From NCBI GenBank assembly GCA_023231115.1, contig JALNWA010000002.1, forward strand, positions 109,932 through 173,931: DNA of 64,000 nucleotides, written 5' to 3'. Positions within the stretch are counted from its first letter, which is position 1. The number at the start of each line of letters is the position of its first letter. The DNA comes from Candidatus Altimarinota bacterium (GTDB lineage: Bacteria > Patescibacteriota > Gracilibacteria > UBA1369 > LOWO2-01-FULL-3). Below the pieces are notes generated by a model. The model was not told the DNA's origin. It saw only the letters and a list, made by a program, of their open reading frames with translations, and ran no database searches. Shown here in pieces: positions 1 through 64,000 of this stretch. The translations under genes were made by a program, and so were the position numbers.

Positions 1-234
1 GGCAGAGCTTCTCGAATATGCCGTACAACAATTGGAGAAGATTCATTTGAAGATAAAAATTGTGAACCGGCTCGCTTAGATGCATACCAAACCTCAGGAG
101 GAGAACAAAAGCCAATAAGGGGGCTTTCTACCGCGGCAAAAATACTTGTTGCTCCATATGGAATAGAACCTGAATTATACTGCACCGGAGGATCCACAAA
201 AAAATTGGAAATCACAGTTCACGAAGACAAATAA
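1..234 (+). CDS. C-terminal part of an unknown protein
   Basis: An open frame runs from the window edge to a TAA at 232-234, giving the last 77 residues of a protein whose start lies outside the window. It has three cysteines and a short hydrophobic run (AAKILVAPYG) but no motif I recognise. The following 86 bases before lemA hold no gene and no clear promoter. Nothing in the fragment supports a function. Confidence 0.5.
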   Translation, partial: GRASRICRTTIGEDSFEDKNCEPARLDAYQTSGGEQKPIRGLSTAAKILVAPYGIEPELYCTGGSTKKLEITVHEDK

Positions 235-320
235 AACAATTTGCCTAAAAGGAAAAGAAATAGTAGAGTTTACAAAGGTCAATAAAAGATTTTGGCCTCT
301 TTAAGCACTAACAACCATTT

Positions 321-881
321 ATGACATACGTATTATTAGCACTAGCAATAATTGCAATTTTTATTGTCGGACTTTACAACAGCGTAATCAGCCTCAAAAA
401 CAAATGCGACGAAGCATGGTCCGGAATAGACACACAACTAAAGCGCAGATATGACCTTATCCCAAACGTTGTTGAAACAGTAAAGGGTTATGCCAAACAT
501 GAATCTGCGACCTTTGAGAAGCTCACAGCGCTCCGCTCACAAGCGATGCAGGCAAAAGACATGGGAGACAAGGAAAAAGCCGAGAACATGCTCTCAAGCA
601 CATTAAAATCACTTTTCGCAGTAGCTGAAAACTACCCTGAGCTTAAAGCAAATCAAAACTTCATGGATCTTCAGAATAAACTTGCGGAAGTGGAAGACAA
701 TCTTCAACTTTCACGCCGTTATTACAATGCGGTAGTTCGTGATTTCAACACAAAAATTCAAGTTTTCCCAAACAACTTTTTAGCTCAGATGCTAGGCTTC
801 GCTTCTCGCACATTCTTCGAAGCTCAAGAACCTGAGAAAGAGAATGTTAAGGTGAATTTCAAGGAGGAAGAAAAGAAGTAA
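321..881 (+). CDS. lemA: LemA family protein
   Basis: The 186-residue product has the LemA layout: one N-terminal membrane helix (about residues 3-23), then a long helical extracytoplasmic domain. Family-typical motifs are NKCDEAWSGID, KRRYDLIPNVVETVKGYAKHE, the AVAENYPELKANQNF segment, and LSRRYYNAVVRDFN with PNNFLAQMLGF near the end. Length matches the family. LemA proteins are membrane-anchored helical bundles of poorly defined role, often next to a TPM-domain or peptidase gene; no such partner is visible here. It is convergent with uvrB, with 28 bases between the stops. No Shine-Dalgarno precedes the ATG. Confidence 0.93.
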   Translation: MTYVLLALAIIAIFIVGLYNSVISLKNKCDEAWSGIDTQLKRRYDLIPNVVETVKGYAKHESATFEKLTALRSQAMQAKDMGDKEKAENMLSSTLKSLFAVAENYPELKANQNFMDLQNKLAEVEDNLQLSRRYYNAVVRDFNTKIQVFPNNFLAQMLGFASRTFFEAQEPEKENVKVNFKEEEKK

Positions 882-909
882 TTTTTGTGAAAAATCATTG
901 TGTTTCTTC

Positions 910-2889
910 CTATACTTTGTATTCCTCCCTTAATGCCTCGATTTCATCCCTTATTTCAGCGGCTTTTTCGAAGTTTAGATTTTCACTTTCAATCTGCATT
1001 TTATCTTCAAGAACTTTTATCAATCGACCAACCTCATCCTTCGGCACTTTTTCTCCGCCAAACCTCTTCTCAGGTTTCTTTTTGCCTGCCAAATGCGAGA
1101 TATCACGAATTGCCTTCTTGATTGTTTCAGGCGTAATTCCATGTTCCTTATTGTAAATAACCTGTTTTTCACGACGACGATTTGTCTCTTTTATCGCACC
1201 TTTTATTGCCGCCGTTTCCTTGTCGGCATACATAATTACACGTCCATTCACATTTCTGGCACATCTTCCTGTCGTTTGGATTAAAGCGCTTTCACTACGC
1301 AAAAATCCCTCTTTATCAGCATCCAAAATTGCCACCAAACTAACTTCCGGCAAATCCAAACCTTCTCTAAGCAAATTTATACCGACCAAAACATCAAATT
1401 TTCCAAGCCTTAAATCTCTCAAAATTTCCACCCTTTCAATAGTCACAATGTCAGAATGCAAGTACCTTACACGAATATCAGCATCCGACAAAAATTCAGT
1501 CAAATCCTCAGCGCTTCTTTTCGTCAAAGTTGTAATAAGAACTCTTTCTCCCCTATCAGTCACAGTTTTTATTTCTTTAAGCAAATCTTCGATTTGTCCT
1601 GTTTTAGGTCGCACTGAAATTTCCGGATCCACAAGCCCCGTAGGCCTCACAACTTGTTCGACAATTGCAGTTTTTTTCGTGTTTGCCATTTCATATTTTC
1701 CGGGAGTTGCAGAAACAAAAACAGTATTTTTCATATATTCTTCAAACTCATCAAATTTCAGAGGCCTGTTGTCGTGCGCTGAAGGAAGCCTAAAACCATG
1801 TTCCACAAGTGTCGTTTTTCGCGAAAGATTTCCTCCAAACATTCCTCCGATTTGCGGAACACTCATGTGCGATTCATCAATAAAAAGAAGAAAATCATTC
1901 GGCAAATAATCCATCAAAGTCGTCGGCCTTTCTCCGGGCTCTTTTCCGCTAAGATAACGCGTATAATTCTCAATTCCACTGCAGTGGCCCGTCTCAAGTA
2001 AAATCTCAATATCATATTCCGTTCGTGTTTTTATTCTTTCCGCCTCAAGATTTCGACCCTGACTTTTCAGCTCATTGTAGCGCAAATCAAGATCTTTCCT
2101 TATTCCTTCAACCGCTTTTTTCACTTTTTCTTCAGTTGTAACATCATGTTTCGCAGGAAAAATCGTGATTTCATCCATCTTTTTAACAAGCTCTCCCGTA
2201 AAAGATTCAACCTCCGAAATCGCCTCAATGTCATCTCCAAAAAACTCGATCCTATAAACATTATCTCGATCCGGCGGATAAATTTCCACAGTATCTCCAA
2301 GCACATGAAACATCCCATTTTTAAATTCCATCGAACTTCTCGTGTACTGCATATCAGTTAATTGTCGCAAAAGTTTATCACGCGAAACAACTTCCCCAAC
2401 TTTAATTGTTCGCGCCAACGCCGTATAGTCCTCAACAGAACCGAGACCGTAAATACATGACACAGAAGCCACAATGATAACATCGCGACGAGTCAACAAA
2501 TTTGCAGTAGCGGCATGTCTGAATTTTTCAATTTCTTCATTTATCGACGCATCTTTTTCAATATAAGTATCCGTCGACGGCAAATACGCTTCCGGCTGAT
2601 AATAATCATAATACGACACGAAATAACTCACGGCATTATCAGGAAAAAATTCCTGAAACTCACTGCAAAGTTGTGCCGCCAAAGTCTTATTATGCGCAAG
2701 AATAAGCGCAGGACGCTGAAGTTTCTCAATAACTTTTGCCATCGTAAAAGTCTTTCCTGAACCTGTGACTCCAAGCAAAGTCTGAAACCTTTCATTCTTC
2801 TTAAGCCCTTTAGAAAGCGCTTCAATCGCCTCCGGCTGATCACCTTTCGGCGTCATTTCTGATTTTAAAACAAATTTCTGGTGGGTCAT
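910..2889 (-). CDS. uvrB: UvrABC system protein B (excinuclease subunit)
   Basis: UvrB is the DNA-damage-verifying helicase of nucleotide excision repair, handed DNA by UvrA and then recruiting UvrC. The 659-residue product has Walker A GVTGSGKT near residue 40, the beta-hairpin region with YYDYYQPEAYLPSTDTYIEKD, helicase motifs such as LFIDESH and VSATP, the QTTGRCARN motif VI, and a C-terminal UVR domain (roughly the last 40 residues, FEKAAEIRDEIEALRE) that binds UvrC. I start at 2889 (MTHQKFVLKSE), which matches the family N-terminus; the frame stays open 28 codons further upstream but that part is not UvrB-like. No uvrA or uvrC lies nearby. Confidence 0.97.
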   Translation of the reverse strand: MTHQKFVLKSEMTPKGDQPEAIEALSKGLKKNERFQTLLGVTGSGKTFTMAKVIEKLQRPALILAHNKTLAAQLCSEFQEFFPDNAVSYFVSYYDYYQPEAYLPSTDTYIEKDASINEEIEKFRHAATANLLTRRDVIIVASVSCIYGLGSVEDYTALARTIKVGEVVSRDKLLRQLTDMQYTRSSMEFKNGMFHVLGDTVEIYPPDRDNVYRIEFFGDDIEAISEVESFTGELVKKMDEITIFPAKHDVTTEEKVKKAVEGIRKDLDLRYNELKSQGRNLEAERIKTRTEYDIEILLETGHCSGIENYTRYLSGKEPGERPTTLMDYLPNDFLLFIDESHMSVPQIGGMFGGNLSRKTTLVEHGFRLPSAHDNRPLKFDEFEEYMKNTVFVSATPGKYEMANTKKTAIVEQVVRPTGLVDPEISVRPKTGQIEDLLKEIKTVTDRGERVLITTLTKRSAEDLTEFLSDADIRVRYLHSDIVTIERVEILRDLRLGKFDVLVGINLLREGLDLPEVSLVAILDADKEGFLRSESALIQTTGRCARNVNGRVIMYADKETAAIKGAIKETNRRREKQVIYNKEHGITPETIKKAIRDISHLAGKKKPEKRFGGEKVPKDEVGRLIKVLEDKMQIESENLNFEKAAEIRDEIEALREEYKV

Positions 2890-2997
2890 TTTGCGTATTT
2901 TTAAGCCAAAAGATTGTATCATATCAGCCAAAACAAGTCCACCGCCACAGACAAAAACAATTGAAAAATCCAAAAATAAGAGCTAAATTAACCCTCC

Positions 2998-4239
2998 ATG
3001 GCACCAAAACTACAACAATACATCGACATGTTCGGAGGCAAACACGGCGCTCTCGAATATTTCGGGGACAACCATCAAAGTCTCCGAGAACACCTTCTTT
3101 GGCAACACGTTTTTGGCGTGCGTGAAAGAATAAGTGAAAGAGCCATGGATCAGCTAAAAGAACAATGCAAATATTTTGGAACATCAAGAGCAATCCTGCG
3201 AACAAGCGAAAGATCGGATTGGGGCGGGATGGTAGACACTATACCGACACGAAAAGTTAAATTAGATTTAAAACTTATAGACCAAATTCTTGAGGAAATG
3301 CGCAAAAAATTATTTGATCCGCAACTTCTGAAGTACGCCGCCATGGAAAACAACGGATATGATCCTGAAAAAACAACAATATCGGTATCTCCATACATCG
3401 AAGAATTAACCGTAAAAGACGGAAGAAGAAAAGACAAATGGGACAAATTGGACAACCCAACAGACGAAGAAGAAGAACCAAAAGACCAAGACTTCAAAGG
3501 TGCGACAGTTACAGAGCATCCAAATATTCAAGACGGACTGACCTCAGATATAGCGTTTCATGGAGAATACGGAGACGAGGGCCCTGACTGGTTCTGTGCA
3601 AATAATATATTGGGAGAAAAAGTATTCAGTCCATGGATAGAGGCATATCCAAGAACATCACTTAAACTGTTGGAAACAATAAGAAAATTCAGAGAAACAG
3701 GCGCATTACCTGAAGATCGCGCTCTTCAATATGAATTTGTAATACATCCTATTTCAAAAACACCATTATTGGTCCAAATTCGCGACTTCGCGCAAAAAAA
3801 ACCGTTTGAAATGGACGAATATGAAGCAAAAACAGCACTATTCAATCGCCTGTTTGGAATCCCCATGAGAAGACAAGAATTACCACTAAATTTAGGCCTA
3901 TGGAGAGATTCTTTTCTGAGATTTGAAGAAGAAAATCCAAACACACCATATGCCCACATTCATGAATCAAGAACAAATCTTTCCCTTGAAGAATTTCCTG
4001 CAAACATGAGAGTTTATCTACAAAACAACAAACCGGCACTTTCACACGCAAATACAAGATTTGTGAAACTTTGCCTTGAACGAGAAGGATTTTCAACGCT
4101 CACTGATTATGGCGTATACTCCAATACAGATGGTGCACTTAGAGAAATGGGTTCAAAGGGTATCCGAAGAAGAACAGGACGCCTTGTTGTACAACGCAAA
4201 AAAAACAGCTTCCTCCCAAAGATGGAAATAGAGCTCTAA
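2998..4239 (+). CDS. Unknown 413-residue soluble protein
   Basis: The product starts MAPKLQQYIDMFGGKHG and has no signal peptide or membrane helix. A charged, acidic stretch (TDEEEEPKDQD) sits near residue 160. Around residues 240-260, EFVIHPISKTPLLVQIRDF loosely recalls the EW-x(n)-LVQxR segment closing the ATP-grasp domain of PEP synthase/pyruvate-phosphate dikinase, but the rest does not match, so I give no function. The gene is divergent from uvrB; a TAAATT at 2984-2989 lies only 8 bases before the ATG, consistent with a leaderless or near-leaderless transcript. The suhB-like gene follows 18 bases downstream. Confidence 0.75.
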   Translation: MAPKLQQYIDMFGGKHGALEYFGDNHQSLREHLLWQHVFGVRERISERAMDQLKEQCKYFGTSRAILRTSERSDWGGMVDTIPTRKVKLDLKLIDQILEEMRKKLFDPQLLKYAAMENNGYDPEKTTISVSPYIEELTVKDGRRKDKWDKLDNPTDEEEEPKDQDFKGATVTEHPNIQDGLTSDIAFHGEYGDEGPDWFCANNILGEKVFSPWIEAYPRTSLKLLETIRKFRETGALPEDRALQYEFVIHPISKTPLLVQIRDFAQKKPFEMDEYEAKTALFNRLFGIPMRRQELPLNLGLWRDSFLRFEEENPNTPYAHIHESRTNLSLEEFPANMRVYLQNNKPALSHANTRFVKLCLEREGFSTLTDYGVYSNTDGALREMGSKGIRRRTGRLVVQRKKNSFLPKMEIEL

Positions 4240-4257
4240 AAGTGCTATCATTTCCTC

Positions 4258-5067
4258 ATGAAATTACTAAAGTTCGCCATCGATATCGCTGAAAAAGCCG
4301 GAAAAATAATACTCGCGACTGAAAAAGATCGCATAAAAATCACGGAAAAAGCCAGACACGACCTTGTCACAAACGCCGACAAGGCTTCTGAAAAATTCAT
4401 AATGCAGGAAATAAAAAAACATTATCCGGAACATGAAATTTTGTCGGAAGAAGACTTTTTCAAAAATAAAAAAATACCAAATGCGGAATATGTTTGGATC
4501 GTAGACCCGCTCGACGGCACAACGAATTTTGCGCATGGGTTACCCATTTTTTCGGTGTCAATTGCACTCGTTCACATGAAGAAAATAAAATCTTCAAAAA
4601 ATTTCGAGTACATGCACGGTGAAATTATCGTCGGAGTCGTTCACGCACCAAAAATGAATGAAACTTTTTACGCCGCAAAAGACAAAGGCGCTTATTTAAA
4701 TGGAAAACGCATCCGCACATCATCAACAAAAACACTTGAAGATTCACTTATTGTCACAGGATTTCCGGTCGCCCACAAAGAAGTAAATGTCCCATATTTC
4801 ACAAAAATGCTACCAAGATGCCAAGCGCTTCGAAGGCTTGGTTCAGCCGCAATTGACCTTTGCTATATTGCCTGCGGACGATTCGACAGCTATTGGGAAT
4901 TCAGATTGAAAGCTTGGGATATCGCAGCAGGAAGCCTGATAGTCAAAGAAGCAGGCGGAACAGTAACCGACACAAACGGAAAAACTCTGGACCTTTTCGG
5001 CCAAGACATCCTTGCCACAAACGGCTTTTTGCACAAAGAAGTTGTAAAAATCTTTTCAAACCTTTAA
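4258..5067 (+). CDS. suhB: Inositol monophosphatase / SuhB family phosphatase
   Basis: Mg-dependent phosphatases of this family hydrolyse inositol-1-phosphate and related sugar phosphates such as 3'-phosphoadenosine compounds. Seen in the 269 residues: the metal ligand EED near residue 66, the signature WIVDPLDGTTNFAHG near residues 82-96, and the C-terminal WDIAAGSLIVKEAGGTVTD metal-binding motif. Length fits the family. The preceding bases contain TGCTATCAT ending about 8 bases before the ATG, so the mRNA is probably nearly leaderless. The exact substrate cannot be told from sequence; the symbol denotes the family. Confidence 0.9.
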   Translation: MKLLKFAIDIAEKAGKIILATEKDRIKITEKARHDLVTNADKASEKFIMQEIKKHYPEHEILSEEDFFKNKKIPNAEYVWIVDPLDGTTNFAHGLPIFSVSIALVHMKKIKSSKNFEYMHGEIIVGVVHAPKMNETFYAAKDKGAYLNGKRIRTSSTKTLEDSLIVTGFPVAHKEVNVPYFTKMLPRCQALRRLGSAAIDLCYIACGRFDSYWEFRLKAWDIAAGSLIVKEAGGTVTDTNGKTLDLFGQDILATNGFLHKEVVKIFSNL

Positions 5068-5107
5068 AATCGCAACGCATATGCGCTAAGCATACGCATA
5101 AACACGT

Positions 5108-5184
5108 GCGTTCGTAGCTCAGCTGGATAGAGCGTTGGCTTGCGGAGCCAAAGGTCGCAGGTTCGATTCCCGCCGGACGCACCA
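5108..5184 (+). tRNA. tRNA-Arg (anticodon GCG)
   Basis: A 77-base cloverleaf with acceptor stem GCGTTCG/CGGACGC, D-arm GCTC...GAGC, anticodon stem TTGGC/GCCAA around loop TTGCGGA, T-loop TTCGATT and an encoded 3' ACCA. The T-stem has one A-C mismatch. The anticodon reads GCG, decoding CGC and CGU. Most bacteria use ACG modified to inosine for this box, so the G34 form is unusual. Confidence 0.95.
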
Positions 5185-5194
5185 GATATTCTTT

Positions 5195-6306
5195 TTAACG
5201 AAGCCTTCTCTTAAGTTTTTCCCTCAATAATTCTCTTTTGAATTCTGAAACAAAAGCCGCATCTATTCCATTGGAAGCCATTTTAATAACATCCTCAGGC
5301 GTAAGCCCCAAATCTCTTCCATGTTTTACAAAAATAGATCTGACGCTATCAACATCAAACATCAATGGATCATCAGTATTAAGCGTAGCCTTAACACCGG
5401 TATCTAAAAAATATTTCAAAGGATGTTTTCCCATAGGCACATATCCCAAAATTGCATTACTTGGAGGACAACACTCAATGCATATATTTTTTTCACGAAT
5501 TAAATCCCAAAGAGCCTCATCTCCAGCCATTAAAGAAAGTCCATGACCTATTCTTCGGGCACCAAGCCTCTCAATAGCATCTCTTATAAAACTAGGTGGA
5601 GCTTCTTTAAAATCAGGCCCTTTAGCTTGTTCTCCGGCATGCACGGTAATCGGCACTCCAGCCTCAATCGCAGGCCTCATCACCTCTTCAAACATAGTAT
5701 TTGGAAATTTATCTTCCGGTCCACCAGCTACATCAAGACCGGTGGGGCTTTCAGGAGAATGAGTCTTTAAGACCGCATTCACAACATCCTGTGCGAATTC
5801 AGGCTTATTTCGGCTAAAACATGCTATAAAGGCACCACTCGCTCCATGCTCATAAGCCCTTTGAATTCCAAACTTAATAGCCCCAATAATTTCTTCATAA
5901 GGAGGTTTTCCTTTTATGACATCTGATAAGTATAAGGAGAACCACGCAATTCAGTATGAATACTTCCTGCGTCCGCTTGATCCATTATTTGTTTGTAGGT
6001 CGCATATTGCAAATCTTCAAGCCTTCGCATAACCCCCACAGGAATTCCAAAAGAATCAAGAAACCGCACAAACCCCCCAGGCTGACTGAATCCACCTGCA
6101 ATCCCTTCATAATAAGCCCTTATAGACTCAGGATCATGAAGATCCACACCCGTTATCGGCTCTTTTCCATTTCTCGTCAAAACATGATCAACATTATTTA
6201 TATCAGCGAACATAGCAATGGTTTCAGGGCTCATTCCAGCCTCTAAATGACGATGGTGTTCAACCGTCGAAGAGAAAGTTGCAGAATAAGGACTACTTTC
6301 AAACAT
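5195..6306 (-). pseudogene. add: Adenosine deaminase interrupted by a single frameshift
   Basis: Adenosine deaminase converts adenosine to inosine using a zinc ion. Reading leftwards from 6306, the first frame carries the HxH metal ligands (HHRHLE) and TELRGSPY. The match then continues in the next frame from about 5932, starting LSDVIKGKPPYEEII and running through ITVHAGE, RIGHG, CPPSN and LNTDDP to the stop at 5195. Both parts together give about 370 residues, normal for the family, with all active-site motifs present. The change from one frame to the other occurs around 5929-5937 and corresponds to one missing base. It is either a real inactivating mutation or an assembly error; no slippery sequence suggests programmed frameshifting. 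Confidence 0.88.
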
Positions 6307-6413
6307 ATAAAAAATTTAAAAATAATAAATAAAGGAGCAAATATTATCACCACTCATAAAAATACTCAACAAATTATATAATTTACAGCAAAATTCCATT
6401 CCATCCTCCCTAC

Positions 6414-6443
6414 TTGACAAAACACTCCAAAACGACGTAAAAT
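6414..6443 (+). promoter_or_regulatory. Sigma-70-like promoter of the HD-domain gene
   Basis: TTGACA at 6414-6419 and TAAAAT at 6438-6443 are separated by 18 bases. The predicted start leaves a leader of only about 14 bases before the ATG at 6465, with no Shine-Dalgarno. Confidence 0.7.
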
Positions 6444-6464
6444 AACTGCTCTTTTTGCGAAAAC

Positions 6465-8189
6465 ATGGGTATCAATAAAACAGACGAACAATTAGCGAAA
6501 GACCAGCAGTACGAACAAGATAAAAAGGTGATAAAGGTCGGATCTCATGCCCTCCTAGTCGAGAGATGGCCTATAAATGACAAAATCGAGAACTGCTACA
6601 ACGAAAATAGCGCATATTTGTGCTATATGGAGCAAACTTATTTGAAAGTACCTCAAGAGGAATCCTTCGATAGTTTGGGCACTTCAATTCACGAAAACCA
6701 CAAAGCCCGTATCAAAAAATTATGGGAATCATTTCTGGCACAAAAAACAAAACTTGAAGCAAAAGCACAAGAAATAAAAAAACATTGGGCGAATTCACCA
6801 AAGAACTCCGACGAAAGTTCAAGAACTATGGTAGAACAAAGCCCGATAGAAATGCAGGCAAAATTCAAAAAAAGTGCAATGGCGATAATATCTTCCGATC
6901 CTGCACTAGAAACATGGCAAACAACAGAAAAATCGCTAAGACAAGACCTTGATATAGAGATGAAAACATTCAGAATAGAACTCAGAAAATATTTGGAAGC
7001 ATTAATTGAAAAACAAGGAGATGAATATGTCTTACCTCTCGATCATCCATTACGACAACAAATTGTGGTGCACAATAGATATGTTCAACTTATCGATGCA
7101 ATATTTATAACATTGGGCTCGGCAAAAAAAGAATATTACAGACAAAAAAAAGATCTTGTAAGAAAAACTGAAGCAAAACCTACAGTTTTCCACGCATCTG
7201 AAGTAACACTTGGGTCAATAAGACATACGGTTCCATTCATTATTGAAGAAACACAACTGGATTTAAATCCGGTTGCTATCGCAGTAGCCGGAGCATACCA
7301 TGATATTTTTGAAGACACGGATCGCTCAATAGAAGGGATAATGGAAACCTTAAAAACAGAGCTTGATTCACACGACACAACGATTGAAAGCGGATTTGGA
7401 ATTCCAGATGAAAAATTCACGGCAAAAATTCTGGACATCATGAACAAAACGACAATGGCCAGAACAAAAGCGTCAATAAGAGTCCTTTCAAATAACACAG
7501 TTCTTTCAGATCTAGAAAAAAAACGCGCAATAACTCAAAATCTTGCAGGAAAAACACGAACCATGGAGCAACTTGGAATAACAAGAAAAGACTTGGTAAG
7601 ACTATTCCCAAAAAAAACAACACCTCCAACCGCTACAACAGAAGAAGAAGAAGAAGATAAAAAAGAAAAAGAAGAAGGGAATAAAGAAGATCCAAAGTTA
7701 AAAACAATACCACAATTTCCGGAAGAATATGACGACGGAAAAATATTAAGATTTTTAATCCGACTACATACCATAACCGGATCAATACCGACACGGCAAA
7801 AAATACTTGTGACAAAAAATTCTGATAGAGCTCACAATGTTTCCACGCTCTCAAAAATGTCTTTAGACTCTCAAAGAAAAACCCTTAGAGGAACCGTTTC
7901 CAGACTTATTGCATATCAAATGCTTGATCACGATCACGAAGAAATGCCTCTATACGAAACACTTTCATATTTAATAGATGAAACAGTAAAAGCATATCAC
8001 AAATTTGAGACCGAGAATCCACAACACATGGAACCGATAGATCACGAATTAATTGCACAAGTGGAAAAATGGCAAATCGAAGTAATCAGAATGGAACTTC
8101 CTGAAAAAGTGCGAAAAGTTTTGGAAAGATTTCACGAGAAAAAAGCCGAAAAGAAAAAACCTTCAGTCGATACTACAGCCCGCCCTTAA
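6465..8189 (+). CDS. HD-domain protein resembling the SpoT/RelA hydrolase domain
   Basis: The 574-residue product has an N-terminal helical, charged half with no recognised domain and then an HD phosphohydrolase-like region. Visible are a candidate first metal histidine in IRHTVPF (H254), the HDxxED motif in AGAYHDIFEDTD (H279, D280, E283, D284) and a distal DRAHN (454-458), the same order as the (p)ppGpp hydrolase domain of SpoT/MESH1. A lysine/glutamate-rich low-complexity insert (about 390-412) separates HDxxED from DRAHN. No synthetase or TGS/ACT domain is present. A role in ppGpp hydrolysis is inference; it could act on another nucleotide. Its last 17 bases overlap the convergent rpe gene. 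Confidence 0.8.
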   Translation: MGINKTDEQLAKDQQYEQDKKVIKVGSHALLVERWPINDKIENCYNENSAYLCYMEQTYLKVPQEESFDSLGTSIHENHKARIKKLWESFLAQKTKLEAKAQEIKKHWANSPKNSDESSRTMVEQSPIEMQAKFKKSAMAIISSDPALETWQTTEKSLRQDLDIEMKTFRIELRKYLEALIEKQGDEYVLPLDHPLRQQIVVHNRYVQLIDAIFITLGSAKKEYYRQKKDLVRKTEAKPTVFHASEVTLGSIRHTVPFIIEETQLDLNPVAIAVAGAYHDIFEDTDRSIEGIMETLKTELDSHDTTIESGFGIPDEKFTAKILDIMNKTTMARTKASIRVLSNNTVLSDLEKKRAITQNLAGKTRTMEQLGITRKDLVRLFPKKTTPPTATTEEEEEDKKEKEEGNKEDPKLKTIPQFPEEYDDGKILRFLIRLHTITGSIPTRQKILVTKNSDRAHNVSTLSKMSLDSQRKTLRGTVSRLIAYQMLDHDHEEMPLYETLSYLIDETVKAYHKFETENPQHMEPIDHELIAQVEKWQIEVIRMELPEKVRKVLERFHEKKAEKKKPSVDTTARP

Positions 8190-8835
8190 TTTTTTGTGCC
8201 GCCTCTTTTTTATCAACAGCCTTGAAAAAATAACTTCCTGAAATAAGTAAATTCGCACCTGCATCAATACAAACAGGAGCTGTTTTGTCGTTTATTCCGC
8301 CATCCACAGCGATATCACCTTGATAACCAAGAGCCCTTAATTCTCGAATTTTTGGAACCATATCTTCCATAAAACTTTGTCCGCCAAATCCCGGATTAAC
8401 AGTCATAACCAAAACTTCATCCGCCAAATCCAAAACATCTTTTACCGCATCTACACTTGTTGCAGGCTTTATTGAAACTCCACATTCGCACCCAAAACTT
8501 TTTATCATCATCAAAACAGCACGCAAATTTTCACCGCACGCTTCACTGTGCACAACAATTCTTTTCGCTCCTGCATCTGCAAAATCTTTAATAAATTTTT
8601 CAGGATTTTCAATCATCAAATGAACATCAAGCGGCAATTTGCTTTTTATAAATTTCACAACAGGCGCACCAAGCGTAATATTCGGCACAAAATGGCCGTC
8701 CATCACATCAACATGAATCATATCCACAAATTCCTCCACTGATTTTATTTCCTCGTTTAAACGGCCGAAATCAGCCGACAAAATAGAAGGCGCAAGTTTT
8801 ATTTTTCTGCCGTTATTTTTATTTTCTTCGTTCAT
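8173..8835 (-). CDS. rpe: Ribulose-phosphate 3-epimerase
   Basis: Rpe interconverts ribulose-5-phosphate and xylulose-5-phosphate in the pentose phosphate pathway. The 220-residue TIM-barrel protein has the opening KLAPSILSADFGRL, the metal/active-site segment MIHVDVMDGHFVPNITLG, DVHLMIENP, VMTVNPGFGGQSF and the phosphate-binding AVDGGI and LISGSYFF. It is the last gene of a leftward run rpe-rpiB-prs, with 9 bases to rpiB. Confidence 0.97.
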   Translation of the reverse strand: MNEENKNNGRKIKLAPSILSADFGRLNEEIKSVEEFVDMIHVDVMDGHFVPNITLGAPVVKFIKSKLPLDVHLMIENPEKFIKDFADAGAKRIVVHSEACGENLRAVLMMIKSFGCECGVSIKPATSVDAVKDVLDLADEVLVMTVNPGFGGQSFMEDMVPKIRELRALGYQGDIAVDGGINDKTAPVCIDAGANLLISGSYFFKAVDKKEAAQKIKGGL

Positions 8836-8844
8836 CTTTTTGGA

Positions 8845-9354
8845 TTAACAAGTCGCACCGTCTTGGCCGTCCCCCGTTTTTGCAGGAGCAATGTTCATTT
8901 TATCCATTTTTTCAACTCTCCTTAAATGCCTTTCCTCAGCCTCAAAAGGAGTTTTCAAAAATTTCTCTGTAATTTTTTTCATCAATTCTATGTCTGTAGT
9001 TCGAGCACCCATCGCCAAAACATTTGCATCATTGTGTTTTCGTGACATCTCAGCCAAATTTTCATCAGTAACAAGCGCCGCGCGAATTCCTTTAAGCTTA
9101 TTCGCGGCAATCGACATCCCAACTCCTGTTCCACAAATCAAAACACCCAAAGCCCCTTCCTTTGCATGCTCAAGAACTTTTTCACCGACTTCTCTCGCGA
9201 CATCCGGATAATCAATCGGATTTGCATCAAAAGCGCCCAAATCAGTAACAACAAATCCCAAAGATTCAACAAACGGTTTTAACAATCCCTTAGCCTCATA
9301 ACCGGCATGGTCACTTCCCATGAAAACAAGTGGTTTATCTTTTTCGTAAAACAT
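8845..9354 (-). CDS. rpiB: Ribose-5-phosphate isomerase B
   Basis: RpiB interconverts ribose-5-phosphate and ribulose-5-phosphate. The 169-residue product has MGSDHAGYEAK at the N-terminus, the active-site cysteine motif ICGTGVGMSIAANK and the RKHNDANVLAMGAR segment. About 20 extra residues rich in Gly, Ala and Asp extend past the usual C-terminus. It sits between rpe and prs, so the three genes together feed ribose-5-phosphate towards PRPP. Confidence 0.97.
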   Translation of the reverse strand: MFYEKDKPLVFMGSDHAGYEAKGLLKPFVESLGFVVTDLGAFDANPIDYPDVAREVGEKVLEHAKEGALGVLICGTGVGMSIAANKLKGIRAALVTDENLAEMSRKHNDANVLAMGARTTDIELMKKITEKFLKTPFEAEERHLRRVEKMDKMNIAPAKTGDGQDGATC

Positions 9355-9376
9355 TTTTATAAAAATTAAGGATTAA

Positions 9377-10318
9377 TTAAAAAGCACTCGTCACAGATCT
9401 GTCATCATGAATATTTTGAATAATCTTAGACAAAAACGGTGCAATGGAAATTATTTTCAAACCTTCGAATTTTTTATTTTCAGAAATAGGAATGGAATTT
9501 GAAACCACAACCTCCTTAAATCCGGCTTCTGCAAGCCTTTTAGCCGCAGGATCGGAAAACACGGCGTGAGTCGCGGCAAGATACATGTCTTTATTTGCGC
9601 CCATCGCTCTAAGCGCTTTCATCGCATTCACAACGCTTCCTCCGGTATCGATCATGTCATCATAAATCAAACAGGTCTTTCCTTCGACCTCTCCGACGAC
9701 ATGCATAACTTCAGATTGATTATGTTCAGGTCTGGTTTTATGAATAATCGCAAGAGTCGCGCCAATCAAATCCGCAAATTTCTTCGCGTCTTTTGCGCCG
9801 CCGGCATCAGGCGAAACGACAACAAAATCTTTGATATTTTTATCAATAAAATATTTCGCAAAAAGTTTATCAGGATTTAAATTATCCACGGGGAAATTGA
9901 AAAATCCCTGCTCCTGATCGCTATGAAGTTTCATTGTAATCAAATGATCCGCCCCTGCAGTCGAAAGCAAATCCGCGACAAGTTTCGCTGAAATCGGCTC
10001 ACGAGGAGTCGCGACACGATCTTGCCTTGCATAAGCGTAATGCGGCATCACCACATGGATTTTTCCGGCAAAAGATCTTTTAAGAGAATCCAAAATTATA
10101 AAAAGCTCCATCAAATCTTCATTCACATTATTTGAAGCGGTTTGAATCACGAAAACATCGCATCCGCGAACACTGTCTTTAGGTTTTGCATAAATTTCAT
10201 TACACGCAAAACGAGTGATAAATAATTCATCAAGCTCAACACCAAGACACTCGGCAACCTCTTGCGCAAGTGCAGGATGAGACGAACCTGAGAACAATTT
10301 TATTGGATGAGCGTTCAT
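9377..10318 (-). CDS. prs: Ribose-phosphate pyrophosphokinase
   Basis: Prs makes PRPP from ribose-5-phosphate and ATP for nucleotide synthesis or salvage. The 313-residue product shows the N-terminal KLFSGSSHPALAQEVAECLG, the ATP-contact region FVIQTAS, MPHYAYARQDR, the VVSPDAGGAKDA segment and the PRPP-binding loop LIYDDMIDTGGSV. Length is normal. It is the upstream member of the rpiB-rpe cluster; 65 bases separate it from the anchored protein upstream. Confidence 0.97.
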   Translation of the reverse strand: MNAHPIKLFSGSSHPALAQEVAECLGVELDELFITRFACNEIYAKPKDSVRGCDVFVIQTASNNVNEDLMELFIILDSLKRSFAGKIHVVMPHYAYARQDRVATPREPISAKLVADLLSTAGADHLITMKLHSDQEQGFFNFPVDNLNPDKLFAKYFIDKNIKDFVVVSPDAGGAKDAKKFADLIGATLAIIHKTRPEHNQSEVMHVVGEVEGKTCLIYDDMIDTGGSVVNAMKALRAMGANKDMYLAATHAVFSDPAAKRLAEAGFKEVVVSNSIPISENKKFEGLKIISIAPFLSKIIQNIHDDRSVTSAF

Positions 10319-10383
10319 ATTTATATTTATTCTGCTCTAATTATAGCACATTTTCAGCTTCAACTAAAGTCTTTGTTCCAATT

Positions 10384-11100
10384 TTACTTTGCCGTGGAAG
10401 AAAATTTTATTGTCGAAATAATTTGTTTTGCCACAGCTAAAACATCAAAATTTTGCGTATCATTACCGGGTCGCTCCTGAACAAGAAGAACAGACTTATC
10501 GAAGAAAATCTGTAAAATTTTTCCTGCACTATCCCCCTCATATCTGCCATAATCATCACCCTCAATTTGCAAAAATTTACTACCATCAATAGTAACAGTA
10601 GATTCAACTTTATTTTTCAAAAGCTTGCGAGCATATGAAATAGAATCATTGCGAGTTAGATATTGATCAAATCTTTGTAGAGAGAAAAAAGCATTGTCAC
10701 TGCCAATATCAGATCTTTCATATTTTCCTTTTGAAACTGCAATATAATTTTGCCCGTCATTTACTTCAAAATCTGCAGGAATTTGAAATGATAAATTAAA
10801 ATATTTTGAATTGAATGTTGTAAAATCATTCACGGAAGTTTGTGAAACACGAGGCACCGTTGTCGGAGTAACCGCCGTAGTCTTTTCTGGATTGGTAGTT
10901 AAAGTTGTGTCCTCATCAACAGCCGGCTTTGTTAGAATTGTGCCATCAGCAGTAATTTCTTCCTCAATCCACGCATTTTCTACTGTCACCTCAGAAGAAA
11001 ATGGCCAAAGCATCTTATATTTTGCAAAACCAAAATAGCCGCCTGCCAATATCAATAATACTAAAATAAAAACCCAAACTTTACTAAATTTATTTTCCAT
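10384..11100 (-). CDS. Membrane-anchored protein with a PsbP-like extracellular domain (tentative)
   Basis: The 238-residue product has one N-terminal membrane helix (about residues 9-27), a threonine-rich linker (about 60-90) and a C-terminal domain with the pattern FNSKYFNLSFQIPADFEV...YISTIKFSS type beta-strands. That layout is common in small anchored proteins of Gram-positive and CPR bacteria with a PsbP-like fold; the fold assignment is inference from the spacing of aromatic strands and not a clear motif. It lies between prs and the transketolase genes but is unlikely to share their function. Confidence 0.7.
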   Translation of the reverse strand: MENKFSKVWVFILVLLILAGGYFGFAKYKMLWPFSSEVTVENAWIEEEITADGTILTKPAVDEDTTLTTNPEKTTAVTPTTVPRVSQTSVNDFTTFNSKYFNLSFQIPADFEVNDGQNYIAVSKGKYERSDIGSDNAFFSLQRFDQYLTRNDSISYARKLLKNKVESTVTIDGSKFLQIEGDDYGRYEGDSAGKILQIFFDKSVLLVQERPGNDTQNFDVLAVAKQIISTIKFSSTAK

Positions 11101-11124
11101 AATTTATTTTGTTAATTTACGGAA

Positions 11125-12078
11125 CTATATCTCATTATTGAGATTTTTCAAAATTCCCTCGCTGTCCAAACCGTATTTTTTGTAAAGTTCTTCTTCTCTA
11201 GCAGATTCAACAAATTTCTCATCAATTCCGATTTTTTTCACAATAACGTGAGGCATTCCGATAGCTTCATTTCCGCTTTCCGCCAAAACTTCGCAAACCG
11301 CAGAATAAAGCCCTCCAATGCCATGATCCTCAACGACAAAAACTTTTTTATATTTTCTCAAAATTTCCAAAACAGTTTTTTTATCCAATGGATTTATCAT
11401 CGGAAAATTATAAAGTCCGCAAGATTTTCCGTCTTTTTCAAATTCTTTTACGACAGACAAACACTGAGAAAAAAGCCTTCCGTGAGACAACACAGCAACG
11501 TCCGCACGATTCGAAACATCTCCATATTCTCTAATTCTATCCACCATCTTCAATTCATATTTTTCATCAAAAATATTTTCAAATTCCCCGTCAAAAAGTC
11601 GAACATAACAAGGTCCAAAATCCTCAGCAATAAAATCAAAAACCTTCACTGCCTGATAAAAATCCGCAGGACAAAAAACCTTCATATTCGGAATACTTCT
11701 CATCAAAGAAATATCTGAAGTGCTGTGCATTCCAACGCCTCCTTGACCAGCTGAAAGTCCGCTTCCAAAGCCGATAATCTTAACATTCAAATTTGGATAA
11801 CAAATCATGTCTTTTATTTGCCCCCACGCTTTTCCAGTCAAAAAAGACGCCCCGCCCAAAACAAAGGGCAATTTTCCACGCACCGTACTGCCCGCCGCCG
11901 CAGTCACAAGATTGGCTTCTGCAAGCCCAAAATTGAAAACCCTATCATGAAAAAATCTTGCAAAATTTGCAGGCTCAAAAACTTTTGGGAAAGCACCCAT
12001 AAAAATCATAGAATTTCCGTGTTTTTTCAAAATTCTTATAATCGCATCATCAAACGCTTTGTAGAGATTATTTTTCAT
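11125..12078 (-). CDS. Transketolase, C-terminal subunit
   Basis: This 317-residue protein equals the pyrimidine-binding plus C-terminal domains of transketolase: FNFGLAEANLVTAAAGS holds the catalytic glutamate that activates thiamine diphosphate, followed by GGVGMHSTSD and a C-terminal ligand-binding domain with DVAVLSHGR and VFVVEDHGIGGLYSAV. The start overlaps the stop of the N-terminal subunit gene by four bases (ATGA), so the two are translationally coupled and form one heteromeric enzyme. Split transketolases are usual in archaea and many CPR bacteria. It exchanges two-carbon units between sugar phosphates, linking with Rpe and RpiB. Confidence 0.94.
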   Translation of the reverse strand: MKNNLYKAFDDAIIRILKKHGNSMIFMGAFPKVFEPANFARFFHDRVFNFGLAEANLVTAAAGSTVRGKLPFVLGGASFLTGKAWGQIKDMICYPNLNVKIIGFGSGLSAGQGGVGMHSTSDISLMRSIPNMKVFCPADFYQAVKVFDFIAEDFGPCYVRLFDGEFENIFDEKYELKMVDRIREYGDVSNRADVAVLSHGRLFSQCLSVVKEFEKDGKSCGLYNFPMINPLDKKTVLEILRKYKKVFVVEDHGIGGLYSAVCEVLAESGNEAIGMPHVIVKKIGIDEKFVESAREEELYKKYGLDSEGILKNLNNEI

Positions 12079-12911
12079 AAATTTTCTTTTAACTTTTTCG
12101 TCACATCATTCATTTCATTTTCACTTAAAGAAACTCCCTGATATGAAACTTTTCCTTCCGCAAATTCAATTCCCTTCCCGCAAATTGTATGACACCAAAT
12201 CACGCTAGGCCTTCTGTTAGACGTAAAAGCCCTCTCAACAGCGTCAAGAATTTGTTCAAAATTATGTCCGTCAGTCACTTGAATCACATTCCATCCAAAT
12301 GCCTCAAATTTATCTTGAAGTGGATATACATCCATTGCCGCAGACACAAGCCCATCCGACTGAACTTTATTATTATCAACAAACGCAATCAGATTGTTCA
12401 ATTTGAAATTTCCGGCCGCCATAGCGGCTTCCCACACTTGTCCTTCCTGCAATTCTCCGTCTCCAAGAACCGCAAAAACTTTGTTATTTTTTCTGTCAGC
12501 CTTCAGAGCAAGCGCAATCCCAATCGCAAAAGAAAGTCCGTTTCCTTGTGAAACTCCGGAAGAAAAAACACCAGGAATTTTTGGATTTGGACGGGTAGTC
12601 AAAATTCCGCCCAATTGTCCGAAAAAATCAAGCTCATGTCTGTCAAAAAATCCCAAATCCGCCAAAATTGCATAAAGCGCTCCAGCCGCATGCCCCTTTG
12701 ATAAAATCAAATAATCCTGTCCGTCCCATTGAGGTTTTTTTGGATCATAATTCATCACTTTTTGTCTGCCCAAATCGCCATAATAAAGCGCAACCAAAAT
12801 ATCCGCCACGGACATCATGCTCCCAGTGTAGCCATATCCCGCTTTCGATGTCATCTCAAGACAATCCAAACGGATCTTCGCCGCTTTCTTTTTGAGTTCT
12901 TCAATCGCCAT
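12075..12911 (-). CDS. Transketolase, N-terminal (TPP-binding) subunit
   Basis: The 278-residue protein equals the thiamine-diphosphate-binding domain. Visible are LSKGHAAGALYA, GVSQGNGLSFAIGIALA and the Mg/TPP motif VLGDGELQEGQVWEAAMAA...NNLIAFVDNN (GDG followed after about 27 residues by NN). It pairs with the C-terminal subunit encoded immediately downstream with a four-base overlap. It is preceded by ndk with an 11-base gap, so all three may be co-transcribed. Confidence 0.95.
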   Translation of the reverse strand: MAIEELKKKAAKIRLDCLEMTSKAGYGYTGSMMSVADILVALYYGDLGRQKVMNYDPKKPQWDGQDYLILSKGHAAGALYAILADLGFFDRHELDFFGQLGGILTTRPNPKIPGVFSSGVSQGNGLSFAIGIALALKADRKNNKVFAVLGDGELQEGQVWEAAMAAGNFKLNNLIAFVDNNKVQSDGLVSAAMDVYPLQDKFEAFGWNVIQVTDGHNFEQILDAVERAFTSNRRPSVIWCHTICGKGIEFAEGKVSYQGVSLSENEMNDVTKKLKENL

Positions 12912-12922
12912 AAAAAAACCGA

Positions 12923-13402
12923 TTATGCAGTTCTCTCGTCATCCGCATACACATGCAAATATTCAGACTTATCGTAGCTATAAATTTCGTCAGTTTTGAA
13001 AAATCTTTTTACTTCTTTTTCTGCATTTTCAACAGTGTCAGATGCGTGAATAACATTACAAGAAACGCTCATCGCGTAATCTCCGCGGATAGATCCGCCT
13101 TCAGCCTCACGAGCTTTTGTAATTCCAGTAATTTTTCTAACAGCGTCCACAACTCCAAGTCCTTCCCAGCACATAGCCACAACAGGAGTCGATTGCATAA
13201 ATTTAGCAACTCCTGGGAAAAATGGTTTTTCTGCAATATGCGCATAATGCTCACGCAAAATCGCCTCATCAAGAGTCATCATTTTAAGTCCGACAAGTTT
13301 AAGTCCCTTGCGTTCAAATCTCTCAGTGATAAGCCCTATAAGACTTCTCTGAATCGCATCAGGCTTAATCAAAACTAAAGTTTTTTCAGTAACATGTGAC
13401 AT
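12923..13402 (-). CDS. ndk: Nucleoside diphosphate kinase
   Basis: Ndk transfers the gamma phosphate of ATP to other nucleoside diphosphates through a phosphohistidine. The protein has KTLVLIKPDAIQRSLIG at the start, CWEGLGVVDAVRKITG, the RGDYAM segment and the catalytic histidine in CNVIHASDTVENAEKE. I start at 13402 (MSHVTEKTLVLIKP), giving 159 residues; an 18-codon upstream extension is open but not family-like. No Shine-Dalgarno is present. It fits with the Prs-RpiB nucleotide-supply block. Confidence 0.97.
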   Translation of the reverse strand: MSHVTEKTLVLIKPDAIQRSLIGLITERFERKGLKLVGLKMMTLDEAILREHYAHIAEKPFFPGVAKFMQSTPVVAMCWEGLGVVDAVRKITGITKAREAEGGSIRGDYAMSVSCNVIHASDTVENAEKEVKRFFKTDEIYSYDKSEYLHVYADDERTA

Positions 13403-13480
13403 ATTTTTTTGGTTAAAAAGCATTCGCATTCTACTAGCTAAAAAGCCTCGAAACAAGGCTAATTCGCCAAAATTTCAGCT

Positions 13481-14101
13481 TTATTCCCTTTCCTCAACAA
13501 CATCGGCAAAATCAAATCTTGTCTTTTTCGGTTGCTCCATATTTCTATATCCAAGTGGAATAATCAAAGTCGCAGTAAGCTCTTTAGAAAGCCCCAAAAT
13601 TTCAGACACTTTAGACGCTTCAAACCCTTCCATCGGACAAGAATCAATTCCTTTTTCTGCAGAAACAGTCATAAGATTCATTCCCGCAAGATAAACTTGT
13701 TTTTGCGCCCAAGTTTTAATTTCATCATCAGATTTACTCAAAATCACAGAATTAACCATTTTCTTAAAACCTTCACTTTGCTCATCTGTATAACCCATAT
13801 CAGCTTTCGACTTAGCAGAAAATTCCTCCAAAACTTTACTCACATCGGTCCTCGCGCACATCACAACAACACAACTCGCCTCAACAATTTGCGGTTGATT
13901 ATAACAAGCCGGAGCAAGCGCTTTTTTCAATTCGTCATTTTTAATAACAATAAATTTCCAAGGCTGAAGTCCATAAGAACTTGGACTAAGCCTCGTAAGA
14001 TCCATTAATTCATGCAAAACACCGTCATCAATTTTCTTCGAAACATCAAAATGCTTGCACGCAAATCTAAACTCAACAACTTCTCTCATTGATTTATTCA
14101 T
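13481..14101 (-). CDS. Nitroreductase family flavoprotein
   Basis: FMN-dependent NAD(P)H oxidoreductases of this family reduce nitro compounds, quinones or other acceptors. The 206-residue product has the family features: early basic FRFACKHFD, LMDLTRLSPSSYGLQPWKFIVI contacting FMN, a helical middle, the GIDSCPMEGF segment and C-terminal LIIPLGYRN. It is monocistronic, with its own strong promoter at 14128-14155. The substrate cannot be inferred. Confidence 0.92.
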   Translation of the reverse strand: MNKSMREVVEFRFACKHFDVSKKIDDGVLHELMDLTRLSPSSYGLQPWKFIVIKNDELKKALAPACYNQPQIVEASCVVVMCARTDVSKVLEEFSAKSKADMGYTDEQSEGFKKMVNSVILSKSDDEIKTWAQKQVYLAGMNLMTVSAEKGIDSCPMEGFEASKVSEILGLSKELTATLIIPLGYRNMEQPKKTRFDFADVVEERE

Positions 14102-14127
14102 AGGAAAAAGATTAAAATTGGAACCCG

Positions 14128-14155
14128 ATTATATCATCCATCGACATTCTGTCAA
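14128..14155 (-). promoter_or_regulatory. Promoter of the nitroreductase gene
   Basis: On the minus strand TTGACA (14150-14155) and a perfect TATAAT (14128-14133) are 16 bases apart, 27 bases before the nitroreductase ATG. This is the best consensus match in the region. Confidence 0.75.
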
Positions 14156-14163
14156 AATTCACA

Positions 14164-14191
14164 TAGACTTTTTACGAGAAAATGATATCAT
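14164..14191 (+). promoter_or_regulatory. Promoter of the 371-residue anchored protein gene
   Basis: TAGACT at 14164-14169 and an extended -10 TGATATCAT ending at 14191 are spaced by 16 bases and point away from the nitroreductase promoter. The ATG follows at 14223. Confidence 0.5.
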
Positions 14192-14222
14192 CCACAACCG
14201 CAATAAATTAACAATATAAAAA

Positions 14223-15338
14223 ATGACTAAAGAAACACCAGGACAAACAAACACAGAGCAAACACCAAAACCATGGTCAAGACGTGACTTAATAATGATG
14301 CTGTCAGGCGCAGTGATAGGCGCAACGGTAGGCACACTTTCCACATTGGCAGGCGTAAAACAAGAGATAAAAGAACACATAAACGCTCAATTACCACCAC
14401 AAACCACACCACCTACACCAAAAGCAACACCGGACACAGTTCAAGACCCTATAGATGTAACGCCAACAGCGCCAGACGCAGAAGAAACAGAAGAAACTAC
14501 GAAAGGACTAAAAGAAGAAATAAATCCCGATGAAGTGCAATATATTGAATCATGTGTAGAACCCCATTTTAAGCCAATGTTGGAAAATTTAGTTCTTACT
14601 CCGGAAGGGAAATTGACAGCAGAATCAGAAAAAAAATTACGAGAAAATTTAGCAAAAAAACTAAGTTATGCACAAATGACAGGACGCGACCTAGGTCAAC
14701 CCATGCCGGAATCAATAGATTTTGAAGCAAATGATTTAGTTTGGAAAGATGTAACTTTTAACGGAAGGGAATCATTGAGTGGAGGAATAACAATAATAGT
14801 TCCTGAAGACAAAAAAGCGGTCGGACTTTTCTTTGGAGACATTCAATTATTCCAATTAAACACTCTTCACATACAAGGAAATACACCGGATGGGAATTTT
14901 GATCACTATAATTTTCAAGCACAAATTTTCGGAGCAGAGGAAAATCCGGAAACAATAGAAAGTGTATCATCAGTTCAAATCACACCAAATCCACTTAAGA
15001 CAAATAATCCTGTTGGACTTATCCAAGAAACACACCAAATAGGAAACTGGTCGCAACAAAGATGGAGTGGAGAACCGCAAGATCCAAAATTCAAAATGTT
15101 ACGTGACTATATTATAGAATGTAAAGATGTGTCCGAGTACCAAGGCCCTGAAAAAGGAATAATAATCATGAAAACACGAAAAAGAAACGACACAGAATTT
15201 CCGGTAAAAAATCCTAAAGGAGCATTTACTTCTCAAAGACCTGAAAACTTCTCAATCTCGGCACGACGCGGAAATAACATATTCTACGTAGATAAAGAAG
15301 CACAAGACACAGTCAATCAATACGCAAAATTGCAGTAA
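14223..15338 (+). CDS. Unknown membrane-anchored protein with twin-arginine-like N-terminus
   Basis: The 371-residue product begins with a polar region, then WSRRDLIMM followed by one hydrophobic helix (about residues 24-46), a proline/threonine-rich linker with many acidic residues (about 58-100) and a soluble C-terminal region. The SRRDLI sequence just before the hydrophobic run resembles a Tat signal, but without tatA/tatC in view it may simply be an anchor with a positive-inside flank. I recognise no domain in the C-terminal part. The next gene starts 24 bases downstream. Confidence 0.75.
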   Translation: MTKETPGQTNTEQTPKPWSRRDLIMMLSGAVIGATVGTLSTLAGVKQEIKEHINAQLPPQTTPPTPKATPDTVQDPIDVTPTAPDAEETEETTKGLKEEINPDEVQYIESCVEPHFKPMLENLVLTPEGKLTAESEKKLRENLAKKLSYAQMTGRDLGQPMPESIDFEANDLVWKDVTFNGRESLSGGITIIVPEDKKAVGLFFGDIQLFQLNTLHIQGNTPDGNFDHYNFQAQIFGAEENPETIESVSSVQITPNPLKTNNPVGLIQETHQIGNWSQQRWSGEPQDPKFKMLRDYIIECKDVSEYQGPEKGIIIMKTRKRNDTEFPVKNPKGAFTSQRPENFSISARRGNNIFYVDKEAQDTVNQYAKLQ

Positions 15339-15362
15339 ATTTTCTTAGTTTATCCCCACATA

Positions 15363-15932
15363 ATGCCATCAGAAAATTTATGTAACAGAGGCGTAGGAGA
15401 AGAAAATCTTGTTTTAGTACACCCGTTTTATTTTGAAACCGATACCGGTTTAAGCAGGGACACACGGACGGAAGCATTAATAAAAACTTATGCGGGAAAA
15501 ATAGAACTTCTGCTACGGGGAATAGACAGGCAAAGATTCAGAGTTGTCCTAAATGACACACAAAGCGGTTTTAGAAGAAAAACCCATCAATGGGAGGAAG
15601 AAGGCTTACTTGACGCAGTCTACCTCGATCCAAATGGACTTCGTGCCGGCAATAATGTCGGATACGAACAGTTTAAACATTCAAGACGAAACCTTGTCGC
15701 AGGCGCATACGGAGGAAGGTGCGTAAACGATGTAATGGACGGAATAAGAATTATGGGGAAAGCTCCACTGTTTTCATTGACCTTGGTCAGAGATGCCGTA
15801 ATTTACCGTGATTTGATTGAACGTTATTTGGACTTTAGTCATATCTCTCGAACTTTTGGTAAAACAACAAAAGTATCGGATATACTGGAGTCAAATTTTG
15901 GAGGCGCCACCCAGATTCGAACTGGGGAATAA
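15363..15932 (+). CDS. Unknown 189-residue protein running into an antisense tRNA gene
   Basis: The product is soluble, has no membrane helix and shows no motif I recognise; LVLVHPFYFETDTG near the start and a C-terminal DAVIYRDLIERYLDF are typical folded-protein sequence. Its last 11 codons (ending GGATQIRTGE) are the reverse complement of the tRNA-Cys gene, so the reading frame borrows its stop from inside that tRNA. The real protein may end there, or the gene may have lost its own stop codon. Confidence 0.6.
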   Translation: MPSENLCNRGVGEENLVLVHPFYFETDTGLSRDTRTEALIKTYAGKIELLLRGIDRQRFRVVLNDTQSGFRRKTHQWEEEGLLDAVYLDPNGLRAGNNVGYEQFKHSRRNLVAGAYGGRCVNDVMDGIRIMGKAPLFSLTLVRDAVIYRDLIERYLDFSHISRTFGKTTKVSDILESNFGGATQIRTGE

Positions 15933-15974
15933 CGGTTTTGCAAACCGCTGCCTTAACCACTTGGCCATGGCGCC
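15899..15974 (-). tRNA. tRNA-Cys (anticodon GCA)
   Basis: On the minus strand: acceptor GGCGCCA pairs with TGGCGCC, the discriminator is U as expected for tRNA-Cys, and CCA is encoded. The anticodon loop is TTGCAAA and the T-loop TTCGAAT. It overlaps the 3' end of the unknown gene on the other strand by 34 bases. Confidence 0.95.
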
Positions 15975-16017
15975 ATTAAAGATTTTTCGCTGATTTTCAA
16001 TAACAGAACACGTACTT

Positions 16018-16092
16018 TGGCAGGCCCAGAAGGATTCGAACCCTCACTAACGGTTTTGGAGACCGGTGTGCTACCATTGACACTATGAGCCT
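16018..16092 (-). tRNA. tRNA-Trp (anticodon CCA)
   Basis: On the minus strand: acceptor AGGCTCA/TGGGCCT, discriminator G, encoded CCA, anticodon loop CTCCAAA, T-loop TTCGAAT. The CCA anticodon reads UGG only, which agrees with UGA being a stop in this genome. It lies 43 bases upstream of tRNA-Cys on the same strand and is probably co-transcribed. Confidence 0.94.
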
Positions 16093-16157
16093 ATAAAGCA
16101 AACGAAACTATACCAAAACAAGGCTATTTAGCCAAACGATTTTCTGTTTTATGAAAA

Positions 16158-17591
16158 TTATGCCACAGCTTGAGCTTCCTCCTGCTCCGAAAATTTACAC
16201 TTATTATTAAATACAACTCCGGCCGGAATAGTTCCGGTCAAAATCGCAATTCCATTTTTGCTCTTTATATCGGCATCCACAGTCTCTTTCCCAAGACGCA
16301 CAACTTTATCTTTTTCAGCAACCACCTCTTTTCCATTAACAATTAATTTCGCGCCGGCCGTCCCTCCATCCAAAACAATCTCTCCACCATCATTCAAATT
16401 AGTCACAACTTTTGCAGGATGCGCACCTGAAAGCACAAATTCTTTATCAATTTTAATTCCGGCCTTAGACTGATCCAAAGCTTTCTTTTCTTTTACAATT
16501 TTAGTGAAAGAATCTTCATTAAATTGCTCATATTCAGGCGCTTTTGCAGATGTTGCCTCGGTCGTTGCCTCAGGCACTTTCGCCGCCTCAGCCTTATGTT
16601 TTTCATAACCATATTCAGAGGCCGCAAATTGAGTTACAACCTTCCTGGCAGGCTCAGGAAGATCATTCAAAAAAGAAGAATCAATTCCCAATTTTGGTCC
16701 AAAACCAAGAGCAACAAAAATTGCCGCCACAATAGGACTTGTTTTATTCAAAACCTTTGCAAAATCAACACCGATAAATGCCAACAATTTTCCAACTTTG
16801 GTATTTGCCATATATTCAATTTTTTCTGCATCAGTCGTTAAAGGCGGATCCACCTCCACAGGTTTTTGTCCTTCCACAGGCGCAGTCGCACCCGCAGGAA
16901 CAGCGTCTTTCGGCTGTGTTTTTACAAATTCCGCATAAGCTTTGTCATATGCCTCGCCTCCGGTTACTTTTGTTGAAGCTGTATTATTAGCATAGGAAAA
17001 CGTCGCCTCAATTCTCCCCGCCGCAAATTGCTTTCCATTTTCATTTTGCAAAAAGGCATCAATATATTTTGTATCTTCTTTCGCTTTATTTATAAAACTA
17101 TTCGCAAGTGCTGAAGAAACAATAGCAAGAAGATCAGTATTAAAATCACCCTCTTTTTCCTCTTTAATTCCAAAAACAGTTTTTAACCCTGAAAAATCCG
17201 CATTAACCTTTTTGTAAGCGGCATAAATTTCCTTATTAATTCGCTCTTTTTCGCCATCAAAATTTGCAGACGAAATCGGACCAGCGGCTTTAAAAACTTC
17301 ATCTTTAATTTTATTCGCCTCCTCAAAATATTTTTTTAAAACAACCACTTCACTTGGTTCTGTCAATTTTTCCGTAAGTTCAGCCTGTAATTTAGGCAAA
17401 TCCTGATCGCGTTTAGGAACAACTTCAGCAGCCACGGGAGCATCGCTAGGTTTAGCGGGAGCAGCCGCAGGAGCAGCCGCTGGCGCTCCACTCGGAGAAC
17501 CAACATCATTCAAAAACCTATGCTCCTTAACACTAAATTTTTCAATCAATCTAAATCTGTGCATATTTTTGTTTTTATTTTTATCAAACAA
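16158..17591 (-). CDS. Unknown alanine/proline-linker protein
   Basis: The product (477 residues from the first ATG, or from an internal Met at residue 10, MHRFRLIEKF) has an Ala-Pro-rich low-complexity linker at about residues 31-58, a long helical charged middle and a C-terminal part with short beta-like repeats (EIVLDGGTAGAKLIVNGKEV). No signal peptide is clear. A similar anatomy occurs in CPR proteins of unknown role that often carry peptidoglycan-related domains, but I see no catalytic motif here. Confidence 0.72.
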   Translation of the reverse strand: MFDKNKNKNMHRFRLIEKFSVKEHRFLNDVGSPSGAPAAAPAAAPAKPSDAPVAAEVVPKRDQDLPKLQAELTEKLTEPSEVVVLKKYFEEANKIKDEVFKAAGPISSANFDGEKERINKEIYAAYKKVNADFSGLKTVFGIKEEKEGDFNTDLLAIVSSALANSFINKAKEDTKYIDAFLQNENGKQFAAGRIEATFSYANNTASTKVTGGEAYDKAYAEFVKTQPKDAVPAGATAPVEGQKPVEVDPPLTTDAEKIEYMANTKVGKLLAFIGVDFAKVLNKTSPIVAAIFVALGFGPKLGIDSSFLNDLPEPARKVVTQFAASEYGYEKHKAEAAKVPEATTEATSAKAPEYEQFNEDSFTKIVKEKKALDQSKAGIKIDKEFVLSGAHPAKVVTNLNDGGEIVLDGGTAGAKLIVNGKEVVAEKDKVVRLGKETVDADIKSKNGIAILTGTIPAGVVFNNKCKFSEQEEAQAVA

Positions 17592-17638
17592 TTATACCAC
17601 AAAACCTTATGGAATAAAAGAGGGACAAGGAGGTTTTT

Positions 17639-18904
17639 TTATAATCCTTCCGCCAATTTCTCAAATCTCGATTTATCATCGTACGGCCCGATTGCCGCAA
17701 TTTTCATTTTTTCCGCTTTAAACAGGTCACGAGCAACCCTCATAACATCATCAATAGTCACAGCTTCGACAGCCTTTGCAATTTCTTCCGGAGATTTAGC
17801 TTCCCCGTGCAAAAGAGCATATTTAGCCAACAAATGCGCATATTCCTCACTATCCTCAAGATTCAAAACCATTTTTCCTTTCACAAAAGATTTCGCTTTT
17901 TTAAGTTCATCTTCAAGGACACCTTCATCGCGCAACTTCCTATATTCTTCAATAATTCCTTTCACAGCATCATCAATTCTCTTCAAATCCACGCCGGCAT
18001 TCGTAACAATCGCACCGCCGTCCATATAATCATCAGTCGTTGTATGAATATAATAAGCCAATCCTTTAGCCTCGCGCACTCCCAAAAACATTCGACTGCT
18101 CATATTTCCGCCCAAAATCACAGACAAAACTTTCAGCGCCCAGTGATCTTTGTGAGTTTCCGCATAACCCGGAAAACCTATAGCCACATGCGCCTGTTCA
18201 GTCTTTTTTTCTCTCAAAAAAACCTTCTCCCCTTCAATCAAAACAGCAGGAGCAAATTCAAAAGCTTTTTTCGCATTTTCCAAAACAAAATATTTTTTCA
18301 CCATCTCTAAAATTTTTTCTTCATCAATATTTCCAACAACCGCAATAACGGTATTTTCCGGAGTATAAAGTTGTTTTTTATAATCCACAAAATCCTTGTT
18401 CATTACTCTTCCAATCACTTCCTTAGTCCCGATTTGGTCCCATCCAAGCGGTTGATCGCCAAAAACAAGTCTCTCAAAATCCCATCCGATTTGATACATC
18501 GGAGTATCTTGATACATATTATATTCTTCCAAAATCACCCCACGCTCTTTCTCGATTTCCTCTTGTTTAAAAGTGGAATGAATCATCATGTCAGACAAAA
18601 CATCACACGCGATTTCGATATTTTCGACACCGACTTTTACATAATATCCGGCATATTCTTTTCCGGTAAATGCATTAAATTCGCCACCGACGCTGTCAAT
18701 CGCCTCAGAAACTTGTTTCGTATTTTCATATTTTTTCGCACCCTTGAAAAACATATGCTCCAAAAAATGAGAAAGCCCTCTTTGCTCTATTTTTTCATAA
18801 CGGCTTCCTGCTCCCACAAGAACAAGCACCGTCGCCGACTGAGTTCCAAGAATTTTATTTGTAATAATTCTAAGACCATTCTCTAATTTATTTTTTTTGT
18901 ACAT
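17639..18904 (-). CDS. M16 family zinc peptidase
   Basis: The 421-residue product is a processing-peptidase/insulinase-type protein with the inverted zinc motif HFLEH (H46, E49, H50), the downstream GGEFNAFTGKEYAGYYVKV region and the second-half SSRMFLGVREAKGLAYYIHT typical of the family. One-subunit size is normal for bacterial M16B enzymes such as YmxG. Substrate unknown; no second M16 gene is adjacent. It is divergent from the penicillin-binding protein gene with a 76-base gap. Confidence 0.93.
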   Translation of the reverse strand: MYKKNKLENGLRIITNKILGTQSATVLVLVGAGSRYEKIEQRGLSHFLEHMFFKGAKKYENTKQVSEAIDSVGGEFNAFTGKEYAGYYVKVGVENIEIACDVLSDMMIHSTFKQEEIEKERGVILEEYNMYQDTPMYQIGWDFERLVFGDQPLGWDQIGTKEVIGRVMNKDFVDYKKQLYTPENTVIAVVGNIDEEKILEMVKKYFVLENAKKAFEFAPAVLIEGEKVFLREKKTEQAHVAIGFPGYAETHKDHWALKVLSVILGGNMSSRMFLGVREAKGLAYYIHTTTDDYMDGGAIVTNAGVDLKRIDDAVKGIIEEYRKLRDEGVLEDELKKAKSFVKGKMVLNLEDSEEYAHLLAKYALLHGEAKSPEEIAKAVEAVTIDDVMRVARDLFKAEKMKIAAIGPYDDKSRFEKLAEGL

Positions 18905-18943
18905 CTGTATATTTTTTTAATGATGAAAATATTAAAATTGCTA

Positions 18944-18952
18944 TGCTATAAT
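18944..18952 (+). promoter_or_regulatory. Extended -10 promoter of the penicillin-binding protein gene
   Basis: TGCTATAAT is a perfect extended -10 28 bases before the ATG at 18981. No good -35 is visible, which extended -10 promoters can tolerate. Confidence 0.65.
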
Positions 18953-18980
18953 ACCTGCACAAAAATAAAAAAAACAGTAA

Positions 18981-21245
18981 ATGTATCAAAGAACGTCAAA
19001 GCGCAATCCGATCAATAAAATCACAATTTTTATAATTTTCAGCAGTGTCTGCATGACAATTTTGATTTTAAGATTGTTCCAACTCCAAATTTTCGATCAC
19101 GAATATTATCAAAAACTCGCTACACAAGAACAATCCGGCTCACTCGAACTTCCCGCTCAACGCGGAGAGATTTTGATAAAAGACAAAAGCTCAAAAGAAG
19201 AATTCGCACTCGCAACAAACACAACATTAAACTTGATTTTCGCCGATCCTTCTCTAATAAAAGACCACGCATATATCGCCGAAAAATTAATTCCGCTTTT
19301 ATATAATATCGAAGACGAACGCGCCGCCGACAATGAAAGAATAGAAAAATTATCAAGAAAAATACCTGTGGAAACGACAGAAGAAGAAAAAGAAAAACTT
19401 CTAAAACCGCTTACAGACGAAGAACTCGCAAAACAATACAAAGATAATTTTTTAGAAAAAATTTCTGCAAAAAAAAGAGCTCAAATTCTTTTGGCGGAAA
19501 ATCTTGAACAAGAAAATCTCGACAAATTAATCACAACAAAAGCCACGGGAATAGAAGTCGTGGAAAAAAGTGTTTACGCGTATCCTCCGCAAATTGGAAA
19601 TCCTGAAGCGGTCGCCGCGCAAATTGCGGACTATGTACAAATCCCGACTAAAAAATTGGCAAAACTTCTAAAAGGAGAAAACCGCTACGTGGTGCTAAAA
19701 AGAAAACTTTCTCCGGACACTTCCGACGCAATTAAAAAAATGATGAAAGAAGATAAAGACAAACTTTTTGCAGGACTTGGAATGCAGGAAGAATCATTCA
19801 GATATTATCCGGAAGGCTCTTTGGCGGCGAGTTTATTGGGTTATGTTAATTATGAAAATCAAGGAGAATACGGAATAGAAAGCACATTCGACACGGAATT
19901 AAGCGGAATTGCGGGAACATTTCAGTCAAAAAAAGATTCAATAGGAAGACAAATAACAGTCGGCGACAGCTTACTTCAGCCCGCAGTGGATGGTGACACA
20001 ATATTGCTTACAATAGACAGATCCATTCAAGCAAAGACCGAAAAACTGCTTGAGGAAGGCGCAAAAGAATATGACGCAGAAAGCGCGCAAGCAATAGTTA
20101 TGGATCCAAAAACAGGAAAAATTATGGCAATGGCAACATATCCAACTTTCGATCCGAACAATTACGGACAAGTTTTCAAAAAAAAGGAAATAAAATTCAC
20201 AATTGATGATTTAAGAAATTTAACCCCGACAAAAACCGCAGGAATTTATTACTACTACACACAAAAAACAGAATTGGACAGATACATAGTTTTTGAAGAA
20301 AAAGATGAAAAAGGCGAAACACATTATTACAAATATGAAAATAACGTAGGGCCCGAAGTCTATCACAACAAAATCGTTTCTTGGCCGTACGAACCGGGAT
20401 CTTCATTCAAACCGGTGGTAATGTCCATGGGAATAGACGACGGCGACGTAACGCCAAACACAACCTACAACGACGTGGGCCCGATAAAAGTCGACTTTAA
20501 CAAATACACAGGAGAATATGATTTCGAAATAAAAAATTCCACAGGATATTATGGACTAATAAATATGAGCGTCGTTCTCGAAAAATCTTTAAACACGGGA
20601 ATGACTTTTGTTGCAAAAAAAATCGGTCCGGCGCTTTTTTACAATTATCTGAAAAAATTCGGATTTCTTGATAGAACAGACATCGAACTCGATTCCGAAG
20701 CGGTCGGAAAAGTGGAATATTTTGAAAATTGGACAGAATCAGAACTTGCAACTCACGCATTCGGACAAGGACTTACAATCACGATGGTACAATTGGCTCA
20801 AGCATACTGCGCTCTCGCAAATGGAGGAATAATTATGAAACCATATTTAGTCGAAGAAATCAGACATCCGGACGGAACAGAAACAACATTTGAACCTCAA
20901 GAAATAAGCAGAGTTATTTCAGAAGACACTTCCGCAAAAATAACTACAATGTTGGTAAATTCCACAGAACGTGGATTTGCAACAAAAGGACAAGTACCGG
21001 AACATTTCGTTTCAGGGAAAACAGGAACATCGCAAACATACAAAAGCGGCCGCGCACTTTTCGGCAAAGGAACAACAATCGGAACCTTTGCAGGTTTTGG
21101 TCCCATAGATGACCCAAAATTCGTAATAATAATAAAATATGATTACGCAAAACAAAGTGAATGGGGTTCTGACACCGCCGGTCCAACATTTTCAAAACTC
21201 GCAGAATTTATTTTCGATTATCTAAATATTCCACCAGATAAATAG
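18981..21245 (+). CDS. Class B penicillin-binding protein (FtsI/PBP2-type transpeptidase)
   Basis: The protein cross-links peptidoglycan. In 754 residues: short cytoplasmic tail, one membrane helix (about 14-35), a dimerisation/pedestal domain starting LFQLQIFDHEYYQKLATQEQ, and a transpeptidase domain with the catalytic SxxK in PGSSFKPVV (about 473-478), SVVLEKSLNTG with the SxN element, and KTGT in VSGKTGTSQ (about residue 680). The pedestal carries charged helical inserts. Whether it serves division (FtsI) or elongation (PBP2) is not decided by context. The stop codon lies inside the left arm of a long inverted repeat. Confidence 0.95.
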   Translation: MYQRTSKRNPINKITIFIIFSSVCMTILILRLFQLQIFDHEYYQKLATQEQSGSLELPAQRGEILIKDKSSKEEFALATNTTLNLIFADPSLIKDHAYIAEKLIPLLYNIEDERAADNERIEKLSRKIPVETTEEEKEKLLKPLTDEELAKQYKDNFLEKISAKKRAQILLAENLEQENLDKLITTKATGIEVVEKSVYAYPPQIGNPEAVAAQIADYVQIPTKKLAKLLKGENRYVVLKRKLSPDTSDAIKKMMKEDKDKLFAGLGMQEESFRYYPEGSLAASLLGYVNYENQGEYGIESTFDTELSGIAGTFQSKKDSIGRQITVGDSLLQPAVDGDTILLTIDRSIQAKTEKLLEEGAKEYDAESAQAIVMDPKTGKIMAMATYPTFDPNNYGQVFKKKEIKFTIDDLRNLTPTKTAGIYYYYTQKTELDRYIVFEEKDEKGETHYYKYENNVGPEVYHNKIVSWPYEPGSSFKPVVMSMGIDDGDVTPNTTYNDVGPIKVDFNKYTGEYDFEIKNSTGYYGLINMSVVLEKSLNTGMTFVAKKIGPALFYNYLKKFGFLDRTDIELDSEAVGKVEYFENWTESELATHAFGQGLTITMVQLAQAYCALANGGIIMKPYLVEEIRHPDGTETTFEPQEISRVISEDTSAKITTMLVNSTERGFATKGQVPEHFVSGKTGTSQTYKSGRALFGKGTTIGTFAGFGPIDDPKFVIIIKYDYAKQSEWGSDTAGPTFSKLAEFIFDYLNIPPDK

Positions 21246-21347
21246 GAAATGAGGAAATATATATTGGAGCGCATTGCGTTCAGCTCTAATAAAGCTGGAT
21301 TTTCAACAAAAGAAGCCTAAGCTCCAAGATGTATTTCCTTATTTCCT
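21244..21347. repeat. 104-nt inverted repeat with 27-bp arms
   Basis: Arms 21244-21270 and 21321-21347 pair over 27 positions with one mismatch and two G-U pairs (AGGAAATGAGGAAATA against TATTTCCTTATTTCCT, then GGAGC/GCTCC). The 50-base interior contains a smaller AGCT-based stem. It overlaps the stop codon of the penicillin-binding protein gene. It could be a strong terminator/processing hairpin, a small RNA or a MITE-like insertion; no T-run follows and no target duplication is visible. Confidence 0.75.
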
Positions 21348-21354
21348 GTAAATG

Positions 21355-21363
21355 TGGTATAAT
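21355..21363 (+). promoter_or_regulatory. Extended -10 promoter
   Basis: TGGTATAAT lies 32 bases before the ATG at 21395 and just after the long inverted repeat. The -35 region (TTCCTT at 21335-21340) falls inside the repeat's right arm and is weak. Confidence 0.55.
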
Positions 21364-21394
21364 ATCGTATTATATAAAATAAAAACAAAAATAT

Positions 21395-22285
21395 ATGACA
21401 CACCTAGAATCACAACCTGGGAAAAATATCGTTCCAAAAGAAAAAGTAGAAGGTGTAGGCGAAGCAACCAAATTATGGGCACTAAACAAACTTAAAAAAA
21501 TTGCATCAAGCACAAGTGTAACAGAACGACTTTTCGGAGCGACAAAAAAAATGTTAGAACAAGCAGAACAAGTGAACAAAGCCCCTGAACAAAAAAGAAA
21601 CGAAGCGGACAAACTTTGCCAAGAAGTAATAAGCTCAGGAATACTCACGAGTCCGGAATACAAAAAACTAAAAAAAGAACTTAGAAAAGCAATAAAAAGA
21701 AACATAATAGATGAATACAATAGCAACGCTGAAGGAAACGTAAAAAGAACAATCAAAGGAAAAAATGGAAAACAATATACAATTAGTTTGTCATTCTCAG
21801 ATAATTGGAGTGAAGACCTTGGATCTGATGCAGAAGACAGCACAATAACATTTTTAGACAAAAATAAACAAGAAATATCAATATCAGTAGGAACATGGGG
21901 CGGAACAGGAATACACACGGGAAGCCACATTGTAGTAACAAGAAATGAAGAATCTATAATAGGTGAATCTTCAAGAGTAACAGATGATCATCTTGAAAAT
22001 CATCCCGATTATAGCTTCAATATGGCACGACGCATGTCCAACGAAGATCGAGCAAAGTATGAAGCAAGCATACAAGATGATTTAAACAGGAAAACCCAAG
22101 AAGCAGACGCATCATACGACATGGCCTTATCTAAACCAAACATTTCAAAAATTGTTCAGCATTTCGGTGGATTGGAAAAATCTAATACAAAAGGATCTGA
22201 AGACTTGGGACCTACGAAACACTATGAACACTATAAACACTACTACAATAAAATAAATCGTGAACGTGGTTTGACAAATCAGTAA
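21395..22285 (+). CDS. Unknown 296-residue cytoplasmic protein
   Basis: The product is highly charged, with helical N- and C-terminal parts and a central beta-rich segment (about residues 110-190: NGKQYTISLSFSDNW, EDSTITFLDKNKQEISISVG). No signal peptide, membrane helix or catalytic motif is visible. It probably forms a two-gene unit with the following protein (10-base gap). No function can be given. Confidence 0.72.
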   Translation: MTHLESQPGKNIVPKEKVEGVGEATKLWALNKLKKIASSTSVTERLFGATKKMLEQAEQVNKAPEQKRNEADKLCQEVISSGILTSPEYKKLKKELRKAIKRNIIDEYNSNAEGNVKRTIKGKNGKQYTISLSFSDNWSEDLGSDAEDSTITFLDKNKQEISISVGTWGGTGIHTGSHIVVTRNEESIIGESSRVTDDHLENHPDYSFNMARRMSNEDRAKYEASIQDDLNRKTQEADASYDMALSKPNISKIVQHFGGLEKSNTKGSEDLGPTKHYEHYKHYYNKINRERGLTNQ

Positions 22286-22295
22286 AAACAAAGAT

Positions 22296-22820
22296 ATGTC
22301 AGGAAAAAACGAAAGTTCAGGACCAAAAGACGAAGGAGCATTAAGCAAATACCTAAAACCTTTTGCAAATCCATTTGCTTCAGGAGACGTAAGAGCAAAA
22401 GTTTTAAATGCAAATGAGTCTTCGACACCTTGGAATATAGCGCGTCAGGCAGAGGCAAAAAAGGAAATGACGCCAGAAATAAAAGCAACAGTTGGACTTG
22501 TAAGAGAATCAATTGCAAAAACAATTCTCGGCATAAAAAACGTGGTAAAAATGCCTTTAAAAATTGCAAACGAAATAGTAACAAACGTGATTGCATTACC
22601 TATAAATCTCGGCAGATGGGCTCTCGACATAGTAAGATTGCCACCAAGATTACTTGCAGTCGTAACAGATCAATTAGCGGAAAAAACATTTGGAAAAGCC
22701 TCAAAAGCAATTGCAGACGTACGAAAAGGCGTTCATTCAAGAATCGACAAAATCGACGGACTAAGTTTTAAAGGTTTATTCAAAGGCGGCCACGGCGGAA
22801 AAACCGCCGCGGCACACTAA
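22296..22820 (+). CDS. Unknown basic protein with hydrophobic helices
   Basis: The 174-residue product has a polar N-terminal third, then an amphipathic to hydrophobic region (about 85-135, with IGLVRESIAKTILGI-type and VIALPINLGRWALDIV segments) and a glycine/histidine-rich basic tail (GGHGGKTAAAH). It may associate with the membrane but has no clear transmembrane span. Function unknown; likely co-transcribed with the gene 10 bases upstream. Confidence 0.68.
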   Translation: MSGKNESSGPKDEGALSKYLKPFANPFASGDVRAKVLNANESSTPWNIARQAEAKKEMTPEIKATVGLVRESIAKTILGIKNVVKMPLKIANEIVTNVIALPINLGRWALDIVRLPPRLLAVVTDQLAEKTFGKASKAIADVRKGVHSRIDKIDGLSFKGLFKGGHGGKTAAAH

Positions 22821-22823
22821 TTT

Positions 22824-25487
22824 TTACTCAGCCAAAACAACTTCTTTAACTTCACTCAAGTCGCTCATCTTATTTGCCTGAACAAGTTTTTGTGAAGTCG
22901 TATAATAATAATCTCCAATATACATAGCTCTCTCGACATCTTTATCTCCACACCAATAACTCCAACCGACTAACATATCTTCCGCTCCCATCCATTCATA
23001 TTTACACATGAAAGTCTTATTTTGATATTCCGCATCAGTATAATGAGAAATTCTTCCTTTAAGATCAATGCCGTTTAAGCTGATATTGTAGACATAAACT
23101 CCTTGATAAGTTTGATCTCCGTAAGTGCTCGCCAAAGTCGTAGGATCATTTTTCATGCTTTCCGGAATTTCATATAAACTCACAGGGAAAGCCAAAATTC
23201 CTTTGTCTTTATCAAACAAAAGCGCTTTGTGATTGTACAATAAAGGGCTTGAAGTTCCTCTATCACCGATTGTTGTTTTAAACATTTCTTTTGGATTTTC
23301 AACATCAGTAACATCAAACATTGCGACTTTCATGCCTTGATACCATGCAAAATCATCGCCCCACCATCCCTCATCGCCTTCCGCGTCAACAGCCTCTTTT
23401 CCAAATCCAATCAAATGATTTTCATCATAAGGATGCAAATAATCACTATATCCGGGAATTTTTAATTTGCCAAGAACTCTAGGACTCTTAGGATCCTCCA
23501 AACCGATTACAAAAAGCGGATCGGTATTTTTGAAAGTAACCATATAAAGTCTGTTGCCAACAAACCTCGTAGAATAGATTCTTTCACCCTTTGCAAGCCC
23601 TTCAAGAGCACCGACGACATTCATACTGTCGTCCAAAACATATACATTATTTTGAGACTTATTGTTCTCGCTCCACATATCTCCTTTTGTTGTAGCAATT
23701 CTGAAATATTCACCATTCTCATCCATTGAAAATTGATTCAAAATTGTTCCCGGCACAGTTCCGGACCCCTGATATTTCACAAGTGAACCGCTTAGAGAAA
23801 ATTTATAAAGATAAGTTTCTTCATCTTGCACGCTATTTAGCCACCAACCGGAATAACTATATCTTGGCTCAGCCAAATATAAATTATCAGTAGATGCATA
23901 AATATTCTGACTTGAACCCATTATAACCTGTTTTGAAATGCTTTTTGTCGCATCATCTACAGGAATTCCGGCAACAATCGCATAATTCATATTTGTTCTT
24001 CCAGGGACATAATAAACACTTCCGCATGAAGACACAGGACTGATTTTCCCGTCTTTTGAATCTGCATAATATGGCACAATTCCTTCATTTTTTACGTTTT
24101 CGTCATATCCCCATGGCAAATAATACATATATTGATTTGCGACAAGGTAAACATTATTTCCGATTTTTCTTGAAGAATTATAATTTCCCTCAAAAGAAAG
24201 TTCGCGGATTTGTTTTACTTTTGTTTTATCGGAGATATCAAACACATAAACTTTCGTAAGACTTCCGTTAAGAGTTATTGTATCGGAAATAAATGTACCG
24301 CCACTTTTTCCCTCAAGGAAGACATTTCCATTGTAAGAGTTCCCAACGACAACAAGCCTCGTATCATCAACATACATTTCCGTAGGATAAAAACTTTCAT
24401 CGGCAAAAGTAACTTTTGTAAGCTCTTTCATTCCTGTTGGAGGATAAGCATCCACAATTCTCACTGTGTTTCCTTTCAATGTATAAACATATTGACCATC
24501 ATTTTTTACAATATCGGCTTCATCAACTCCCTCAACTTGTACATTTGTTTGAGAAGAGTCAACGCCCTTCGCAGAGCCCATTTCCGCTCCACCGGGAGCC
24601 ACAGAAGGTGCCGCAGAAGTAGCATCCTCGGCCATTACAGGAACAGCCTCCTTAACTCCGCCACCATTCATATAATAGACATCCGGACCTTGGTTGTAAC
24701 TATTGTCTTCCATGTATTTTCTCATTTCAGAACAATCTGCAAATTTTTGAAGACCAGCGGTGGATTCATCAACAAGATTTCCACTGGCAATAGTTGAATA
24801 AGTATTTGAAATTTTGTAAGTCACATTATCTGAAGCTCTCCAGATAATCTCAGCCATATCCCCTCTTTTAAGCTTGTAATCAAAAGCTGTGACAGTTGAA
24901 GGAATTGCCTGTTCTGATGAAAGAGCATTAACATATCCTTCATACCAATTACCGCTTGTCCCAGCGGAAACATCAAGACCAAGAATATTTGAAATAATTT
25001 TGCTCGCCTCTGCAAAATTTATTGTTTCTGCAGGCCTAAAAGTTCCATCGCTATATCCATTAACCCAACCATTCAAAGTTGCAGAACAAACATAAGGAGC
25101 GAACCATTCATCTTTAACATCTTTATAACAATTTGAACCTTCCCAAGCCGTTATATCGCTATCTTTAATACTTGAAACAGGGGCTCCATCAGCAGAAACC
25201 GCCTCATCTATCACTTTATCTTTAGCCTCCATAACAATTTTCAAAAATTCAGCTCTGTTTATATCTTTATTCACGCCAAAAGTACCATCCTCATATCCTT
25301 TTATAACGCCTTCGTTAGCCAAAAAATAAACAGCCTTATAACTCATAGCATCCTCTGTCATATCAGAAAAACCACCGTATCCGACAGCGGAAGAAACACC
25401 TGCGCCATAAAAAGAAAAAACAGAAATCAGCGTTGCAAAAACAAGAAATTTCGCGACCGACCTACTGAAAAGATCTTTAATTTTCAT
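22824..25487 (-). CDS. S-layer-homology and beta-propeller surface protein
   Basis: The 887-residue product starts with a signal peptide (about residues 12-35), followed by three SLH modules (about 37-85, 115-170 and a weaker one near 180-215); seen are EGVIKGYEDGTFGVNKDINRAEFLKI and NGWVNGYSDGTFRPAETINFAEASKI type repeats that bind cell-wall polymers. The large C-terminal part from about residue 310 matches the secreted beta-propeller family (Beta_propel), with NVQVEGVDEADIVKNDGQYVY and repeated blades up to the end. Its role is probably surface attachment or scaffold. It is divergent from the rrf2-suf operon across a promoter region holding an inverted repeat. Confidence 0.9.
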   Translation of the reverse strand: MKIKDLFSRSVAKFLVFATLISVFSFYGAGVSSAVGYGGFSDMTEDAMSYKAVYFLANEGVIKGYEDGTFGVNKDINRAEFLKIVMEAKDKVIDEAVSADGAPVSSIKDSDITAWEGSNCYKDVKDEWFAPYVCSATLNGWVNGYSDGTFRPAETINFAEASKIISNILGLDVSAGTSGNWYEGYVNALSSEQAIPSTVTAFDYKLKRGDMAEIIWRASDNVTYKISNTYSTIASGNLVDESTAGLQKFADCSEMRKYMEDNSYNQGPDVYYMNGGGVKEAVPVMAEDATSAAPSVAPGGAEMGSAKGVDSSQTNVQVEGVDEADIVKNDGQYVYTLKGNTVRIVDAYPPTGMKELTKVTFADESFYPTEMYVDDTRLVVVGNSYNGNVFLEGKSGGTFISDTITLNGSLTKVYVFDISDKTKVKQIRELSFEGNYNSSRKIGNNVYLVANQYMYYLPWGYDENVKNEGIVPYYADSKDGKISPVSSCGSVYYVPGRTNMNYAIVAGIPVDDATKSISKQVIMGSSQNIYASTDNLYLAEPRYSYSGWWLNSVQDEETYLYKFSLSGSLVKYQGSGTVPGTILNQFSMDENGEYFRIATTKGDMWSENNKSQNNVYVLDDSMNVVGALEGLAKGERIYSTRFVGNRLYMVTFKNTDPLFVIGLEDPKSPRVLGKLKIPGYSDYLHPYDENHLIGFGKEAVDAEGDEGWWGDDFAWYQGMKVAMFDVTDVENPKEMFKTTIGDRGTSSPLLYNHKALLFDKDKGILAFPVSLYEIPESMKNDPTTLASTYGDQTYQGVYVYNISLNGIDLKGRISHYTDAEYQNKTFMCKYEWMGAEDMLVGWSYWCGDKDVERAMYIGDYYYTTSQKLVQANKMSDLSEVKEVVLAE

Positions 25488-25537
25488 AGAAAGATTTTTA
25501 AAAAATATAAGTTAATATGTGGCAAAAATGCCATACA

Positions 25538-25568
25538 TAACTAAAACGAATAATAGCAAAGTTAGTTA
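25538..25568. promoter_or_regulatory. Palindromic candidate operator between SLH gene and suf operon
   Basis: Perfect 7-bp arms TAACTAA (25538-25544) and TTAGTTA (25562-25568) flank the -10 box of the leftward SLH-gene promoter. A repressor bound here would block that promoter. The regulator is unknown; the adjacent Rrf2 protein is one candidate. Confidence 0.5.
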
Positions 25569-25578
25569 CGAACCTCAA
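25550..25578 (-). promoter_or_regulatory. Promoter of the SLH/beta-propeller gene
   Basis: On the minus strand TTGAGG (25573-25578) and TATTAT (25550-25555), preceded by TGC, are spaced by 17 bases. The leader to the ATG at 25487 is about 55 bases. Confidence 0.6.
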
Positions 25579-25593
25579 TCTTTCTGCAAGTTA

Positions 25594-25622
25594 TTGACAA
25601 ACACACGTCCACAGCCTAAAAT
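25594..25622 (+). promoter_or_regulatory. Promoter of the rrf2-suf operon
   Basis: TTGACA (25594-25599) and TAAAAT (25617-25622) have the ideal 17-base spacing. The start codon of the Rrf2 gene follows at 25652, giving a leader of about 23 bases without a Shine-Dalgarno. Confidence 0.75.
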
Positions 25623-25651
25623 CGAAACTACTTAATCTAGACCAAAACAGT

Positions 25652-26098
25652 ATGAATAAAACACGAGGCGCATTACATCTGACACAACAGGTTGATTATG
25701 GAATTCTTCTTTTGGCTACGCTCGCAAACACGGGAAAAGACAGCCTAAAAGCAAAAAAGGAACCAACAAACACATCGATAAAACAAATTGCAGAAGAAAA
25801 TAATTTGTCATTTTTATTTTTACAAAAAATTGCGCAAAAACTTTTAAAAGCAAAATTGATAAAATCAGAAAGAGGAAAATTCGGCGGATACAAGCTCACA
25901 AAAAAACCGGAAAAAATAACTTTAAAAGAAATTATCGAAGCACTTGAAGGCAAAATATCCGTTGTTCCCTGCCTGATGGCAAACGCATCTTGTTGCAAGA
26001 AAAATAAAAAATGCGCGATAAAAAATCAATTAAGCATAATAAACAAAGAAATGGAAAATTTCTTTTTATCAAAAACTTTAGCCACATTTACGAAATAA
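25652..26098 (+). CDS. Rrf2/IscR-type transcriptional regulator
   Basis: The 148-residue protein has a winged-helix N-terminus (LTQQVDYGILLLATLA, then SIKQIAEENNLSFLFLQKIAQKLLKAKLIKSERGKFGGYKL) and a C-terminal cysteine cluster (CLMANASCCKKNKKC) like the three cysteines that hold the Fe-S cluster of IscR. It heads the suf operon, stopping 3 bases before sufC, so it most likely senses Fe-S status and controls the operon. Direct autoregulation is inference. Confidence 0.92.
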   Translation: MNKTRGALHLTQQVDYGILLLATLANTGKDSLKAKKEPTNTSIKQIAEENNLSFLFLQKIAQKLLKAKLIKSERGKFGGYKLTKKPEKITLKEIIEALEGKISVVPCLMANASCCKKNKKCAIKNQLSIINKEMENFFLSKTLATFTK

Positions 26099-26101
26099 AT
26101 C

Positions 26102-26905
26102 ATGACGACAAAATCATCAAAAAAAAGTTCACTCATCATAAAAAATCTTCATGTAAAAATTGAAGATCAAACAAACAGAAAAGAAAAAAAGGAAATCCTG
26201 AAAGGGCTTGATTTAGAGGTGAAAGAAGGCGAAATTCACGCAATAATGGGACCAAACGGCTCCGGCAAAAGCACACTTCTAAACGCTTTGATGGGGCATC
26301 CGAAATACGAAATCTCGGATGGAACAATCCAAATAGAAACAGATGGAAAAATAAAAAAGCTAAATGATTTGAAAGCGGACGAAAGAGCAAATCTTGGCTT
26401 ATTTATGGCATTCCAGCATCCGATTGAAATTCCGGGACTTTCTTTTTTGCATATGCTAAGAACGATAAAAAATTTAAAAAACACGGAAAAACAATCGCTC
26501 GAAGAACTTCTTGAAGAATTAAAAACAGAATTAAAAAAATTGAAGATAGATGAAAAGGCTTTGGAAAGAGGAATAAACGAAGGCTTTTCCGGAGGCGAAA
26601 AGAAAAAACTCGAAATTTTTCAAATGAAAATTTTAAAACCAAAATTTATTTTACTTGATGAAATAGATTCAGGACTCGACATTGATTCTTTAAAAATTGT
26701 TGCAGAAAACATAAAAGACCCCGCATGGTGGGGCAAAAAACATTCTCCAGCAATAATAATTGTCACACATTACGCGCGAATTCTAAAATTCATTAAACCG
26801 CATAAGGTACACATTTTATCGCACGGCAAAATAATAAAATCGGGGGGAAAAGCACTCGCACAAATTTTAGAGAAAAGTGGATACACGGAAATAAACGAAG
26901 AATAA
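26102..26905 (+). CDS. sufC: Fe-S cluster assembly ATPase SufC
   Basis: SufC is the ABC-type ATPase of the SufBC2D scaffold. The 267 residues contain Walker A GPNGSGKST, the Q-loop region FMAFQHPIEIPG, the signature FSGGEKKK, Walker B FILLDEIDSGLD and the H-loop histidine in IIIVTHYARIL. It is about 15 residues longer than usual because of a lysine-rich insert near the N-terminus. sufB starts one base after its stop. Confidence 0.97.
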   Translation: MTTKSSKKSSLIIKNLHVKIEDQTNRKEKKEILKGLDLEVKEGEIHAIMGPNGSGKSTLLNALMGHPKYEISDGTIQIETDGKIKKLNDLKADERANLGLFMAFQHPIEIPGLSFLHMLRTIKNLKNTEKQSLEELLEELKTELKKLKIDEKALERGINEGFSGGEKKKLEIFQMKILKPKFILLDEIDSGLDIDSLKIVAENIKDPAWWGKKHSPAIIIVTHYARILKFIKPHKVHILSHGKIIKSGGKALAQILEKSGYTEINEE

Positions 26906-26906
26906 A

Positions 26907-28307
26907 ATGCACAACGATTCAACAAAAAAAATAAACACTCTCTTCACAAATTATAAATATGGATTTCGAACAGAAACCAAAAGTTCGTTTATAATTCCAA
27001 AAGGTTTGAGCGAAAAAATTGTCAGACAAATTTCGAAAATAAAAGAAGAACCAAAATGGATGACGGATTATAGAGTGAAAGCATACAAAGAATTTGTAAA
27101 AAGACCTTTGCCTGATTTTGGCCCAAGCTTAAAGGAAATCGACTTCGACGACATGCATTATTATATCCGCCCTCAAGACAAAACAAAAAACAAATGGGAA
27201 GATGTTCCATCAGAAATAAAAGAAACTTTCGATCGTCTTGGCATCCCGGAACATGAAAAAAAATCACTGTCCGGAACAGGCGCGCAATTTGAATCCGAAA
27301 TGATTTATCACTCGATAAAAGAATCATTAAGTAAAAAAGGAGTTATTTTTGACTCAATAGACTCAGGACTAAAAAACCATCCGGAAATTTTCAAAGAATA
27401 TTTCGGAACAATAGTCCCGTACAACGACAATAAATTTTCCGCATTAAATTCAGCGGTTTGGTCAGGCGGATCTTTTATTTACATTCCAAAAAACACTTAT
27501 GTCGAACTGCCTTTACAAGCATATTTTCGAATAAACACAGAGAGCATGGGACAATTTGAAAGAACGCTGATTATCGCAGACGAAGGCAGTTTTTTGCACT
27601 ATATAGAAGGATGCACAGCGCCAATTTATTCAAAAGATTCACTACACGCGGCAGTCGTTGAAATCATCGTAAAAAAGAACGCGCACGTCCAATACACAAC
27701 AGTCCAAAACTGGTCAACAAATGTTTATAACCTAGTTACAAAACGCGCGTACGCATACGAAAATGCGGAAATGATTTGGCTCGACTGTAATGTCGGATCA
27801 AAAATCACAATGAAATATCCTTCGATATATTTATTAGGAGACAATGCGAAAGGGGAAATAAAATCTCTCGCAATGGCAAAAGATCATCAATGCCAAGACA
27901 CCGGCGGAAAAATAATTCACGCCGCAAAAAATACGACTTCAAAAATAATTGCAAAATCAATCAGCAAAGATCACGGAAACGCTTCGTACAGAGGGCTTCT
28001 AAAAGCCACGAAATCAGCAAGGGGCACTTTCAACTATTCAAAATGCGACGCATTGATTTTAAACAAAGACGCACGCTCGGACACAATTCCAAAAATAAGC
28101 ATCGACGATCCAACAGCATCTATTGCACATGAAGCATCGATTTTCAAAATCGACGACTCACAATTATTTTATTTGATGTCACGCGGATTACCGCAGGACA
28201 CAGCGGTTTCTGAAATAGTAAACGGATTTGCAAGTCCAATCGTAAGCGAACTTCCGATGGAATACGCAATCGAATTAAAACGCTTGCTTGAAATCGAAAC
28301 AGAGTAA
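26907..28307 (+). CDS. sufB: Fe-S cluster assembly protein SufB
   Basis: SufB is the scaffold subunit on which the cluster is built. The 466-residue product matches the family along its length: WMTDYRVKAYKEF, YPF-like EKKSLSGTGAQFESEMIYH, AVWSGGSFIYIPKNTYVELPLQ, FLHYIEGCTAPIYS, VQYTTVQNWSTNVYNLVTKRA, and C-terminal ASIAHEASIFKIDDSQLFYLMSRGL. It is encoded between sufC and a short sufD; the latter starts 13 bases after this stop. Confidence 0.97.
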   Translation: MHNDSTKKINTLFTNYKYGFRTETKSSFIIPKGLSEKIVRQISKIKEEPKWMTDYRVKAYKEFVKRPLPDFGPSLKEIDFDDMHYYIRPQDKTKNKWEDVPSEIKETFDRLGIPEHEKKSLSGTGAQFESEMIYHSIKESLSKKGVIFDSIDSGLKNHPEIFKEYFGTIVPYNDNKFSALNSAVWSGGSFIYIPKNTYVELPLQAYFRINTESMGQFERTLIIADEGSFLHYIEGCTAPIYSKDSLHAAVVEIIVKKNAHVQYTTVQNWSTNVYNLVTKRAYAYENAEMIWLDCNVGSKITMKYPSIYLLGDNAKGEIKSLAMAKDHQCQDTGGKIIHAAKNTTSKIIAKSISKDHGNASYRGLLKATKSARGTFNYSKCDALILNKDARSDTIPKISIDDPTASIAHEASIFKIDDSQLFYLMSRGLPQDTAVSEIVNGFASPIVSELPMEYAIELKRLLEIETE

Positions 28308-28320
28308 ATTTTTTATAAAT

Positions 28321-28845
28321 ATGACAAATAATTTTTCACTAATAATCACTCCGGAAGAAGCAAAAAAACTCTTTTTGAAAAAAACTGAGCCGATTATTGT
28401 AAATCTCGATAAACCTGATATGTTAGCCGAAATTCTTGTCATGATAAAAGGGGAAAAAGAAGAAAAATATGATTTTGAAATAAAAGTAATTCACTCCGCA
28501 CCGCACACAAAAAGTAGAATTTATGTAAGAAGTATTCTGGAAAATTCCTCATCCGTGAATTTCGCGGGAACAGCAAGAATAAATGAAACAGCAGATTTTT
28601 CCGAAACCGATTTGTCGCATCACACTCTATTACTTTCTGAAAATTCAAAAACAAACACACTTCCTGCAATGGAAATAATTTCAAACACATCAAAAGGCAA
28701 TCACGCCGCAACGATTGGCAGAATAGACAAAGAAATTTTATTCTACATTGAATCGCGAGGTATAGACGAAACACAGGCAAAAAAACTAATTGCGGAAAAT
28801 TTTCTAAAAGCGGATATTTCTAAATTAGAAACATTAAAAAAATAA
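28321..28845 (+). CDS. sufD: Truncated SufD-like Fe-S assembly protein
   Basis: The 174-residue product corresponds to only the C-terminal beta-helix half of SufD (usually about 400-440 residues). Family signatures remain: LPAMEIISNTSKGNHAATIG and the ending ILFYIESRGIDETQAKKLIAENFL. The N-terminal half is missing, with no leftover coding sequence upstream because sufB ends 13 bases before. I start at 28321 (MTNNFSLII); the frame extends 11 codons into sufB but a start there is less likely. Position between sufB and sufS supports a SufBCD role. The symbol is by homology. Confidence 0.85.
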   Translation: MTNNFSLIITPEEAKKLFLKKTEPIIVNLDKPDMLAEILVMIKGEKEEKYDFEIKVIHSAPHTKSRIYVRSILENSSSVNFAGTARINETADFSETDLSHHTLLLSENSKTNTLPAMEIISNTSKGNHAATIGRIDKEILFYIESRGIDETQAKKLIAENFLKADISKLETLKK

Positions 28846-28847
28846 TT

Positions 28848-30080
28848 ATGCCAAAAATCGATTCAAAAAAAATCAAAAAATTATTCCCGATTTTCTCAAA
28901 AAAAGAAAATAAAAATTTGGTTTACTTGGACAATGCCGCAACGACGCAACGCCCAAAAGTGGTTATAGATGCGATAAAAGACTTCTACGAAACACACAAC
29001 TCAAACATTCACAGAGGAATTTACGACCTCTCGGAAAAAGCTACAAACATGTACGAAGGCACAAGATTACATGTTTCAAAATTCATAAATGCAAAATCAT
29101 CTGAAGAAATAATTTTCACAAAAAACACAACAGAATCAATAAATCTTTTGGCGTACACTTTAAGCGACAATATGTTACAAAAAGGCGACAGAGTCATCAC
29201 AACAGCGCTTGAACATCACGCAAATTTCGTTCCATGGCAAACAATGGCAAAGAAAAAAGGATTTATTTTGTCAGTCGTTCCGGTGAAAGAAGACTACACT
29301 CTCAACATGGAAGAATTTGAAAAATTAATCAAAGAACCAAACGTAAAATTAGTTTGTGTTTCAGCAATGTCAAATGTCACAGGGACAATTCCGGACATCA
29401 AAAAAATAATCAAACGAGCACACGAAGTTGGAGCACTCGTAATGGTCGACGGAGCGCAGTCAATAGCCCACGAACACACTGACGTACAAAAGATGGATTG
29501 TGATTTTTTCGTATTTTCGAGCCACAAAATGTTTGGACCATTTGGCGTCGGAGTACTTTATGGAAAAAAACAATTACTCGAAAAATTACCACCATTTTTA
29601 TACGGAGGGGACATGATAAAATCCGTAAAAGAAACATGCACTCTTTTCAATGACACTCCATGGAAATTTGAAGCCGGCACTCCAAGCGTCGCGGACGTTG
29701 TTGCATTCAAAAAAGCGATGGAATTTATAGACGAACTCGGAATAGAAAACATAAAAAAATATGAAATGTCTCTCGCAAAAAAAGCCGTTGAAATGCTAAA
29801 AAAACATAAACAAGTAAAGATTATCAAACCAAAAAATTTAGAACTTTCAGGTCCCGTAATTTCATTTGTAATAGAAGAAATTCATCCGCACGACATTGCA
29901 GAAGTTTTCAATAAAGAAGGCATCGCAATACGCGCCGGACATCACTGCAATCAGCCATTAATGGCAAGTTTAGGAATTCCTGCAACAGCAAGAATCAGCT
30001 TCTCAATTTACAATACCGAAGATGACATCAAACGTGTCGATATTGCTCTAAAAAAACTTTTCAAACTTTTCAAAAAATAA
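28848..30080 (+). CDS. sufS: Cysteine desulfurase SufS
   Basis: SufS is a PLP enzyme that takes sulfur from cysteine and forms a persulfide for cluster assembly. The 410 residues show YLDNAATTQRPKVV, TKNTTESINLLAY, EHHANFVPWQ, VDGAQSIAHE, the PLP lysine in FSSHKMFGPFGVGVLYG, and the active-site cysteine in IRAGHHCNQPLM. Length is normal. It lies two bases after sufD and two before sufU. Confidence 0.97.
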   Translation: MPKIDSKKIKKLFPIFSKKENKNLVYLDNAATTQRPKVVIDAIKDFYETHNSNIHRGIYDLSEKATNMYEGTRLHVSKFINAKSSEEIIFTKNTTESINLLAYTLSDNMLQKGDRVITTALEHHANFVPWQTMAKKKGFILSVVPVKEDYTLNMEEFEKLIKEPNVKLVCVSAMSNVTGTIPDIKKIIKRAHEVGALVMVDGAQSIAHEHTDVQKMDCDFFVFSSHKMFGPFGVGVLYGKKQLLEKLPPFLYGGDMIKSVKETCTLFNDTPWKFEAGTPSVADVVAFKKAMEFIDELGIENIKKYEMSLAKKAVEMLKKHKQVKIIKPKNLELSGPVISFVIEEIHPHDIAEVFNKEGIAIRAGHHCNQPLMASLGIPATARISFSIYNTEDDIKRVDIALKKLFKLFKK

Positions 30081-30082
30081 AT

Positions 30083-30445
30083 ATGTCAGACATTTATTCA
30101 GAAATAATTTTGGATCACTACAAAAAACCTCACAATGCAGGACACATTAAACATGACACAAATCACGCGGAAGAAGACAATCCACTTTGCGGAGACAACA
30201 TAAAAATTTATATAAAAGTTTCCGACAAAAAAATAATTGAAGATATTTCATTCGAAGGAGAAGGCTGTGCTATAAGCCAAGCCTCAGCATCAATACTTAC
30301 AGATTTTTTGAAAGGAAAACCTGTCGCCCAAGCAAAAAAAATCACGACAGAGCAAATGTATGACATGCTAAAAATAGAAATCTCTCCCGCTCGTTCAAAG
30401 TGCGCACTCCTTGCCCTAAGAACCGTCAAATCCGCACTTTCTTGA
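30083..30445 (+). CDS. sufU: SufU-type sulfur transfer protein
   Basis: SufU accepts sulfur from SufS, in a zinc-dependent way, in Gram-positive-type systems. The 120-residue product has the IscU-like fold motifs IILDHYKKPHNAGHI, NPLCGDN, GEGCAISQASASIL and SPARSKCALL, giving the three conserved cysteines. It terminates with UGA at the expected length, evidence that UGA is a stop here. Its last 20 bases overlap the convergent cohesin-like gene. Confidence 0.95.
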   Translation: MSDIYSEIILDHYKKPHNAGHIKHDTNHAEEDNPLCGDNIKIYIKVSDKKIIEDISFEGEGCAISQASASILTDFLKGKPVAQAKKITTEQMYDMLKIEISPARSKCALLALRTVKSALS

Positions 30446-31346
30446 TGATAACGGCGACAACTATCAACCCTAAAAAGATAGCCCCCCAAAACGAAAAATA
30501 ATTATACCAAACCTCAATATTTGAAGGCTCAAAAGTTTTTATTGTTTCATTCCCATTTTCATCAACAGCTTTCACGTAAACATAGCTGGAAAGATTTTGA
30601 TCTTCAACAACATAAGGACTTTCTGTAACCGCCCAGCCGCTCGTAGAATACCCTTTAGAACCGCTTTCATAAACTTCATAATGATCTATCCCCGCGCCAT
30701 TATCTTTCGCGTCAAAAGCCAAAAACCATTTACCTTCAAAAATATCTTCATCTTTGGAAATCAAAACATCAAATTCATCTGGAGACAAAACATCCGCAGA
30801 ACCACTCGATATTTCATATTCAAAAAAATTCTCAGAAAAAACCTCCGCCGCAGAAACATTCAAATATAAAACACCGGAAGTCGTTTTGGTTTTTGTCGCT
30901 TTCCCGTCATTCAAATAAGCTTCTCCATTGGAAATTTTTACATATCCGGACCCTGTTTTTTTAACAGAAAAAACGACAGAAAACATTTTTCCTGATTTAT
31001 AGCCACCATAATAAGGACTCAAAACTCCTCTATATCCATTTGGAATAATGTAAGCAAAGCTATTCTGAGTCTCCGTCAAAAAGGGCTTTCTGATCCACTT
31101 TCCGACAATCGAATTTCCGGTTCTGACTTCTTCGACAGAAAGAATATCTGAAGAAAAATCCACATAACCATTCATCGCATTAATATTTTCTCCTTGAGCA
31201 TTTACTTTAAAATAAACCTCAAATTTATCTCCAACAAAAAAATCATTTTTAGTAGCGACAACTTCGACATTAACGGCAAAAACAGAAACCGAAGAAATCA
31301 CAAAAACAATTACGCCGACACAAATTTTTAAAACATTTTTTATCAT
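30426..31346 (-). CDS. Anchored surface protein with a cohesin-like domain
   Basis: The 306-residue product has a signal peptide, then a domain (about residues 24-165) with cohesin-type strands: VNVEVVATKNDFFVGDKFEV, MNGYVDFSSDILSVEEV, KMFSVVFSVKKTGSGYVKI. A second beta-rich region follows, with YEVYESG near residue 230, and the protein ends with a membrane helix and the basic tail KKVRI. The dockerin-like protein is encoded 10 bases upstream, so the two may bind each other on the cell surface. Cohesin assignment rests on strand pattern and needs a profile search. Confidence 0.8.
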   Translation of the reverse strand: MIKNVLKICVGVIVFVISSVSVFAVNVEVVATKNDFFVGDKFEVYFKVNAQGENINAMNGYVDFSSDILSVEEVRTGNSIVGKWIRKPFLTETQNSFAYIIPNGYRGVLSPYYGGYKSGKMFSVVFSVKKTGSGYVKISNGEAYLNDGKATKTKTTSGVLYLNVSAAEVFSENFFEYEISSGSADVLSPDEFDVLISKDEDIFEGKWFLAFDAKDNGAGIDHYEVYESGSKGYSTSGWAVTESPYVVEDQNLSSYVYVKAVDENGNETIKTFEPSNIEVWYNYFSFWGAIFLGLIVVAVIIKKVRI

Positions 31347-31356
31347 AAAAATAAAT

Positions 31357-32253
31357 TTATTCTCTGGTCCAATAAAAAGCCATTATACTAAAATCAGAAA
31401 TATCCACTCGCCCATCGTTATTAAAATCAAATCTCTTTTTTTGCACTTCTGTAAGCGTTTTTTTGTACCAACGAAATTCAATAAAAAAATCAATAATATT
31501 CACTTTGCAATCCTTGTTCAAATCAACTTTTTGACCGCATCTTGAAGAAGTCGCAGACAAAGAAATTTTCTTCATTATTTGAAAATCGAAAGACGTTCCA
31601 AACGAAGAAGAAAACCCTCCATAAAGCGATTTAACGCTAACAGAAAACAAACCATAACCAAAAAGATCAGAAGTCGGGATATATTCGAAATATCCATCCC
31701 CTCCGGAAAAAATCTTTTTTGAAAAAGTTTTAAAAACACCGCCGGAAGATTTTATTTCCACGTAAATCGGAACCCCGGGCATCGCATATCCACTGATTTT
31801 AATTTTTTCTCCAACGCCATATTGTAGCTTATCTACGACAACAGTAGGAGGTATGAAAACATTGAAAATATTTGTAATCGACTCCACCGGCACATCAACC
31901 AAAAAAGAAACACTATTTGAAAAATTTCCTTTTATGTCCTTTGCATAAATAGAAAAATCATGGATACCTGAAGTTATATTATAAATATTATATGAAAACA
32001 ACCCGTCAGAATTTGCATTTAAAATCCCTATATTTTTAGAATCGCTTTCAATATAAACTGTAGCTCCGGGATACGCATATCCGGAAAATTTAACATAAGG
32101 AGTAATACTTCCTCCTCCGCCGCCTCCGGTTTCTTCAACAGTAGCGCTCACGCTGACAACGGCATCTAAGATGACATCAGCAAAAACGGGCACACTAAAG
32201 AAAGCAAATAACACGGCGCACAAAACAATCCGACTTATCTTTTTTATATTCAT
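31357..32253 (-). CDS. Secreted protein with a C-terminal dockerin-like domain
   Basis: The 298-residue product has a signal peptide (about 1-25) and two Ig-like beta domains with SGYAYPGATVYIES and SGYAMPGVPIYVEI repeats. A C-terminal pair of calcium-loop repeats follows, VDLNKDCKVNIIDF and FDFNNDGRVDISDF, each with the DxNxDxxVxxxDF pattern of type I dockerins. The intervening FRWYKK and AFYWTRE fit the helices after each loop. The adjacent cohesin-like gene suggests a binding pair. Confidence 0.88.
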   Translation of the reverse strand: MNIKKISRIVLCAVLFAFFSVPVFADVILDAVVSVSATVEETGGGGGGSITPYVKFSGYAYPGATVYIESDSKNIGILNANSDGLFSYNIYNITSGIHDFSIYAKDIKGNFSNSVSFLVDVPVESITNIFNVFIPPTVVVDKLQYGVGEKIKISGYAMPGVPIYVEIKSSGGVFKTFSKKIFSGGDGYFEYIPTSDLFGYGLFSVSVKSLYGGFSSSFGTSFDFQIMKKISLSATSSRCGQKVDLNKDCKVNIIDFFIEFRWYKKTLTEVQKKRFDFNNDGRVDISDFSIMAFYWTRE

Positions 32254-32258
32254 AGGAT

Positions 32259-33290
32259 TTATTTCCTTAACCTTCTATTTACCCCTATAGCCTGAGAGAT
32301 AATCCATCTATTGTATTTCCTTATCGCAAATCTCAAAACAAAGAACGCAATAATAATTATGAAAGCCATCACTATAATAAGTTGCCACGGCAAAACAAAA
32401 AACACAAAACTATCACCAACGATTGTCGCATCATTTCCATACGTCAAACCAAGTTTTGCAGTGTACATTCCCATCGCAAAATGATCCCATTGATAAGAAA
32501 CTCTTTCAAAATATCGACCAATAAAGCCGCTTTCTTCAGCCGTTTTTTCAGGCTCTAGAACTGCAACCCCAGAATCTTCTTTACTTATTCCCTCCCAAGT
32601 CGTCAAAAATCTTCTCGTACTATTTGGCAAAACATTTCCGCTCGTTTTATTTGCATCAAATTCATCGGTCGTTATCCAAAAAGTATTTTTTATTTTCACA
32701 GTTCCAACAGGTTTTAATCTGTCTCCTCCGCCATTTTGAAAACGATAATAAAAATCCACCGGCAAAAAATTAAAAAATCTTTGATTATCTTTTGTATAAA
32801 ATTCAAGCAAACTTCCCCCCTCTTTCACCTCTCCCGAAACCGTAAGCAAAACCAAAATTCCGGTTTTCGCTCCAATCGAAACAGAAGTTTCTCCACTCGC
32901 CGCAGGGGGTTGTGTTCCCCAAAAAATAGCCGCGAAATGTCCTCCGGCATCAGCATTTTCTGGAACAGTAATTGTAAAAGGAATTTTTTTGTATTCACCA
33001 GGTTTCAAAGTAATACTGTCTTGTGCCTTAATCCATGTCGCAAGACCATAATCACCGGCAACAAAATTTGGCGATCCATCTTCCCCCGAAGCCTCAAAAT
33101 TTTCATATGAAGCATACAAGGTAATTGTATTTTTCTGTTCATTCAAAAGCTCAAATTCACCTTTAACAACCTCTCCGGGATCACCTTTAAGTTCAATTTT
33201 TGAAGGCGAAACTGTGAGCGCAGATGCGCTAAAAGACACAGAAAAAACCGCCAACATCACCGCCACGACTGATAACAAAATCTTTTTCAT
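32259..33290 (-). CDS. Anchored DUF916-like surface protein
   Basis: The 343-residue product has a signal peptide ending near SASALTVSPSKIEL, a beta-sandwich domain (VVKGEFELLNEQKNTITLYASYENF, LKPGEYKKIPFTITVPENADAGGHFAAIFWG) like the DUF916/peptidoglycan- or WxL-binding family, a second beta domain, and a C-terminal membrane helix (about 300-325) followed by a basic tail. It probably sits on the outer face of the membrane. It belongs to the leftward run of surface proteins, with 5 bases to the dockerin-like gene. Confidence 0.8.
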   Translation of the reverse strand: MKKILLSVVAVMLAVFSVSFSASALTVSPSKIELKGDPGEVVKGEFELLNEQKNTITLYASYENFEASGEDGSPNFVAGDYGLATWIKAQDSITLKPGEYKKIPFTITVPENADAGGHFAAIFWGTQPPAASGETSVSIGAKTGILVLLTVSGEVKEGGSLLEFYTKDNQRFFNFLPVDFYYRFQNGGGDRLKPVGTVKIKNTFWITTDEFDANKTSGNVLPNSTRRFLTTWEGISKEDSGVAVLEPEKTAEESGFIGRYFERVSYQWDHFAMGMYTAKLGLTYGNDATIVGDSFVFFVLPWQLIIVMAFIIIIAFFVLRFAIRKYNRWIISQAIGVNRRLRK

Positions 33291-33312
33291 GACCGTAGAA
33301 TAGCAAAGTTAA

Positions 33313-34368
33313 CTAAAAAGTTCCAGTCGCAACATAAGTAAGTGCAGTAGAATAAGATCCGGAAACAGTACCAGTCGCTATATTTGCAAGATAAGTCGCA
33401 GAATACACATCCTCCGTACAAGTAGCGGCACAAGTTGCAACCGAATCAGCCGCCGCGGCGCCATTATAATAAAACGTACTGCCATCATAATCACTGTCCG
33501 CAACCCCATTTGCCCCTGAAGTACGAACTATATTTACACCAAATTGCTCACTGCCTGGACTTGAAGCCGAACCCCCTGCTGCGACAATGGCATCAATATT
33601 GTCACCACCCTTCGTCAACGTAGTACCACTCACGGTTACAGCATATGCCGCACTCGAAGATACCGTTAGCGTATGAGCAATTGTCGAGACGAAAGAACCG
33701 GCGGAAGCATCCGCATATTTCGGAGCAAGAACGCTCAAATTTCCAAACTCAATTGCAGTAGCACTAATAGCAAAAGTCAAAGTACCACCTGCCGGTACTT
33801 CAGCCGTCACAGCAACACTGCTGTCGGCAACAATAGTAACAATGGCAGACCCGGTATCCCCAAACGTTCCGGCAATATCTATACTATAACTCGCCGCCGC
33901 AGGATTAGTAATTCCATCATTATTATCAATCACTATACGAACTCCCCCAGCGGCCGCAACATTCGCTGTAGCCGCAGAACAAGCAGTAAGGGTAACCACT
34001 TGACCGGAAGTGACTGCGCTCCAAAGAGCGGTATTAGAACAATCAGCCGCCAACACAATCGCAGTACCACCCGTAAACAAACCACCGGCTCCATGAGTAA
34101 TCGTAATATCACCAAAAGCAACATCCGCTATATCGGTGAACGCCGCCGGAAACGTTATTGTGATAGTCTTAGTATCGGCCACTCCGGTTGGAGTAACAAA
34201 CTGAATTGTATGAATTGGATTTTCAGCGGTAGTAACAGTGTCCAGACTATCGGACACACTCGTCAATGCATCCGCATACGCCACCTCAATCCTCGGAACA
34301 GTGACAAACGCCACTAGCACCACCGAAGACACAACCGAAAGAATTTTATAAAAATTCGAAGAATACAT
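33313..34368 (-). CDS. Secreted alanine/threonine-rich surface protein sharing a C-terminal domain with its neighbour
   Basis: I start at 34368 (MYSSNFYKILSVV), which gives 351 residues and a normal signal peptide. The body is rich in Ala, Thr, Val and Gly with beta-strand periodicity. Its last 150 or so residues (FGNLSVLAPKYADAS, TLTVSSSAAYAVTVSG, ASSPGSEQFGVNI, ending TALTYVATGTF) closely parallel the end of the next protein. Such proteins are often S-layer or pilin-like; that is inference. The gene is preceded by 126 bases with no coding sequence. Confidence 0.78.
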   Translation of the reverse strand: MYSSNFYKILSVVSSVVLVAFVTVPRIEVAYADALTSVSDSLDTVTTAENPIHTIQFVTPTGVADTKTITITFPAAFTDIADVAFGDITITHGAGGLFTGGTAIVLAADCSNTALWSAVTSGQVVTLTACSAATANVAAAGGVRIVIDNNDGITNPAAASYSIDIAGTFGDTGSAIVTIVADSSVAVTAEVPAGGTLTFAISATAIEFGNLSVLAPKYADASAGSFVSTIAHTLTVSSSAAYAVTVSGTTLTKGGDNIDAIVAAGGSASSPGSEQFGVNIVRTSGANGVADSDYDGSTFYYNGAAAADSVATCAATCTEDVYSATYLANIATGTVSGSYSTALTYVATGTF

Positions 34369-34494
34369 AACGATAGGAATTAAGGTTTCCAAAATAAATA
34401 CTTGCCCAACCAACAATATATATATCCAAAAAAAATTATTCAACTCCTACAAAAAACTTCGACTACACAAATTCGAAATTTGATTTGTACTTCG

Positions 34495-37380
34495 CTAGAA
34501 AGTGCCTGTCGCTATGTACGTAAGAGAAGAAGAATAACTTCCCGCTTCAGTAGCCGAAGCAGTATTTGCCATATAATAAACTGAATACGTCGTATTAGTA
34601 TTACAAGATGATGTACAACTTCCAACCGTAACACTTGTAGCAGCATCCGCAGAATAAAAAAACTGATTTGAATTTCCATAATTCGAGGCAACGCTTCCCC
34701 CTCCTCCGCTCGGCGATAAATATATTCCAAATTGCTCGCTCCCCGGACTTGAAGCCGCACTTGAGCCTGTAATTGCAGTAATAGTTGTATCGGGATTCGG
34801 AGCAGTGTCCGTCAAAGTATCACCTCTCACCGTCACAACATAATCACCACTCGAAGAAACAATCAATGTATGCGCAGAAGTCGAAGTATATGCGCCGGCC
34901 TCATTTGCCGTAGCATATTTTGGAGCAAGAAAACTTAATGTTCCAAACCCGATAGAAACATCCGAAATACTAAAAGAAAGACTGGCAGGCAGATAAGAAG
35001 TGACTTCCGGATATACACCATAAGTAGGAAGCTCCGTTCCGTCAGATTCAATAGCCCTCAAACAATAAGTTATCCCTTCCGGCATTGCATAATCCTGCAA
35101 TGAAAAATCCCACAAACCATCATCTCCTACCGTTATACTACCCATTGAATTACTAAAATTATTAGATTCTTCGTAAGTCTCATTCGTGACAGAATCTGAA
35201 CCATGTGTCGGATCATCTGCGGTCCACGAGGCGGAAGCTCCATCCGACGGCGAAGCATTGTTTTTAAATGCAAGATCGGTGCTTGCACTAACATCCGTCC
35301 ACGTAGAAGGAGTTCCTCCACTCGGAGAAGCGCACGATCCGGCTCCCTTATCGACATACTGCAATTTTCCGGAAAATTCATTATTTGAAAAATCGCTTCC
35401 GTTTACGTGTAACAACATTCTCAATCTGAAAGCCTGATCCGCCGCCGTCAAAGAGATAACAGTACTATTTCCGGCCAATGCAGTAGAAGGAGTTGCGCTA
35501 TCAGCATTTTCATAAAATCGATATGCGGATTGCGTCATCGTCGGCAACATATAAAAATTGACAGCATAACTGTCCGAAAGCACAGCTTGATCATACCCAC
35601 GCTGAAGACCGCCGGTACCATCAGAATTTTCTATACCTATCGAGGCGGTAAGACCATAATCATAAGCAGAATCACTGACAAAAACATCTTGATACTGCAT
35701 TTTTATCTGATTTGAAGTCTCGTACAAAATAACCTGAAATGTAATATAATTTCCGCCAACAGGATATATGTCCTTTGCAAGCCAAGAAACCGTCATTCTT
35801 CTATTCGGGGCAGAACCTTCCATCAAATACTTAACATTTCCTGCAGTATATAAATCATCCCAATAAGCCATTATCAAATTGTTCGGCGTAGCGGCAGTCG
35901 GAATACTTGTATTTAAATATCCTCCATCACCGCTGAAAGATATAAATCCATTATTTCCTATATAAAATTGCGTATAATCGGTACCATAATAATTAAAAGT
36001 AAATCCAAAATTATAAATTCCATACACACTTTCATCTCCATTCGCACCGACAGAAGTTCCTGTTCCCGAGATATCATTCCATGAATAAGTTGTATTTCTA
36101 TAAACATATCCATAACTATCCGGTCCACCATAAACAGTGATTTCCGGATAAGCGGAATAAGTTGTAAATTCAATTCCGTCAGAAGTCGCCGCCCTTATAC
36201 AATATGTAGATCCGGGCGCCGCCTTGTTGTCATAAAGCGAAAAATCCCATTTTCCGTCTTGTCCCGCGTTAATAGCACCCTCTGTATTCGAAAAATTATT
36301 ATTTTCTTCATAAGTTTGATTCACAATCGTGTCCGTGCTGTGAGTCGGGTCATTTGCGTTTGAAGTTAGCGCAGATCCATCTGTAGGCGTGGCATTATTT
36401 TTAAAAGCAATCAGTGTCGAACCGCCTATATCCGTCCATGAATATGGAGGTCCTCCACTAGGCGACGAGCAAGAACCAGTGCCTTTCGCCACATATTGCA
36501 ATTTGAAACTGCCGTCGGAGTCTGCAAGATCCGCTCCACTTACATGAACAAGCATCCTAAGTCGAAACTCCTGCTGAGCGGCAGTAAGGGAATAAGCAGT
36601 ATTTTGCGCCGCCAGAGCACTTCCCACATCCGTACTATTTGCATTTGCAAATAATCTATATGCAGATTGTGTATAAACAGAAGGAATAGAAAATTCTATC
36701 GCGTAATTATCTGAAAGCGAAGCCGTATTGGCAGAAAACTGAAGTCCGACAGTACCATCCGAATTCTCAATTCCCACGCTGGCAGAAGCACCATAATCGT
36801 AACTTGCACCATTCACAATAACATCTTGATACTGAAATTTTATTTTATTTGAAGTTTCATATAAAATAATTTGAAATGTAACCGGACCGGTTTGTCCCCA
36901 TTCCTCGACGCCATTCCAAGAAACAGTCATAGTCCTGTTTGGCGCAGACCCTTCCATAAGATAATAAATATTTCCGGCAGTATTCAAATCTGTCCAATAA
37001 GCCATTATAAAATTATTTGGCGCCGCCGCATCCGGAATAGTCGTGTTCGTATAGCCCGAAGTATTATTGAAAATAATGTACCCATTATTCGATATATAAA
37101 ATTGGGTGTAATTATTCCCATAATAATTGAAAGTAAAACCAAAATCATAAATACCATAAACGCTTTCATCCGCAAGCGCTCCGACAGAAGTCCCTGTCCC
37201 TGAAATATCATTCCAGCTATAACTAACTCCCAACTCGCTACTATCCTTATAAATATGTCCATATGAATCAGGTCCGCCGGTCAAAGCCTCCGCCTCATTT
37301 TGAAAAACAATTTCTCCGGCAACAGAAAAAAACAAAGAAAAAATCACTAATACCGAAAAATGTTTAAACAATTTTTTCAT
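34495..37380 (-). CDS. Large secreted protein with two 400-residue repeats
   Basis: I start at 37380 (MKKLFKHFSVLVIF), giving 961 residues and a signal peptide. Two long internal repeats each begin GGPDSYG, then YSWNDISGTGTSVGA, DESVYGIY.FGFTFNYYG, NNLIMAYW.DL and LMEGSAPNR, a pattern like nidogen/cell-surface beta domains. Each repeat ends with a cysteine-containing region (GSC.SPSGG, YC.RA). The final 150 residues form the domain shared with the preceding-coordinate neighbour and end SLTYIATGTF. It is translated just after the PVVEE-repeat protein (1-base gap). Confidence 0.82.
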   Translation of the reverse strand: MKKLFKHFSVLVIFSLFFSVAGEIVFQNEAEALTGGPDSYGHIYKDSSELGVSYSWNDISGTGTSVGALADESVYGIYDFGFTFNYYGNNYTQFYISNNGYIIFNNTSGYTNTTIPDAAAPNNFIMAYWTDLNTAGNIYYLMEGSAPNRTMTVSWNGVEEWGQTGPVTFQIILYETSNKIKFQYQDVIVNGASYDYGASASVGIENSDGTVGLQFSANTASLSDNYAIEFSIPSVYTQSAYRLFANANSTDVGSALAAQNTAYSLTAAQQEFRLRMLVHVSGADLADSDGSFKLQYVAKGTGSCSSPSGGPPYSWTDIGGSTLIAFKNNATPTDGSALTSNANDPTHSTDTIVNQTYEENNNFSNTEGAINAGQDGKWDFSLYDNKAAPGSTYCIRAATSDGIEFTTYSAYPEITVYGGPDSYGYVYRNTTYSWNDISGTGTSVGANGDESVYGIYNFGFTFNYYGTDYTQFYIGNNGFISFSGDGGYLNTSIPTAATPNNLIMAYWDDLYTAGNVKYLMEGSAPNRRMTVSWLAKDIYPVGGNYITFQVILYETSNQIKMQYQDVFVSDSAYDYGLTASIGIENSDGTGGLQRGYDQAVLSDSYAVNFYMLPTMTQSAYRFYENADSATPSTALAGNSTVISLTAADQAFRLRMLLHVNGSDFSNNEFSGKLQYVDKGAGSCASPSGGTPSTWTDVSASTDLAFKNNASPSDGASASWTADDPTHGSDSVTNETYEESNNFSNSMGSITVGDDGLWDFSLQDYAMPEGITYCLRAIESDGTELPTYGVYPEVTSYLPASLSFSISDVSIGFGTLSFLAPKYATANEAGAYTSTSAHTLIVSSSGDYVVTVRGDTLTDTAPNPDTTITAITGSSAASSPGSEQFGIYLSPSGGGGSVASNYGNSNQFFYSADAATSVTVGSCTSSCNTNTTYSVYYMANTASATEAGSYSSSLTYIATGTF

Positions 37381-37381
37381 C

Positions 37382-38239
37382 TCACTCCACAATTAAATTA
37401 AGCTGACAAATATTCACGGACGACACCCCACCGGCATCAACTTGCGTATAAATCACAGGAAAATTAAATGATCCTTTTTGCGCTCCAGCCTCAGCACTTA
37501 GACTCATCAAAACTTCAGACTCGGACAAAACTCCGGAAAACGTACTGTCATCACTTAAAGAAAATTTAGCACTGACTCCGCGTGGAAGTTCCCCTATTTT
37601 TAAAACAGAAGTTTTTGATTGATCATTGCCGTCCAAATATACAGCGACATCAAAAGCTTGTCCCTCAATAATAGCAACAACAAAAGAACCAAAATAACAA
37701 GAATGTGCGGCACTTGAATCCACTTCAATCACTTCATTCACAAAATTTTGAGTCGCTACATTCACAGGAGCAATTTCCACATATGGAACTTCGTTTGCGA
37801 TTTTTTCCAAAACTTTTTCTTGAAGAAAATCCAAAATTACATTGCCTTCAGAGCCACCACCAGACATAGGTTCTTCGACAACAGGAGTTTCAACGACAGG
37901 TTCTTCAACGACAGGTTCTTCAACGACAGGTTCTTCAACGACAGGTTCTTCGACGACAGGTTCTTCAACGACAGGTTCTTCAACGACAGGTTCTTCAACA
38001 ACAGGCTCTTCAACAACAGGCTCTTCAACAACAGGCTCTTCAACAACGGGCTCTTCAACAACAGGCTCTTCAACAACTGGCGTTTCCACAACAGGTTCTT
38101 CAACAACTGGCGTTTCCACAACAGGAGTTTCAACGACAGGCGTAGTTTCCGCAATATCTTCAGCTAAAGCATTGAAAGAAGCCAAGCCTAAAAAACTCAA
38201 AAAAACGCTTAAAACTGCAACATAAACAAAAGATTTCAT
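37382..38239 (-). CDS. Secreted protein with an EPVVE pentapeptide repeat stalk
   Basis: The 285-residue product has a signal peptide (about 1-26), about 18 tandem copies of (E/T)PVVE at residues 32-125, then a glycine linker and a beta-rich C-terminal domain with two cysteines (HSCYFGSF and NICQLNL). The extended acidic, proline-rich repeat probably forms a rigid stalk holding the terminal domain away from the cell. It is cotranscribed with the large repeat protein downstream. Confidence 0.8.
   Translation of the reverse strand: MKSFVYVAVLSVFLSFLGLASFNALAEDIAETTPVVETPVVETPVVEEPVVETPVVEEPVVEEPVVEEPVVEEPVVEEPVVEEPVVEEPVVEEPVVEEPVVEEPVVEEPVVEEPVVETPVVEEPMSGGGSEGNVILDFLQEKVLEKIANEVPYVEIAPVNVATQNFVNEVIEVDSSAAHSCYFGSFVVAIIEGQAFDVAVYLDGNDQSKTSVLKIGELPRGVSAKFSLSDDSTFSGVLSESEVLMSLSAEAGAQKGSFNFPVIYTQVDAGGVSSVNICQLNLIVE
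37869..38149. repeat. 15-bp tandem repeat coding for EPVVE
   Basis: Tandem 15-base units such as TTCTTCAACGACAGG run through this stretch. Two sub-blocks are internally uniform (one using ACGACAGGTT, the other ACAACAGGCT), which points to recent local expansion and probable copy-number variation between strains. Confidence 0.9.
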
Positions 38240-38289
38240 GCGACAAGATTATCACCAACAAAAAATTTTAACAATTATTTTTAATTGGT

Positions 38290-38757
38290 TTAATGCTTCC
38301 CACCGGACACAATTCCGGCAGACACAAGAATTCTCTGCTCAGCCTCCTCGAAAGCCCTAGCAACCTGAGCGAGAGCATCTCTGACCTCAACAGAAGCAGG
38401 ACCATTTCGCCTTTTTTCCATCTCTTGAGATATACAAACAGAAACACGAGTAGCCCTATTGAGAGTCAGCCTTGCGTGTACAAGATCTTCTGCTTCCGGT
38501 TTTTTTAATCTAATATATTCGTCCATCCTATGTTGATTATCGCTAAACAATCTACCCAAAACAGACAAATCTTCATCTGTAACCTCAGGCTTGGAAATAG
38601 CTTCAACAAAAGCAATTCTCCACTTTTCAAAACCGTAAATACCCTTCTCATCAAGACCAAACCCAAACGAAGCCACTCCGGCAACAATAGCCCCAAGCCT
38701 TGGAGGCAAATCAATCCTTTCTTCCCCTAATTTTGAACCGGATCTTGGATTCCTCAT
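38290..38757 (-). CDS. Unknown 155-residue helical protein
   Basis: The product starts MRNPRSGSKLGEERIDLPPRLG, has a glycine/alanine-rich segment (AIVAGVASFGFGL) and a mostly helical C-terminal part with LNRATRVSVCISQEMEKRR. No signal peptide or known motif. The gene stands alone between the surface-protein run and the lipoprotein gene. The 50 bases downstream hold no gene. Confidence 0.65.
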   Translation of the reverse strand: MRNPRSGSKLGEERIDLPPRLGAIVAGVASFGFGLDEKGIYGFEKWRIAFVEAISKPEVTDEDLSVLGRLFSDNQHRMDEYIRLKKPEAEDLVHARLTLNRATRVSVCISQEMEKRRNGPASVEVRDALAQVARAFEEAEQRILVSAGIVSGGKH

Positions 38758-38793
38758 GACAAAAAATTACACCAAAAAATGGCAAACTGTCAA

Positions 38794-40515
38794 CTACTTC
38801 CCCTCTTTCACTTTTTCAAGGGCATCATCCACTTTCACTTTCTGCACTTCTAAAAACGCATCAAACAAAAGTTTATTTTCCTGTGGCATAAAATTTGAAC
38901 CGACAAAATATTTCAAAGCCTGCATTGTGCTCTTTATAAGGGCATAATTATCTTCATATTCCGCAGGCAAAAATCCATAATCCTTCGCAAGCTTATAATA
39001 ATTTGTATCAAGAAAATTTATCAATTTTTCAGGACTCAAGAAAAAAAGATAAGAAGAATTCTCGCCGACTTTTTTCAAAAATTCCTTAACATCTTTATTC
39101 TCGCCAATTGTCTTTTCCCCATAAGCTTTATTAAAATCAGGATAAAGAGCGACGGTCAAAACATTGTCTCCGGTAAGCCCATAATAAATTTCAATTTTCG
39201 TTTTTTTCAAATCAAGTCCGGGAACAACGCCAAAACTGGAAGCCATTTCATCCGGCACCGCACTAAAATCAATATATAATTTATTTACACCTCCGCCATT
39301 TACAACCTTCACTTCTTTTTTGAAAGCACCCTTCGCACCAATCATTCCTTCAAATTCTTTTACAACCTCATCAACATAAGCATCCATCGAACTCACCATT
39401 TTTTTTGCCGCATTTTTATATTTTTCATCAACATCAAAATACAAAGAAATTGTCGGATATTTTTCTCCATTATCTCCAAGAGCAAAAGCAAATTGTGATT
39501 CAAGAACTCCTTTCGCCTCCTCAGCTGAAATTCCGGCAAAACCCCCAACAGAAGCCAAAAATTCATCATAATCTTTTTGCATATCAACAGGATTTTCCTC
39601 AGTGATTTCCCCTCCTTCCGAACCTACTTTAAATCCGGTAATAAAACTAGCAATATATTTTCCTATGCTTGGATATTCAAAATATAAAATTGGATTTTCC
39701 AAAGGAATTTTATCAATCAACGAAAGTTTTTCGCCGAAATAAGGCATATACTTCGCGAGCAAAGCTTTATCATCAGACAAATTTGAAACACCGCCAAATC
39801 CAAACCCGTCATCCTCCGCAAAAAGCTCAAAATACATATCTTTCATGACAACCATCTGTGATTTCAAGTCCTGCAAAGTTTTCGAATCATATTTTTCCGT
39901 ATCGGAAACTTCAGAAAAAAGATTTTCAACAATTTTTCCCATTTCCAAATACATATATCCAATGTTTTCTTTTGAATTTTTTGAAACATTTTTAAAATTT
40001 TCATTTGAAGAAAATCCGTTTCCATCTTTCACTCTCTTCATTGCATTATCAACTTCGGCCTGTGTAAGGGCGAAAACAAAAAGCTCTCCATCATTTGCAT
40101 AGAAAAAATCATTTGCCTTTTTATTTTTCTCAATAAGATCCTTCATTTTGGAGTCTTCCTCGATATAAGCCGCGACAATACTATTACCGGTTTTCAAAAA
40201 ATCAATTGCAAAAGAAACTTTCCATTTTCCTTCAAGAATAGGCAAAATATCTTCTTCATAACTGATTCCGCTATCCTTTAATTTTTCAGCACTAAACAAA
40301 TCTTCTTCAAATATTTTTTTAATTCCATAATCCGGCAACATTTCAATAATTTTTTTCACATTTTTAACCTGTTCACCATTTGAATAATCAAACGTCATCA
40401 CAAATTGGCTATCTAAAGGAAGCGCCGCCTCAGGCGAAACATCTTTACCGAAAGAAAAATCACATCCTGAAAAAACAATAAGAGAAACTACAACAGAAGC
40501 AAAAATCTTTTTCAT
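38794..40515 (-). CDS. Lipoprotein of the DUF3352 type
   Basis: The 573-residue product has a lipobox (VFSGC at about residues 14-18) and a long extracytoplasmic part built from two similar halves. Segments such as ALPLDSQFVMTFDYSNGEQV, YIEEDSKMKDLIEK, DGELFVFALTQAEVDNAMK and GFAGISAEEAKGVLESQFAFAL match the pattern of DUF3352 proteins, which occur in cyanobacteria and many CPR genomes and have no assigned function. It precedes an rpmG terminator on the same strand. Confidence 0.82.
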   Translation of the reverse strand: MKKIFASVVVSLIVFSGCDFSFGKDVSPEAALPLDSQFVMTFDYSNGEQVKNVKKIIEMLPDYGIKKIFEEDLFSAEKLKDSGISYEEDILPILEGKWKVSFAIDFLKTGNSIVAAYIEEDSKMKDLIEKNKKANDFFYANDGELFVFALTQAEVDNAMKRVKDGNGFSSNENFKNVSKNSKENIGYMYLEMGKIVENLFSEVSDTEKYDSKTLQDLKSQMVVMKDMYFELFAEDDGFGFGGVSNLSDDKALLAKYMPYFGEKLSLIDKIPLENPILYFEYPSIGKYIASFITGFKVGSEGGEITEENPVDMQKDYDEFLASVGGFAGISAEEAKGVLESQFAFALGDNGEKYPTISLYFDVDEKYKNAAKKMVSSMDAYVDEVVKEFEGMIGAKGAFKKEVKVVNGGGVNKLYIDFSAVPDEMASSFGVVPGLDLKKTKIEIYYGLTGDNVLTVALYPDFNKAYGEKTIGENKDVKEFLKKVGENSSYLFFLSPEKLINFLDTNYYKLAKDYGFLPAEYEDNYALIKSTMQALKYFVGSNFMPQENKLLFDAFLEVQKVKVDDALEKVKEGK

Positions 40516-40572
40516 AATTTTTTATTAGTATTTTGTGACATTCTAACGTTTTACTTATTCATTTGCAAAAAC

Positions 40573-40607
40573 GAATAAAACAAGAGCCCCATATTTCAGG
40601 AGCCCTC
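40573..40607 (-). terminator. Rho-independent terminator after rpmG
   Basis: On the minus strand a 9-bp stem GAGGGCTCC/GGGGCTCTT (three G-U pairs) with loop TGAAATAT is followed by GTTTTATT. It lies 23 bases past the L33 stop. Confidence 0.65.
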
Positions 40608-40630
40608 AAAAGTTTATCTAAATCGGTAAT

Positions 40631-40813
40631 TTAGTTATTACCTTTCTTAGTGTCTTTTCTCTTGTGATTAGTGTGTTTTCTGCACTTTGGACAGAACTTG
40701 CTGATTTCTTTTACGATTTCATCATTTCTTCTTTTGTCGTACGCAGAGATGTCATTTCCTTTCTTGCATTCTGAGCAGAACCAAGTGCAATATTGACTTT
40801 TACCTTTTGCCAT
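40631..40813 (-). CDS. rpmG: 50S ribosomal protein L33
   Basis: The 60-residue basic protein has the zinc-ribbon form of L33: WFCSECKKGN and FCPKCRKHTNHKRKD, i.e. two CxxC pairs. L33 sits near the E site of the large subunit. It is slightly longer than the usual 49-55 residues, with a basic tail ending KKGNN. It is monocistronic with a terminator 23 bases downstream. Confidence 0.94.
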   Translation of the reverse strand: MAKGKSQYCTWFCSECKKGNDISAYDKRRNDEIVKEISKFCPKCRKHTNHKRKDTKKGNN

Positions 40814-40899
40814 ATAATTAATGTTACATTAAAAGCCTAGGAATATTATATCAATTTCGCTTATTGTCAATGAAATCTGCGCATAAAACAATAAAATTC

Positions 40900-40928
40900 T
40901 TGCATGAAATTTTCTTTTCATCTAAAAT
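40900..40928 (+). promoter_or_regulatory. Promoter upstream of the split tRNA-Thr gene
   Basis: TTGCAT (40900-40905) and TAAAAT (40923-40928) are 17 bases apart and point rightwards. A second -10-like GCTAAACT lies near 41027-41034. Either would transcribe the tRNA-Thr 5' half and then the intact tRNA-Thr of the mobile element. Confidence 0.55.
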
Positions 40929-40954
40929 ACTGCGCGAGAAACGGATAAAAGATT

Positions 40955-40988
40955 GGAGACCCTCTTTAAAAACCTAGAGGTCATCTCC
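40955..40988 (+). other. Strong hairpin in the tRNA-Thr leader
   Basis: GGAGA pairs with TCTCC and, inside it, CCTCT with AGAGG around a 10-base loop. It begins about 20 bases after the predicted transcription start. It may be a processed leader or a small RNA; no T-run follows. Confidence 0.5.
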
Positions 40989-41058
40989 ATCTTGCCCAAA
41001 TACAGTTGGCGTAAGCACAAAAATCCGCTAAACTCCATTTCGCAAACACAAAATCTTT

Positions 41059-41097
41059 GCCGTCTTAGCTCAGTGATAGAGCACTCCCTTGGTAAGG
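41059..41097 (+). pseudogene. 5' half of a tRNA-Thr(GGU) gene disrupted by an integrative element
   Basis: The sequence begins as a tRNA (acceptor GCCGTCT, TA, D-arm GCTC AGTGATA GAGC, anticodon stem CTCCC, loop TTGGTAA, then GG) and then departs from any tRNA sequence. Its missing 3' half is at 53908-53953. D-loop position 19 is A instead of the usual G, matched by U56 in the distant 3' half. Confidence 0.9.
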
Positions 41098-41161
41098 ATG
41101 TGCCCCTCCAGAGGAAATCGAGTTTACGGCATAGACAAAACAAAAACTTGAAATTTAGGAG

Positions 41162-41203
41162 GCTTCGAGAGTACCATCCCCGCGGGGTGAGGCTCTCGGA
41201 AGA
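41162..41203. other. GC-rich nested hairpin inside the left end of the element
   Basis: GAGAG/CTCTC with flanking TTC/GGAA pairs encloses an inner CCCCGCGGGG palindrome. It lies between the broken tRNA half and the intact tRNA-Thr and is conspicuously GC-rich. It could be an RNA processing or recombinase-binding feature. Confidence 0.5.
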
Positions 41204-41219
41204 GGAAATAAGGCAATAT

Positions 41220-41294
41220 GCTGTGGTAGCTCAGTGGCAGAGCACCACCTTGGTAAGGTGGGGGTCACGGGTTCAACTCCCGTTCACAGCTCCA
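41220..41294 (+). tRNA. tRNA-Thr (anticodon GGU) carried by the mobile element
   Basis: Complete cloverleaf: acceptor GCTGTGG/TCACAGC, D-arm GCTC AGTGGCA GAGC with G18-G19, anticodon stem CCACC/GGTGG around TTGGTAA, T-loop TTCAACT with C56, discriminator U and encoded CCA. It differs widely from the disrupted host tRNA, so it is not a simple duplication. It contains the same CTTGGTAAGG core (41249-41258). It lies in line with the host tRNA promoter and probably replaces the lost isoacceptor. Confidence 0.96.
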
Positions 41295-41309
41295 GTTTAA
41301 GGCACAGGA

Positions 41310-41333
41310 TGTAAATATTTTATAACATTTACA
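41310..41333. promoter_or_regulatory. Palindrome in front of the integrase gene
   Basis: Perfect arms TGTAAAT (41310-41316) and ATTTACA (41327-41333) flank an AT-rich centre with a -10-like TATAAC. The integrase ATG follows four bases later, so a bound regulator would block integrase expression. Confidence 0.5.
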
Positions 41334-41336
41334 ACC

Positions 41337-42233
41337 ATGTCTAATGCCACAATTCAGGAACTTTCTGAAAGCTATATGCAACGCTGTCTAGTCATCAGAA
41401 ATTATTCCCCCGCAACAATTATTGGTTATAAATGGACTTTCAAGCAGTTTTTTCAAGAGAGCAATATTCAGCATCCATCTGACTTAAATCTTCGAGTTAT
41501 AGAGGCTTGGTTTTTCAATGGTAGGCTGAACAGGAAATGGAGTTCAAACACCTTTAGAACCCATTTAAAACACTTGAACACTTTCTTTAAGTGGCTTATC
41601 AAAGAAGGGTATATAAAAGAGAATTGCCTCGACCAATTGGAAAAGCCACGAATGGAGCAACGAATCCCCAGAACATTGTCTAAGGATCAAGCTTTAAAGC
41701 TTCTTGAGTATTCATTCAACATGGCTTATCAATACCGGCTTTGCAAGTACAGGAATCGCGCAATCATCGGAATAATGTTGATGGCGGGATTGAGAAAAAA
41801 GGAAGTTTTAAGTCTAAAACTAAATGAAGTTTCTATCGAAAATAGCTCAATCTTTGTGAATCAAGGAAAAGGAAGCAAAGACCGGATAATTCCAATGAAC
41901 TCAAGATTGAAAATCATATTGTCCGAATATCTACAACAACGTGAGAAATTCGGCAAAGAATGTATAAACTTTTTTGTAAGCATCCAAGGCGATTACCCAC
42001 TAGGAGATAGCGGATTAAAAAAACTTATCGACATGCTAAAAAAGAAAGTCCGAATGGATTTCTCAGCCCACACCCTAAGACATGCTTTCGCCCGCCTAAT
42101 GCTCGAAGGAGGCTGTGACATCTACACACTTTCAAAACTCATGGGACATTCAAAAATAACAACCACGACTATTTATCTTTGTTGTTCAAATCAACAGATG
42201 AGCAAGAGTGTTGAGATGCATGCGTTGAATTAA
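41337..42233 (+). CDS. Tyrosine recombinase (integrase), left end
   Basis: The 298-residue XerC/D-like protein has an N-terminal core-binding SAM-like domain (SYMQRCLVIRNYSPATIIGYKWTF) and a catalytic domain with Arg in MAGLRKKEVLSL, Lys in GKGSKDR, HTLRHAFARLML, the GHSKITTT histidine and the Tyr in TTIYLCC. All catalytic residues are present. It lies next to the left attachment core, the classical position for the recombinase that inserts an element. A palindrome precedes it. Confidence 0.95.
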   Translation: MSNATIQELSESYMQRCLVIRNYSPATIIGYKWTFKQFFQESNIQHPSDLNLRVIEAWFFNGRLNRKWSSNTFRTHLKHLNTFFKWLIKEGYIKENCLDQLEKPRMEQRIPRTLSKDQALKLLEYSFNMAYQYRLCKYRNRAIIGIMLMAGLRKKEVLSLKLNEVSIENSSIFVNQGKGSKDRIIPMNSRLKIILSEYLQQREKFGKECINFFVSIQGDYPLGDSGLKKLIDMLKKKVRMDFSAHTLRHAFARLMLEGGCDIYTLSKLMGHSKITTTTIYLCCSNQQMSKSVEMHALN

Positions 42234-42257
42234 GAAATAAAAATATATTTATAATTA

Positions 42258-43823
42258 TTATTTTTCAATTATTTCCAAACTTTCTTCAAGCTCTTCCTTG
42301 TAAGGTTTTAACCCTCTAATCGTTCTCGCATTTCTTTTCTGTGCAAACCACCATAACCCTCTATGCAAAAAGAAAAGATAATCTTTGATCTTTTCTAATA
42401 TCAAAGGAACTTTGGACGTATATTTAAAATTTATAGTTTTATCTTCTTTTCTTTGCAACCCTACAACGCCATATCTATATAATTCTTGGATAAATATCTC
42501 TATTTTTTTCTTACCTATACTAGTTTTTTCCCCAAGATATTGACCCAACCTAGTTCTTAACTCAGCAGAATTAAAACCACTTTTTTTATCAAGAACATCT
42601 ATAAGTATATCTAAACCTTCTTGGTTAAGGTCATGTCCGATTATTTGTGTAGCCAAAAATAACTCATCCCTTAATTCATTTTTAAAATAATCAGAATATT
42701 CTATTTCAGATGATTCTATATTTTCAAATGTTGCAACATGCTTGAGACTTAATCTTTCACGCATTGCATAGCAAAATTTCAAGAAATCACGCGGACGATT
42801 AAAAGAGATTGCTACCATATACGCATAAAAGTTCGTTTTAAACCTATTCGTGTTAAAACTAGCAAGTGTTTCAGTAAATATTTCATCTGGGAATTGAGAC
42901 TTAATAGCCTCTATTGGGTTATCCAAACTACCTTGCAAATTTGAATTATAAAACGGCAATCTCCTTATGAGCAATCCCGCAAAGCTTTTTTCGTCCCATT
43001 CTAATTCAAGAGACCCCTCCCTTAGTTTATTAACATTAGACCCCTCCATAAGGTCAAATAAATCTACTCTTAATAAAGAAACAAATCTAAAATTCAATTT
43101 AGAATCTGAAATAGCAGTGTTATATGTATCAATTTGCAATAAAACTTCTTTGATTACAGCAATATCTTCTTTAATCATACTTGTATTAATATTCTCGAGA
43201 TGATCGCCTATGTCATCAATAAAAATAAAAATTGATTTATCTTTTGATAAACTTTGCCTAAGCGCATCAAATAAAGCACTAGGAGATTTGGAAATCACAG
43301 ACCTATTTAAAATCGAACCAGATTCAGAATCTACACCACCCTCAGCTTTTGCAAACAAATAAGACATCAACGCCTTCACAGAAAGTCCCGTTTTATTTGT
43401 TCGCTGATGTTCTATAAAAGTTTCATAATCTGAAATTTGGTGCAATCCATTTGAAGCCAAGAAATCTTTCCAATATTTTTCAGATTCTCCCGAAAAATTA
43501 TCGGTCTCTAATAATTTCTGTATAGTTCTAATTAAAATGTACTGCAATATAGAATTAGCACGATCCGATTTATCATCTTTGCAATTAATTGCAATATTTC
43601 TAAGAGACATTCTAAAAGCATAATCAATATTGTAATCTTCATGTTTTTGTTCGAGATACCTAGCTATGGCCGTTTTCCCAGATCCTTTTCTGCCTGCAAT
43701 AATAGAAAACGAAGACCCAATTAATTGCTGAATAAAACCAGCATCATGAAAACAATCCACTAGGTATTCATCTCTTTCCGCATCTGTGTGTTTCTTAATA
43801 CGAAAATCATCCATTTTTATCAA
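42258..43823 (-). CDS. P-loop ATPase of the Sll1717/KAP-like type
   Basis: The 521-residue product (start at M1 or M4, MDDFRIKKHTDAERDEYLVDCF) has Walker A AGRKGSGKTAIARYLEQ (near residue 45) and Walker B FIFIDDIGDHL (near 205), followed by a long helical region with a winged-helix-like C-terminus. The opening HTDAERDEYL...F preceding GRKGSGKT is typical of the Sll1717 family, often found in defence or mobile loci. Exact role unknown. It is convergent with the integrase. Confidence 0.85.
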   Translation of the reverse strand: MIKMDDFRIKKHTDAERDEYLVDCFHDAGFIQQLIGSSFSIIAGRKGSGKTAIARYLEQKHEDYNIDYAFRMSLRNIAINCKDDKSDRANSILQYILIRTIQKLLETDNFSGESEKYWKDFLASNGLHQISDYETFIEHQRTNKTGLSVKALMSYLFAKAEGGVDSESGSILNRSVISKSPSALFDALRQSLSKDKSIFIFIDDIGDHLENINTSMIKEDIAVIKEVLLQIDTYNTAISDSKLNFRFVSLLRVDLFDLMEGSNVNKLREGSLELEWDEKSFAGLLIRRLPFYNSNLQGSLDNPIEAIKSQFPDEIFTETLASFNTNRFKTNFYAYMVAISFNRPRDFLKFCYAMRERLSLKHVATFENIESSEIEYSDYFKNELRDELFLATQIIGHDLNQEGLDILIDVLDKKSGFNSAELRTRLGQYLGEKTSIGKKKIEIFIQELYRYGVVGLQRKEDKTINFKYTSKVPLILEKIKDYLFFLHRGLWWFAQKRNARTIRGLKPYKEELEESLEIIEK

Positions 43824-43885
43824 AATTATTTATTTAACCAAGGCATTGTACCCCACGTATAAAAAAAATAAACCAAAAACTATTT

Positions 43886-44869
43886 TCAACCCAACAACTT
43901 CGCCATCTCATCAGTTCCCCTATTTGTCAAAGCACACGTATGCTCTATATATCTCAGTGTAGTTGTTAGCCGAGTATGCCCCAAGTGCTGTTGTATGTCC
44001 TTAAGTGGCACACCTGCCGTATATAGCTTAGTCGCTACAAATCTTCTAATTGAGTATGCCGTAATCCTAAATCCGAGCTCTTTTGACAATTTTTTAAACA
44101 ACCCATTTATGCCTTTATACCTGAACCCACTTCTTCTTGATTGCGATGAAAATAAACATGATTCTTCTCTGCCCAAGCTTTGCCTTATTCTGATATAGCC
44201 ATCATACATATCCCTCAAAGAAGAAGGCATCCGATAAAATCTTGCACGCCCTTTTTGTTTTCTGCCTTGGATAACAATTTCATAACCATTCTTGTTTTTT
44301 TTAATATCTCTTATTTGCATTTGCTCCAATTCGCATGGCCTAGCGGCTGTTAGTAAAAACACGTCAAAAAGAAACTGGTTTCGCGCTCTTTCCAACCTTG
44401 TTTGCCTCCTTTTAAGTATGCAAATTCGTATAAGATCTACTTGTTCCTCTTTTAAAGTTAGCTGTTCATGCATAATTTCTTTGCATTTTCGTACCTTCAT
44501 GATTTTATTTTCCTGAACATATTCCATATCCTCCAACCACCTGAAATAAGTATTCAGATTCTTTATGTATGTATTCAAAGTAACAGGTGACCAATGTCGT
44601 TTCTCTCTTTCCGAATATAACGCTTCTCTCAAAACATTAGGAGTATTGCAATCTTCAATTGTCATAATATTTAATCGAATGACAGCAAATCTCAGCGCAT
44701 CTCTGACATTTAAGATAGTCACTGAACTTTTACCTTCTCTTCGATAATGCTTAACAAACTCATCCCAATATTTCCAAATTGGGGTTTTCCCATTGAGAAC
44801 AGACTTTTTCTCAATATTAAGAAAATTTACAGAATATAGATCTGTCGTAGACAAAGAAAATGTACGCAT
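43886..44869 (-). CDS. Second tyrosine recombinase
   Basis: The 327-residue product has an N-terminal core-binding region and a catalytic domain with Arg in TAARPCELEQM, RQKGRARFYRMP, SIRRFVATKLYTAGV, LGHTRLTTTLRYIEHT with the nucleophilic tyrosine. The usual HxxR is YSIR here: the first histidine is replaced by tyrosine, which is tolerated in some family members. It may serve a different att site or an earlier element. A small palindrome sits directly before its start. Confidence 0.9.
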   Translation of the reverse strand: MRTFSLSTTDLYSVNFLNIEKKSVLNGKTPIWKYWDEFVKHYRREGKSSVTILNVRDALRFAVIRLNIMTIEDCNTPNVLREALYSEREKRHWSPVTLNTYIKNLNTYFRWLEDMEYVQENKIMKVRKCKEIMHEQLTLKEEQVDLIRICILKRRQTRLERARNQFLFDVFLLTAARPCELEQMQIRDIKKNKNGYEIVIQGRKQKGRARFYRMPSSLRDMYDGYIRIRQSLGREESCLFSSQSRRSGFRYKGINGLFKKLSKELGFRITAYSIRRFVATKLYTAGVPLKDIQQHLGHTRLTTTLRYIEHTCALTNRGTDEMAKLLG

Positions 44870-44870
44870 A

Positions 44871-44887
44871 AGTTAAGATTGTTAACT
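44871..44887. promoter_or_regulatory. Palindrome before the second recombinase
   Basis: AGTTAA-GATTG-TTAACT begins one base upstream of the start codon of the leftward recombinase gene and could be an operator. Confidence 0.4.
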
Positions 44888-44943
44888 CATCTCGCACACT
44901 TACGGTCAATATTTATAGTCTCGCCGAATGACTTGTGGCTTCT

Positions 44944-45019
44944 GTTGCTGAATATGGTTATAGCTATATCTCTCGCTATGGTGTTATCGTGTCCGCCTTC
45001 ACGCGTTACGTTCAGCAAC
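44944..45019. repeat. 9-bp inverted repeat in the gap beside the second recombinase
   Basis: GTTGCTGAA (44944-44952) and TTCAGCAAC (45011-45019) are perfect inverted copies 58 bases apart in a non-coding gap (44870-45083). This might be a recombinase arm site or a hairpin RNA. Confidence 0.4.
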
Positions 45020-45083
45020 ATGATGAAATATAATTTCACTGAGCATTATATACCCATTTAAAAAGAAATTTCAAGTACCCCTC

Positions 45084-45509
45084 TCAATCCTCTCCAAAAG
45101 CCATCAATATCTCTGCAACTCTTTTCTTGTGAAAATCGTCAAGTTCAGAAGGCTCATCATCCGGAGGTACATTAGGAATATATTTTATAGAAAATTCATT
45201 TTTCAGTTTTCTCTCCAAATACCATTGAGCAACTTTTATATCTGTAAGATTATCCATGACCGTACGTCTTGCTTTCAAAATTAGCTTTTGCCTAAGTAGC
45301 CTTTTTCGCTCGGAAAACTCCGGATTTTGTTTCTGATAAGAATATAGTGTATCTGGGCTTATATTCGCATGTAGACAGCTTTCAGCGTCACTACAATCCA
45401 TAGAAAAAGCCTCTTCCAATTTTCCGAGTACTTCCTTGGTCATGACTGTTTTTCTGCCGGTTTTTTCTTTTGCACAAGATGTACTCTTTTTTTTATCAGA
45501 CATAACCAA
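45084..45509 (-). CDS. Terminase-small-subunit-like helix-turn-helix protein
   Basis: The 141-residue product has GRKTVMTKEVLGKLEEAFSMDCSDAESCLHANISPDTLYSYQKQNPEF, a helix-turn-helix of the type used by small terminase subunits and related phage/ICE proteins, followed by the family-typical DIKVAQWYLERKLKNEFS. In an element lacking any capsid or large terminase gene it probably acts as a DNA-binding regulator or packaging relic. The start could also be the Met at residue 3. Confidence 0.75.
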   Translation of the reverse strand: MVMSDKKKSTSCAKEKTGRKTVMTKEVLGKLEEAFSMDCSDAESCLHANISPDTLYSYQKQNPEFSERKRLLRQKLILKARRTVMDNLTDIKVAQWYLERKLKNEFSIKYIPNVPPDDEPSELDDFHKKRVAEILMAFGED

Positions 45510-45579
45510 GATTAAGACTACTGATCACATTGTAGTCAAAACCATCTATCATTAGCAAGAACTCATCTTTCTTGGCCAA

Positions 45580-45960
45580 CTATAAAATACTACAATTTAT
45601 ATAATAAACATCACTACCTGTAAGAGTAACAGTACATTTATAATCCGTCCTAACAGTCGCCCCATATGCATTTTCGGCATCTACGTAGGACTCAACAACA
45701 TATTTATCATTCCCAAGACTGGTATAAGTATTATAACGGCAAGCTTGATGTTCAGCACTAGAAGGAGATTTTAATTTATTTTCTATTTCTATCTGAGCAT
45801 AAGTACAAGCAGTCATTTCCTGAGTACTAACTGAAGACCCATAGGAAGAACTACTGCTTGAAGAAGAACTACTTCCATAACTAGAAGAATTGGAACTGTA
45901 ATCACTACATCCAACTAAAAAAAGTCCTATGAAAAAAGGAATAATCAAAAATTTGTACAT
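45580..45960 (-). CDS. Small lipoprotein with serine-rich linker
   Basis: The 126-residue product has a lipobox (FLVGC near residue 18), a run of serines with interspersed glycine and tyrosine (about 20-45) and a small C-terminal domain with four cysteines (ACTYAQ, QACRYN, YKCTVT, YINCSI) and KLKSPSSAEH. It resembles short surface lipoproteins carried by mobile elements; function unknown. Confidence 0.72.
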   Translation of the reverse strand: MYKFLIIPFFIGLFLVGCSDYSSNSSSYGSSSSSSSSSSYGSSVSTQEMTACTYAQIEIENKLKSPSSAEHQACRYNTYTSLGNDKYVVESYVDAENAYGATVRTDYKCTVTLTGSDVYYINCSIL

Positions 45961-45993
45961 TTTTATAACGATTAAGATTTACACAACAACACG

Positions 45994-46025
45994 ATATCCC
46001 ATTTTGGGATATTCGTAAATGGGAT
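45994..46025. promoter_or_regulatory. Operator-like palindrome upstream of the XRE gene
   Basis: ATATCCCA-TTT-TGGGATAT (45994-46012) is a perfect palindrome with 8-bp arms. A further half site TGGGAT follows at 46020-46025. It lies 27 bases before the start codon of the XRE regulator, the usual place for an autorepressor site. Confidence 0.7.
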
Positions 46026-46038
46026 TTATTCTAATTTC

Positions 46039-46254
46039 ATGTCTAGTATACATTCTAAAGAATACGCTGATTTAATTTCGCGCTTAATAAAAGCACGACA
46101 AGACTCAGGGCTTACACAAGCTCAGGTTGCAAAAATCCTCAAAAAACCACAGTCCTATCTGTCAAAAATAGAAACATGCCAAAGAAGAGTCGACGCATTA
46201 GAGATAAAAACCTTGGCAAAAATATACAAAAGCGATATTTCGGATATAATCTAG
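46039..46254 (+). CDS. XRE-family transcriptional regulator
   Basis: The 71-residue protein is a single helix-turn-helix domain: LISRLIKARQDSGLTQAQVAKILKKPQSYLSKIETCQRRVDALEIKTLAKIY. It is of the short Cro/C-protein size and very probably represses its own operon via the palindrome just upstream, controlling the two downstream defence-like genes. Confidence 0.93.
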   Translation: MSSIHSKEYADLISRLIKARQDSGLTQAQVAKILKKPQSYLSKIETCQRRVDALEIKTLAKIYKSDISDII

Positions 46255-46283
46255 TTAGGCTATTCGGCTTTTACTCAAAACAA

Positions 46284-46760
46284 ATGAAATATCAGATATC
46301 AATAACGACTGTTGGGTTAGGTTGCTATAACCATATAGCCAAATTACCAACAAACAGTACGGCATCAGATCTTCAAAAATATCTTGAATTGAATGATTTT
46401 TGTTCTTTATACAGAAATGGAAAAAAATTACTCCTAACTTCACGCCTGAAGAATAATGACATAATTTGCATGACAACTCCTATCAGAGGCGCTGTTGACA
46501 TTAAATGCAGAGGAAAAAGGTGGCGAATACCAAAAAGTGATATTGACGATAAAAAAGTTAGTAATTTCCATGCTCACAATTATGATAATAATGAGATTTT
46601 AGACTTATATACGGGCTACATTTACAAAAATAATCAACAACACAAAATTACCAAAAAAGAATGGTTACAGATTCTTTATGAAATTAGTCAAAGTAAGGAG
46701 CAAAATTTGAGTAGCAAAGCAAAAGATATTTTAAAAAAAAATTCACATGCAAGAAGTTAA
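46284..46760 (+). CDS. Beta-grasp (MoaD/ThiS-like) protein of unknown role
   Basis: I start at 46284 (MKYQISITTVGLG), giving 158 residues; an upstream ATG at 46176 lies inside the XRE gene. The first 65 or so residues fit a ubiquitin-like beta-grasp: SITTVGLGCYNHIAKLP, LQKYLELNDFCSLYRNGKKL, then RLKNNDIICMTTPIRGA, which parallels the MoaD/ThiS ending LxDGDxVxxxPPxxGG without the terminal GG. A basic second domain (KRWRIPKSDI) follows. It overlaps the start of the STAND NTPase gene by 14 bases, so the two are coupled. The fold call is inference. Confidence 0.65.
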   Translation: MKYQISITTVGLGCYNHIAKLPTNSTASDLQKYLELNDFCSLYRNGKKLLLTSRLKNNDIICMTTPIRGAVDIKCRGKRWRIPKSDIDDKKVSNFHAHNYDNNEILDLYTGYIYKNNQQHKITKKEWLQILYEISQSKEQNLSSKAKDILKKNSHARS

Positions 46761-49700
46761 TTGGGGAAACTTTAAAGCAAAATTTAACGGTAGAGAACAA
46801 AAATTTTTTGAATGGCTGTGCTACCTTTTATTTTGCAAAGAATTTAATCAACCACATGGAATTTTTCGCTTCGTAAATCAATCAGGAATGGAAACAAATC
46901 CCATTAAAATTGGTAAGGACTATATTGCTTGGGAGGCAAAATTTTATGAAGACAAATTAACAAATCATAAAGATGAATTCATTAAAAAGATAAAAATAGC
47001 CAAGAATAAAAATCCAGAAATAACCAAAATGTTTTTCTATACTCCGATTGATTGGACGGAAAGTAGCAAAAAAACTAAAAGAGTTACGAATAAGCAGAAT
47101 GAAATAGTAAAGTTTGGGAAAGAGAAAAATATTAAAATTATTTTTAGAGGTGCTAGCTTTTTTGAATCCACATTCGTTTCTATCGAAAACGAGCTTATTG
47201 CCAAGCATTTCTATAGCCTACACGAAAACATTCTTGATTTAATTAAAAATCAACAAATACATTCAGAAAACATCTTAAGCAAAATACAACCACACATCAT
47301 TTTTAATGGAAAAAACATTGAAATTGACAGAAGTAGGGAATTAGAAAAATTAAAAGAATATTCAGAAAGAATTTTAATTTTAAGCGGAGAAGGAGGAATC
47401 GGAAAAACAGCCATTGTTAAAAATCTTTATTTACAACTAAAAGGAAAACAACCTTTTTACATTTTTGAAGCAACCGAATTTGAATTAAGCAATGTAAATA
47501 ACTTATGTCCAAATCTAAATTTCCAAGACTTTCTGGAAGCACATAAAGATGAAGATAACAAAATCATTGTAATTGATTCGGCAGAAAAATTATTAGACTT
47601 AAAAAACACCGATCCATTTAAAGAGTTTTTAGCCATTACACTCAAAACCAACTGGAAACTAATCTTTACTGCAAGAGACAACTATTTAAAAGATTTGAAT
47701 GATCAATTTTGGGAAATTTATAAATTAGTCCCCTCGAACATAAATTTGCAAAAATTAAACTTAAAAGAACTAAATGAAATTTCTGACAAGCATCATTTTT
47801 CAACACCTAAAGATGAAAATCTATTAGATTTTATTAAAAATCCATTCTACCTAAACGAGTACTTAAAATTTTACAAAGAAAAAGAAGAAACAAGCTACAT
47901 AGACTTCAAAGAAAAACTCTGGGATAAAAATATAAAGAAGTCCAAGCCGGCAAGAGAACAATGTTTTTTAAAAATAGCTTTTGAAAGAGCAAATGATGGA
48001 GAATTTTTTGTAAATCCAAGTTGCGAAGCTTATATTCTGGATAATGAATTAAGAAATGATGGAATTTTGGGTTACGAATCGCCACATGGATATTTTATTA
48101 CACATGATCTTTACGAAGAATGGGCTTTAGAAAAAATCATAGAAAAAGAATTCATAAAAAAACCTGAAAATGACGACTTCTTCAAAAAAATTGGTAACTC
48201 ACTAGCTATCCGTAGAGCTTTTAGAAACTGGATATCAGAAAAATTACTTTTAGACAGTAAGGAAATAAAAAAATTCGTTGAAGAAGTCATTGAAAATAAA
48301 GAAATAGAACAATTGTGGAAAGATGAAACATTGGTGTCTATTTTGCTTTCGGATTATTCAGAAAAATTTTTTGAAATATTTAAAGATAAGCTACTAACGA
48401 ACAACCAAGAGCTATTAAAAAAACTAACCTTTTTATTAAGAATTACGTGCAAAGAAATTGATAGCGACCTTCTTAAACAATTAGGGGTTAGAAACGCAAA
48501 TTTATTTTCGATAAAATACGTCTTAACTAAGCCAAAAGGTAAGGGCTGGGAATATCTTATTAAATTTATTTATGATAATTTAGTCAAAATAGGCATTGGG
48601 AATATTTACTTCATTTTACCGGTGATTTATGACTGGAATTACAAATTCAAAGAAGGAGAAACTACAAAGTTTTCGAGTCTAATTGCATTGCAGTATTATC
48701 AATGGATCATTAAAAAAGATGTTTATTTTTCACGTGATAATGATGTTAAAGCAACACTTTTTAAAACCATTTTATATGGAGCTTCAGAAATAAAAGATGA
48801 GCTTGGAAAAATCATTGAGGCAATTTTAAAGAATAAATGGAAAAATTACAGAGATCCCTATTCCGACTTATCACAAGTTATTTTGACAAAATTGGAGGGA
48901 GTTAATATAACCAAAGTATTACCTCAACATATTTTAAGTCTTGCCAATTTATTTTGGTCTTTCACTCCTAAAAAAGCTGAATTTCATCAGTATTCAAGTC
49001 CGGATATAGAACAAGAGTTTGGCATAGAAGATGATCACTTTGAATATTTTCCGGCAAGTTCATATCAAACCCCAATATATTGGCTTCTTCAATATGCATT
49101 GAAAGAAACTGTAGATTTTATTTTAGGATTTACAAATAAAACAGTAGAAAGTTTTGCTAAATCTGATTTTGCAAAACATGAAATTGAAGAAGTAGAAGTT
49201 TTTACAGATACAAATAAGGCAATAAAACAATACATAAGCGATAGACTCTGGTGCACATATAGAGGTACTCAAGTTGCTCCTCTCATTTTAGAGTCGACAC
49301 ATATGGCTTTAGAAAAGTTTTTTCTCGAAACAGGGGAAAAGATGGAGTCTAAAACTTTAGAAAATTGGCTTTTATACATGCTTAAAAATTCCAAATCTGC
49401 TTCCATTTCGGGAATAGTGACAAGTGTCGTATTAGCATACCCAGAAAAAACTTTTAACATTGCTAAAATTCTTTTCAGAACAAAGGGATTCTTTCTTTAT
49501 GACACACATAGGTTAATCTTAGATGAAGGACAAAAAAGCTCTCTTTTAATGTTAAAAAAAATTTCTGGAGTCAATTTTAAAAACGAGATTCATGACAACG
49601 AAAGACTGGAAACTTGCGACAAAAAACACAGAAAATGGGCTTTAGAAAATTTATTTTTAAATTATCAATTTTTCAGAAGCGATGAAACAAGCGAAAAAGA

Positions 49701-51498
49701 AGCAAAAGAAAGACGAAAAATATTGTGGAGGATACTAGACAATTATTACAAAGAATTAGCCGTCAAATCAAAAAAGACCGAATTGGATAAAACTTGGGAG
49801 CTTTACCTTGCAAGAATGGACGGTAGAAAAATGAATCCAGTCACAAAAACGACAAAAGAAGGACTTATAATCTACTGGAATCCCCAAATTGAACCAGAAT
49901 TAAAAAAACATAGCGATGAATCAATAGAAAAAACAACCAAACCGCTTAAATACACCACACTAAAGCTATGGGCAAGCTACAAAATGAAAAATGATGAAAA
50001 GTATAAACAATACGAACAGTATGAAAAAAATCCAAAACTTGCTTTAAAAGAAGCAGAAGAAATTATTGAAAGAATGAAAGTGGCAAAAAAGCCAGAACTT
50101 CTTAATTTTCAGTATTCGGAAGATGAGAATTTCTATCTTTTTAACAACGCAATCCCTGCAGACGTTTGCTCTGTTCTGACAAAAGACTATTTCGATAAAC
50201 TTTCAAAAAATGAGAAAATTTTTTGCAAAAACATTATTTTAGAATTTGCACAATTATCATTAACTCAAAAGCACAAATATCAAATTTCAGACGGGACAGA
50301 ATCAGCTATTTCCGTATTACCAATTTTGTTACAAGAGTTTCCAGAAGAAAAAAAGATCATAATTCAAATCCTGTTACTTACTCTATTCAACGAAGATCCC
50401 ATAAACATGGCAGGAAACCATTTTAATATTTTTCCAATTATGGCAATTCATAAACTCTGGTTTAATAATTTCGATAATGCTCAATCCCTTCTCTTCGGAT
50501 ATTTATTATTAAAACCACGGTATGAAAAGCTGAGAGACGAACTACGTGAAGAAAATTACAAAAGAAACATCTACAAACTTCATGAAAATGAAATAATAGA
50601 CAAATTTTTAACAAAAAATAAAGCCTATTTAAAGAAAATTATAGAAAACAAAATTTCTATAGGTGATCTAAAAAACATAGAAAAATTGGATCTATATGTA
50701 TTAAATACAGCTTTTCAATTAATCCCATTAAAAACAACTAAGAAAAACCATGAGAAGTTAGCCCAATTAATAATTTTAACTTTTTCGAAAGCTCTATCAG
50801 CTATCAAAAGAGATGAGAGGGTCGATCCCATGGTAAAACATGCCTTTTTGAAAAAATTAGCAGACTTTGTTTTAAACTCTTCCGAGCAAGATATTTCTAA
50901 TTATTTAAAACCATTTATTGATGATTTCACAGGTTCAGAAGCTATGGCTGATTTATTCCAAGAATTTATTTTGGCAGAAGATAGATTAAATACTTATAAC
51001 AATTTTTGGCAAGTTTGGGGTCTATTTTATAAAAAAGTGGTTAAATTATGCGAAGATACCAAAAACCATTGGTATCTAGATAGAATTGTAAAAAGTTATC
51101 TTTTTGCTCAGACTCAGTGGAAAGAAACAACTGTAGATTGGCACACGATAAAGGATGGCAATAAAAGCTTCTTCGGAGAAATCGTAAAAAGCATAGGACA
51201 CTATCCTTCTGTACTTTTTTCAATTTCAAAATTATTAAATGATATTGGAAGTATTTTTTTGGAAGATGGTGTTTCTTGGATTTCCTCAATGTTATGTAAA
51301 AATAAAAATTTATGGACAGACGAGTTAGAACCCGATACGATTTATTACATAGAAATTATTGCAAAGAAGCATATTTATAAGAATCGTGAGAAAATAAGAA
51401 AAACAAAAAAATCAAAACAAGAGATATTGACAATATTAGACTTTCTAATAAAAAAAGGATCTGTCGTTGGATACATGCTTAGAGAAAGTGCTATATAG
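46747..51498 (+). CDS. Nuclease-STAND NTPase, Avs4-like candidate anti-phage sensor
   Basis: The 1583-residue product has three parts. The N-terminus resembles an Mrr-like PD-(D/E)xK nuclease: NQSGMETNPIKIG with E49, then AWEAKFYE with E63 and K65. Next is a STAND-type NTPase with Walker A GEGGIGKT (214-221), Walker B IIVID (273-277) and FTARDNYL. The last 1000 or so residues are helical-repeat sequence, which in STAND proteins recognises the trigger. Order and size match Avs4 (AVAST type IV), whose members sense phage portal proteins and then degrade DNA. Location in a mobile element supports defence. Assignment needs a profile or structure comparison. Confidence 0.8.
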   Translation: MQEVNWGNFKAKFNGREQKFFEWLCYLLFCKEFNQPHGIFRFVNQSGMETNPIKIGKDYIAWEAKFYEDKLTNHKDEFIKKIKIAKNKNPEITKMFFYTPIDWTESSKKTKRVTNKQNEIVKFGKEKNIKIIFRGASFFESTFVSIENELIAKHFYSLHENILDLIKNQQIHSENILSKIQPHIIFNGKNIEIDRSRELEKLKEYSERILILSGEGGIGKTAIVKNLYLQLKGKQPFYIFEATEFELSNVNNLCPNLNFQDFLEAHKDEDNKIIVIDSAEKLLDLKNTDPFKEFLAITLKTNWKLIFTARDNYLKDLNDQFWEIYKLVPSNINLQKLNLKELNEISDKHHFSTPKDENLLDFIKNPFYLNEYLKFYKEKEETSYIDFKEKLWDKNIKKSKPAREQCFLKIAFERANDGEFFVNPSCEAYILDNELRNDGILGYESPHGYFITHDLYEEWALEKIIEKEFIKKPENDDFFKKIGNSLAIRRAFRNWISEKLLLDSKEIKKFVEEVIENKEIEQLWKDETLVSILLSDYSEKFFEIFKDKLLTNNQELLKKLTFLLRITCKEIDSDLLKQLGVRNANLFSIKYVLTKPKGKGWEYLIKFIYDNLVKIGIGNIYFILPVIYDWNYKFKEGETTKFSSLIALQYYQWIIKKDVYFSRDNDVKATLFKTILYGASEIKDELGKIIEAILKNKWKNYRDPYSDLSQVILTKLEGVNITKVLPQHILSLANLFWSFTPKKAEFHQYSSPDIEQEFGIEDDHFEYFPASSYQTPIYWLLQYALKETVDFILGFTNKTVESFAKSDFAKHEIEEVEVFTDTNKAIKQYISDRLWCTYRGTQVAPLILESTHMALEKFFLETGEKMESKTLENWLLYMLKNSKSASISGIVTSVVLAYPEKTFNIAKILFRTKGFFLYDTHRLILDEGQKSSLLMLKKISGVNFKNEIHDNERLETCDKKHRKWALENLFLNYQFFRSDETSEKEAKERRKILWRILDNYYKELAVKSKKTELDKTWELYLARMDGRKMNPVTKTTKEGLIIYWNPQIEPELKKHSDESIEKTTKPLKYTTLKLWASYKMKNDEKYKQYEQYEKNPKLALKEAEEIIERMKVAKKPELLNFQYSEDENFYLFNNAIPADVCSVLTKDYFDKLSKNEKIFCKNIILEFAQLSLTQKHKYQISDGTESAISVLPILLQEFPEEKKIIIQILLLTLFNEDPINMAGNHFNIFPIMAIHKLWFNNFDNAQSLLFGYLLLKPRYEKLRDELREENYKRNIYKLHENEIIDKFLTKNKAYLKKIIENKISIGDLKNIEKLDLYVLNTAFQLIPLKTTKKNHEKLAQLIILTFSKALSAIKRDERVDPMVKHAFLKKLADFVLNSSEQDISNYLKPFIDDFTGSEAMADLFQEFILAEDRLNTYNNFWQVWGLFYKKVVKLCEDTKNHWYLDRIVKSYLFAQTQWKETTVDWHTIKDGNKSFFGEIVKSIGHYPSVLFSISKLLNDIGSIFLEDGVSWISSMLCKNKNLWTDELEPDTIYYIEIIAKKHIYKNREKIRKTKKSKQEILTILDFLIKKGSVVGYMLRESAI

Positions 51499-51541
51499 TT
51501 TCACCCTAATTTAGACTATTCTCTTAATTTATGTTATTGTT

Positions 51542-51661
51542 CCTTTCGCACAGGGTGTGCCTCTCCGCCACCCCAACCATATCAAAAGCGGCACTCTACA
51601 ATTAGGGCTACGCACAGCCAGAAACATCTATTTATTCATGCTGAATTTACTCGGCAAGAAA
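51542..51661 (+). repeat. Right-end repeat of the element, copy 1
   Basis: An 87-base block (51542-51628) is 94% identical to 53800-53886 (five differences by eye), and weaker similarity continues to the core-like ACTCGGCAAG. It holds hairpins GCACA/TGTGC and GGCT/AGCC; two differences lie in the loop of the latter. Its position implies a former attachment site between two tandem units. Confidence 0.8.
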
Positions 51662-51663
51662 GA

Positions 51664-51975
51664 TTATTCCTTAAGCCCCTCATCTGATAAACATTTTTTA
51701 TACCTAGAAAGTTGTTCTTCCTCAATCTCAGCTTTTGATTGATTTTTAGGCTCTAATTCTTCTTTTATTCCATCTAATATTTTAAAAGCCTCTTCTTTAC
51801 TCATTCCTTCATCTTTACGGTTTTGAAGCCATCTTTTGTCTTGTTCTGTATAGAATGCAGACGAACTAACTGAGCAATTTTTTCTTATCATTGATGGTCT
51901 TAGTTCGTACCAGTAAAAAATTCCCCCTAAAATTAGAAGTATTAAAGCAATGATAATATAATTTTGTTTTTTCAT
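51664..51975 (-). CDS. Small anchored protein
   Basis: The 103-residue product has one N-terminal membrane helix (about residues 6-24) and a charged, helical remainder (QDKRWLQNRKDEGMSKEEAFKIL, KSQSKAEIEEEQLSRYKKC). Its start overlaps the stop of the 56-residue membrane protein gene by four bases (ATGA), so they are coupled. Function unknown. Confidence 0.72.
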   Translation of the reverse strand: MKKQNYIIIALILLILGGIFYWYELRPSMIRKNCSVSSSAFYTEQDKRWLQNRKDEGMSKEEAFKILDGIKEELEPKNQSKAEIEEEQLSRYKKCLSDEGLKE

Positions 51976-52142
51976 TTGGTATTTTCTATTAAAAATAAAT
52001 ATATTCCGCCTATTAGCGCAATAATTACTATCAAAAGCACGCTCAAGCTAGAATTTCCACGACTATCTAACAGATAAAATATTTCATAAAGTCCAGCTAT
52101 GATGCTTACTGCTAATCCTATTTTTAGATATGTTTTATCCAT
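51972..52142 (-). CDS. 56-residue membrane protein
   Basis: The short frame encodes MDKTYLKIGLAVSIIAGLYE, a polar turn with SRGNSS, and a second hydrophobic helix ending FLIENTK, i.e. two membrane spans. It overlaps the next gene by four bases and lies 22 bases after the repeat lipoprotein, so the three form one leftward operon. Confidence 0.72.
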   Translation of the reverse strand: MDKTYLKIGLAVSIIAGLYEIFYLLDSRGNSSLSVLLIVIIALIGGIYLFLIENTK

Positions 52143-52164
52143 ATTTATTTTTTTAAATTAACAA

Positions 52165-53367
52165 TTAGAACTTAATGACCTTTTCACTCTTATCCAAATA
52201 AATAGTTTTAACAACCTCATCATCTTTATTAAATTCTGTACGAACAATTGCCACTCCAGATGCCTTCAATTGCTCGTCAGCACCAAACACCTTCGTTTCG
52301 ATTAAATTCCCCTTCTCATCGTATTTGAGTCTCATCATTGCTGTCCCATCTTTATTCTCTTTCAATCTTTCATCTATACCGAACAAACGAACTTCTATTA
52401 CATCCCCTCCATTATCATACTTGTAGCTCGCAATTGCTGTTCCAGATTCATCCTCCTTTAGCTGTTCGTCAACACCAAACGACTTCCTTTCAATCATATT
52501 GCCAGTTTCATCGTACACCATACGCATAATTGCTTGTCCACCAACATCTTTTAGTTGCTCATCTGTGCCAAACATTTTACCTTCAATTATATTGCCACTC
52601 TCATTATAAGTAATGCGCTTCATAAATACACCCTTTTTATCTTCTTTTGGTTGCTCATCTGTGCCAAAATTTTTAACTTCAATCATGTTCCCAGTTTCAT
52701 CGTACACCATACGCATAATTGCTACACCCTTTTCATCTTCAACGAATAGCCCACCTTTTGCATAGTTAGATTTTTCAATTAGGTTACCTTCTTTATCATA
52801 TTTAAAACGCATTTCATAAACTCCTTGTTTATCTGAAATTCTATTACCTTTTTCGTCAACACAAACAGACGTTATTCTCCTCCCATTTTCGTCAACAGTG
52901 AATATATACTGGAAAACACCTTTTGCATCCTTAGTGGAGTTCCCATCTTTATCATAATTAAAAAGGGAAATTCGATGATTTTTCTCATCTAATTTAAACC
53001 TAATAGAGTTTATTCCTTCTATAAAAGCAGGGTGACCATTCTTGTCCTGAAAAATTCTACTTTCAAATCCTTCTTTATAGCCAATAGTCATACTTGCAAA
53101 CTCTATCATCTGTAAATTACTCATCATCTGTGAATTACTCAATTTTCCCGCCTTTAAAAATTCCACCTTTTCAATCCTTCCATCTTTATCATATATAAAA
53201 TGATAACTATTAACTTTTTTGCCTAATTCATCTGAAATCGGATATCTCCCCACAATAGAATTAGATCCATCATCCATGCTAATTTGCCTATAATAATTTG
53301 ATGAAGTTTTACCCGAACATCCAGTTATTGCTAACGATATTAAGAGTAAGCTAATTATTTTTTTCAT
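52165..53367 (-). CDS. Lipoprotein with about nine 32-residue YD-like repeats
   Basis: The 400-residue product has a lipobox (LAITGC near residue 17) and tandem repeats of roughly 32 residues with the pattern YDExGNxIExKxFGxDEQLKED and a following MRxxY. Such repeats form extended beta structures, as in YD/RHS-like or MORN-like proteins. It is probably surface-exposed and linked to the two small membrane proteins downstream. It sits in the right-hand unit of the mobile element. Confidence 0.8.
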   Translation of the reverse strand: MKKIISLLLISLAITGCSGKTSSNYYRQISMDDGSNSIVGRYPISDELGKKVNSYHFIYDKDGRIEKVEFLKAGKLSNSQMMSNLQMIEFASMTIGYKEGFESRIFQDKNGHPAFIEGINSIRFKLDEKNHRISLFNYDKDGNSTKDAKGVFQYIFTVDENGRRITSVCVDEKGNRISDKQGVYEMRFKYDKEGNLIEKSNYAKGGLFVEDEKGVAIMRMVYDETGNMIEVKNFGTDEQPKEDKKGVFMKRITYNESGNIIEGKMFGTDEQLKDVGGQAIMRMVYDETGNMIERKSFGVDEQLKEDESGTAIASYKYDNGGDVIEVRLFGIDERLKENKDGTAMMRLKYDEKGNLIETKVFGADEQLKASGVAIVRTEFNKDDEVVKTIYLDKSEKVIKF

Positions 53368-53453
53368 TTGAGATTTAATTAAAAAGTTTCTATTCTTTTG
53401 CCATTATAGTTGTCCTATACTCTTATTGCTATGTTTAATAATAATCTTTCCAT

Positions 53454-53753
53454 ATGAACACGATCCAAAAAAGAATTCTTGCAATATTCGTACCTATCCT
53501 AGTTTTTGCCGTAGTTTATGGCATTGCAGGCACAGCACTAGATAAAAAATGCCCTTCTGAAGAAAAGATTGGAGCTCTTACACTATGCGATAGATATAAG
53601 CTTATAAATGCTCAAAAAATTCCAGAAGGATATGATGCTCAAGAAGTCAACGCCTTCGATTTCGAAAAAACCTATATCATTTGGGGGCTAGGAGTTTTAG
53701 CCATCTTTATCTTCGAATTCAAACTTTTCGAAGACAAAAAAAAGAAAAGCTAA
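53454..53753 (+). CDS. Small two-helix membrane protein
   Basis: The 99-residue product has a hydrophobic helix at about residues 8-28, a loop of about 45 residues with two cysteines (KKCPSEEK, LTLCDRY) and a second helix (about 75-90) followed by a lysine-rich tail. The topology suggests both ends inside the cell. No family recognised. Confidence 0.68.
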   Translation: MNTIQKRILAIFVPILVFAVVYGIAGTALDKKCPSEEKIGALTLCDRYKLINAQKIPEGYDAQEVNAFDFEKTYIIWGLGVLAIFIFEFKLFEDKKKKS

Positions 53754-53799
53754 AATTTCACGCAAACCGTTTTGCTAAAACCTTAACTATGCTACAATC

Positions 53800-53917
53800 C
53801 CTTTCACACAGGGTGTGCCTCTCCGCCACCCCAACCATATCAAAAGCGGTACTCTACAATTAGGGCTATACACAGCCAAAAACATCCTTCCAATCATACA
53901 GGTTTTACTTGGTAAGG
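53800..53917 (+). repeat. Right-end repeat of the element, copy 2, ending at the attachment core
   Basis: Same 87-base block as copy 1, followed by the core CTTGGTAAGG that opens the tRNA 3' half. A -10-like TGCTACAAT (53790-53798) precedes it, so it may be transcribed. The motif GGGTGTGCCTCTCC (also in copy 1) resembles GGATGTGCCCCTCC at the left end (41096-41109). Confidence 0.8.
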
Positions 53918-53953
53918 GAGAGGTCGGGGGTTTGATTCTCCTAGACGGCTCCA
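53908..53953 (+). pseudogene. 3' half of the disrupted tRNA-Thr(GGU) gene
   Basis: From the core CTTGGTAAGG the sequence reads GGGAG (anticodon stem), AGGTC, T-arm GGGGG TTTGATT CTCCT, acceptor AGACGGC, U and CCA. It completes the 5' half at 41059-41097 exactly: GCCGTCT/AGACGGC and CTCCC/GGGAG pair without mismatch. Confidence 0.92.
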
Positions 53954-53966
53954 GTTTTGAAAGAAA

Positions 53967-54182
53967 TTACAAAGAATCCACCCACAATTTCTGAACTTTT
54001 TCTCTTGCCCAAGGCGTTTGCCTTAGGAATTTGAGGCTTGAAGTAATTGTTGGGTAGAACATAAAACATCTTATTGGAATTTTTTTCGCCAAAGATTCCC
54101 ACCCATGTTTTTCAACCAAATCTTCAAGTATTTTTTTTAATGTCACTCCATGCAAAGGGTCTTTTTGTGGTTGTGTGTCCAT
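53967..54182 (-). CDS. VF530-like small DNA-binding protein (DUF2132)
   Basis: The 71-residue product (start at 54182, MDTQPQKDPLHGVTL) matches the VF530 family nearly throughout: KDPLHGVTLKKILEDLVEKHGW, IPIRCFMFYP, SSLKFLRQTPWAREKVQKLW. Proteins of this family are small winged-like folds reported to bind DNA; their function is unknown. It lies just outside the right end of the mobile element, 13 bases past the tRNA 3' half, convergent to it. Confidence 0.92.
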   Translation of the reverse strand: MDTQPQKDPLHGVTLKKILEDLVEKHGWESLAKKIPIRCFMFYPTITSSLKFLRQTPWAREKVQKLWVDSL

Positions 54183-54291
54183 GATAAAATCATACAATTT
54201 CAGGTAACCGGAGTCCACCTAAAAAAATTGGAAGACGCAATCAGGTAATCCATTTTGCTAAAGCCACAAAAGTGCTACACTCCTTTTCGCA

Positions 54292-55164
54292 ATGCAAAGA
54301 GAAAGAATCACATCATACGACGCTTTTAGAGGACTTCTGTTGGTCGGAATGGTCATTTTCCACATTGTCGTAAACTTTTCAAATATCGCATTCGACCAAA
54401 ATTTCTTCTACTGGGTGCCGTTGGGATTTATGCTGTTTTTAGGCGTAATCATCGGCAAATTTCTAGATGGAAAAACAAAAAAAATAATAATACTCGCATT
54501 AAAATTATTAGGAATTTTTCTCATATTAAATATACCAAATTTCATTTTAAAAAATTACACGCCGGCACAATTAATGATAGGAAATAATCAAATTTTCTCA
54601 TTCGAAATATTATTACCGATGAGCGTGCTCTCTTTCTTAAGCCTAGGCCTAAACAAATTCGTAAAAACCCGAAAAACGGCTTTAATCCTATCAATAATCC
54701 TCCTCGCAATTCTCACATATTTATACACAATAAATATTTATTCATACAATTTATCGTTCATAATTTACGGAATAATCGGATATTTCCTCGGCAAAAATTT
54801 GGACATAGACGACATATCAAAAAAAATCTCCAACAAAATTTTTCCAATAATAATTTTCATGTCATTAGCACCATTTTTCATCATAAACTACACAGGAATT
54901 CTCGAAATTTTAATTATTTCACAAGTATTGGCGATGTATTTTATCATCGCAAAAATATTCAGCAAAAACAATTTCCTGATAATCTTAGGAACACATTCCC
55001 TATCTTTATACGTTCTCCACATCGTAATCATAAAAATCATTTCACTTTTCTACAAAACCGCCTCGATCCCAGCATTAATAATCCTGATCCCGATCTCTTT
55101 ATTCGCTTGTTTTATAATTGCAAAATTCACACAAAAAAAAGAACTACCCAATATTAGTAGATAG
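54292..55164 (+). CDS. DUF1624-like multi-pass membrane protein
   Basis: The 290-residue product starts RITSYDAFRGLLLVGMVIFHIVVNFSNI, the conserved DxxRGLxxxxMxxxH opening of heparan-glucosaminide-acetyltransferase-like/DUF1624 proteins, and has about eight membrane helices. The conserved histidines in TM1 and the C-terminal ILGTHSLSLYVLHIVII are seen. Relatives move acyl groups across membranes or act on cell-envelope sugars; the substrate is unknown. A TGCTACACT box ends about 15 bases before the ATG, suggesting a very short leader. Confidence 0.85.
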   Translation: MQRERITSYDAFRGLLLVGMVIFHIVVNFSNIAFDQNFFYWVPLGFMLFLGVIIGKFLDGKTKKIIILALKLLGIFLILNIPNFILKNYTPAQLMIGNNQIFSFEILLPMSVLSFLSLGLNKFVKTRKTALILSIILLAILTYLYTINIYSYNLSFIIYGIIGYFLGKNLDIDDISKKISNKIFPIIIFMSLAPFFIINYTGILEILIISQVLAMYFIIAKIFSKNNFLIILGTHSLSLYVLHIVIIKIISLFYKTASIPALIILIPISLFACFIIAKFTQKKELPNISR

Positions 55165-55172
55165 TTCTTTTT
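55136..55172. terminator. Bidirectional terminator between convergent genes
   Basis: AAAAAGAACTA pairs with TAGTTCTTTTT around a 15-base loop. An A-tract on one side and T-tract on the other allow use in both directions, ending the DUF1624-like gene and the small gene opposite. Confidence 0.75.
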
Positions 55173-55178
55173 AGCACC

Positions 55179-55382
55179 TTACTTATAGCCTTTCTCTGCA
55201 ACATGAGATGTTTTGAGATACTCCATGTAAACCACCAATCCTACTACGAAGCAGAACGACGAAATACATAAATGAATTTCTACTTTAGTGACCATAACGT
55301 GCGTTACAGCGACCAAAGAATAATTGATTACACCCCCATATAAGCCGTTATAAGACTTTCTTATATTGTACCTATACAGCAT
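55179..55382 (-). CDS. Small hydrophobic protein (tentative)
   Basis: From MLYRYNIRKSYN the frame gives 67 residues with a hydrophobic stretch (about 19-55, VINYSLVAVTHV and CISSFCFVVGLVVYM) that could form two membrane helices. It is followed at once by the bidirectional terminator. No family recognised; coding status is moderately supported by the terminator and composition. Confidence 0.45.
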   Translation of the reverse strand: MLYRYNIRKSYNGLYGGVINYSLVAVTHVMVTKVEIHLCISSFCFVVGLVVYMEYLKTSHVAEKGYK

Positions 55383-55849
55383 GATCTTTTCTTGAACTCC
55401 GTTACCGAAATTCTTAATCAATCACCGAATGTTTTCATCCATATTATCTTGCGACATATGGCTCGTAGACATCCCAATGTAAACCAACCGGATAAAATTC
55501 AAATCTTTAATCTTATATCCTTCGAGGCTACCCGGAGAATAAAAAGAAAAAAGGAAATACCTCTTATGAACGTCTTAAGCTCAACCTTCTTGCGAAGGGA
55601 ACGAAAGCGAGAAAAAGTTTTACCTTTTCCTTTAACATAAGATCTTCTCATATTACCTACCCGTGTTAGCGGGGAGAAAAGTTACAAGAAGGGTGGAACA
55701 TCTTTGGAAAAGTCTCTCGACAAGTCCTAAAGACGCTCTATTCTTCCTGCAACCAAAATATGAAGTTGTAAATAATTTTTGTTTTTGTTTTTTTCAAAGA
55801 GCTACATATAAAATACATCATTTTAAAGAAAATGTCAAGAGGCTTCTCT
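55383..55849 (+). other. Gene-free stretch, candidate structured RNA on the plus strand
   Basis: About 465 bases with no convincing gene on either strand. It contains pairing segments (CCCG/CGGG at 55660-55676, CTTTGGA/TCCTAAAG near 55702-55732) and ends in a terminator-like hairpin at 55748-55794. The size would suit a housekeeping RNA, but I find no conserved RNase P, tmRNA, SRP or 6S core. Confidence 0.35.
55748..55794 (+). terminator. Terminator-like hairpin with long T tract
   Basis: TGCAAC pairs with GTTGTA (one G-U) around 11 bases, followed by AATAATTTTTG and two more T runs. No protein gene precedes it on this strand. Confidence 0.55.
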
Positions 55850-56884
55850 CTACGCCTCTGCCTGTGGAGACATCAGTCTGCGATTTTTTCTAGCAAGAAC
55901 TCTTTTTGAAAGTCTTTCAGCTTTAAATTTTTCCCATGTTGCAGGATCCATTTGCGACTTTGCCCATTTCGCATATCTTGCCATAGCAAGCCTTTCGCGG
56001 ACAACATCACCTTTAATCTCAGCCAAATACTCAAGCTCCCTTGCCTCGCCTTCCACGTCCTCAATATCTTCAGGTGGAACCACCTGACCAGCTTCACAAG
56101 AAACCGCGGTTTCATGATCTGCTTCATCGTCAACTCCAGCCAACTCAAAACTTCCCAAAAACTCTCTCTTCGCTTTTAATCTTCGATCACGTTTCTCAGC
56201 TTTTCCTGCAAAAACTCTATCAATTTCAAATTTAATCATTGCAGAAATTTTCGCCTCCAATTTCTCAGCGTTAAATTGATCCAAAGCATTTGTCGCTCCG
56301 CCAACTTCAGAAGAAACAGTTTCCTTTTTTCTTAATGGAAATTTAGATTTTCTCAATACACCTTTTATCGCACCATCAACAAGTGCTTGCAATTGATGTT
56401 CGCTCAATGCAGACAAATTTTTATTTCTCTTTTCCAATTTCGCACGAACAGCTTCAGCCAAAGAAAGTCTTGAATCCAAAGGTGATGATTTTTCACCAAT
56501 TTTTTCTCTTTTAGCTTGATGATTATTTCTACTTGTCACACCTCTATGCCCCCTATTTCCAACATAATCAGAACCTTCCTCTGAAATAACATCGGCAGAA
56601 TATCCGGCGACAGCTCTTATTTTAGACGAAATCTCTCTAGCCTCTTGAGGCAAAACAACCGAAGACTCAAAAATATTCCTTCTTCTTTGACTTCTAGCTT
56701 CATGCACAGAAACAATCGCAACATTATCACGTGACCCTGGATTATTTGCATTATTTAAATTTGTCATTTGCACAGGTGAAGCAACCATAGATCCAACAGC
56801 AGCAGCCGTCAAAACCATGCCTCTAAACGCCGCACCATTCCCGCGGTGCGCTCTGTCATTTCTTTCAGGTCCACGTTCATTCAT
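55850..56884 (-). CDS. Unknown basic, helical protein with an N-terminal hydrophobic segment
   Basis: The 344-residue product starts with a charged Arg/Gly segment, a moderately hydrophobic stretch (FRGMVLTAAAVGSMVASPV, about residues 20-38) that may be an anchor, a disordered basic region and a long helical part (about 140-330) with acidic spacer DDEADHETAVSCEAGQ. A lysine/arginine-rich C-terminus follows (RLSKRVLARKNRRL). No domain recognised. Confidence 0.68.
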   Translation of the reverse strand: MNERGPERNDRAHRGNGAAFRGMVLTAAAVGSMVASPVQMTNLNNANNPGSRDNVAIVSVHEARSQRRRNIFESSVVLPQEAREISSKIRAVAGYSADVISEEGSDYVGNRGHRGVTSRNNHQAKREKIGEKSSPLDSRLSLAEAVRAKLEKRNKNLSALSEHQLQALVDGAIKGVLRKSKFPLRKKETVSSEVGGATNALDQFNAEKLEAKISAMIKFEIDRVFAGKAEKRDRRLKAKREFLGSFELAGVDDEADHETAVSCEAGQVVPPEDIEDVEGEARELEYLAEIKGDVVRERLAMARYAKWAKSQMDPATWEKFKAERLSKRVLARKNRRLMSPQAEA

Positions 56885-56960
56885 ATTTTTATAATTTTAA
56901 AATTTAATTACAGGAGGAAATTTATACATCAAAAATAAATTCCACGTCAAATAAATTGTA

Positions 56961-56990
56961 AAAGAAAAGCCCTACCGATCCCGCAGGGCG
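56961..56990 (-). terminator. Terminator of the DUF5679 gene
   Basis: On the minus strand GCCCT pairs with AGGGC around GCGGGATCGGT, followed by TTTTCTTTT, 35 bases after the DUF5679 stop. Confidence 0.65.
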
Positions 56991-57024
56991 GGACGACAGA
57001 GCTTCTCAAATCTTCTTAAAAGTC

Positions 57025-57171
57025 TTACGCTTTTCCAAGAATTTTATACATTCCTGTTTTGCAAGATGGGCAGCTTCCCTTCATTGCTTTGCGACCATTT
57101 TTCATAGTCACTTCTTGTGCATTAGCCATTTCTCTTTTGGCTTTGCATTTAACGCAGTATCCTTCTGTCAT
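57025..57171 (-). CDS. DUF5679 zinc-ribbon mini-protein
   Basis: The 48-residue product MTEGYCVKCKAKREMANAQE continues with MKNGRKAMKGSCPSCKTGMYK. Two CxxC pairs (CVKC and CPSC) and the KNGRxAMKGxC motif are diagnostic of DUF5679, a small family frequent in CPR bacteria and Chloroflexi. It probably binds zinc; function unknown. Confidence 0.88.
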   Translation of the reverse strand: MTEGYCVKCKAKREMANAQEVTMKNGRKAMKGSCPSCKTGMYKILGKA

Positions 57172-57307
57172 AAATTTTGAGGTTAAAATTTAATTATCTT
57201 TCTAAAAGACTACTATAAATACATCCGGCTTCCAACAAATTCAATTTGCCTTAATCTCAAATGTATGTCCTGCTTTGCTTCACGAATTAAGCACAAAAAA
57301 ATAGACA

Positions 57308-57342
57308 TACACAAGAAACCCACGCTTTTTAGCGAGTGGGTT
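57308..57342 (-). terminator. Terminator-like hairpin on the minus strand
   Basis: AACCCAC pairs with GTGGGTT, with an inner GCT/AGC, followed on the minus strand by TTTCTTGTG. It would end a transcript coming from the direction of the M50 protease gene. Confidence 0.6.
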
Positions 57343-57665
57343 CTGAAATCCCTTGTAAAAATTTTGATGATTTGCCCATTGCTAGGCAGATATCAGATTT
57401 TTTGCTCCATGATGTCGTTGTGGTCTTGGGTGCTGTTGCCCCCCTTAAACCAAGTGGGTATCCTCGTCCCCTCACCGCAGTGAGGAAGAAATACCGGATT
57501 CCCGTAAGCTATATGATAGAGAGAGTACATAAGACTCTGACGTGCATAATCGAGCATCCTCATTGTATATGGACGACAAAGCGTTGTAAAGGGCTTATGC
57601 AAGCCATTTGCCAAACGCTGACGCCACCAAATAATGCGCCTTATCACCTATTCAACACACTACAT
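57343..57665 (-). ncRNA. Candidate structured non-coding RNA (unidentified)
   Basis: This stretch between the M50 protease gene and the terminator-like hairpin has no convincing protein but several stems on the minus strand: CCTCAC/GTGAGG with a TGCG loop flanked by GGTAT/ATACC, CTTGG/CCAAG, GGCTT/AAGCC, AGCGTT/AACGCT and CACCTA/TAGGTG. The region is more GC-rich than its surroundings. Known RNase P, tmRNA and SRP cores were not found, so the identity is open; a long structured 3' UTR is possible. Confidence 0.4.
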
Positions 57666-58301
57666 CTAGGTGCCCAAAAGTAAAATTGTGCTTATCCCAT
57701 CATGCAAAAAGCCCATGAATGAGTGCAAAAACGAGAAGTTGAAGATAGAGTCTATAATAAAGACATCAATCAGAATTATGGCAACAAAATATTTAACCCC
57801 ATTTTGAAGAAATTTTTGATATTGAGGATAAAAACGCTGGGGGACAAAAAGCCCCAAAATGCCTGAACCATCGAGTGGAGGGAACGGAAGAAGATTAAAA
57901 ATTCCAAGATAAATGCTCACATGAAAAATTGTCCAAAGAAGTAAATTAACAAAATCAGGCAAATACGCCCCCGCATATTTCATAGGAATTGCCAAAACAA
58001 ATGCCAAAATAAAATTTGAAACAGGCCCCGCCAAAGAAGTAAGCGCACTTCCTTTCACAGGATTTTTGAAATTCATCGGATTCACAGGAACAGGCTTTCC
58101 CCAGCCAACTCTTTGCGTAATTAAAAAAAGCAAACTTCCAACCGGATCAAGATGCGCAATAGGATTTAGTGTAAGTCTTCCGCGAATTTTCGCGGTAGGA
58201 TCGCCAAGATAATACGCAACAAGAGCATGCGAAGCTTCATGCACAGTCATCGCGACAAGAAGTGCAATTACAAAAACCAAAAACTGAAAAAAATAATCCA
58301 T
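57666..58301 (-). CDS. M50 family membrane metalloprotease (site-2 protease type)
   Basis: The 211-residue product has the zinc motif HEASH in its first helix (H21, E22, H25), the family region GDPTAKIRGRLTLNPIAHLDPVG, ALTSLAGPVSNFILAF and the third ligand motif NLLPFPPLDGSGIL. It has about five membrane helices and no PDZ domain, like the compact SpoIVFB/YwhC group. These cleave substrates within the membrane; the target here is unknown. Confidence 0.93.
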   Translation of the reverse strand: MDYFFQFLVFVIALLVAMTVHEASHALVAYYLGDPTAKIRGRLTLNPIAHLDPVGSLLFLITQRVGWGKPVPVNPMNFKNPVKGSALTSLAGPVSNFILAFVLAIPMKYAGAYLPDFVNLLLWTIFHVSIYLGIFNLLPFPPLDGSGILGLFVPQRFYPQYQKFLQNGVKYFVAIILIDVFIIDSIFNFSFLHSFMGFLHDGISTILLLGT

Positions 58302-58328
58302 AAATCTAAAATAATTAACACAAAAACA

Positions 58329-58889
58329 TTAACACAAAAACTCGCTCGCCTCCACCTGTTTTTCTTCATCGTAAAGCAAAACTCTGCCCTTTGTCTTTTT
58401 ATTGTCCGCTCCGTCAAATTTCAAATTATGAGAAACAAAAACAACATCAAAATATTTATTTAAAAAACTTCTTGGATAAAGAATATGTTTTTTTGGATTA
58501 TCAAATTCAAGAACCTTTATTCCGCTTTTATCAGCCGAATAATTTATCAATTGAGCACAATAAAAACTTCCCTTCCCACCTGCAAAATCAAAATCATAAG
58601 GTTTCCCAATTTGTTCAATCGCACATTTTACAAAAGCATCCCTCTTTTTCTTTCCATTTTCTTGTAAAAAAGATTTGTGCCTCAAAATAACAATATCGTC
58701 ATATTCGCAAAAAACCGCATGCAAACTATCAAATTCCACTCCATCTGCCACAGAGTGCACAAATTTTCTACCACCAACGTAAATCAAAGAATGAGTAAAA
58801 ACATCGTCTATAAAAATTTTACTAAGCCTTCGAAGTCCACCAACCAAAACAACATCCCCTTTTTTTAAAATTTTATATGCACCCCTCAA
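58329..58889 (-). CDS. YiiX-like permuted NlpC/P60 (papain-like) hydrolase
   Basis: The 186-residue product starts KKGDVVLVGG, then FTHSLIYVGGRKFVHSVADGV with the catalytic histidine (H33), and GSFYCAQLIN with the catalytic cysteine (C111) after it. Histidine before cysteine is the circularly permuted order of the YiiX/YebB/LRAT-like superfamily, which cleaves lipids, peptides or cell-wall amides. The exact substrate is unknown. It is 27 bases before the M50 protease and probably co-transcribed. Confidence 0.82.
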   Translation of the reverse strand: MRGAYKILKKGDVVLVGGLRRLSKIFIDDVFTHSLIYVGGRKFVHSVADGVEFDSLHAVFCEYDDIVILRHKSFLQENGKKKRDAFVKCAIEQIGKPYDFDFAGGKGSFYCAQLINYSADKSGIKVLEFDNPKKHILYPRSFLNKYFDVVFVSHNLKFDGADNKKTKGRVLLYDEEKQVEASEFLC

Positions 58890-59101
58890 ATCCGCTTGGG
58901 TGAGCCAGTTTTCGCGAGGATGAATAATAATCGCGCTAAAAAAAACATCACATTGGCATAAATTTTTTTACACCAAGGATAATCTTTAGGGAAATTTTTT
59001 ATAAAATGATGCTTATAATTCACGCTAAACTTATAACAAATTTTGCAAAAAAACTCCAGAAGATGATATTATAGAAAAAATATCTTCTAACCCTCAAAGA
59101 T

Positions 59102-59377
59102 ATGATGAATAAAATAAGAACCGGATGCGCCGTCGGCGGATTCTTGGCTCTTCTTCACGCAATTTGGGCAATTATGGTTGTCGCAAATTGGGCAAAACCT
59201 TCAATGGATTTTATTTTCAAATTGCACATGATGCAAAATCCATTAGTAATGAATCAATTTGATTTATTATTGTCAGTTTATCTAGTTCTCTTTACTGCAG
59301 TATTCGGATTCTTAGTGGGCTGGGTATTCGCATTTTTCCACAATTGGACACACATGGGAGCAAAGAAAAAGAAATAA
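59102..59377 (+). CDS. Small two-helix membrane protein
   Basis: The 91-residue product has two hydrophobic helices (about residues 8-30 and 54-80) joined by a loop containing a methionine-rich patch (FKLHMMQNPLVMNQF) and ends MGAKKKK. The topology is probably N-in/C-in. No family recognised, though the same general anatomy is common among CPR hypothetical proteins. Start could be the first or second Met. Confidence 0.72.
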   Translation: MMNKIRTGCAVGGFLALLHAIWAIMVVANWAKPSMDFIFKLHMMQNPLVMNQFDLLLSVYLVLFTAVFGFLVGWVFAFFHNWTHMGAKKKK

Positions 59378-59429
59378 ACTTCTTCACGAAATATAAAATG
59401 TGATATATTGCGACCCCAAGTAAATCATG

Positions 59430-59515
59430 TGGAGGGCACGGCGAGGACACGGTCCGAGCGCGTAGCTAGCGAAGAATGTGGCTCTGCCACTTCTGAGCGA
59501 AGCGAAGCCTACAAA
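59430..59515. repeat. GC-rich palindromic stretch before tRNA-Ser
   Basis: Contains GTGG-CTCTG-CCAC and repeated GCGAAG elements and is clearly more GC-rich than its surroundings. It looks like a dispersed palindromic element but only one copy is in view. Confidence 0.35.
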
Positions 59516-59519
59516 ATAA

Positions 59520-59610
59520 GGAGGGGTCGCATAGTGGTCGAGTGCACCGTCTTGGAAAGGCGGCATCCGTCAAAAGCGGATCGGGGGTTCGAATCCCCCT
59601 CCCTCCGCCA
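59520..59610 (+). tRNA. tRNA-Ser (anticodon GGA)
   Basis: 91 bases: acceptor GGAGGG/CCCTCC, anticodon stem CCGTC/GGCGG around TTGGAAA, long variable arm with ATCCG/CGGAT as expected for tRNA-Ser, T-loop TTCGAAT, discriminator G and encoded CCA. It reads UCC and UCU codons. Confidence 0.95.
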
Positions 59611-59663
59611 TATTATTAGCAGGGGGATGAGAAGTTTATGCCCCGTAGCGCAGCGAAGGGGTA

Positions 59664-59682
59664 AATCCCCCTCCCTCCGCCA
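59664..59682 (+). repeat. Duplicated 3' end of tRNA-Ser (att-like direct repeat)
   Basis: The 19 bases AATCCCCCTCCCTCCGCCA at 59664-59682 repeat the last 19 bases of tRNA-Ser (59592-59610) exactly. Such duplication of a tRNA 3' end is the footprint of site-specific integration. Confidence 0.7.
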
Positions 59683-59695
59683 GAACAAAACAATT

Positions 59696-60331
59696 ATGAA
59701 AAAATCAACAATCGCAATCATTCTAATAATCGTTCTTTCATTCGCGGTAGGAATTTATTTTTATCCTCAAATGCCCGACATGATGATTTCGCATTGGGGT
59801 ATAGAAGGTGAGCCAAACGGCCAAATGTCGAAATTCTGGGGACTGTTTTTGATGCCGATAATGTCAGTAATATTGGCGACAATATTAATTTTGGTTCCAA
59901 AAATCGATCCATTAAAAGAAAACATAAAAAACTTCGGAAAATATTTTGAAGGCTTTATCGTAATTTTTTTCTTATTTTTATTTTACATTTATTTGCTGAC
60001 AATTTTTTGGAATCTTGGAATAAAATTTGATTTTATTTTTGCAATGGTGCCCGCCTTCACAATTTTATTTTATTACACAGGCGTTTTAATTGAGCACGCA
60101 GAGAAAAATTGGTCCATAGGAATAAGAACCCCTTGGACAATGAGCAGTGAAAAAGTTTGGAACAAAACGCACAAACTCGGCGGAAAACTTTTCAAACTCT
60201 CCGCCTTAATCGGCTTAATCGGATTATTTTTCAAAGACTATGCAATCTATTTCATAATAATTCCGATACTTGCCTCAAGCCTTTTCCTCTTTCTGTATTC
60301 CTATTTGGAATACAGAAAAGAGAAAGCGTGA
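59696..60331 (+). CDS. SdpI-family membrane protein
   Basis: The 211-residue product (start at 59696; the upstream frame runs through the tRNA and is not coding) has about six membrane helices. It opens with a DUF1648-type segment (YPQMPDMMISHWGIEGEPNGQMSKFWG) and has the SdpI signature IGIRTPWTMSSEKVWNKTHKLGGKLF. SdpI confers immunity to a secreted toxin in Bacillus; here no toxin gene is visible, so the role is open. Confidence 0.9.
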   Translation: MKKSTIAIILIIVLSFAVGIYFYPQMPDMMISHWGIEGEPNGQMSKFWGLFLMPIMSVILATILILVPKIDPLKENIKNFGKYFEGFIVIFFLFLFYIYLLTIFWNLGIKFDFIFAMVPAFTILFYYTGVLIEHAEKNWSIGIRTPWTMSSEKVWNKTHKLGGKLFKLSALIGLIGLFFKDYAIYFIIIPILASSLFLFLYSYLEYRKEKA

Positions 60332-60335
60332 TTTA

Positions 60336-61082
60336 TCAATCAAATGAAGAAAAACCCTCTTGAGGATCTTCAAGCCGAACAGCTTCCTTTGGCGCTGGTG
60401 TTTCAACAGGTTCAGCTTTTTTGAAACCACCACGAAAATCGTCTAGATGCGATCCCCCAACAAAAAGAGCGGCCTGCTCCTCCTTCCCCGTTTCAACAAA
60501 TCTTTCACGACAAATATCCAGAACCTTTTCTTGCATATATCTGCTACGATTACGCGCCTCCGCCTCATCTGCTTTAAAAATGCCCATATCTCTAGACAAA
60601 TTAAGCACTCTAGCCTTCGTATGAGTCACTAGTTTATCAACAAAATAACATTTCTTTCCATATTTTTCGCAAAGCTCTTGAATATACAAAAACTCATTGC
60701 CTTTTGACGTTTTAAACTCGGCCGACCCACCTCTTTTAAAAGCTTCTTGCGCTATCCTTTCTCTCCTTTCGGCATCATAGTTTTCCTGCAAAAAAGTATC
60801 CACAACACCTCTATACAAATGATCACCTTTAAGTTTTGTCCCCATAAAAGGCCTGAAATGAATGTGTTCCTTATATCCGCCGGGCAATCCTTTTGCCTGA
60901 TTATCACGGATTTGATCCCATTCAATACATACAAAATCCGCATTCTTAACATACTCTTCAAGTTTCTGCATATATTCAGGCGTAAGATAATGGGGAATTC
61001 CCACAACCAAAACATTCTTCGAAAAATCCATAGTTTCGGCCACGCTTTCTCTTTCAGGATTTTTAGGATCTTCAGTAGACAT
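60336..61082 (-). CDS. Protein distantly resembling the TraB/GumN family (tentative)
   Basis: The 248-residue product has a Rossmann-like start (VLVVGIPHYLTPEYMQKLEEYVKNADFVCIEWDQIR), a middle helical region and EARNRSRYMQEKVLDI...ALFVGGSHLDDFRGGF. The latter recalls the RDxxM...VGxxH pattern of TraB/GumN proteins, but the match is partial. The C-terminal 30 residues are disordered. No neighbours help; function unknown. Confidence 0.6.
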   Translation of the reverse strand: MSTEDPKNPERESVAETMDFSKNVLVVGIPHYLTPEYMQKLEEYVKNADFVCIEWDQIRDNQAKGLPGGYKEHIHFRPFMGTKLKGDHLYRGVVDTFLQENYDAERRERIAQEAFKRGGSAEFKTSKGNEFLYIQELCEKYGKKCYFVDKLVTHTKARVLNLSRDMGIFKADEAEARNRSRYMQEKVLDICRERFVETGKEEQAALFVGGSHLDDFRGGFKKAEPVETPAPKEAVRLEDPQEGFSSFD

Positions 61083-61160
61083 TAAAAAAGATTTAACAAA
61101 TAATTCAATACTTAATTATACCAAAAAAAAGGCTTTCAGTCGAGCCAAACGCAAATTCCT

Positions 61161-62444
61161 CTAAAAAACCTGAACCCCGAAAAAGCTCAAAAGCAAAACA
61201 ACATTAAGCCCCGCAACAATTCCGCCAATCACATAAAGTAAAATTTTTGTGATTCCGGTATTTTTGTATTTTCCCATAACCCTGCTTGAAGAAGTCAGAT
61301 AAATTTGCAAGAAAATCGTTATCGGAAGTTGCATACTCAAAATCATTTGCGAATAAATAAGCCCTTTAAACGGAGTTGAAAAAATCGAAACCGCGCAAAG
61401 AATAAGAAACGCGACAATCAAAGAAATTCCCACTCCAAACCGCGAATGATTATCTTTTATATCATATGGTTCTTTGAAAATTCCTGCAAAAATAGATCCG
61501 GCGGCAATTCCGGAAGTGATTGTAGAAGCAAGTCCGGCGAGAAGCAGTGTGATTGCAAAAACAATTCCTGCATTTTCACCAAGCAAAGGCGAAAGCAAAA
61601 GTTTGGCTTGAGAAAGATCCGTAATCGAAATGCCACTTTTAAAAAAAGTAGCCGCCGCCAACAAAATCATCGCACTGTTTATCGCCCAACCAATTCCCAT
61701 TGAAAAAAGCGTATCCATAAAAGCAAACTTCATCTGTTTTTTCATGACGCTGTCGTCTTTCAAATTCCATTGTCGACTCTGAATTACTTCCGAATGCAAA
61801 AACAGATTGTGGGGCATCACAACGGCCCCAAGAACGCTCATTATAATTACAATAGACCCTGCAGGGAAAGAAGGAACAGTCCACGAATAAGCCGCCTGCG
61901 CAAAATTCACATCCGCAAGAAAAATTTCATAAATAAATCCGATTCCAATAATAGAAACAAATGCAATAATCCATCTTTCGATAAGCCTGTAAGTATTCGT
62001 ATAAAGCATTATCAAAACAAAAATCAAAACCAAAAAAGCACCAACAATAAGCGGAATATCAAACAACATATTTAATGCAATCGCACCTCCGATAAGCTCC
62101 GCCAAAGAAGTTGAAACCGACGCCAACATTGCAGTAAATAAAATAATTTTGGAATACACCGGCTTCAAATATTTTGTTGTAGCCTCAGACAAACAAAGTC
62201 CCGTCGTAATTCCAAGCCGCGCGACATTATGCTGTAAAACAATCAACATAATCGTTGCAAGCGTAATCATCCAAAGCAACGCATAGCCATAATCCGCACC
62301 CGCCGCAAGATTTGCCGCCCAATTACCCGGATCAATAAATCCGACAGTCACAAGCAAACCGGGGCCGATATATTTCAAAAGATCTTTAATACCAAGAACC
62401 GGTTTATGTGAAACATTATCAAATTTTTTCGAAAAAACATTCAT
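61161..62444 (-). CDS. NRAMP-family divalent metal transporter (MntH-like)
   Basis: Proton-coupled Mn/Fe importer. I start at 62444 (MNVFSKKFDNVSHK), giving 427 residues; a 23-codon hydrophobic upstream extension is open but not family-like. Metal-binding motifs are present: GFIDPGNWAANLAAGADYGY in TM1 (DPGN) and GAVVMPHNLFLHSEVIQSR in TM6 (MPHN). About eleven membrane helices are seen. A terminator-like hairpin belonging to the upstream lysine-rich gene lies before it. Confidence 0.95.
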   Translation of the reverse strand: MNVFSKKFDNVSHKPVLGIKDLLKYIGPGLLVTVGFIDPGNWAANLAAGADYGYALLWMITLATIMLIVLQHNVARLGITTGLCLSEATTKYLKPVYSKIILFTAMLASVSTSLAELIGGAIALNMLFDIPLIVGAFLVLIFVLIMLYTNTYRLIERWIIAFVSIIGIGFIYEIFLADVNFAQAAYSWTVPSFPAGSIVIIMSVLGAVVMPHNLFLHSEVIQSRQWNLKDDSVMKKQMKFAFMDTLFSMGIGWAINSAMILLAAATFFKSGISITDLSQAKLLLSPLLGENAGIVFAITLLLAGLASTITSGIAAGSIFAGIFKEPYDIKDNHSRFGVGISLIVAFLILCAVSIFSTPFKGLIYSQMILSMQLPITIFLQIYLTSSSRVMGKYKNTGITKILLYVIGGIVAGLNVVLLLSFFGVQVF

Positions 62445-62487
62445 AAACAAAAAATAATAAAAAATATTAACCCCAAATATAATAACA

Positions 62488-62520
62488 CAAAAAAAAGACC
62501 CTCCGATAAACAAAGAGCCT
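62488..62520 (-). terminator. Rho-independent terminator after the lysine-rich gene
   Basis: On the minus strand AGGCTCTTTG pairs fully with CGGAGGGTCT (several G-U) around TTTAT, then a run of eight T. Confidence 0.7.
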
Positions 62521-62542
62521 TTTTCAAATTGCTAAGCAAAAA

Positions 62543-62641
62543 CTATTTTCGTTTTTTTGCTGTTTTCTTTTTTGCTACTTTTTTAACAGCTTTCTTTACA
62601 ACTTTTTTAGCAACTTTCTTTTTTGCTTTTTTAACTGGCAT
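62543..62641 (-). CDS. 32-residue lysine/alanine/valine-rich basic protein
   Basis: The frame starts ATG at 62641 (MPVKKAKKKVAKKVVKKAVK) and ends KKTAKKRK with a TAG, consisting mostly of (A/V)KK repeats like histone H1 tails and bacterial Hc1/AlgP-type nucleoid proteins. A terminator follows 23 bases later. It is probably a small nucleic-acid-binding protein. Codons vary among AAA and AAG and GCA/GCT, so it is not a simple DNA tandem repeat. Confidence 0.7.
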   Translation of the reverse strand: MPVKKAKKKVAKKVVKKAVKKVAKKKTAKKRK

Positions 62642-62760
62642 TTTTTTATGAGGTTATAAAAATAAAATGCAATTAAAATATGCCTCATTACAGCCCAAAA
62701 GTCAAAATACACATACTTTTTAGGTAGATATAATATTAACCTGTTTTATAAGTCAATAAA

Positions 62761-63888
62761 TTATGCGTGAATTATCGTCGGTTTTTTTGCCTTCATTTTT
62801 AGAACAACAATGAATGCAATAATTCCAACAACCGCAACGACAATCATTGCAACAAGGCTTTGCACTAACATCGAAACAATTATTGCGATAGCACTTAGAA
62901 CCAAAGAAACAATAAATGTTAAGAGTCCGACAGCCCCACGACTGATAGATCCGAGCATCGGTACGACATCAAGAAATACGCTTATTGGCGCGAACAAAGA
63001 GCTTAGTCCAATCCACATCATCAAGAACCCTACAAGTCTTAAAATCCACAACCATGTTGTATATTCGCCATGCATTTGTTTGATTGCTTCATCAAATGTT
63101 CCATCAAAAAGTCTGTACAAAGATTCTTCTTTTTCTTGATCAACATAAGTTACAAGTTTTCCATTTTCAATTTTTCCAAAAGCGGTTCCATTCAAATTAT
63201 TATTTACAGCTGAATAAGAAACTCTCAAATCTCCAACTTGTGGAGCCGCTGAATTTCCCTTTCCTACGTACACAACTCCATTTTCAAAAACACCTTTGCT
63301 CAAATTTAAATCTTCCTGTTTAAGTGTTAACTTTTCATAATTAGGCAATTCGATTTTTGACACATCGGCAATTTCGTATGCACCGATTTTCGCAGATTTA
63401 ACGCGGAAAGATTCACCTTTTATTGTCATTTCAGGATTTGTATGTCCTGCGGCTTCTTTGAATTGAGCGCTTGATTGAGGCACAGAAGTCCATTCCATTG
63501 CATAAGTATATGTCGTTGTTGTTGTCTCTGAACCACCCATGTTTGTATCAGATTTTGATTGTGATTTTTCAACCCAAGCATACATTTCAACATTTCTTGA
63601 AACAGCAAGATAATCAGCAGGTTTCAAAAACATAGAGTCGCCAAGTTTTTCTGTAGAAACAACTGTTCCTGTAACAGAAACCAATTTTCCCTCGGCAGTA
63701 GTGTCAACACTTTCAGCGGAAATTTTTGTAGCGGTTTGTGCAATAGTGGAAACATCGACTTTTCCTTCATTGTAATAAATCACTGCAAACGAACCGAGAA
63801 AAAGAATAAGACCAAAAACGATGCCTTTAAAAGCATCTCCGATTCTTGAAAAGTACCCTTTTGTGGTAACTTGCGTATAATTTGCCAT
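62761..63888 (-). CDS. TMEM43-family membrane protein
   Basis: The 375-residue product has an N-terminal helix (about 20-40), a large extracytoplasmic beta-rich domain (EGKLVSVTGTVVSTEKLGDSMF, VSRNVEMYAWVEKSQSKSD, TYTYAMEWTSVPQSSAQF) and three or so C-terminal helices (about 275-365). The sequence pattern with NEG near residue 41 and MEW matches the TMEM43/DUF1625 family, also found in bacteria. Function in bacteria is unknown. Confidence 0.88.
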   Translation of the reverse strand: MANYTQVTTKGYFSRIGDAFKGIVFGLILFLGSFAVIYYNEGKVDVSTIAQTATKISAESVDTTAEGKLVSVTGTVVSTEKLGDSMFLKPADYLAVSRNVEMYAWVEKSQSKSDTNMGGSETTTTTYTYAMEWTSVPQSSAQFKEAAGHTNPEMTIKGESFRVKSAKIGAYEIADVSKIELPNYEKLTLKQEDLNLSKGVFENGVVYVGKGNSAAPQVGDLRVSYSAVNNNLNGTAFGKIENGKLVTYVDQEKEESLYRLFDGTFDEAIKQMHGEYTTWLWILRLVGFLMMWIGLSSLFAPISVFLDVVPMLGSISRGAVGLLTFIVSLVLSAIAIIVSMLVQSLVAMIVVAVVGIIAFIVVLKMKAKKPTIIHA

Positions 63889-63950
63889 AGGTATGGATTA
63901 AAATTTAAAACCACGGTAGATTATATCACGACACGAGAACCAAAACGCAA

Positions 63951-64000
63951 ATGAAAAAAACATCCGCAAAAAACAAGGAAGAAAATTTTTACGCAAAAAA
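63951..64000 (+). CDS. Possible start of a gene running off the window
   Basis: ATG at 63951 opens a frame of MKKTSAKNKEENFYAK that continues past the edge. It is divergent from the TMEM43-like gene across 62 bases. The lysine-rich start is compatible with a real N-terminus, but too little is visible to decide. Confidence 0.4.
   Translation, partial: MKKTSAKNKEENFYAK

What the first reader, a model, noticed from the sequence alone, without database searches (positions are those of the whole stretch)
41059..53953. Host tRNA-Thr(GGU) split in its anticodon loop by a 12.8-kb integrative element
Seen: a tRNA 5' half at 41059-41097 and a 3' half at 53908-53953 share the core CTTGGTAAGG. Joined, they give a 75-nt tRNA with a perfect 7-bp acceptor stem (GCCGTCT/AGACGGC), a perfect anticodon stem (CTCCC/GGGAG) and an encoded CCA. 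The D-loop has A19 instead of G19 and the T-loop U56 instead of C56, so the conserved G19-C56 tertiary pair is replaced by A19-U56; this compensatory change across 12.8 kb strongly indicates one former gene. Known: integrases often use tRNA genes, but most elements restore the gene. Here the sequence after the core at the left end does not rebuild the anticodon or T stems.
Basis: partly seen in the sequence, partly recalled or inferred. Interest (0 to 1): 0.9.

Follow-up and report, generated by a model that had tools for sequence, protein, structure and literature searches.

The report
Island breaks host tRNA, brings spare
A mobile defence island in an uncultured bacterium of the candidate phyla radiation has cut the host's threonine tRNA gene in two and carries a complete replacement tRNA gene just inside its own left end; relatives suggest that such islands have swapped this tRNA gene more than once.

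Summary
In detail: 41059-41097 and 53918-53953 join into a tRNA-Thr(GGU). Two relatives, G400 and G303, keep the uninterrupted locus (rpmG, intact tRNA-Thr, VF530); their matches to both window flanks meet exactly at the 10-bp core. It is only 72% identical to the split tRNA. This works like 'tRNA-dependent lysogeny' of actinobacteriophages (PMC10865867), but here in a 12.8-kb island carrying Avs4 that does not look like a phage. Tandem 5' halves 150-161 bp apart (broken half plus spare) occur in 10 of 89 genomes of the order. In 10 elements with both ends found, the distant halves form 12 of 12 scored pairs in 8 and 11 of 12 in 2. At the window's own locus, G001 carries a split tRNA of foreign type, so the native gene had apparently been replaced before. 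In G431 the element body is gone but spare and an integrase stub remain. Verdict: new variant of a known kind; expression of the spare is inferred, not shown.

The parts
40631..40813 (-). rpmG (ribosomal protein L33), left host flank
   Evidence: NCBIfam TIGR01023, 27.1 bits against cut-off 23.95; orthologue in the same place in G400, G303, G279, G001
41006..41034 (+). possible promoter TTGGCG-17-TAAACT of the host tRNA gene, now in front of the broken half
   Evidence: read by eye; similar letters in G001 and G400; NOT listed by the consensus scan, so weak
41059..41097 (+). 5' half of the split host tRNA-Thr(GGU), core included
41088..41097 (+). left attachment core CTTGGTAAGG (anticodon loop)
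41096..41109 (+). motif GGRTGTGCCYCTCC, putative arm-type integrase site, copy 1
   Evidence: exact match, 3 in window, 0.30 expected with up to 2 mismatches
41098..41219 (+). 122-nt element spacer between broken half and spare; no terminator-like site, one weak promoter-like site 41148-41177
41220..41294 (+). spare: complete tRNA-Thr(GGU) carried by the element, with CCA
   Evidence: ARAGORN, Rfam RF00005 67.7 bits; 72% to split tRNA, 94% to G001 spare
41337..42233 (+). tyrosine integrase
   Evidence: PF00589 3.3e-30, phrog_1 4.4e-48; family
42258..43823 (-). P-loop ATPase, Sll1717 family
   Evidence: NF047389 167.5 bits against cut-off 75
43886..44869 (-). second tyrosine recombinase
   Evidence: PF00589 3.9e-18; minus-strand counterpart in 8 of 9 Thr-clade elements clustered, window included; one of the 8 only a 74-aa piece
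45084..45509 (-). terminase-small-subunit-like DNA-binding protein
   Evidence: phrog_4102 8.5e-17
46039..46254 (+). small HTH regulator
   Evidence: PF01381 2.3e-09
46747..51498 (+). Avs4 (AVAST type 4) anti-phage defence protein, 1583 aa
   Evidence: PDLC02169 2218 bits; NF041815 2035.5 bits against cut-off 1500
51530..51659 (+). older, decayed copy of the right arm with core TCGGCAAG: probable trace of an earlier element end
   Evidence: 83% copy of 53788-53917; exact motif at 51553-51566
52165..53367 (-). cargo: YD/RHS-repeat lipoprotein-like protein
   Evidence: PF05593 3.2e-08
53788..53917 (+). right arm of the element, ending in the core; motif copy at 53811-53824
53908..53953 (+). right core plus 3' half of the split host tRNA-Thr(GGU), with CCA
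53967..54218 (-). VF530 gene, right host flank
   Evidence: PF09905 2.4e-29; next to the tRNA in G400, G303 and, behind the 3' half, in G001

Best explanation
A tyrosine-integrase island recombined with the anticodon loop of the host's tRNA-Thr(GGU) through a core of about 10 bp. The exchange destroys the host gene: its 5' half stays at the left end and its 3' half at the right end, 12.8 kb apart. The island brings its own complete tRNA-Thr(GGU), fixed 122 nt inside its left end and just ahead of the integrase gene, and this spare takes over decoding. Shown by sequence: the split, the empty site in relatives, the spare and its foreign origin, the repeated occurrence in related elements. Inferred: that the spare is transcribed (by read-through from the old host promoter or from a promoter of its own), that it is the cell's only tRNA-Thr(GGU), and that loss of the island is therefore harmful. 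Because the spare can stay when the island decays, and can itself be split by the next island, these elements appear to exchange the host's tRNA-Thr gene over time.
For: Joined flanks are a tRNA, single junctions are not. Empty site in G400 and G303, matches overlapping by exactly the 10-bp core. Intact spare inside the insert, 72% identical to the split tRNA while the split tRNA is 93-97% identical to intact genes of G400, G279 and G067. Same layout (5' half, about 110-200 nt, complete tRNA, integrase) in L001, L002, L003, G287, G233, G054 and, with an interrupted spare, G041, and in G405, G409, G413, G393, G401, G432. Halves at far ends pair 12/12 in 8 of 10 elements and 11/12 in 2; 0 of 100,000 re-pairings as good. 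By the 5' and 3' patterns the spare is the only intact tRNA-Thr(GGU) in 12 of 14 element or scar genomes. G431: element body lost, spare and 37-codon integrase stub kept, at the same locus where G432 has the full element. G001: foreign-type tRNA split at the window's own locus.
Against: The window's own genome is not held, so another tRNA-Thr(GGU) elsewhere in it cannot be excluded; G393 has one. MAG completeness is unknown for all genomes used. No expression, excision or essentiality data. G409 also fits a classical rebuild, because its right 3' half is identical to the 3' half of the spare; in G413 they share T arm and acceptor. In G041 the only GGU tRNA found is a spare interrupted by about 220 nt with no Rfam intron match. 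Right ends were not found for G002, G003, G233 and G393; those of G001 and G287 lie on other contigs.
Confidence: 0.9

Rival explanations
1. The two halves are transcribed apart and trans-spliced into a working tRNA, as in archaeal split tRNAs; the intact copy is redundant.
For: The halves still pair perfectly. In G405 and G432 the 60 nt after the left core and before the right core are far more complementary than shuffles (0 of 500 each).
Against: In the window (118 of 500 shuffles as low), G054 (267), G041 (55), G413 (406) and G401 (488) there is no such complementarity. The complementarity in G405 and G432 comes from an inverted copy of the putative integrase motif. Bacteria are not known to have the splicing endonuclease used in archaea (recalled). 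An intact tRNA of the same anticodon stands next door.
Confidence: 0.03
2. Classical tRNA island: the tRNA at 41220-41294 is the host's gene rebuilt at the left end, and the halves at 41059 and 53908 are leftovers of earlier integrations.
For: In relatives of the integrase, G220 and G067, a complete tRNA stands next to the integrase and an identical 3' fragment at the far end. G409 can be read this way. A decayed second right arm at 51530-51659 shows that more than one event touched this site.
Against: The right-hand 3' half of the window pairs 12/12 with the half at 41059 but only 8/12 with the 5' half of the intact copy. Host flanks in G400 and G303 run straight into the half at 41059 and out of the half at 53908. 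The intact copy is 72-76% identical to the native tRNAs of the 7 related genomes with the A19-U56 type.
Confidence: 0.05
3. Assembly artefact: a chimeric contig made of two tRNA-Thr loci.
For: The window is probably a metagenome contig (no genome held), and tRNA genes are repeated sequence.
Against: Independent assemblies with different sequences show the same layout; 7 of them show both ends with halves that match each other on one contig (G054, G041, G405, G409, G413, G401, G432).
Confidence: 0.02

Closest known systems
tRNA-dependent lysogeny of actinobacteriophages (Fionnbharth and others; Guerrero-Bustamante and Hatfull 2024, PMC10865867; abstract, passages and sections 6, 10 and 11 seen)
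   Same: Tyrosine integrase; attB in a host tRNA; short core (8-17 bp there, 10 here); tRNA not rebuilt at either junction; [quoted passage not shown]
   Different: There temperate phages of Actinobacteria with tRNA-Lys, -Ile2 or -Leu targets, and in Fionnbharth the tRNA lies inside another gene with its own tested promoter. Here non-phage islands of candidate-phyla bacteria, a tRNA-Thr(GGU) target, and a spare at a fixed place just inside the left end, in line behind the broken half. Scar and serial replacement were not in the parts of that paper I saw.
Phage-related sequences of Sinorhizobium meliloti that replace an inactivated host tRNA (PMC11476347, passages seen; also mentioned in PMC12429752, passages seen)
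   Same: Host tRNA inactivated and replaced by a tRNA of the inserted element, which resembles genes of unrelated species.
   Different: Phage-related, Alphaproteobacteria; no serial replacement at one locus in the passages seen.
Classical tRNA-gene genomic islands (Islander, PMC4383910, search listing only)
   Same: Tyrosine integrase next to a tRNA; core in the tRNA; the other half displaced to the far end.
   Different: There the island carries the 3' part and rebuilds the gene. Here it does not, although the integrase relatives G220 and G067 do.
Tycheposons (seen only through passages of PMC10872708; the original paper was not in the library)
   Same: Island starting at a tRNA, tyrosine recombinase, cargo.
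   Different: In the passages seen they are described as starting at a tRNA; a broken host tRNA plus a complete spare is not mentioned there.

Membership tests
tRNA-dependent lysogeny | tyrosine integrase and attB inside a host tRNA gene | tested here: met
tRNA-dependent lysogeny | short common core, no functional tRNA rebuilt at attL or attR | tested here: met
   10-bp core; ARAGORN finds nothing on the left junction up to 41215 or on the right junction
[quoted passage not shown]
   tRNA-Thr(GGU) at 41220-41294
tRNA-dependent lysogeny | broken host tRNA is single-copy | tested here: inconclusive
   window genome not held; the 3' pattern finds one tRNA-Thr(GGU) in each of 7 genomes without such an element, and 58 of 70 genomes with a 5' match have exactly one
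tRNA-dependent lysogeny | element is a temperate phage | tested here: not met
   of 10 element proteins scanned with PHROGs, only a terminase-small-subunit-like protein recalls phage structure or packaging; so it works like this system but is not filed as lysogeny
tRNA-dependent lysogeny | element tRNA needed for survival after integration | not testable with these tools
   needs an experiment
classical tRNA genomic island | element carries the 3' part so that the target tRNA is rebuilt | tested here: not met
   left junction has no tRNA; right 3' half fits the spare's 5' half only 8/12
Avs4 / AVAST type 4 (cargo) | full-length match above the curated cut-off | tested here: met
   NF041815 2035.5 bits against 1500, PDLC02169 over residues 1-1581 of 1583

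The most novel reading that the evidence does not exclude
These islands form a tRNA-exchange machine of candidate-phyla bacteria. Each integration kills the resident tRNA-Thr(GGU) and installs the island's own, placed behind the captured host promoter. The new tRNA makes the island hard to lose, outlives it when the rest decays (G431), and becomes the target of the next island (G001; probably G393, whose island carries a spare identical to the native gene of G081). An essential translation gene thus travels and turns over by site-specific recombination.
Probability: 0.6. Interest if true: 0.78.

Novelty: new variant of a known kind. Interest (0 to 1): 0.64.

Why it matters
It takes the 'break the tRNA, bring a spare' strategy, proven in actinobacteriophages in 2024, to small non-phage islands of candidate-phyla bacteria, at least one of which carries a phage-defence gene. 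It offers a natural addiction device without a toxin: losing the island would mean losing an essential tRNA. It also gives a concrete route by which essential tRNA genes are horizontally replaced, which bears on tRNA phylogenies and on annotation: the half tRNA beside an intact one is neither junk nor an intron. The serial replacement is testable in existing metagenomes.

Tried and rejected
Tried without result: the whole genome of the window is not held. Integrase relatives in viral contigs: 2 stretches matched a pattern, none confirmed. Phage records: 624 records match at E up to 1e-5, all below 60% identity, so nothing close. The spacer between half and spare contains hairpin-like letters in several elements; the alignment is too variable to call a conserved RNA, and I built no covariance model. 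The insert in the G041 spare looked like a group I intron by eye, but Rfam gave no intron match (the only match, a sub-threshold tmRNA, covers the tRNA end). Two intact or chance pairs were dropped: G407 (two intact tRNA-Thr 6.1 kb apart) and G312 (one chance hit, one intact tRNA); G282 has an intact tRNA-Thr plus a nearby tRNA-like piece with another front and was also dropped. G393 was left out of the tree because its integrase lies in two frames. Trans-splicing was considered and found unsupported for the window, but not excluded for G405 and G432. In the integrase tree the ten Thr elements form one clade (97/97), while G054, G041 and G233 fall in another with L004 and L005; whether the broken-half-plus-spare layout arose once or twice is open.
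Full report
What is there. Joined at the shared core CTTGGTAAGG they give a 75-nt tRNA-Thr(GGU); the left junction (up to 41215) and the right junction give none alone. All 17 scored pairs form. Inside the insert, 122 nt after the left core and 42 nt before a tyrosine integrase, lies a complete tRNA-Thr(GGU), 41220-41294.

The empty site. Two relatives in the family of G001, G400 and G303, have lipoprotein gene, rpmG, intact tRNA-Thr(GGU) and VF530 in a row with no insert. Window 40626-41097 is 89.0% identical to G400 and window 53908-54185 is 89.6% identical; the two matches overlap in G400 by 10 bases, the core. G303 shows the same with 87.5% and 86.6%. G279 shows only the left side; VF530 was not found in it, nor in G067, G081, G337 or G393. 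The window halves have T7-A66 where the 8 intact relatives fetched have G7-C66, so the pair was kept by a double change; that is most simply explained if the gene was intact until recently. The A19-U56 pair is shared by 7 of those 8 relatives and is a lineage trait.

The spare is foreign. The split tRNA is 97% identical to the intact gene of G067, 94% to G279 and 93% to G400. The spare is 72% identical to the split tRNA and 72-76% to the native genes of the seven A19-U56-type relatives, but 94% to the spare of the related element in G001. Between the window and G001 spares, pair 51-63 changed from G-C to A-T on both sides (read), as expected of a gene kept as a tRNA.

A family of such elements. 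Integrase relatives came from genome contigs (13 loci) and from 379 genomes of the phylum (139 with a match at 1e-20; 7 genomes with a match of 41% identity or more). The layout 5' half, spacer, complete tRNA, integrase occurs in the window and in G001, G002, G003, G287, G233 and G054, and with an interrupted spare in G041. A pattern for the 5' half of tRNA-Thr(GGU), searched in 89 genomes of the order of G001, matches in 70; 58 of these have exactly one match; 10 of 89 have two matches 150-161 bp apart, the signature of broken half plus spare: G001, G002, G287, G393, G401, G405, G409, G413, G431, G432. In the larger phylum sample 282 of 379 genomes match, but the list of places was cut, so I give no count there. 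Both ends were found for 10 elements: window, G001, G287, G405, G401, G432, G413, G409, G054, G041. In 8 of 10 the own halves make 12 of 12 acceptor and anticodon pairs, in G413 and G409 11 of 12; 0 of 100,000 random re-pairings reach the total. G409 is ambiguous, since its right 3' half equals that of its spare. Ends of G002, G003, G233 and G393 were not found; those of G001 and G287 lie on other contigs. In G001 the VF530 neighbour supports the link, in G287 only pairing and arm motif. G220 (tRNA-Thr UGU) and G067 (tRNA-Lys) have the classical rebuilt layout with an identical displaced 3' fragment.

Is the spare the only copy? A pattern for the 3' half was run on 21 genomes. Taken with the 5' pattern, the spare is the only intact tRNA-Thr(GGU) seen in 12 of 14 element or scar genomes. 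In G041 the only copy is the interrupted spare. G393 has a further intact copy at a contig edge. In the 7 genomes without such an element one tRNA each was seen, besides chance matches in G067 and G337. Completeness of these genomes is unknown. The window's genome is not held.

Replacement over time. At the window's own locus, G001 also has an element (integrase 96% identical), but its split tRNA is not of the native type: it is 86% identical to the two spares and 72-76% to the native-type genes, while the flanks are orthologous (85% over the left flank; VF530 on the right). The simplest reading is that the native gene had been replaced before the present split. In G393 the spare is identical to the native tRNA of G081, while its broken half is of another type. 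G431 and G432 share one locus: G432 has a full 8-kb element, G431 keeps broken half, spacer, spare and the first 37 or so codons of an integrase, then host genes. No second tRNA-Thr(GGU) and no orphan 3' half was seen in G431.

How it probably works. Shown by sequence: exchange within the anticodon loop. In G001 and G432 the base before TGGTAA differs between the ends, so in those two the exchange lies within TGGTAA or just after it. A motif GGRTGTGCCYCTCC stands at the left core (41096), in the right arm (53811) and in an older decayed right arm (51553); three exact matches in the window, 0.30 expected with up to two mismatches. I take it as an arm-type integrase site; this is inference. Transcription of the spare is inferred: the spacer has no terminator-like site; a weak promoter-like site lies at 41148-41177, and a possible host promoter before the broken half (41006-41034) was read by eye and not listed by the scan. 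Read-through and own promoter therefore both remain open.

Cargo. The element carries Avs4, an Sll1717-family ATPase, a second tyrosine recombinase, an HTH protein and one terminase-small-subunit-like protein. Of ten larger cargo proteins scanned from six further elements with full or partial bodies (L003, L001, G401, G405, G413, G054) and G432, one (G401) is a type IIG restriction enzyme-methyltransferase; G405 and G054 have weaker PADLOC matches, and the G432 hit is an SNase/LTD/S-layer protein. So defence cargo is clear in two elements, not a rule.

Compared with what is known. The principle is tRNA-dependent lysogeny (PMC10865867: abstract, passages, sections 6, 10, 11 seen). Replacement of host tRNA by a phage-related element is also reported in Sinorhizobium (PMC11476347, passages). 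The island here meets the integration features but not the phage feature. I found no report from candidate-phyla bacteria in searches (0 papers; 1 paper, a glacier virome, listing only); one search lists 18 papers with the phrase tRNA-dependent lysogeny, of which I looked into 3. The library holds only open-licence papers, so this is no proof of novelty.

Noticed in passing
51530-51659: Second, decayed copy (83%) of the right arm with core TCGGCAAG, 2.26 kb before the true right end: trace of an earlier or tandem element.
   Followed up: partly
L059 about 17956-18250 (G041): The spare tRNA-Thr is interrupted between positions 36 and 37 by roughly 220 nt; it is the only GGU tRNA found in that genome, so the insert would have to be spliced; no Rfam intron match.
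   Followed up: partly
L095 and L102 (G405, G432), bases beside both cores: Left and right core flanks are strongly complementary (0 of 500 shuffles as low), unlike the five other elements tested; inverted integrase sites or pairing half-transcripts.
   Followed up: partly
L005 9805-9876 and 17174-17246: An integrase relative stands next to a tRNA-Glu(CTC), with a second complete tRNA-Glu(CTC) 7.3 kb downstream; layout not resolved.
   Followed up: no
window 46747-51498: Very well-preserved Avs4 (2218 bits in PADLOC) in a candidate-phyla bacterium.
   Followed up: partly
L100 10167-12953 (G401): A related tRNA-replacing island carries a type IIG restriction enzyme-methyltransferase.
   Followed up: no
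L054, L057, L059: LOOT RNA (RF03000) above the gathering score once in each of these fetched stretches of G233, G054 and G041.
   Followed up: no
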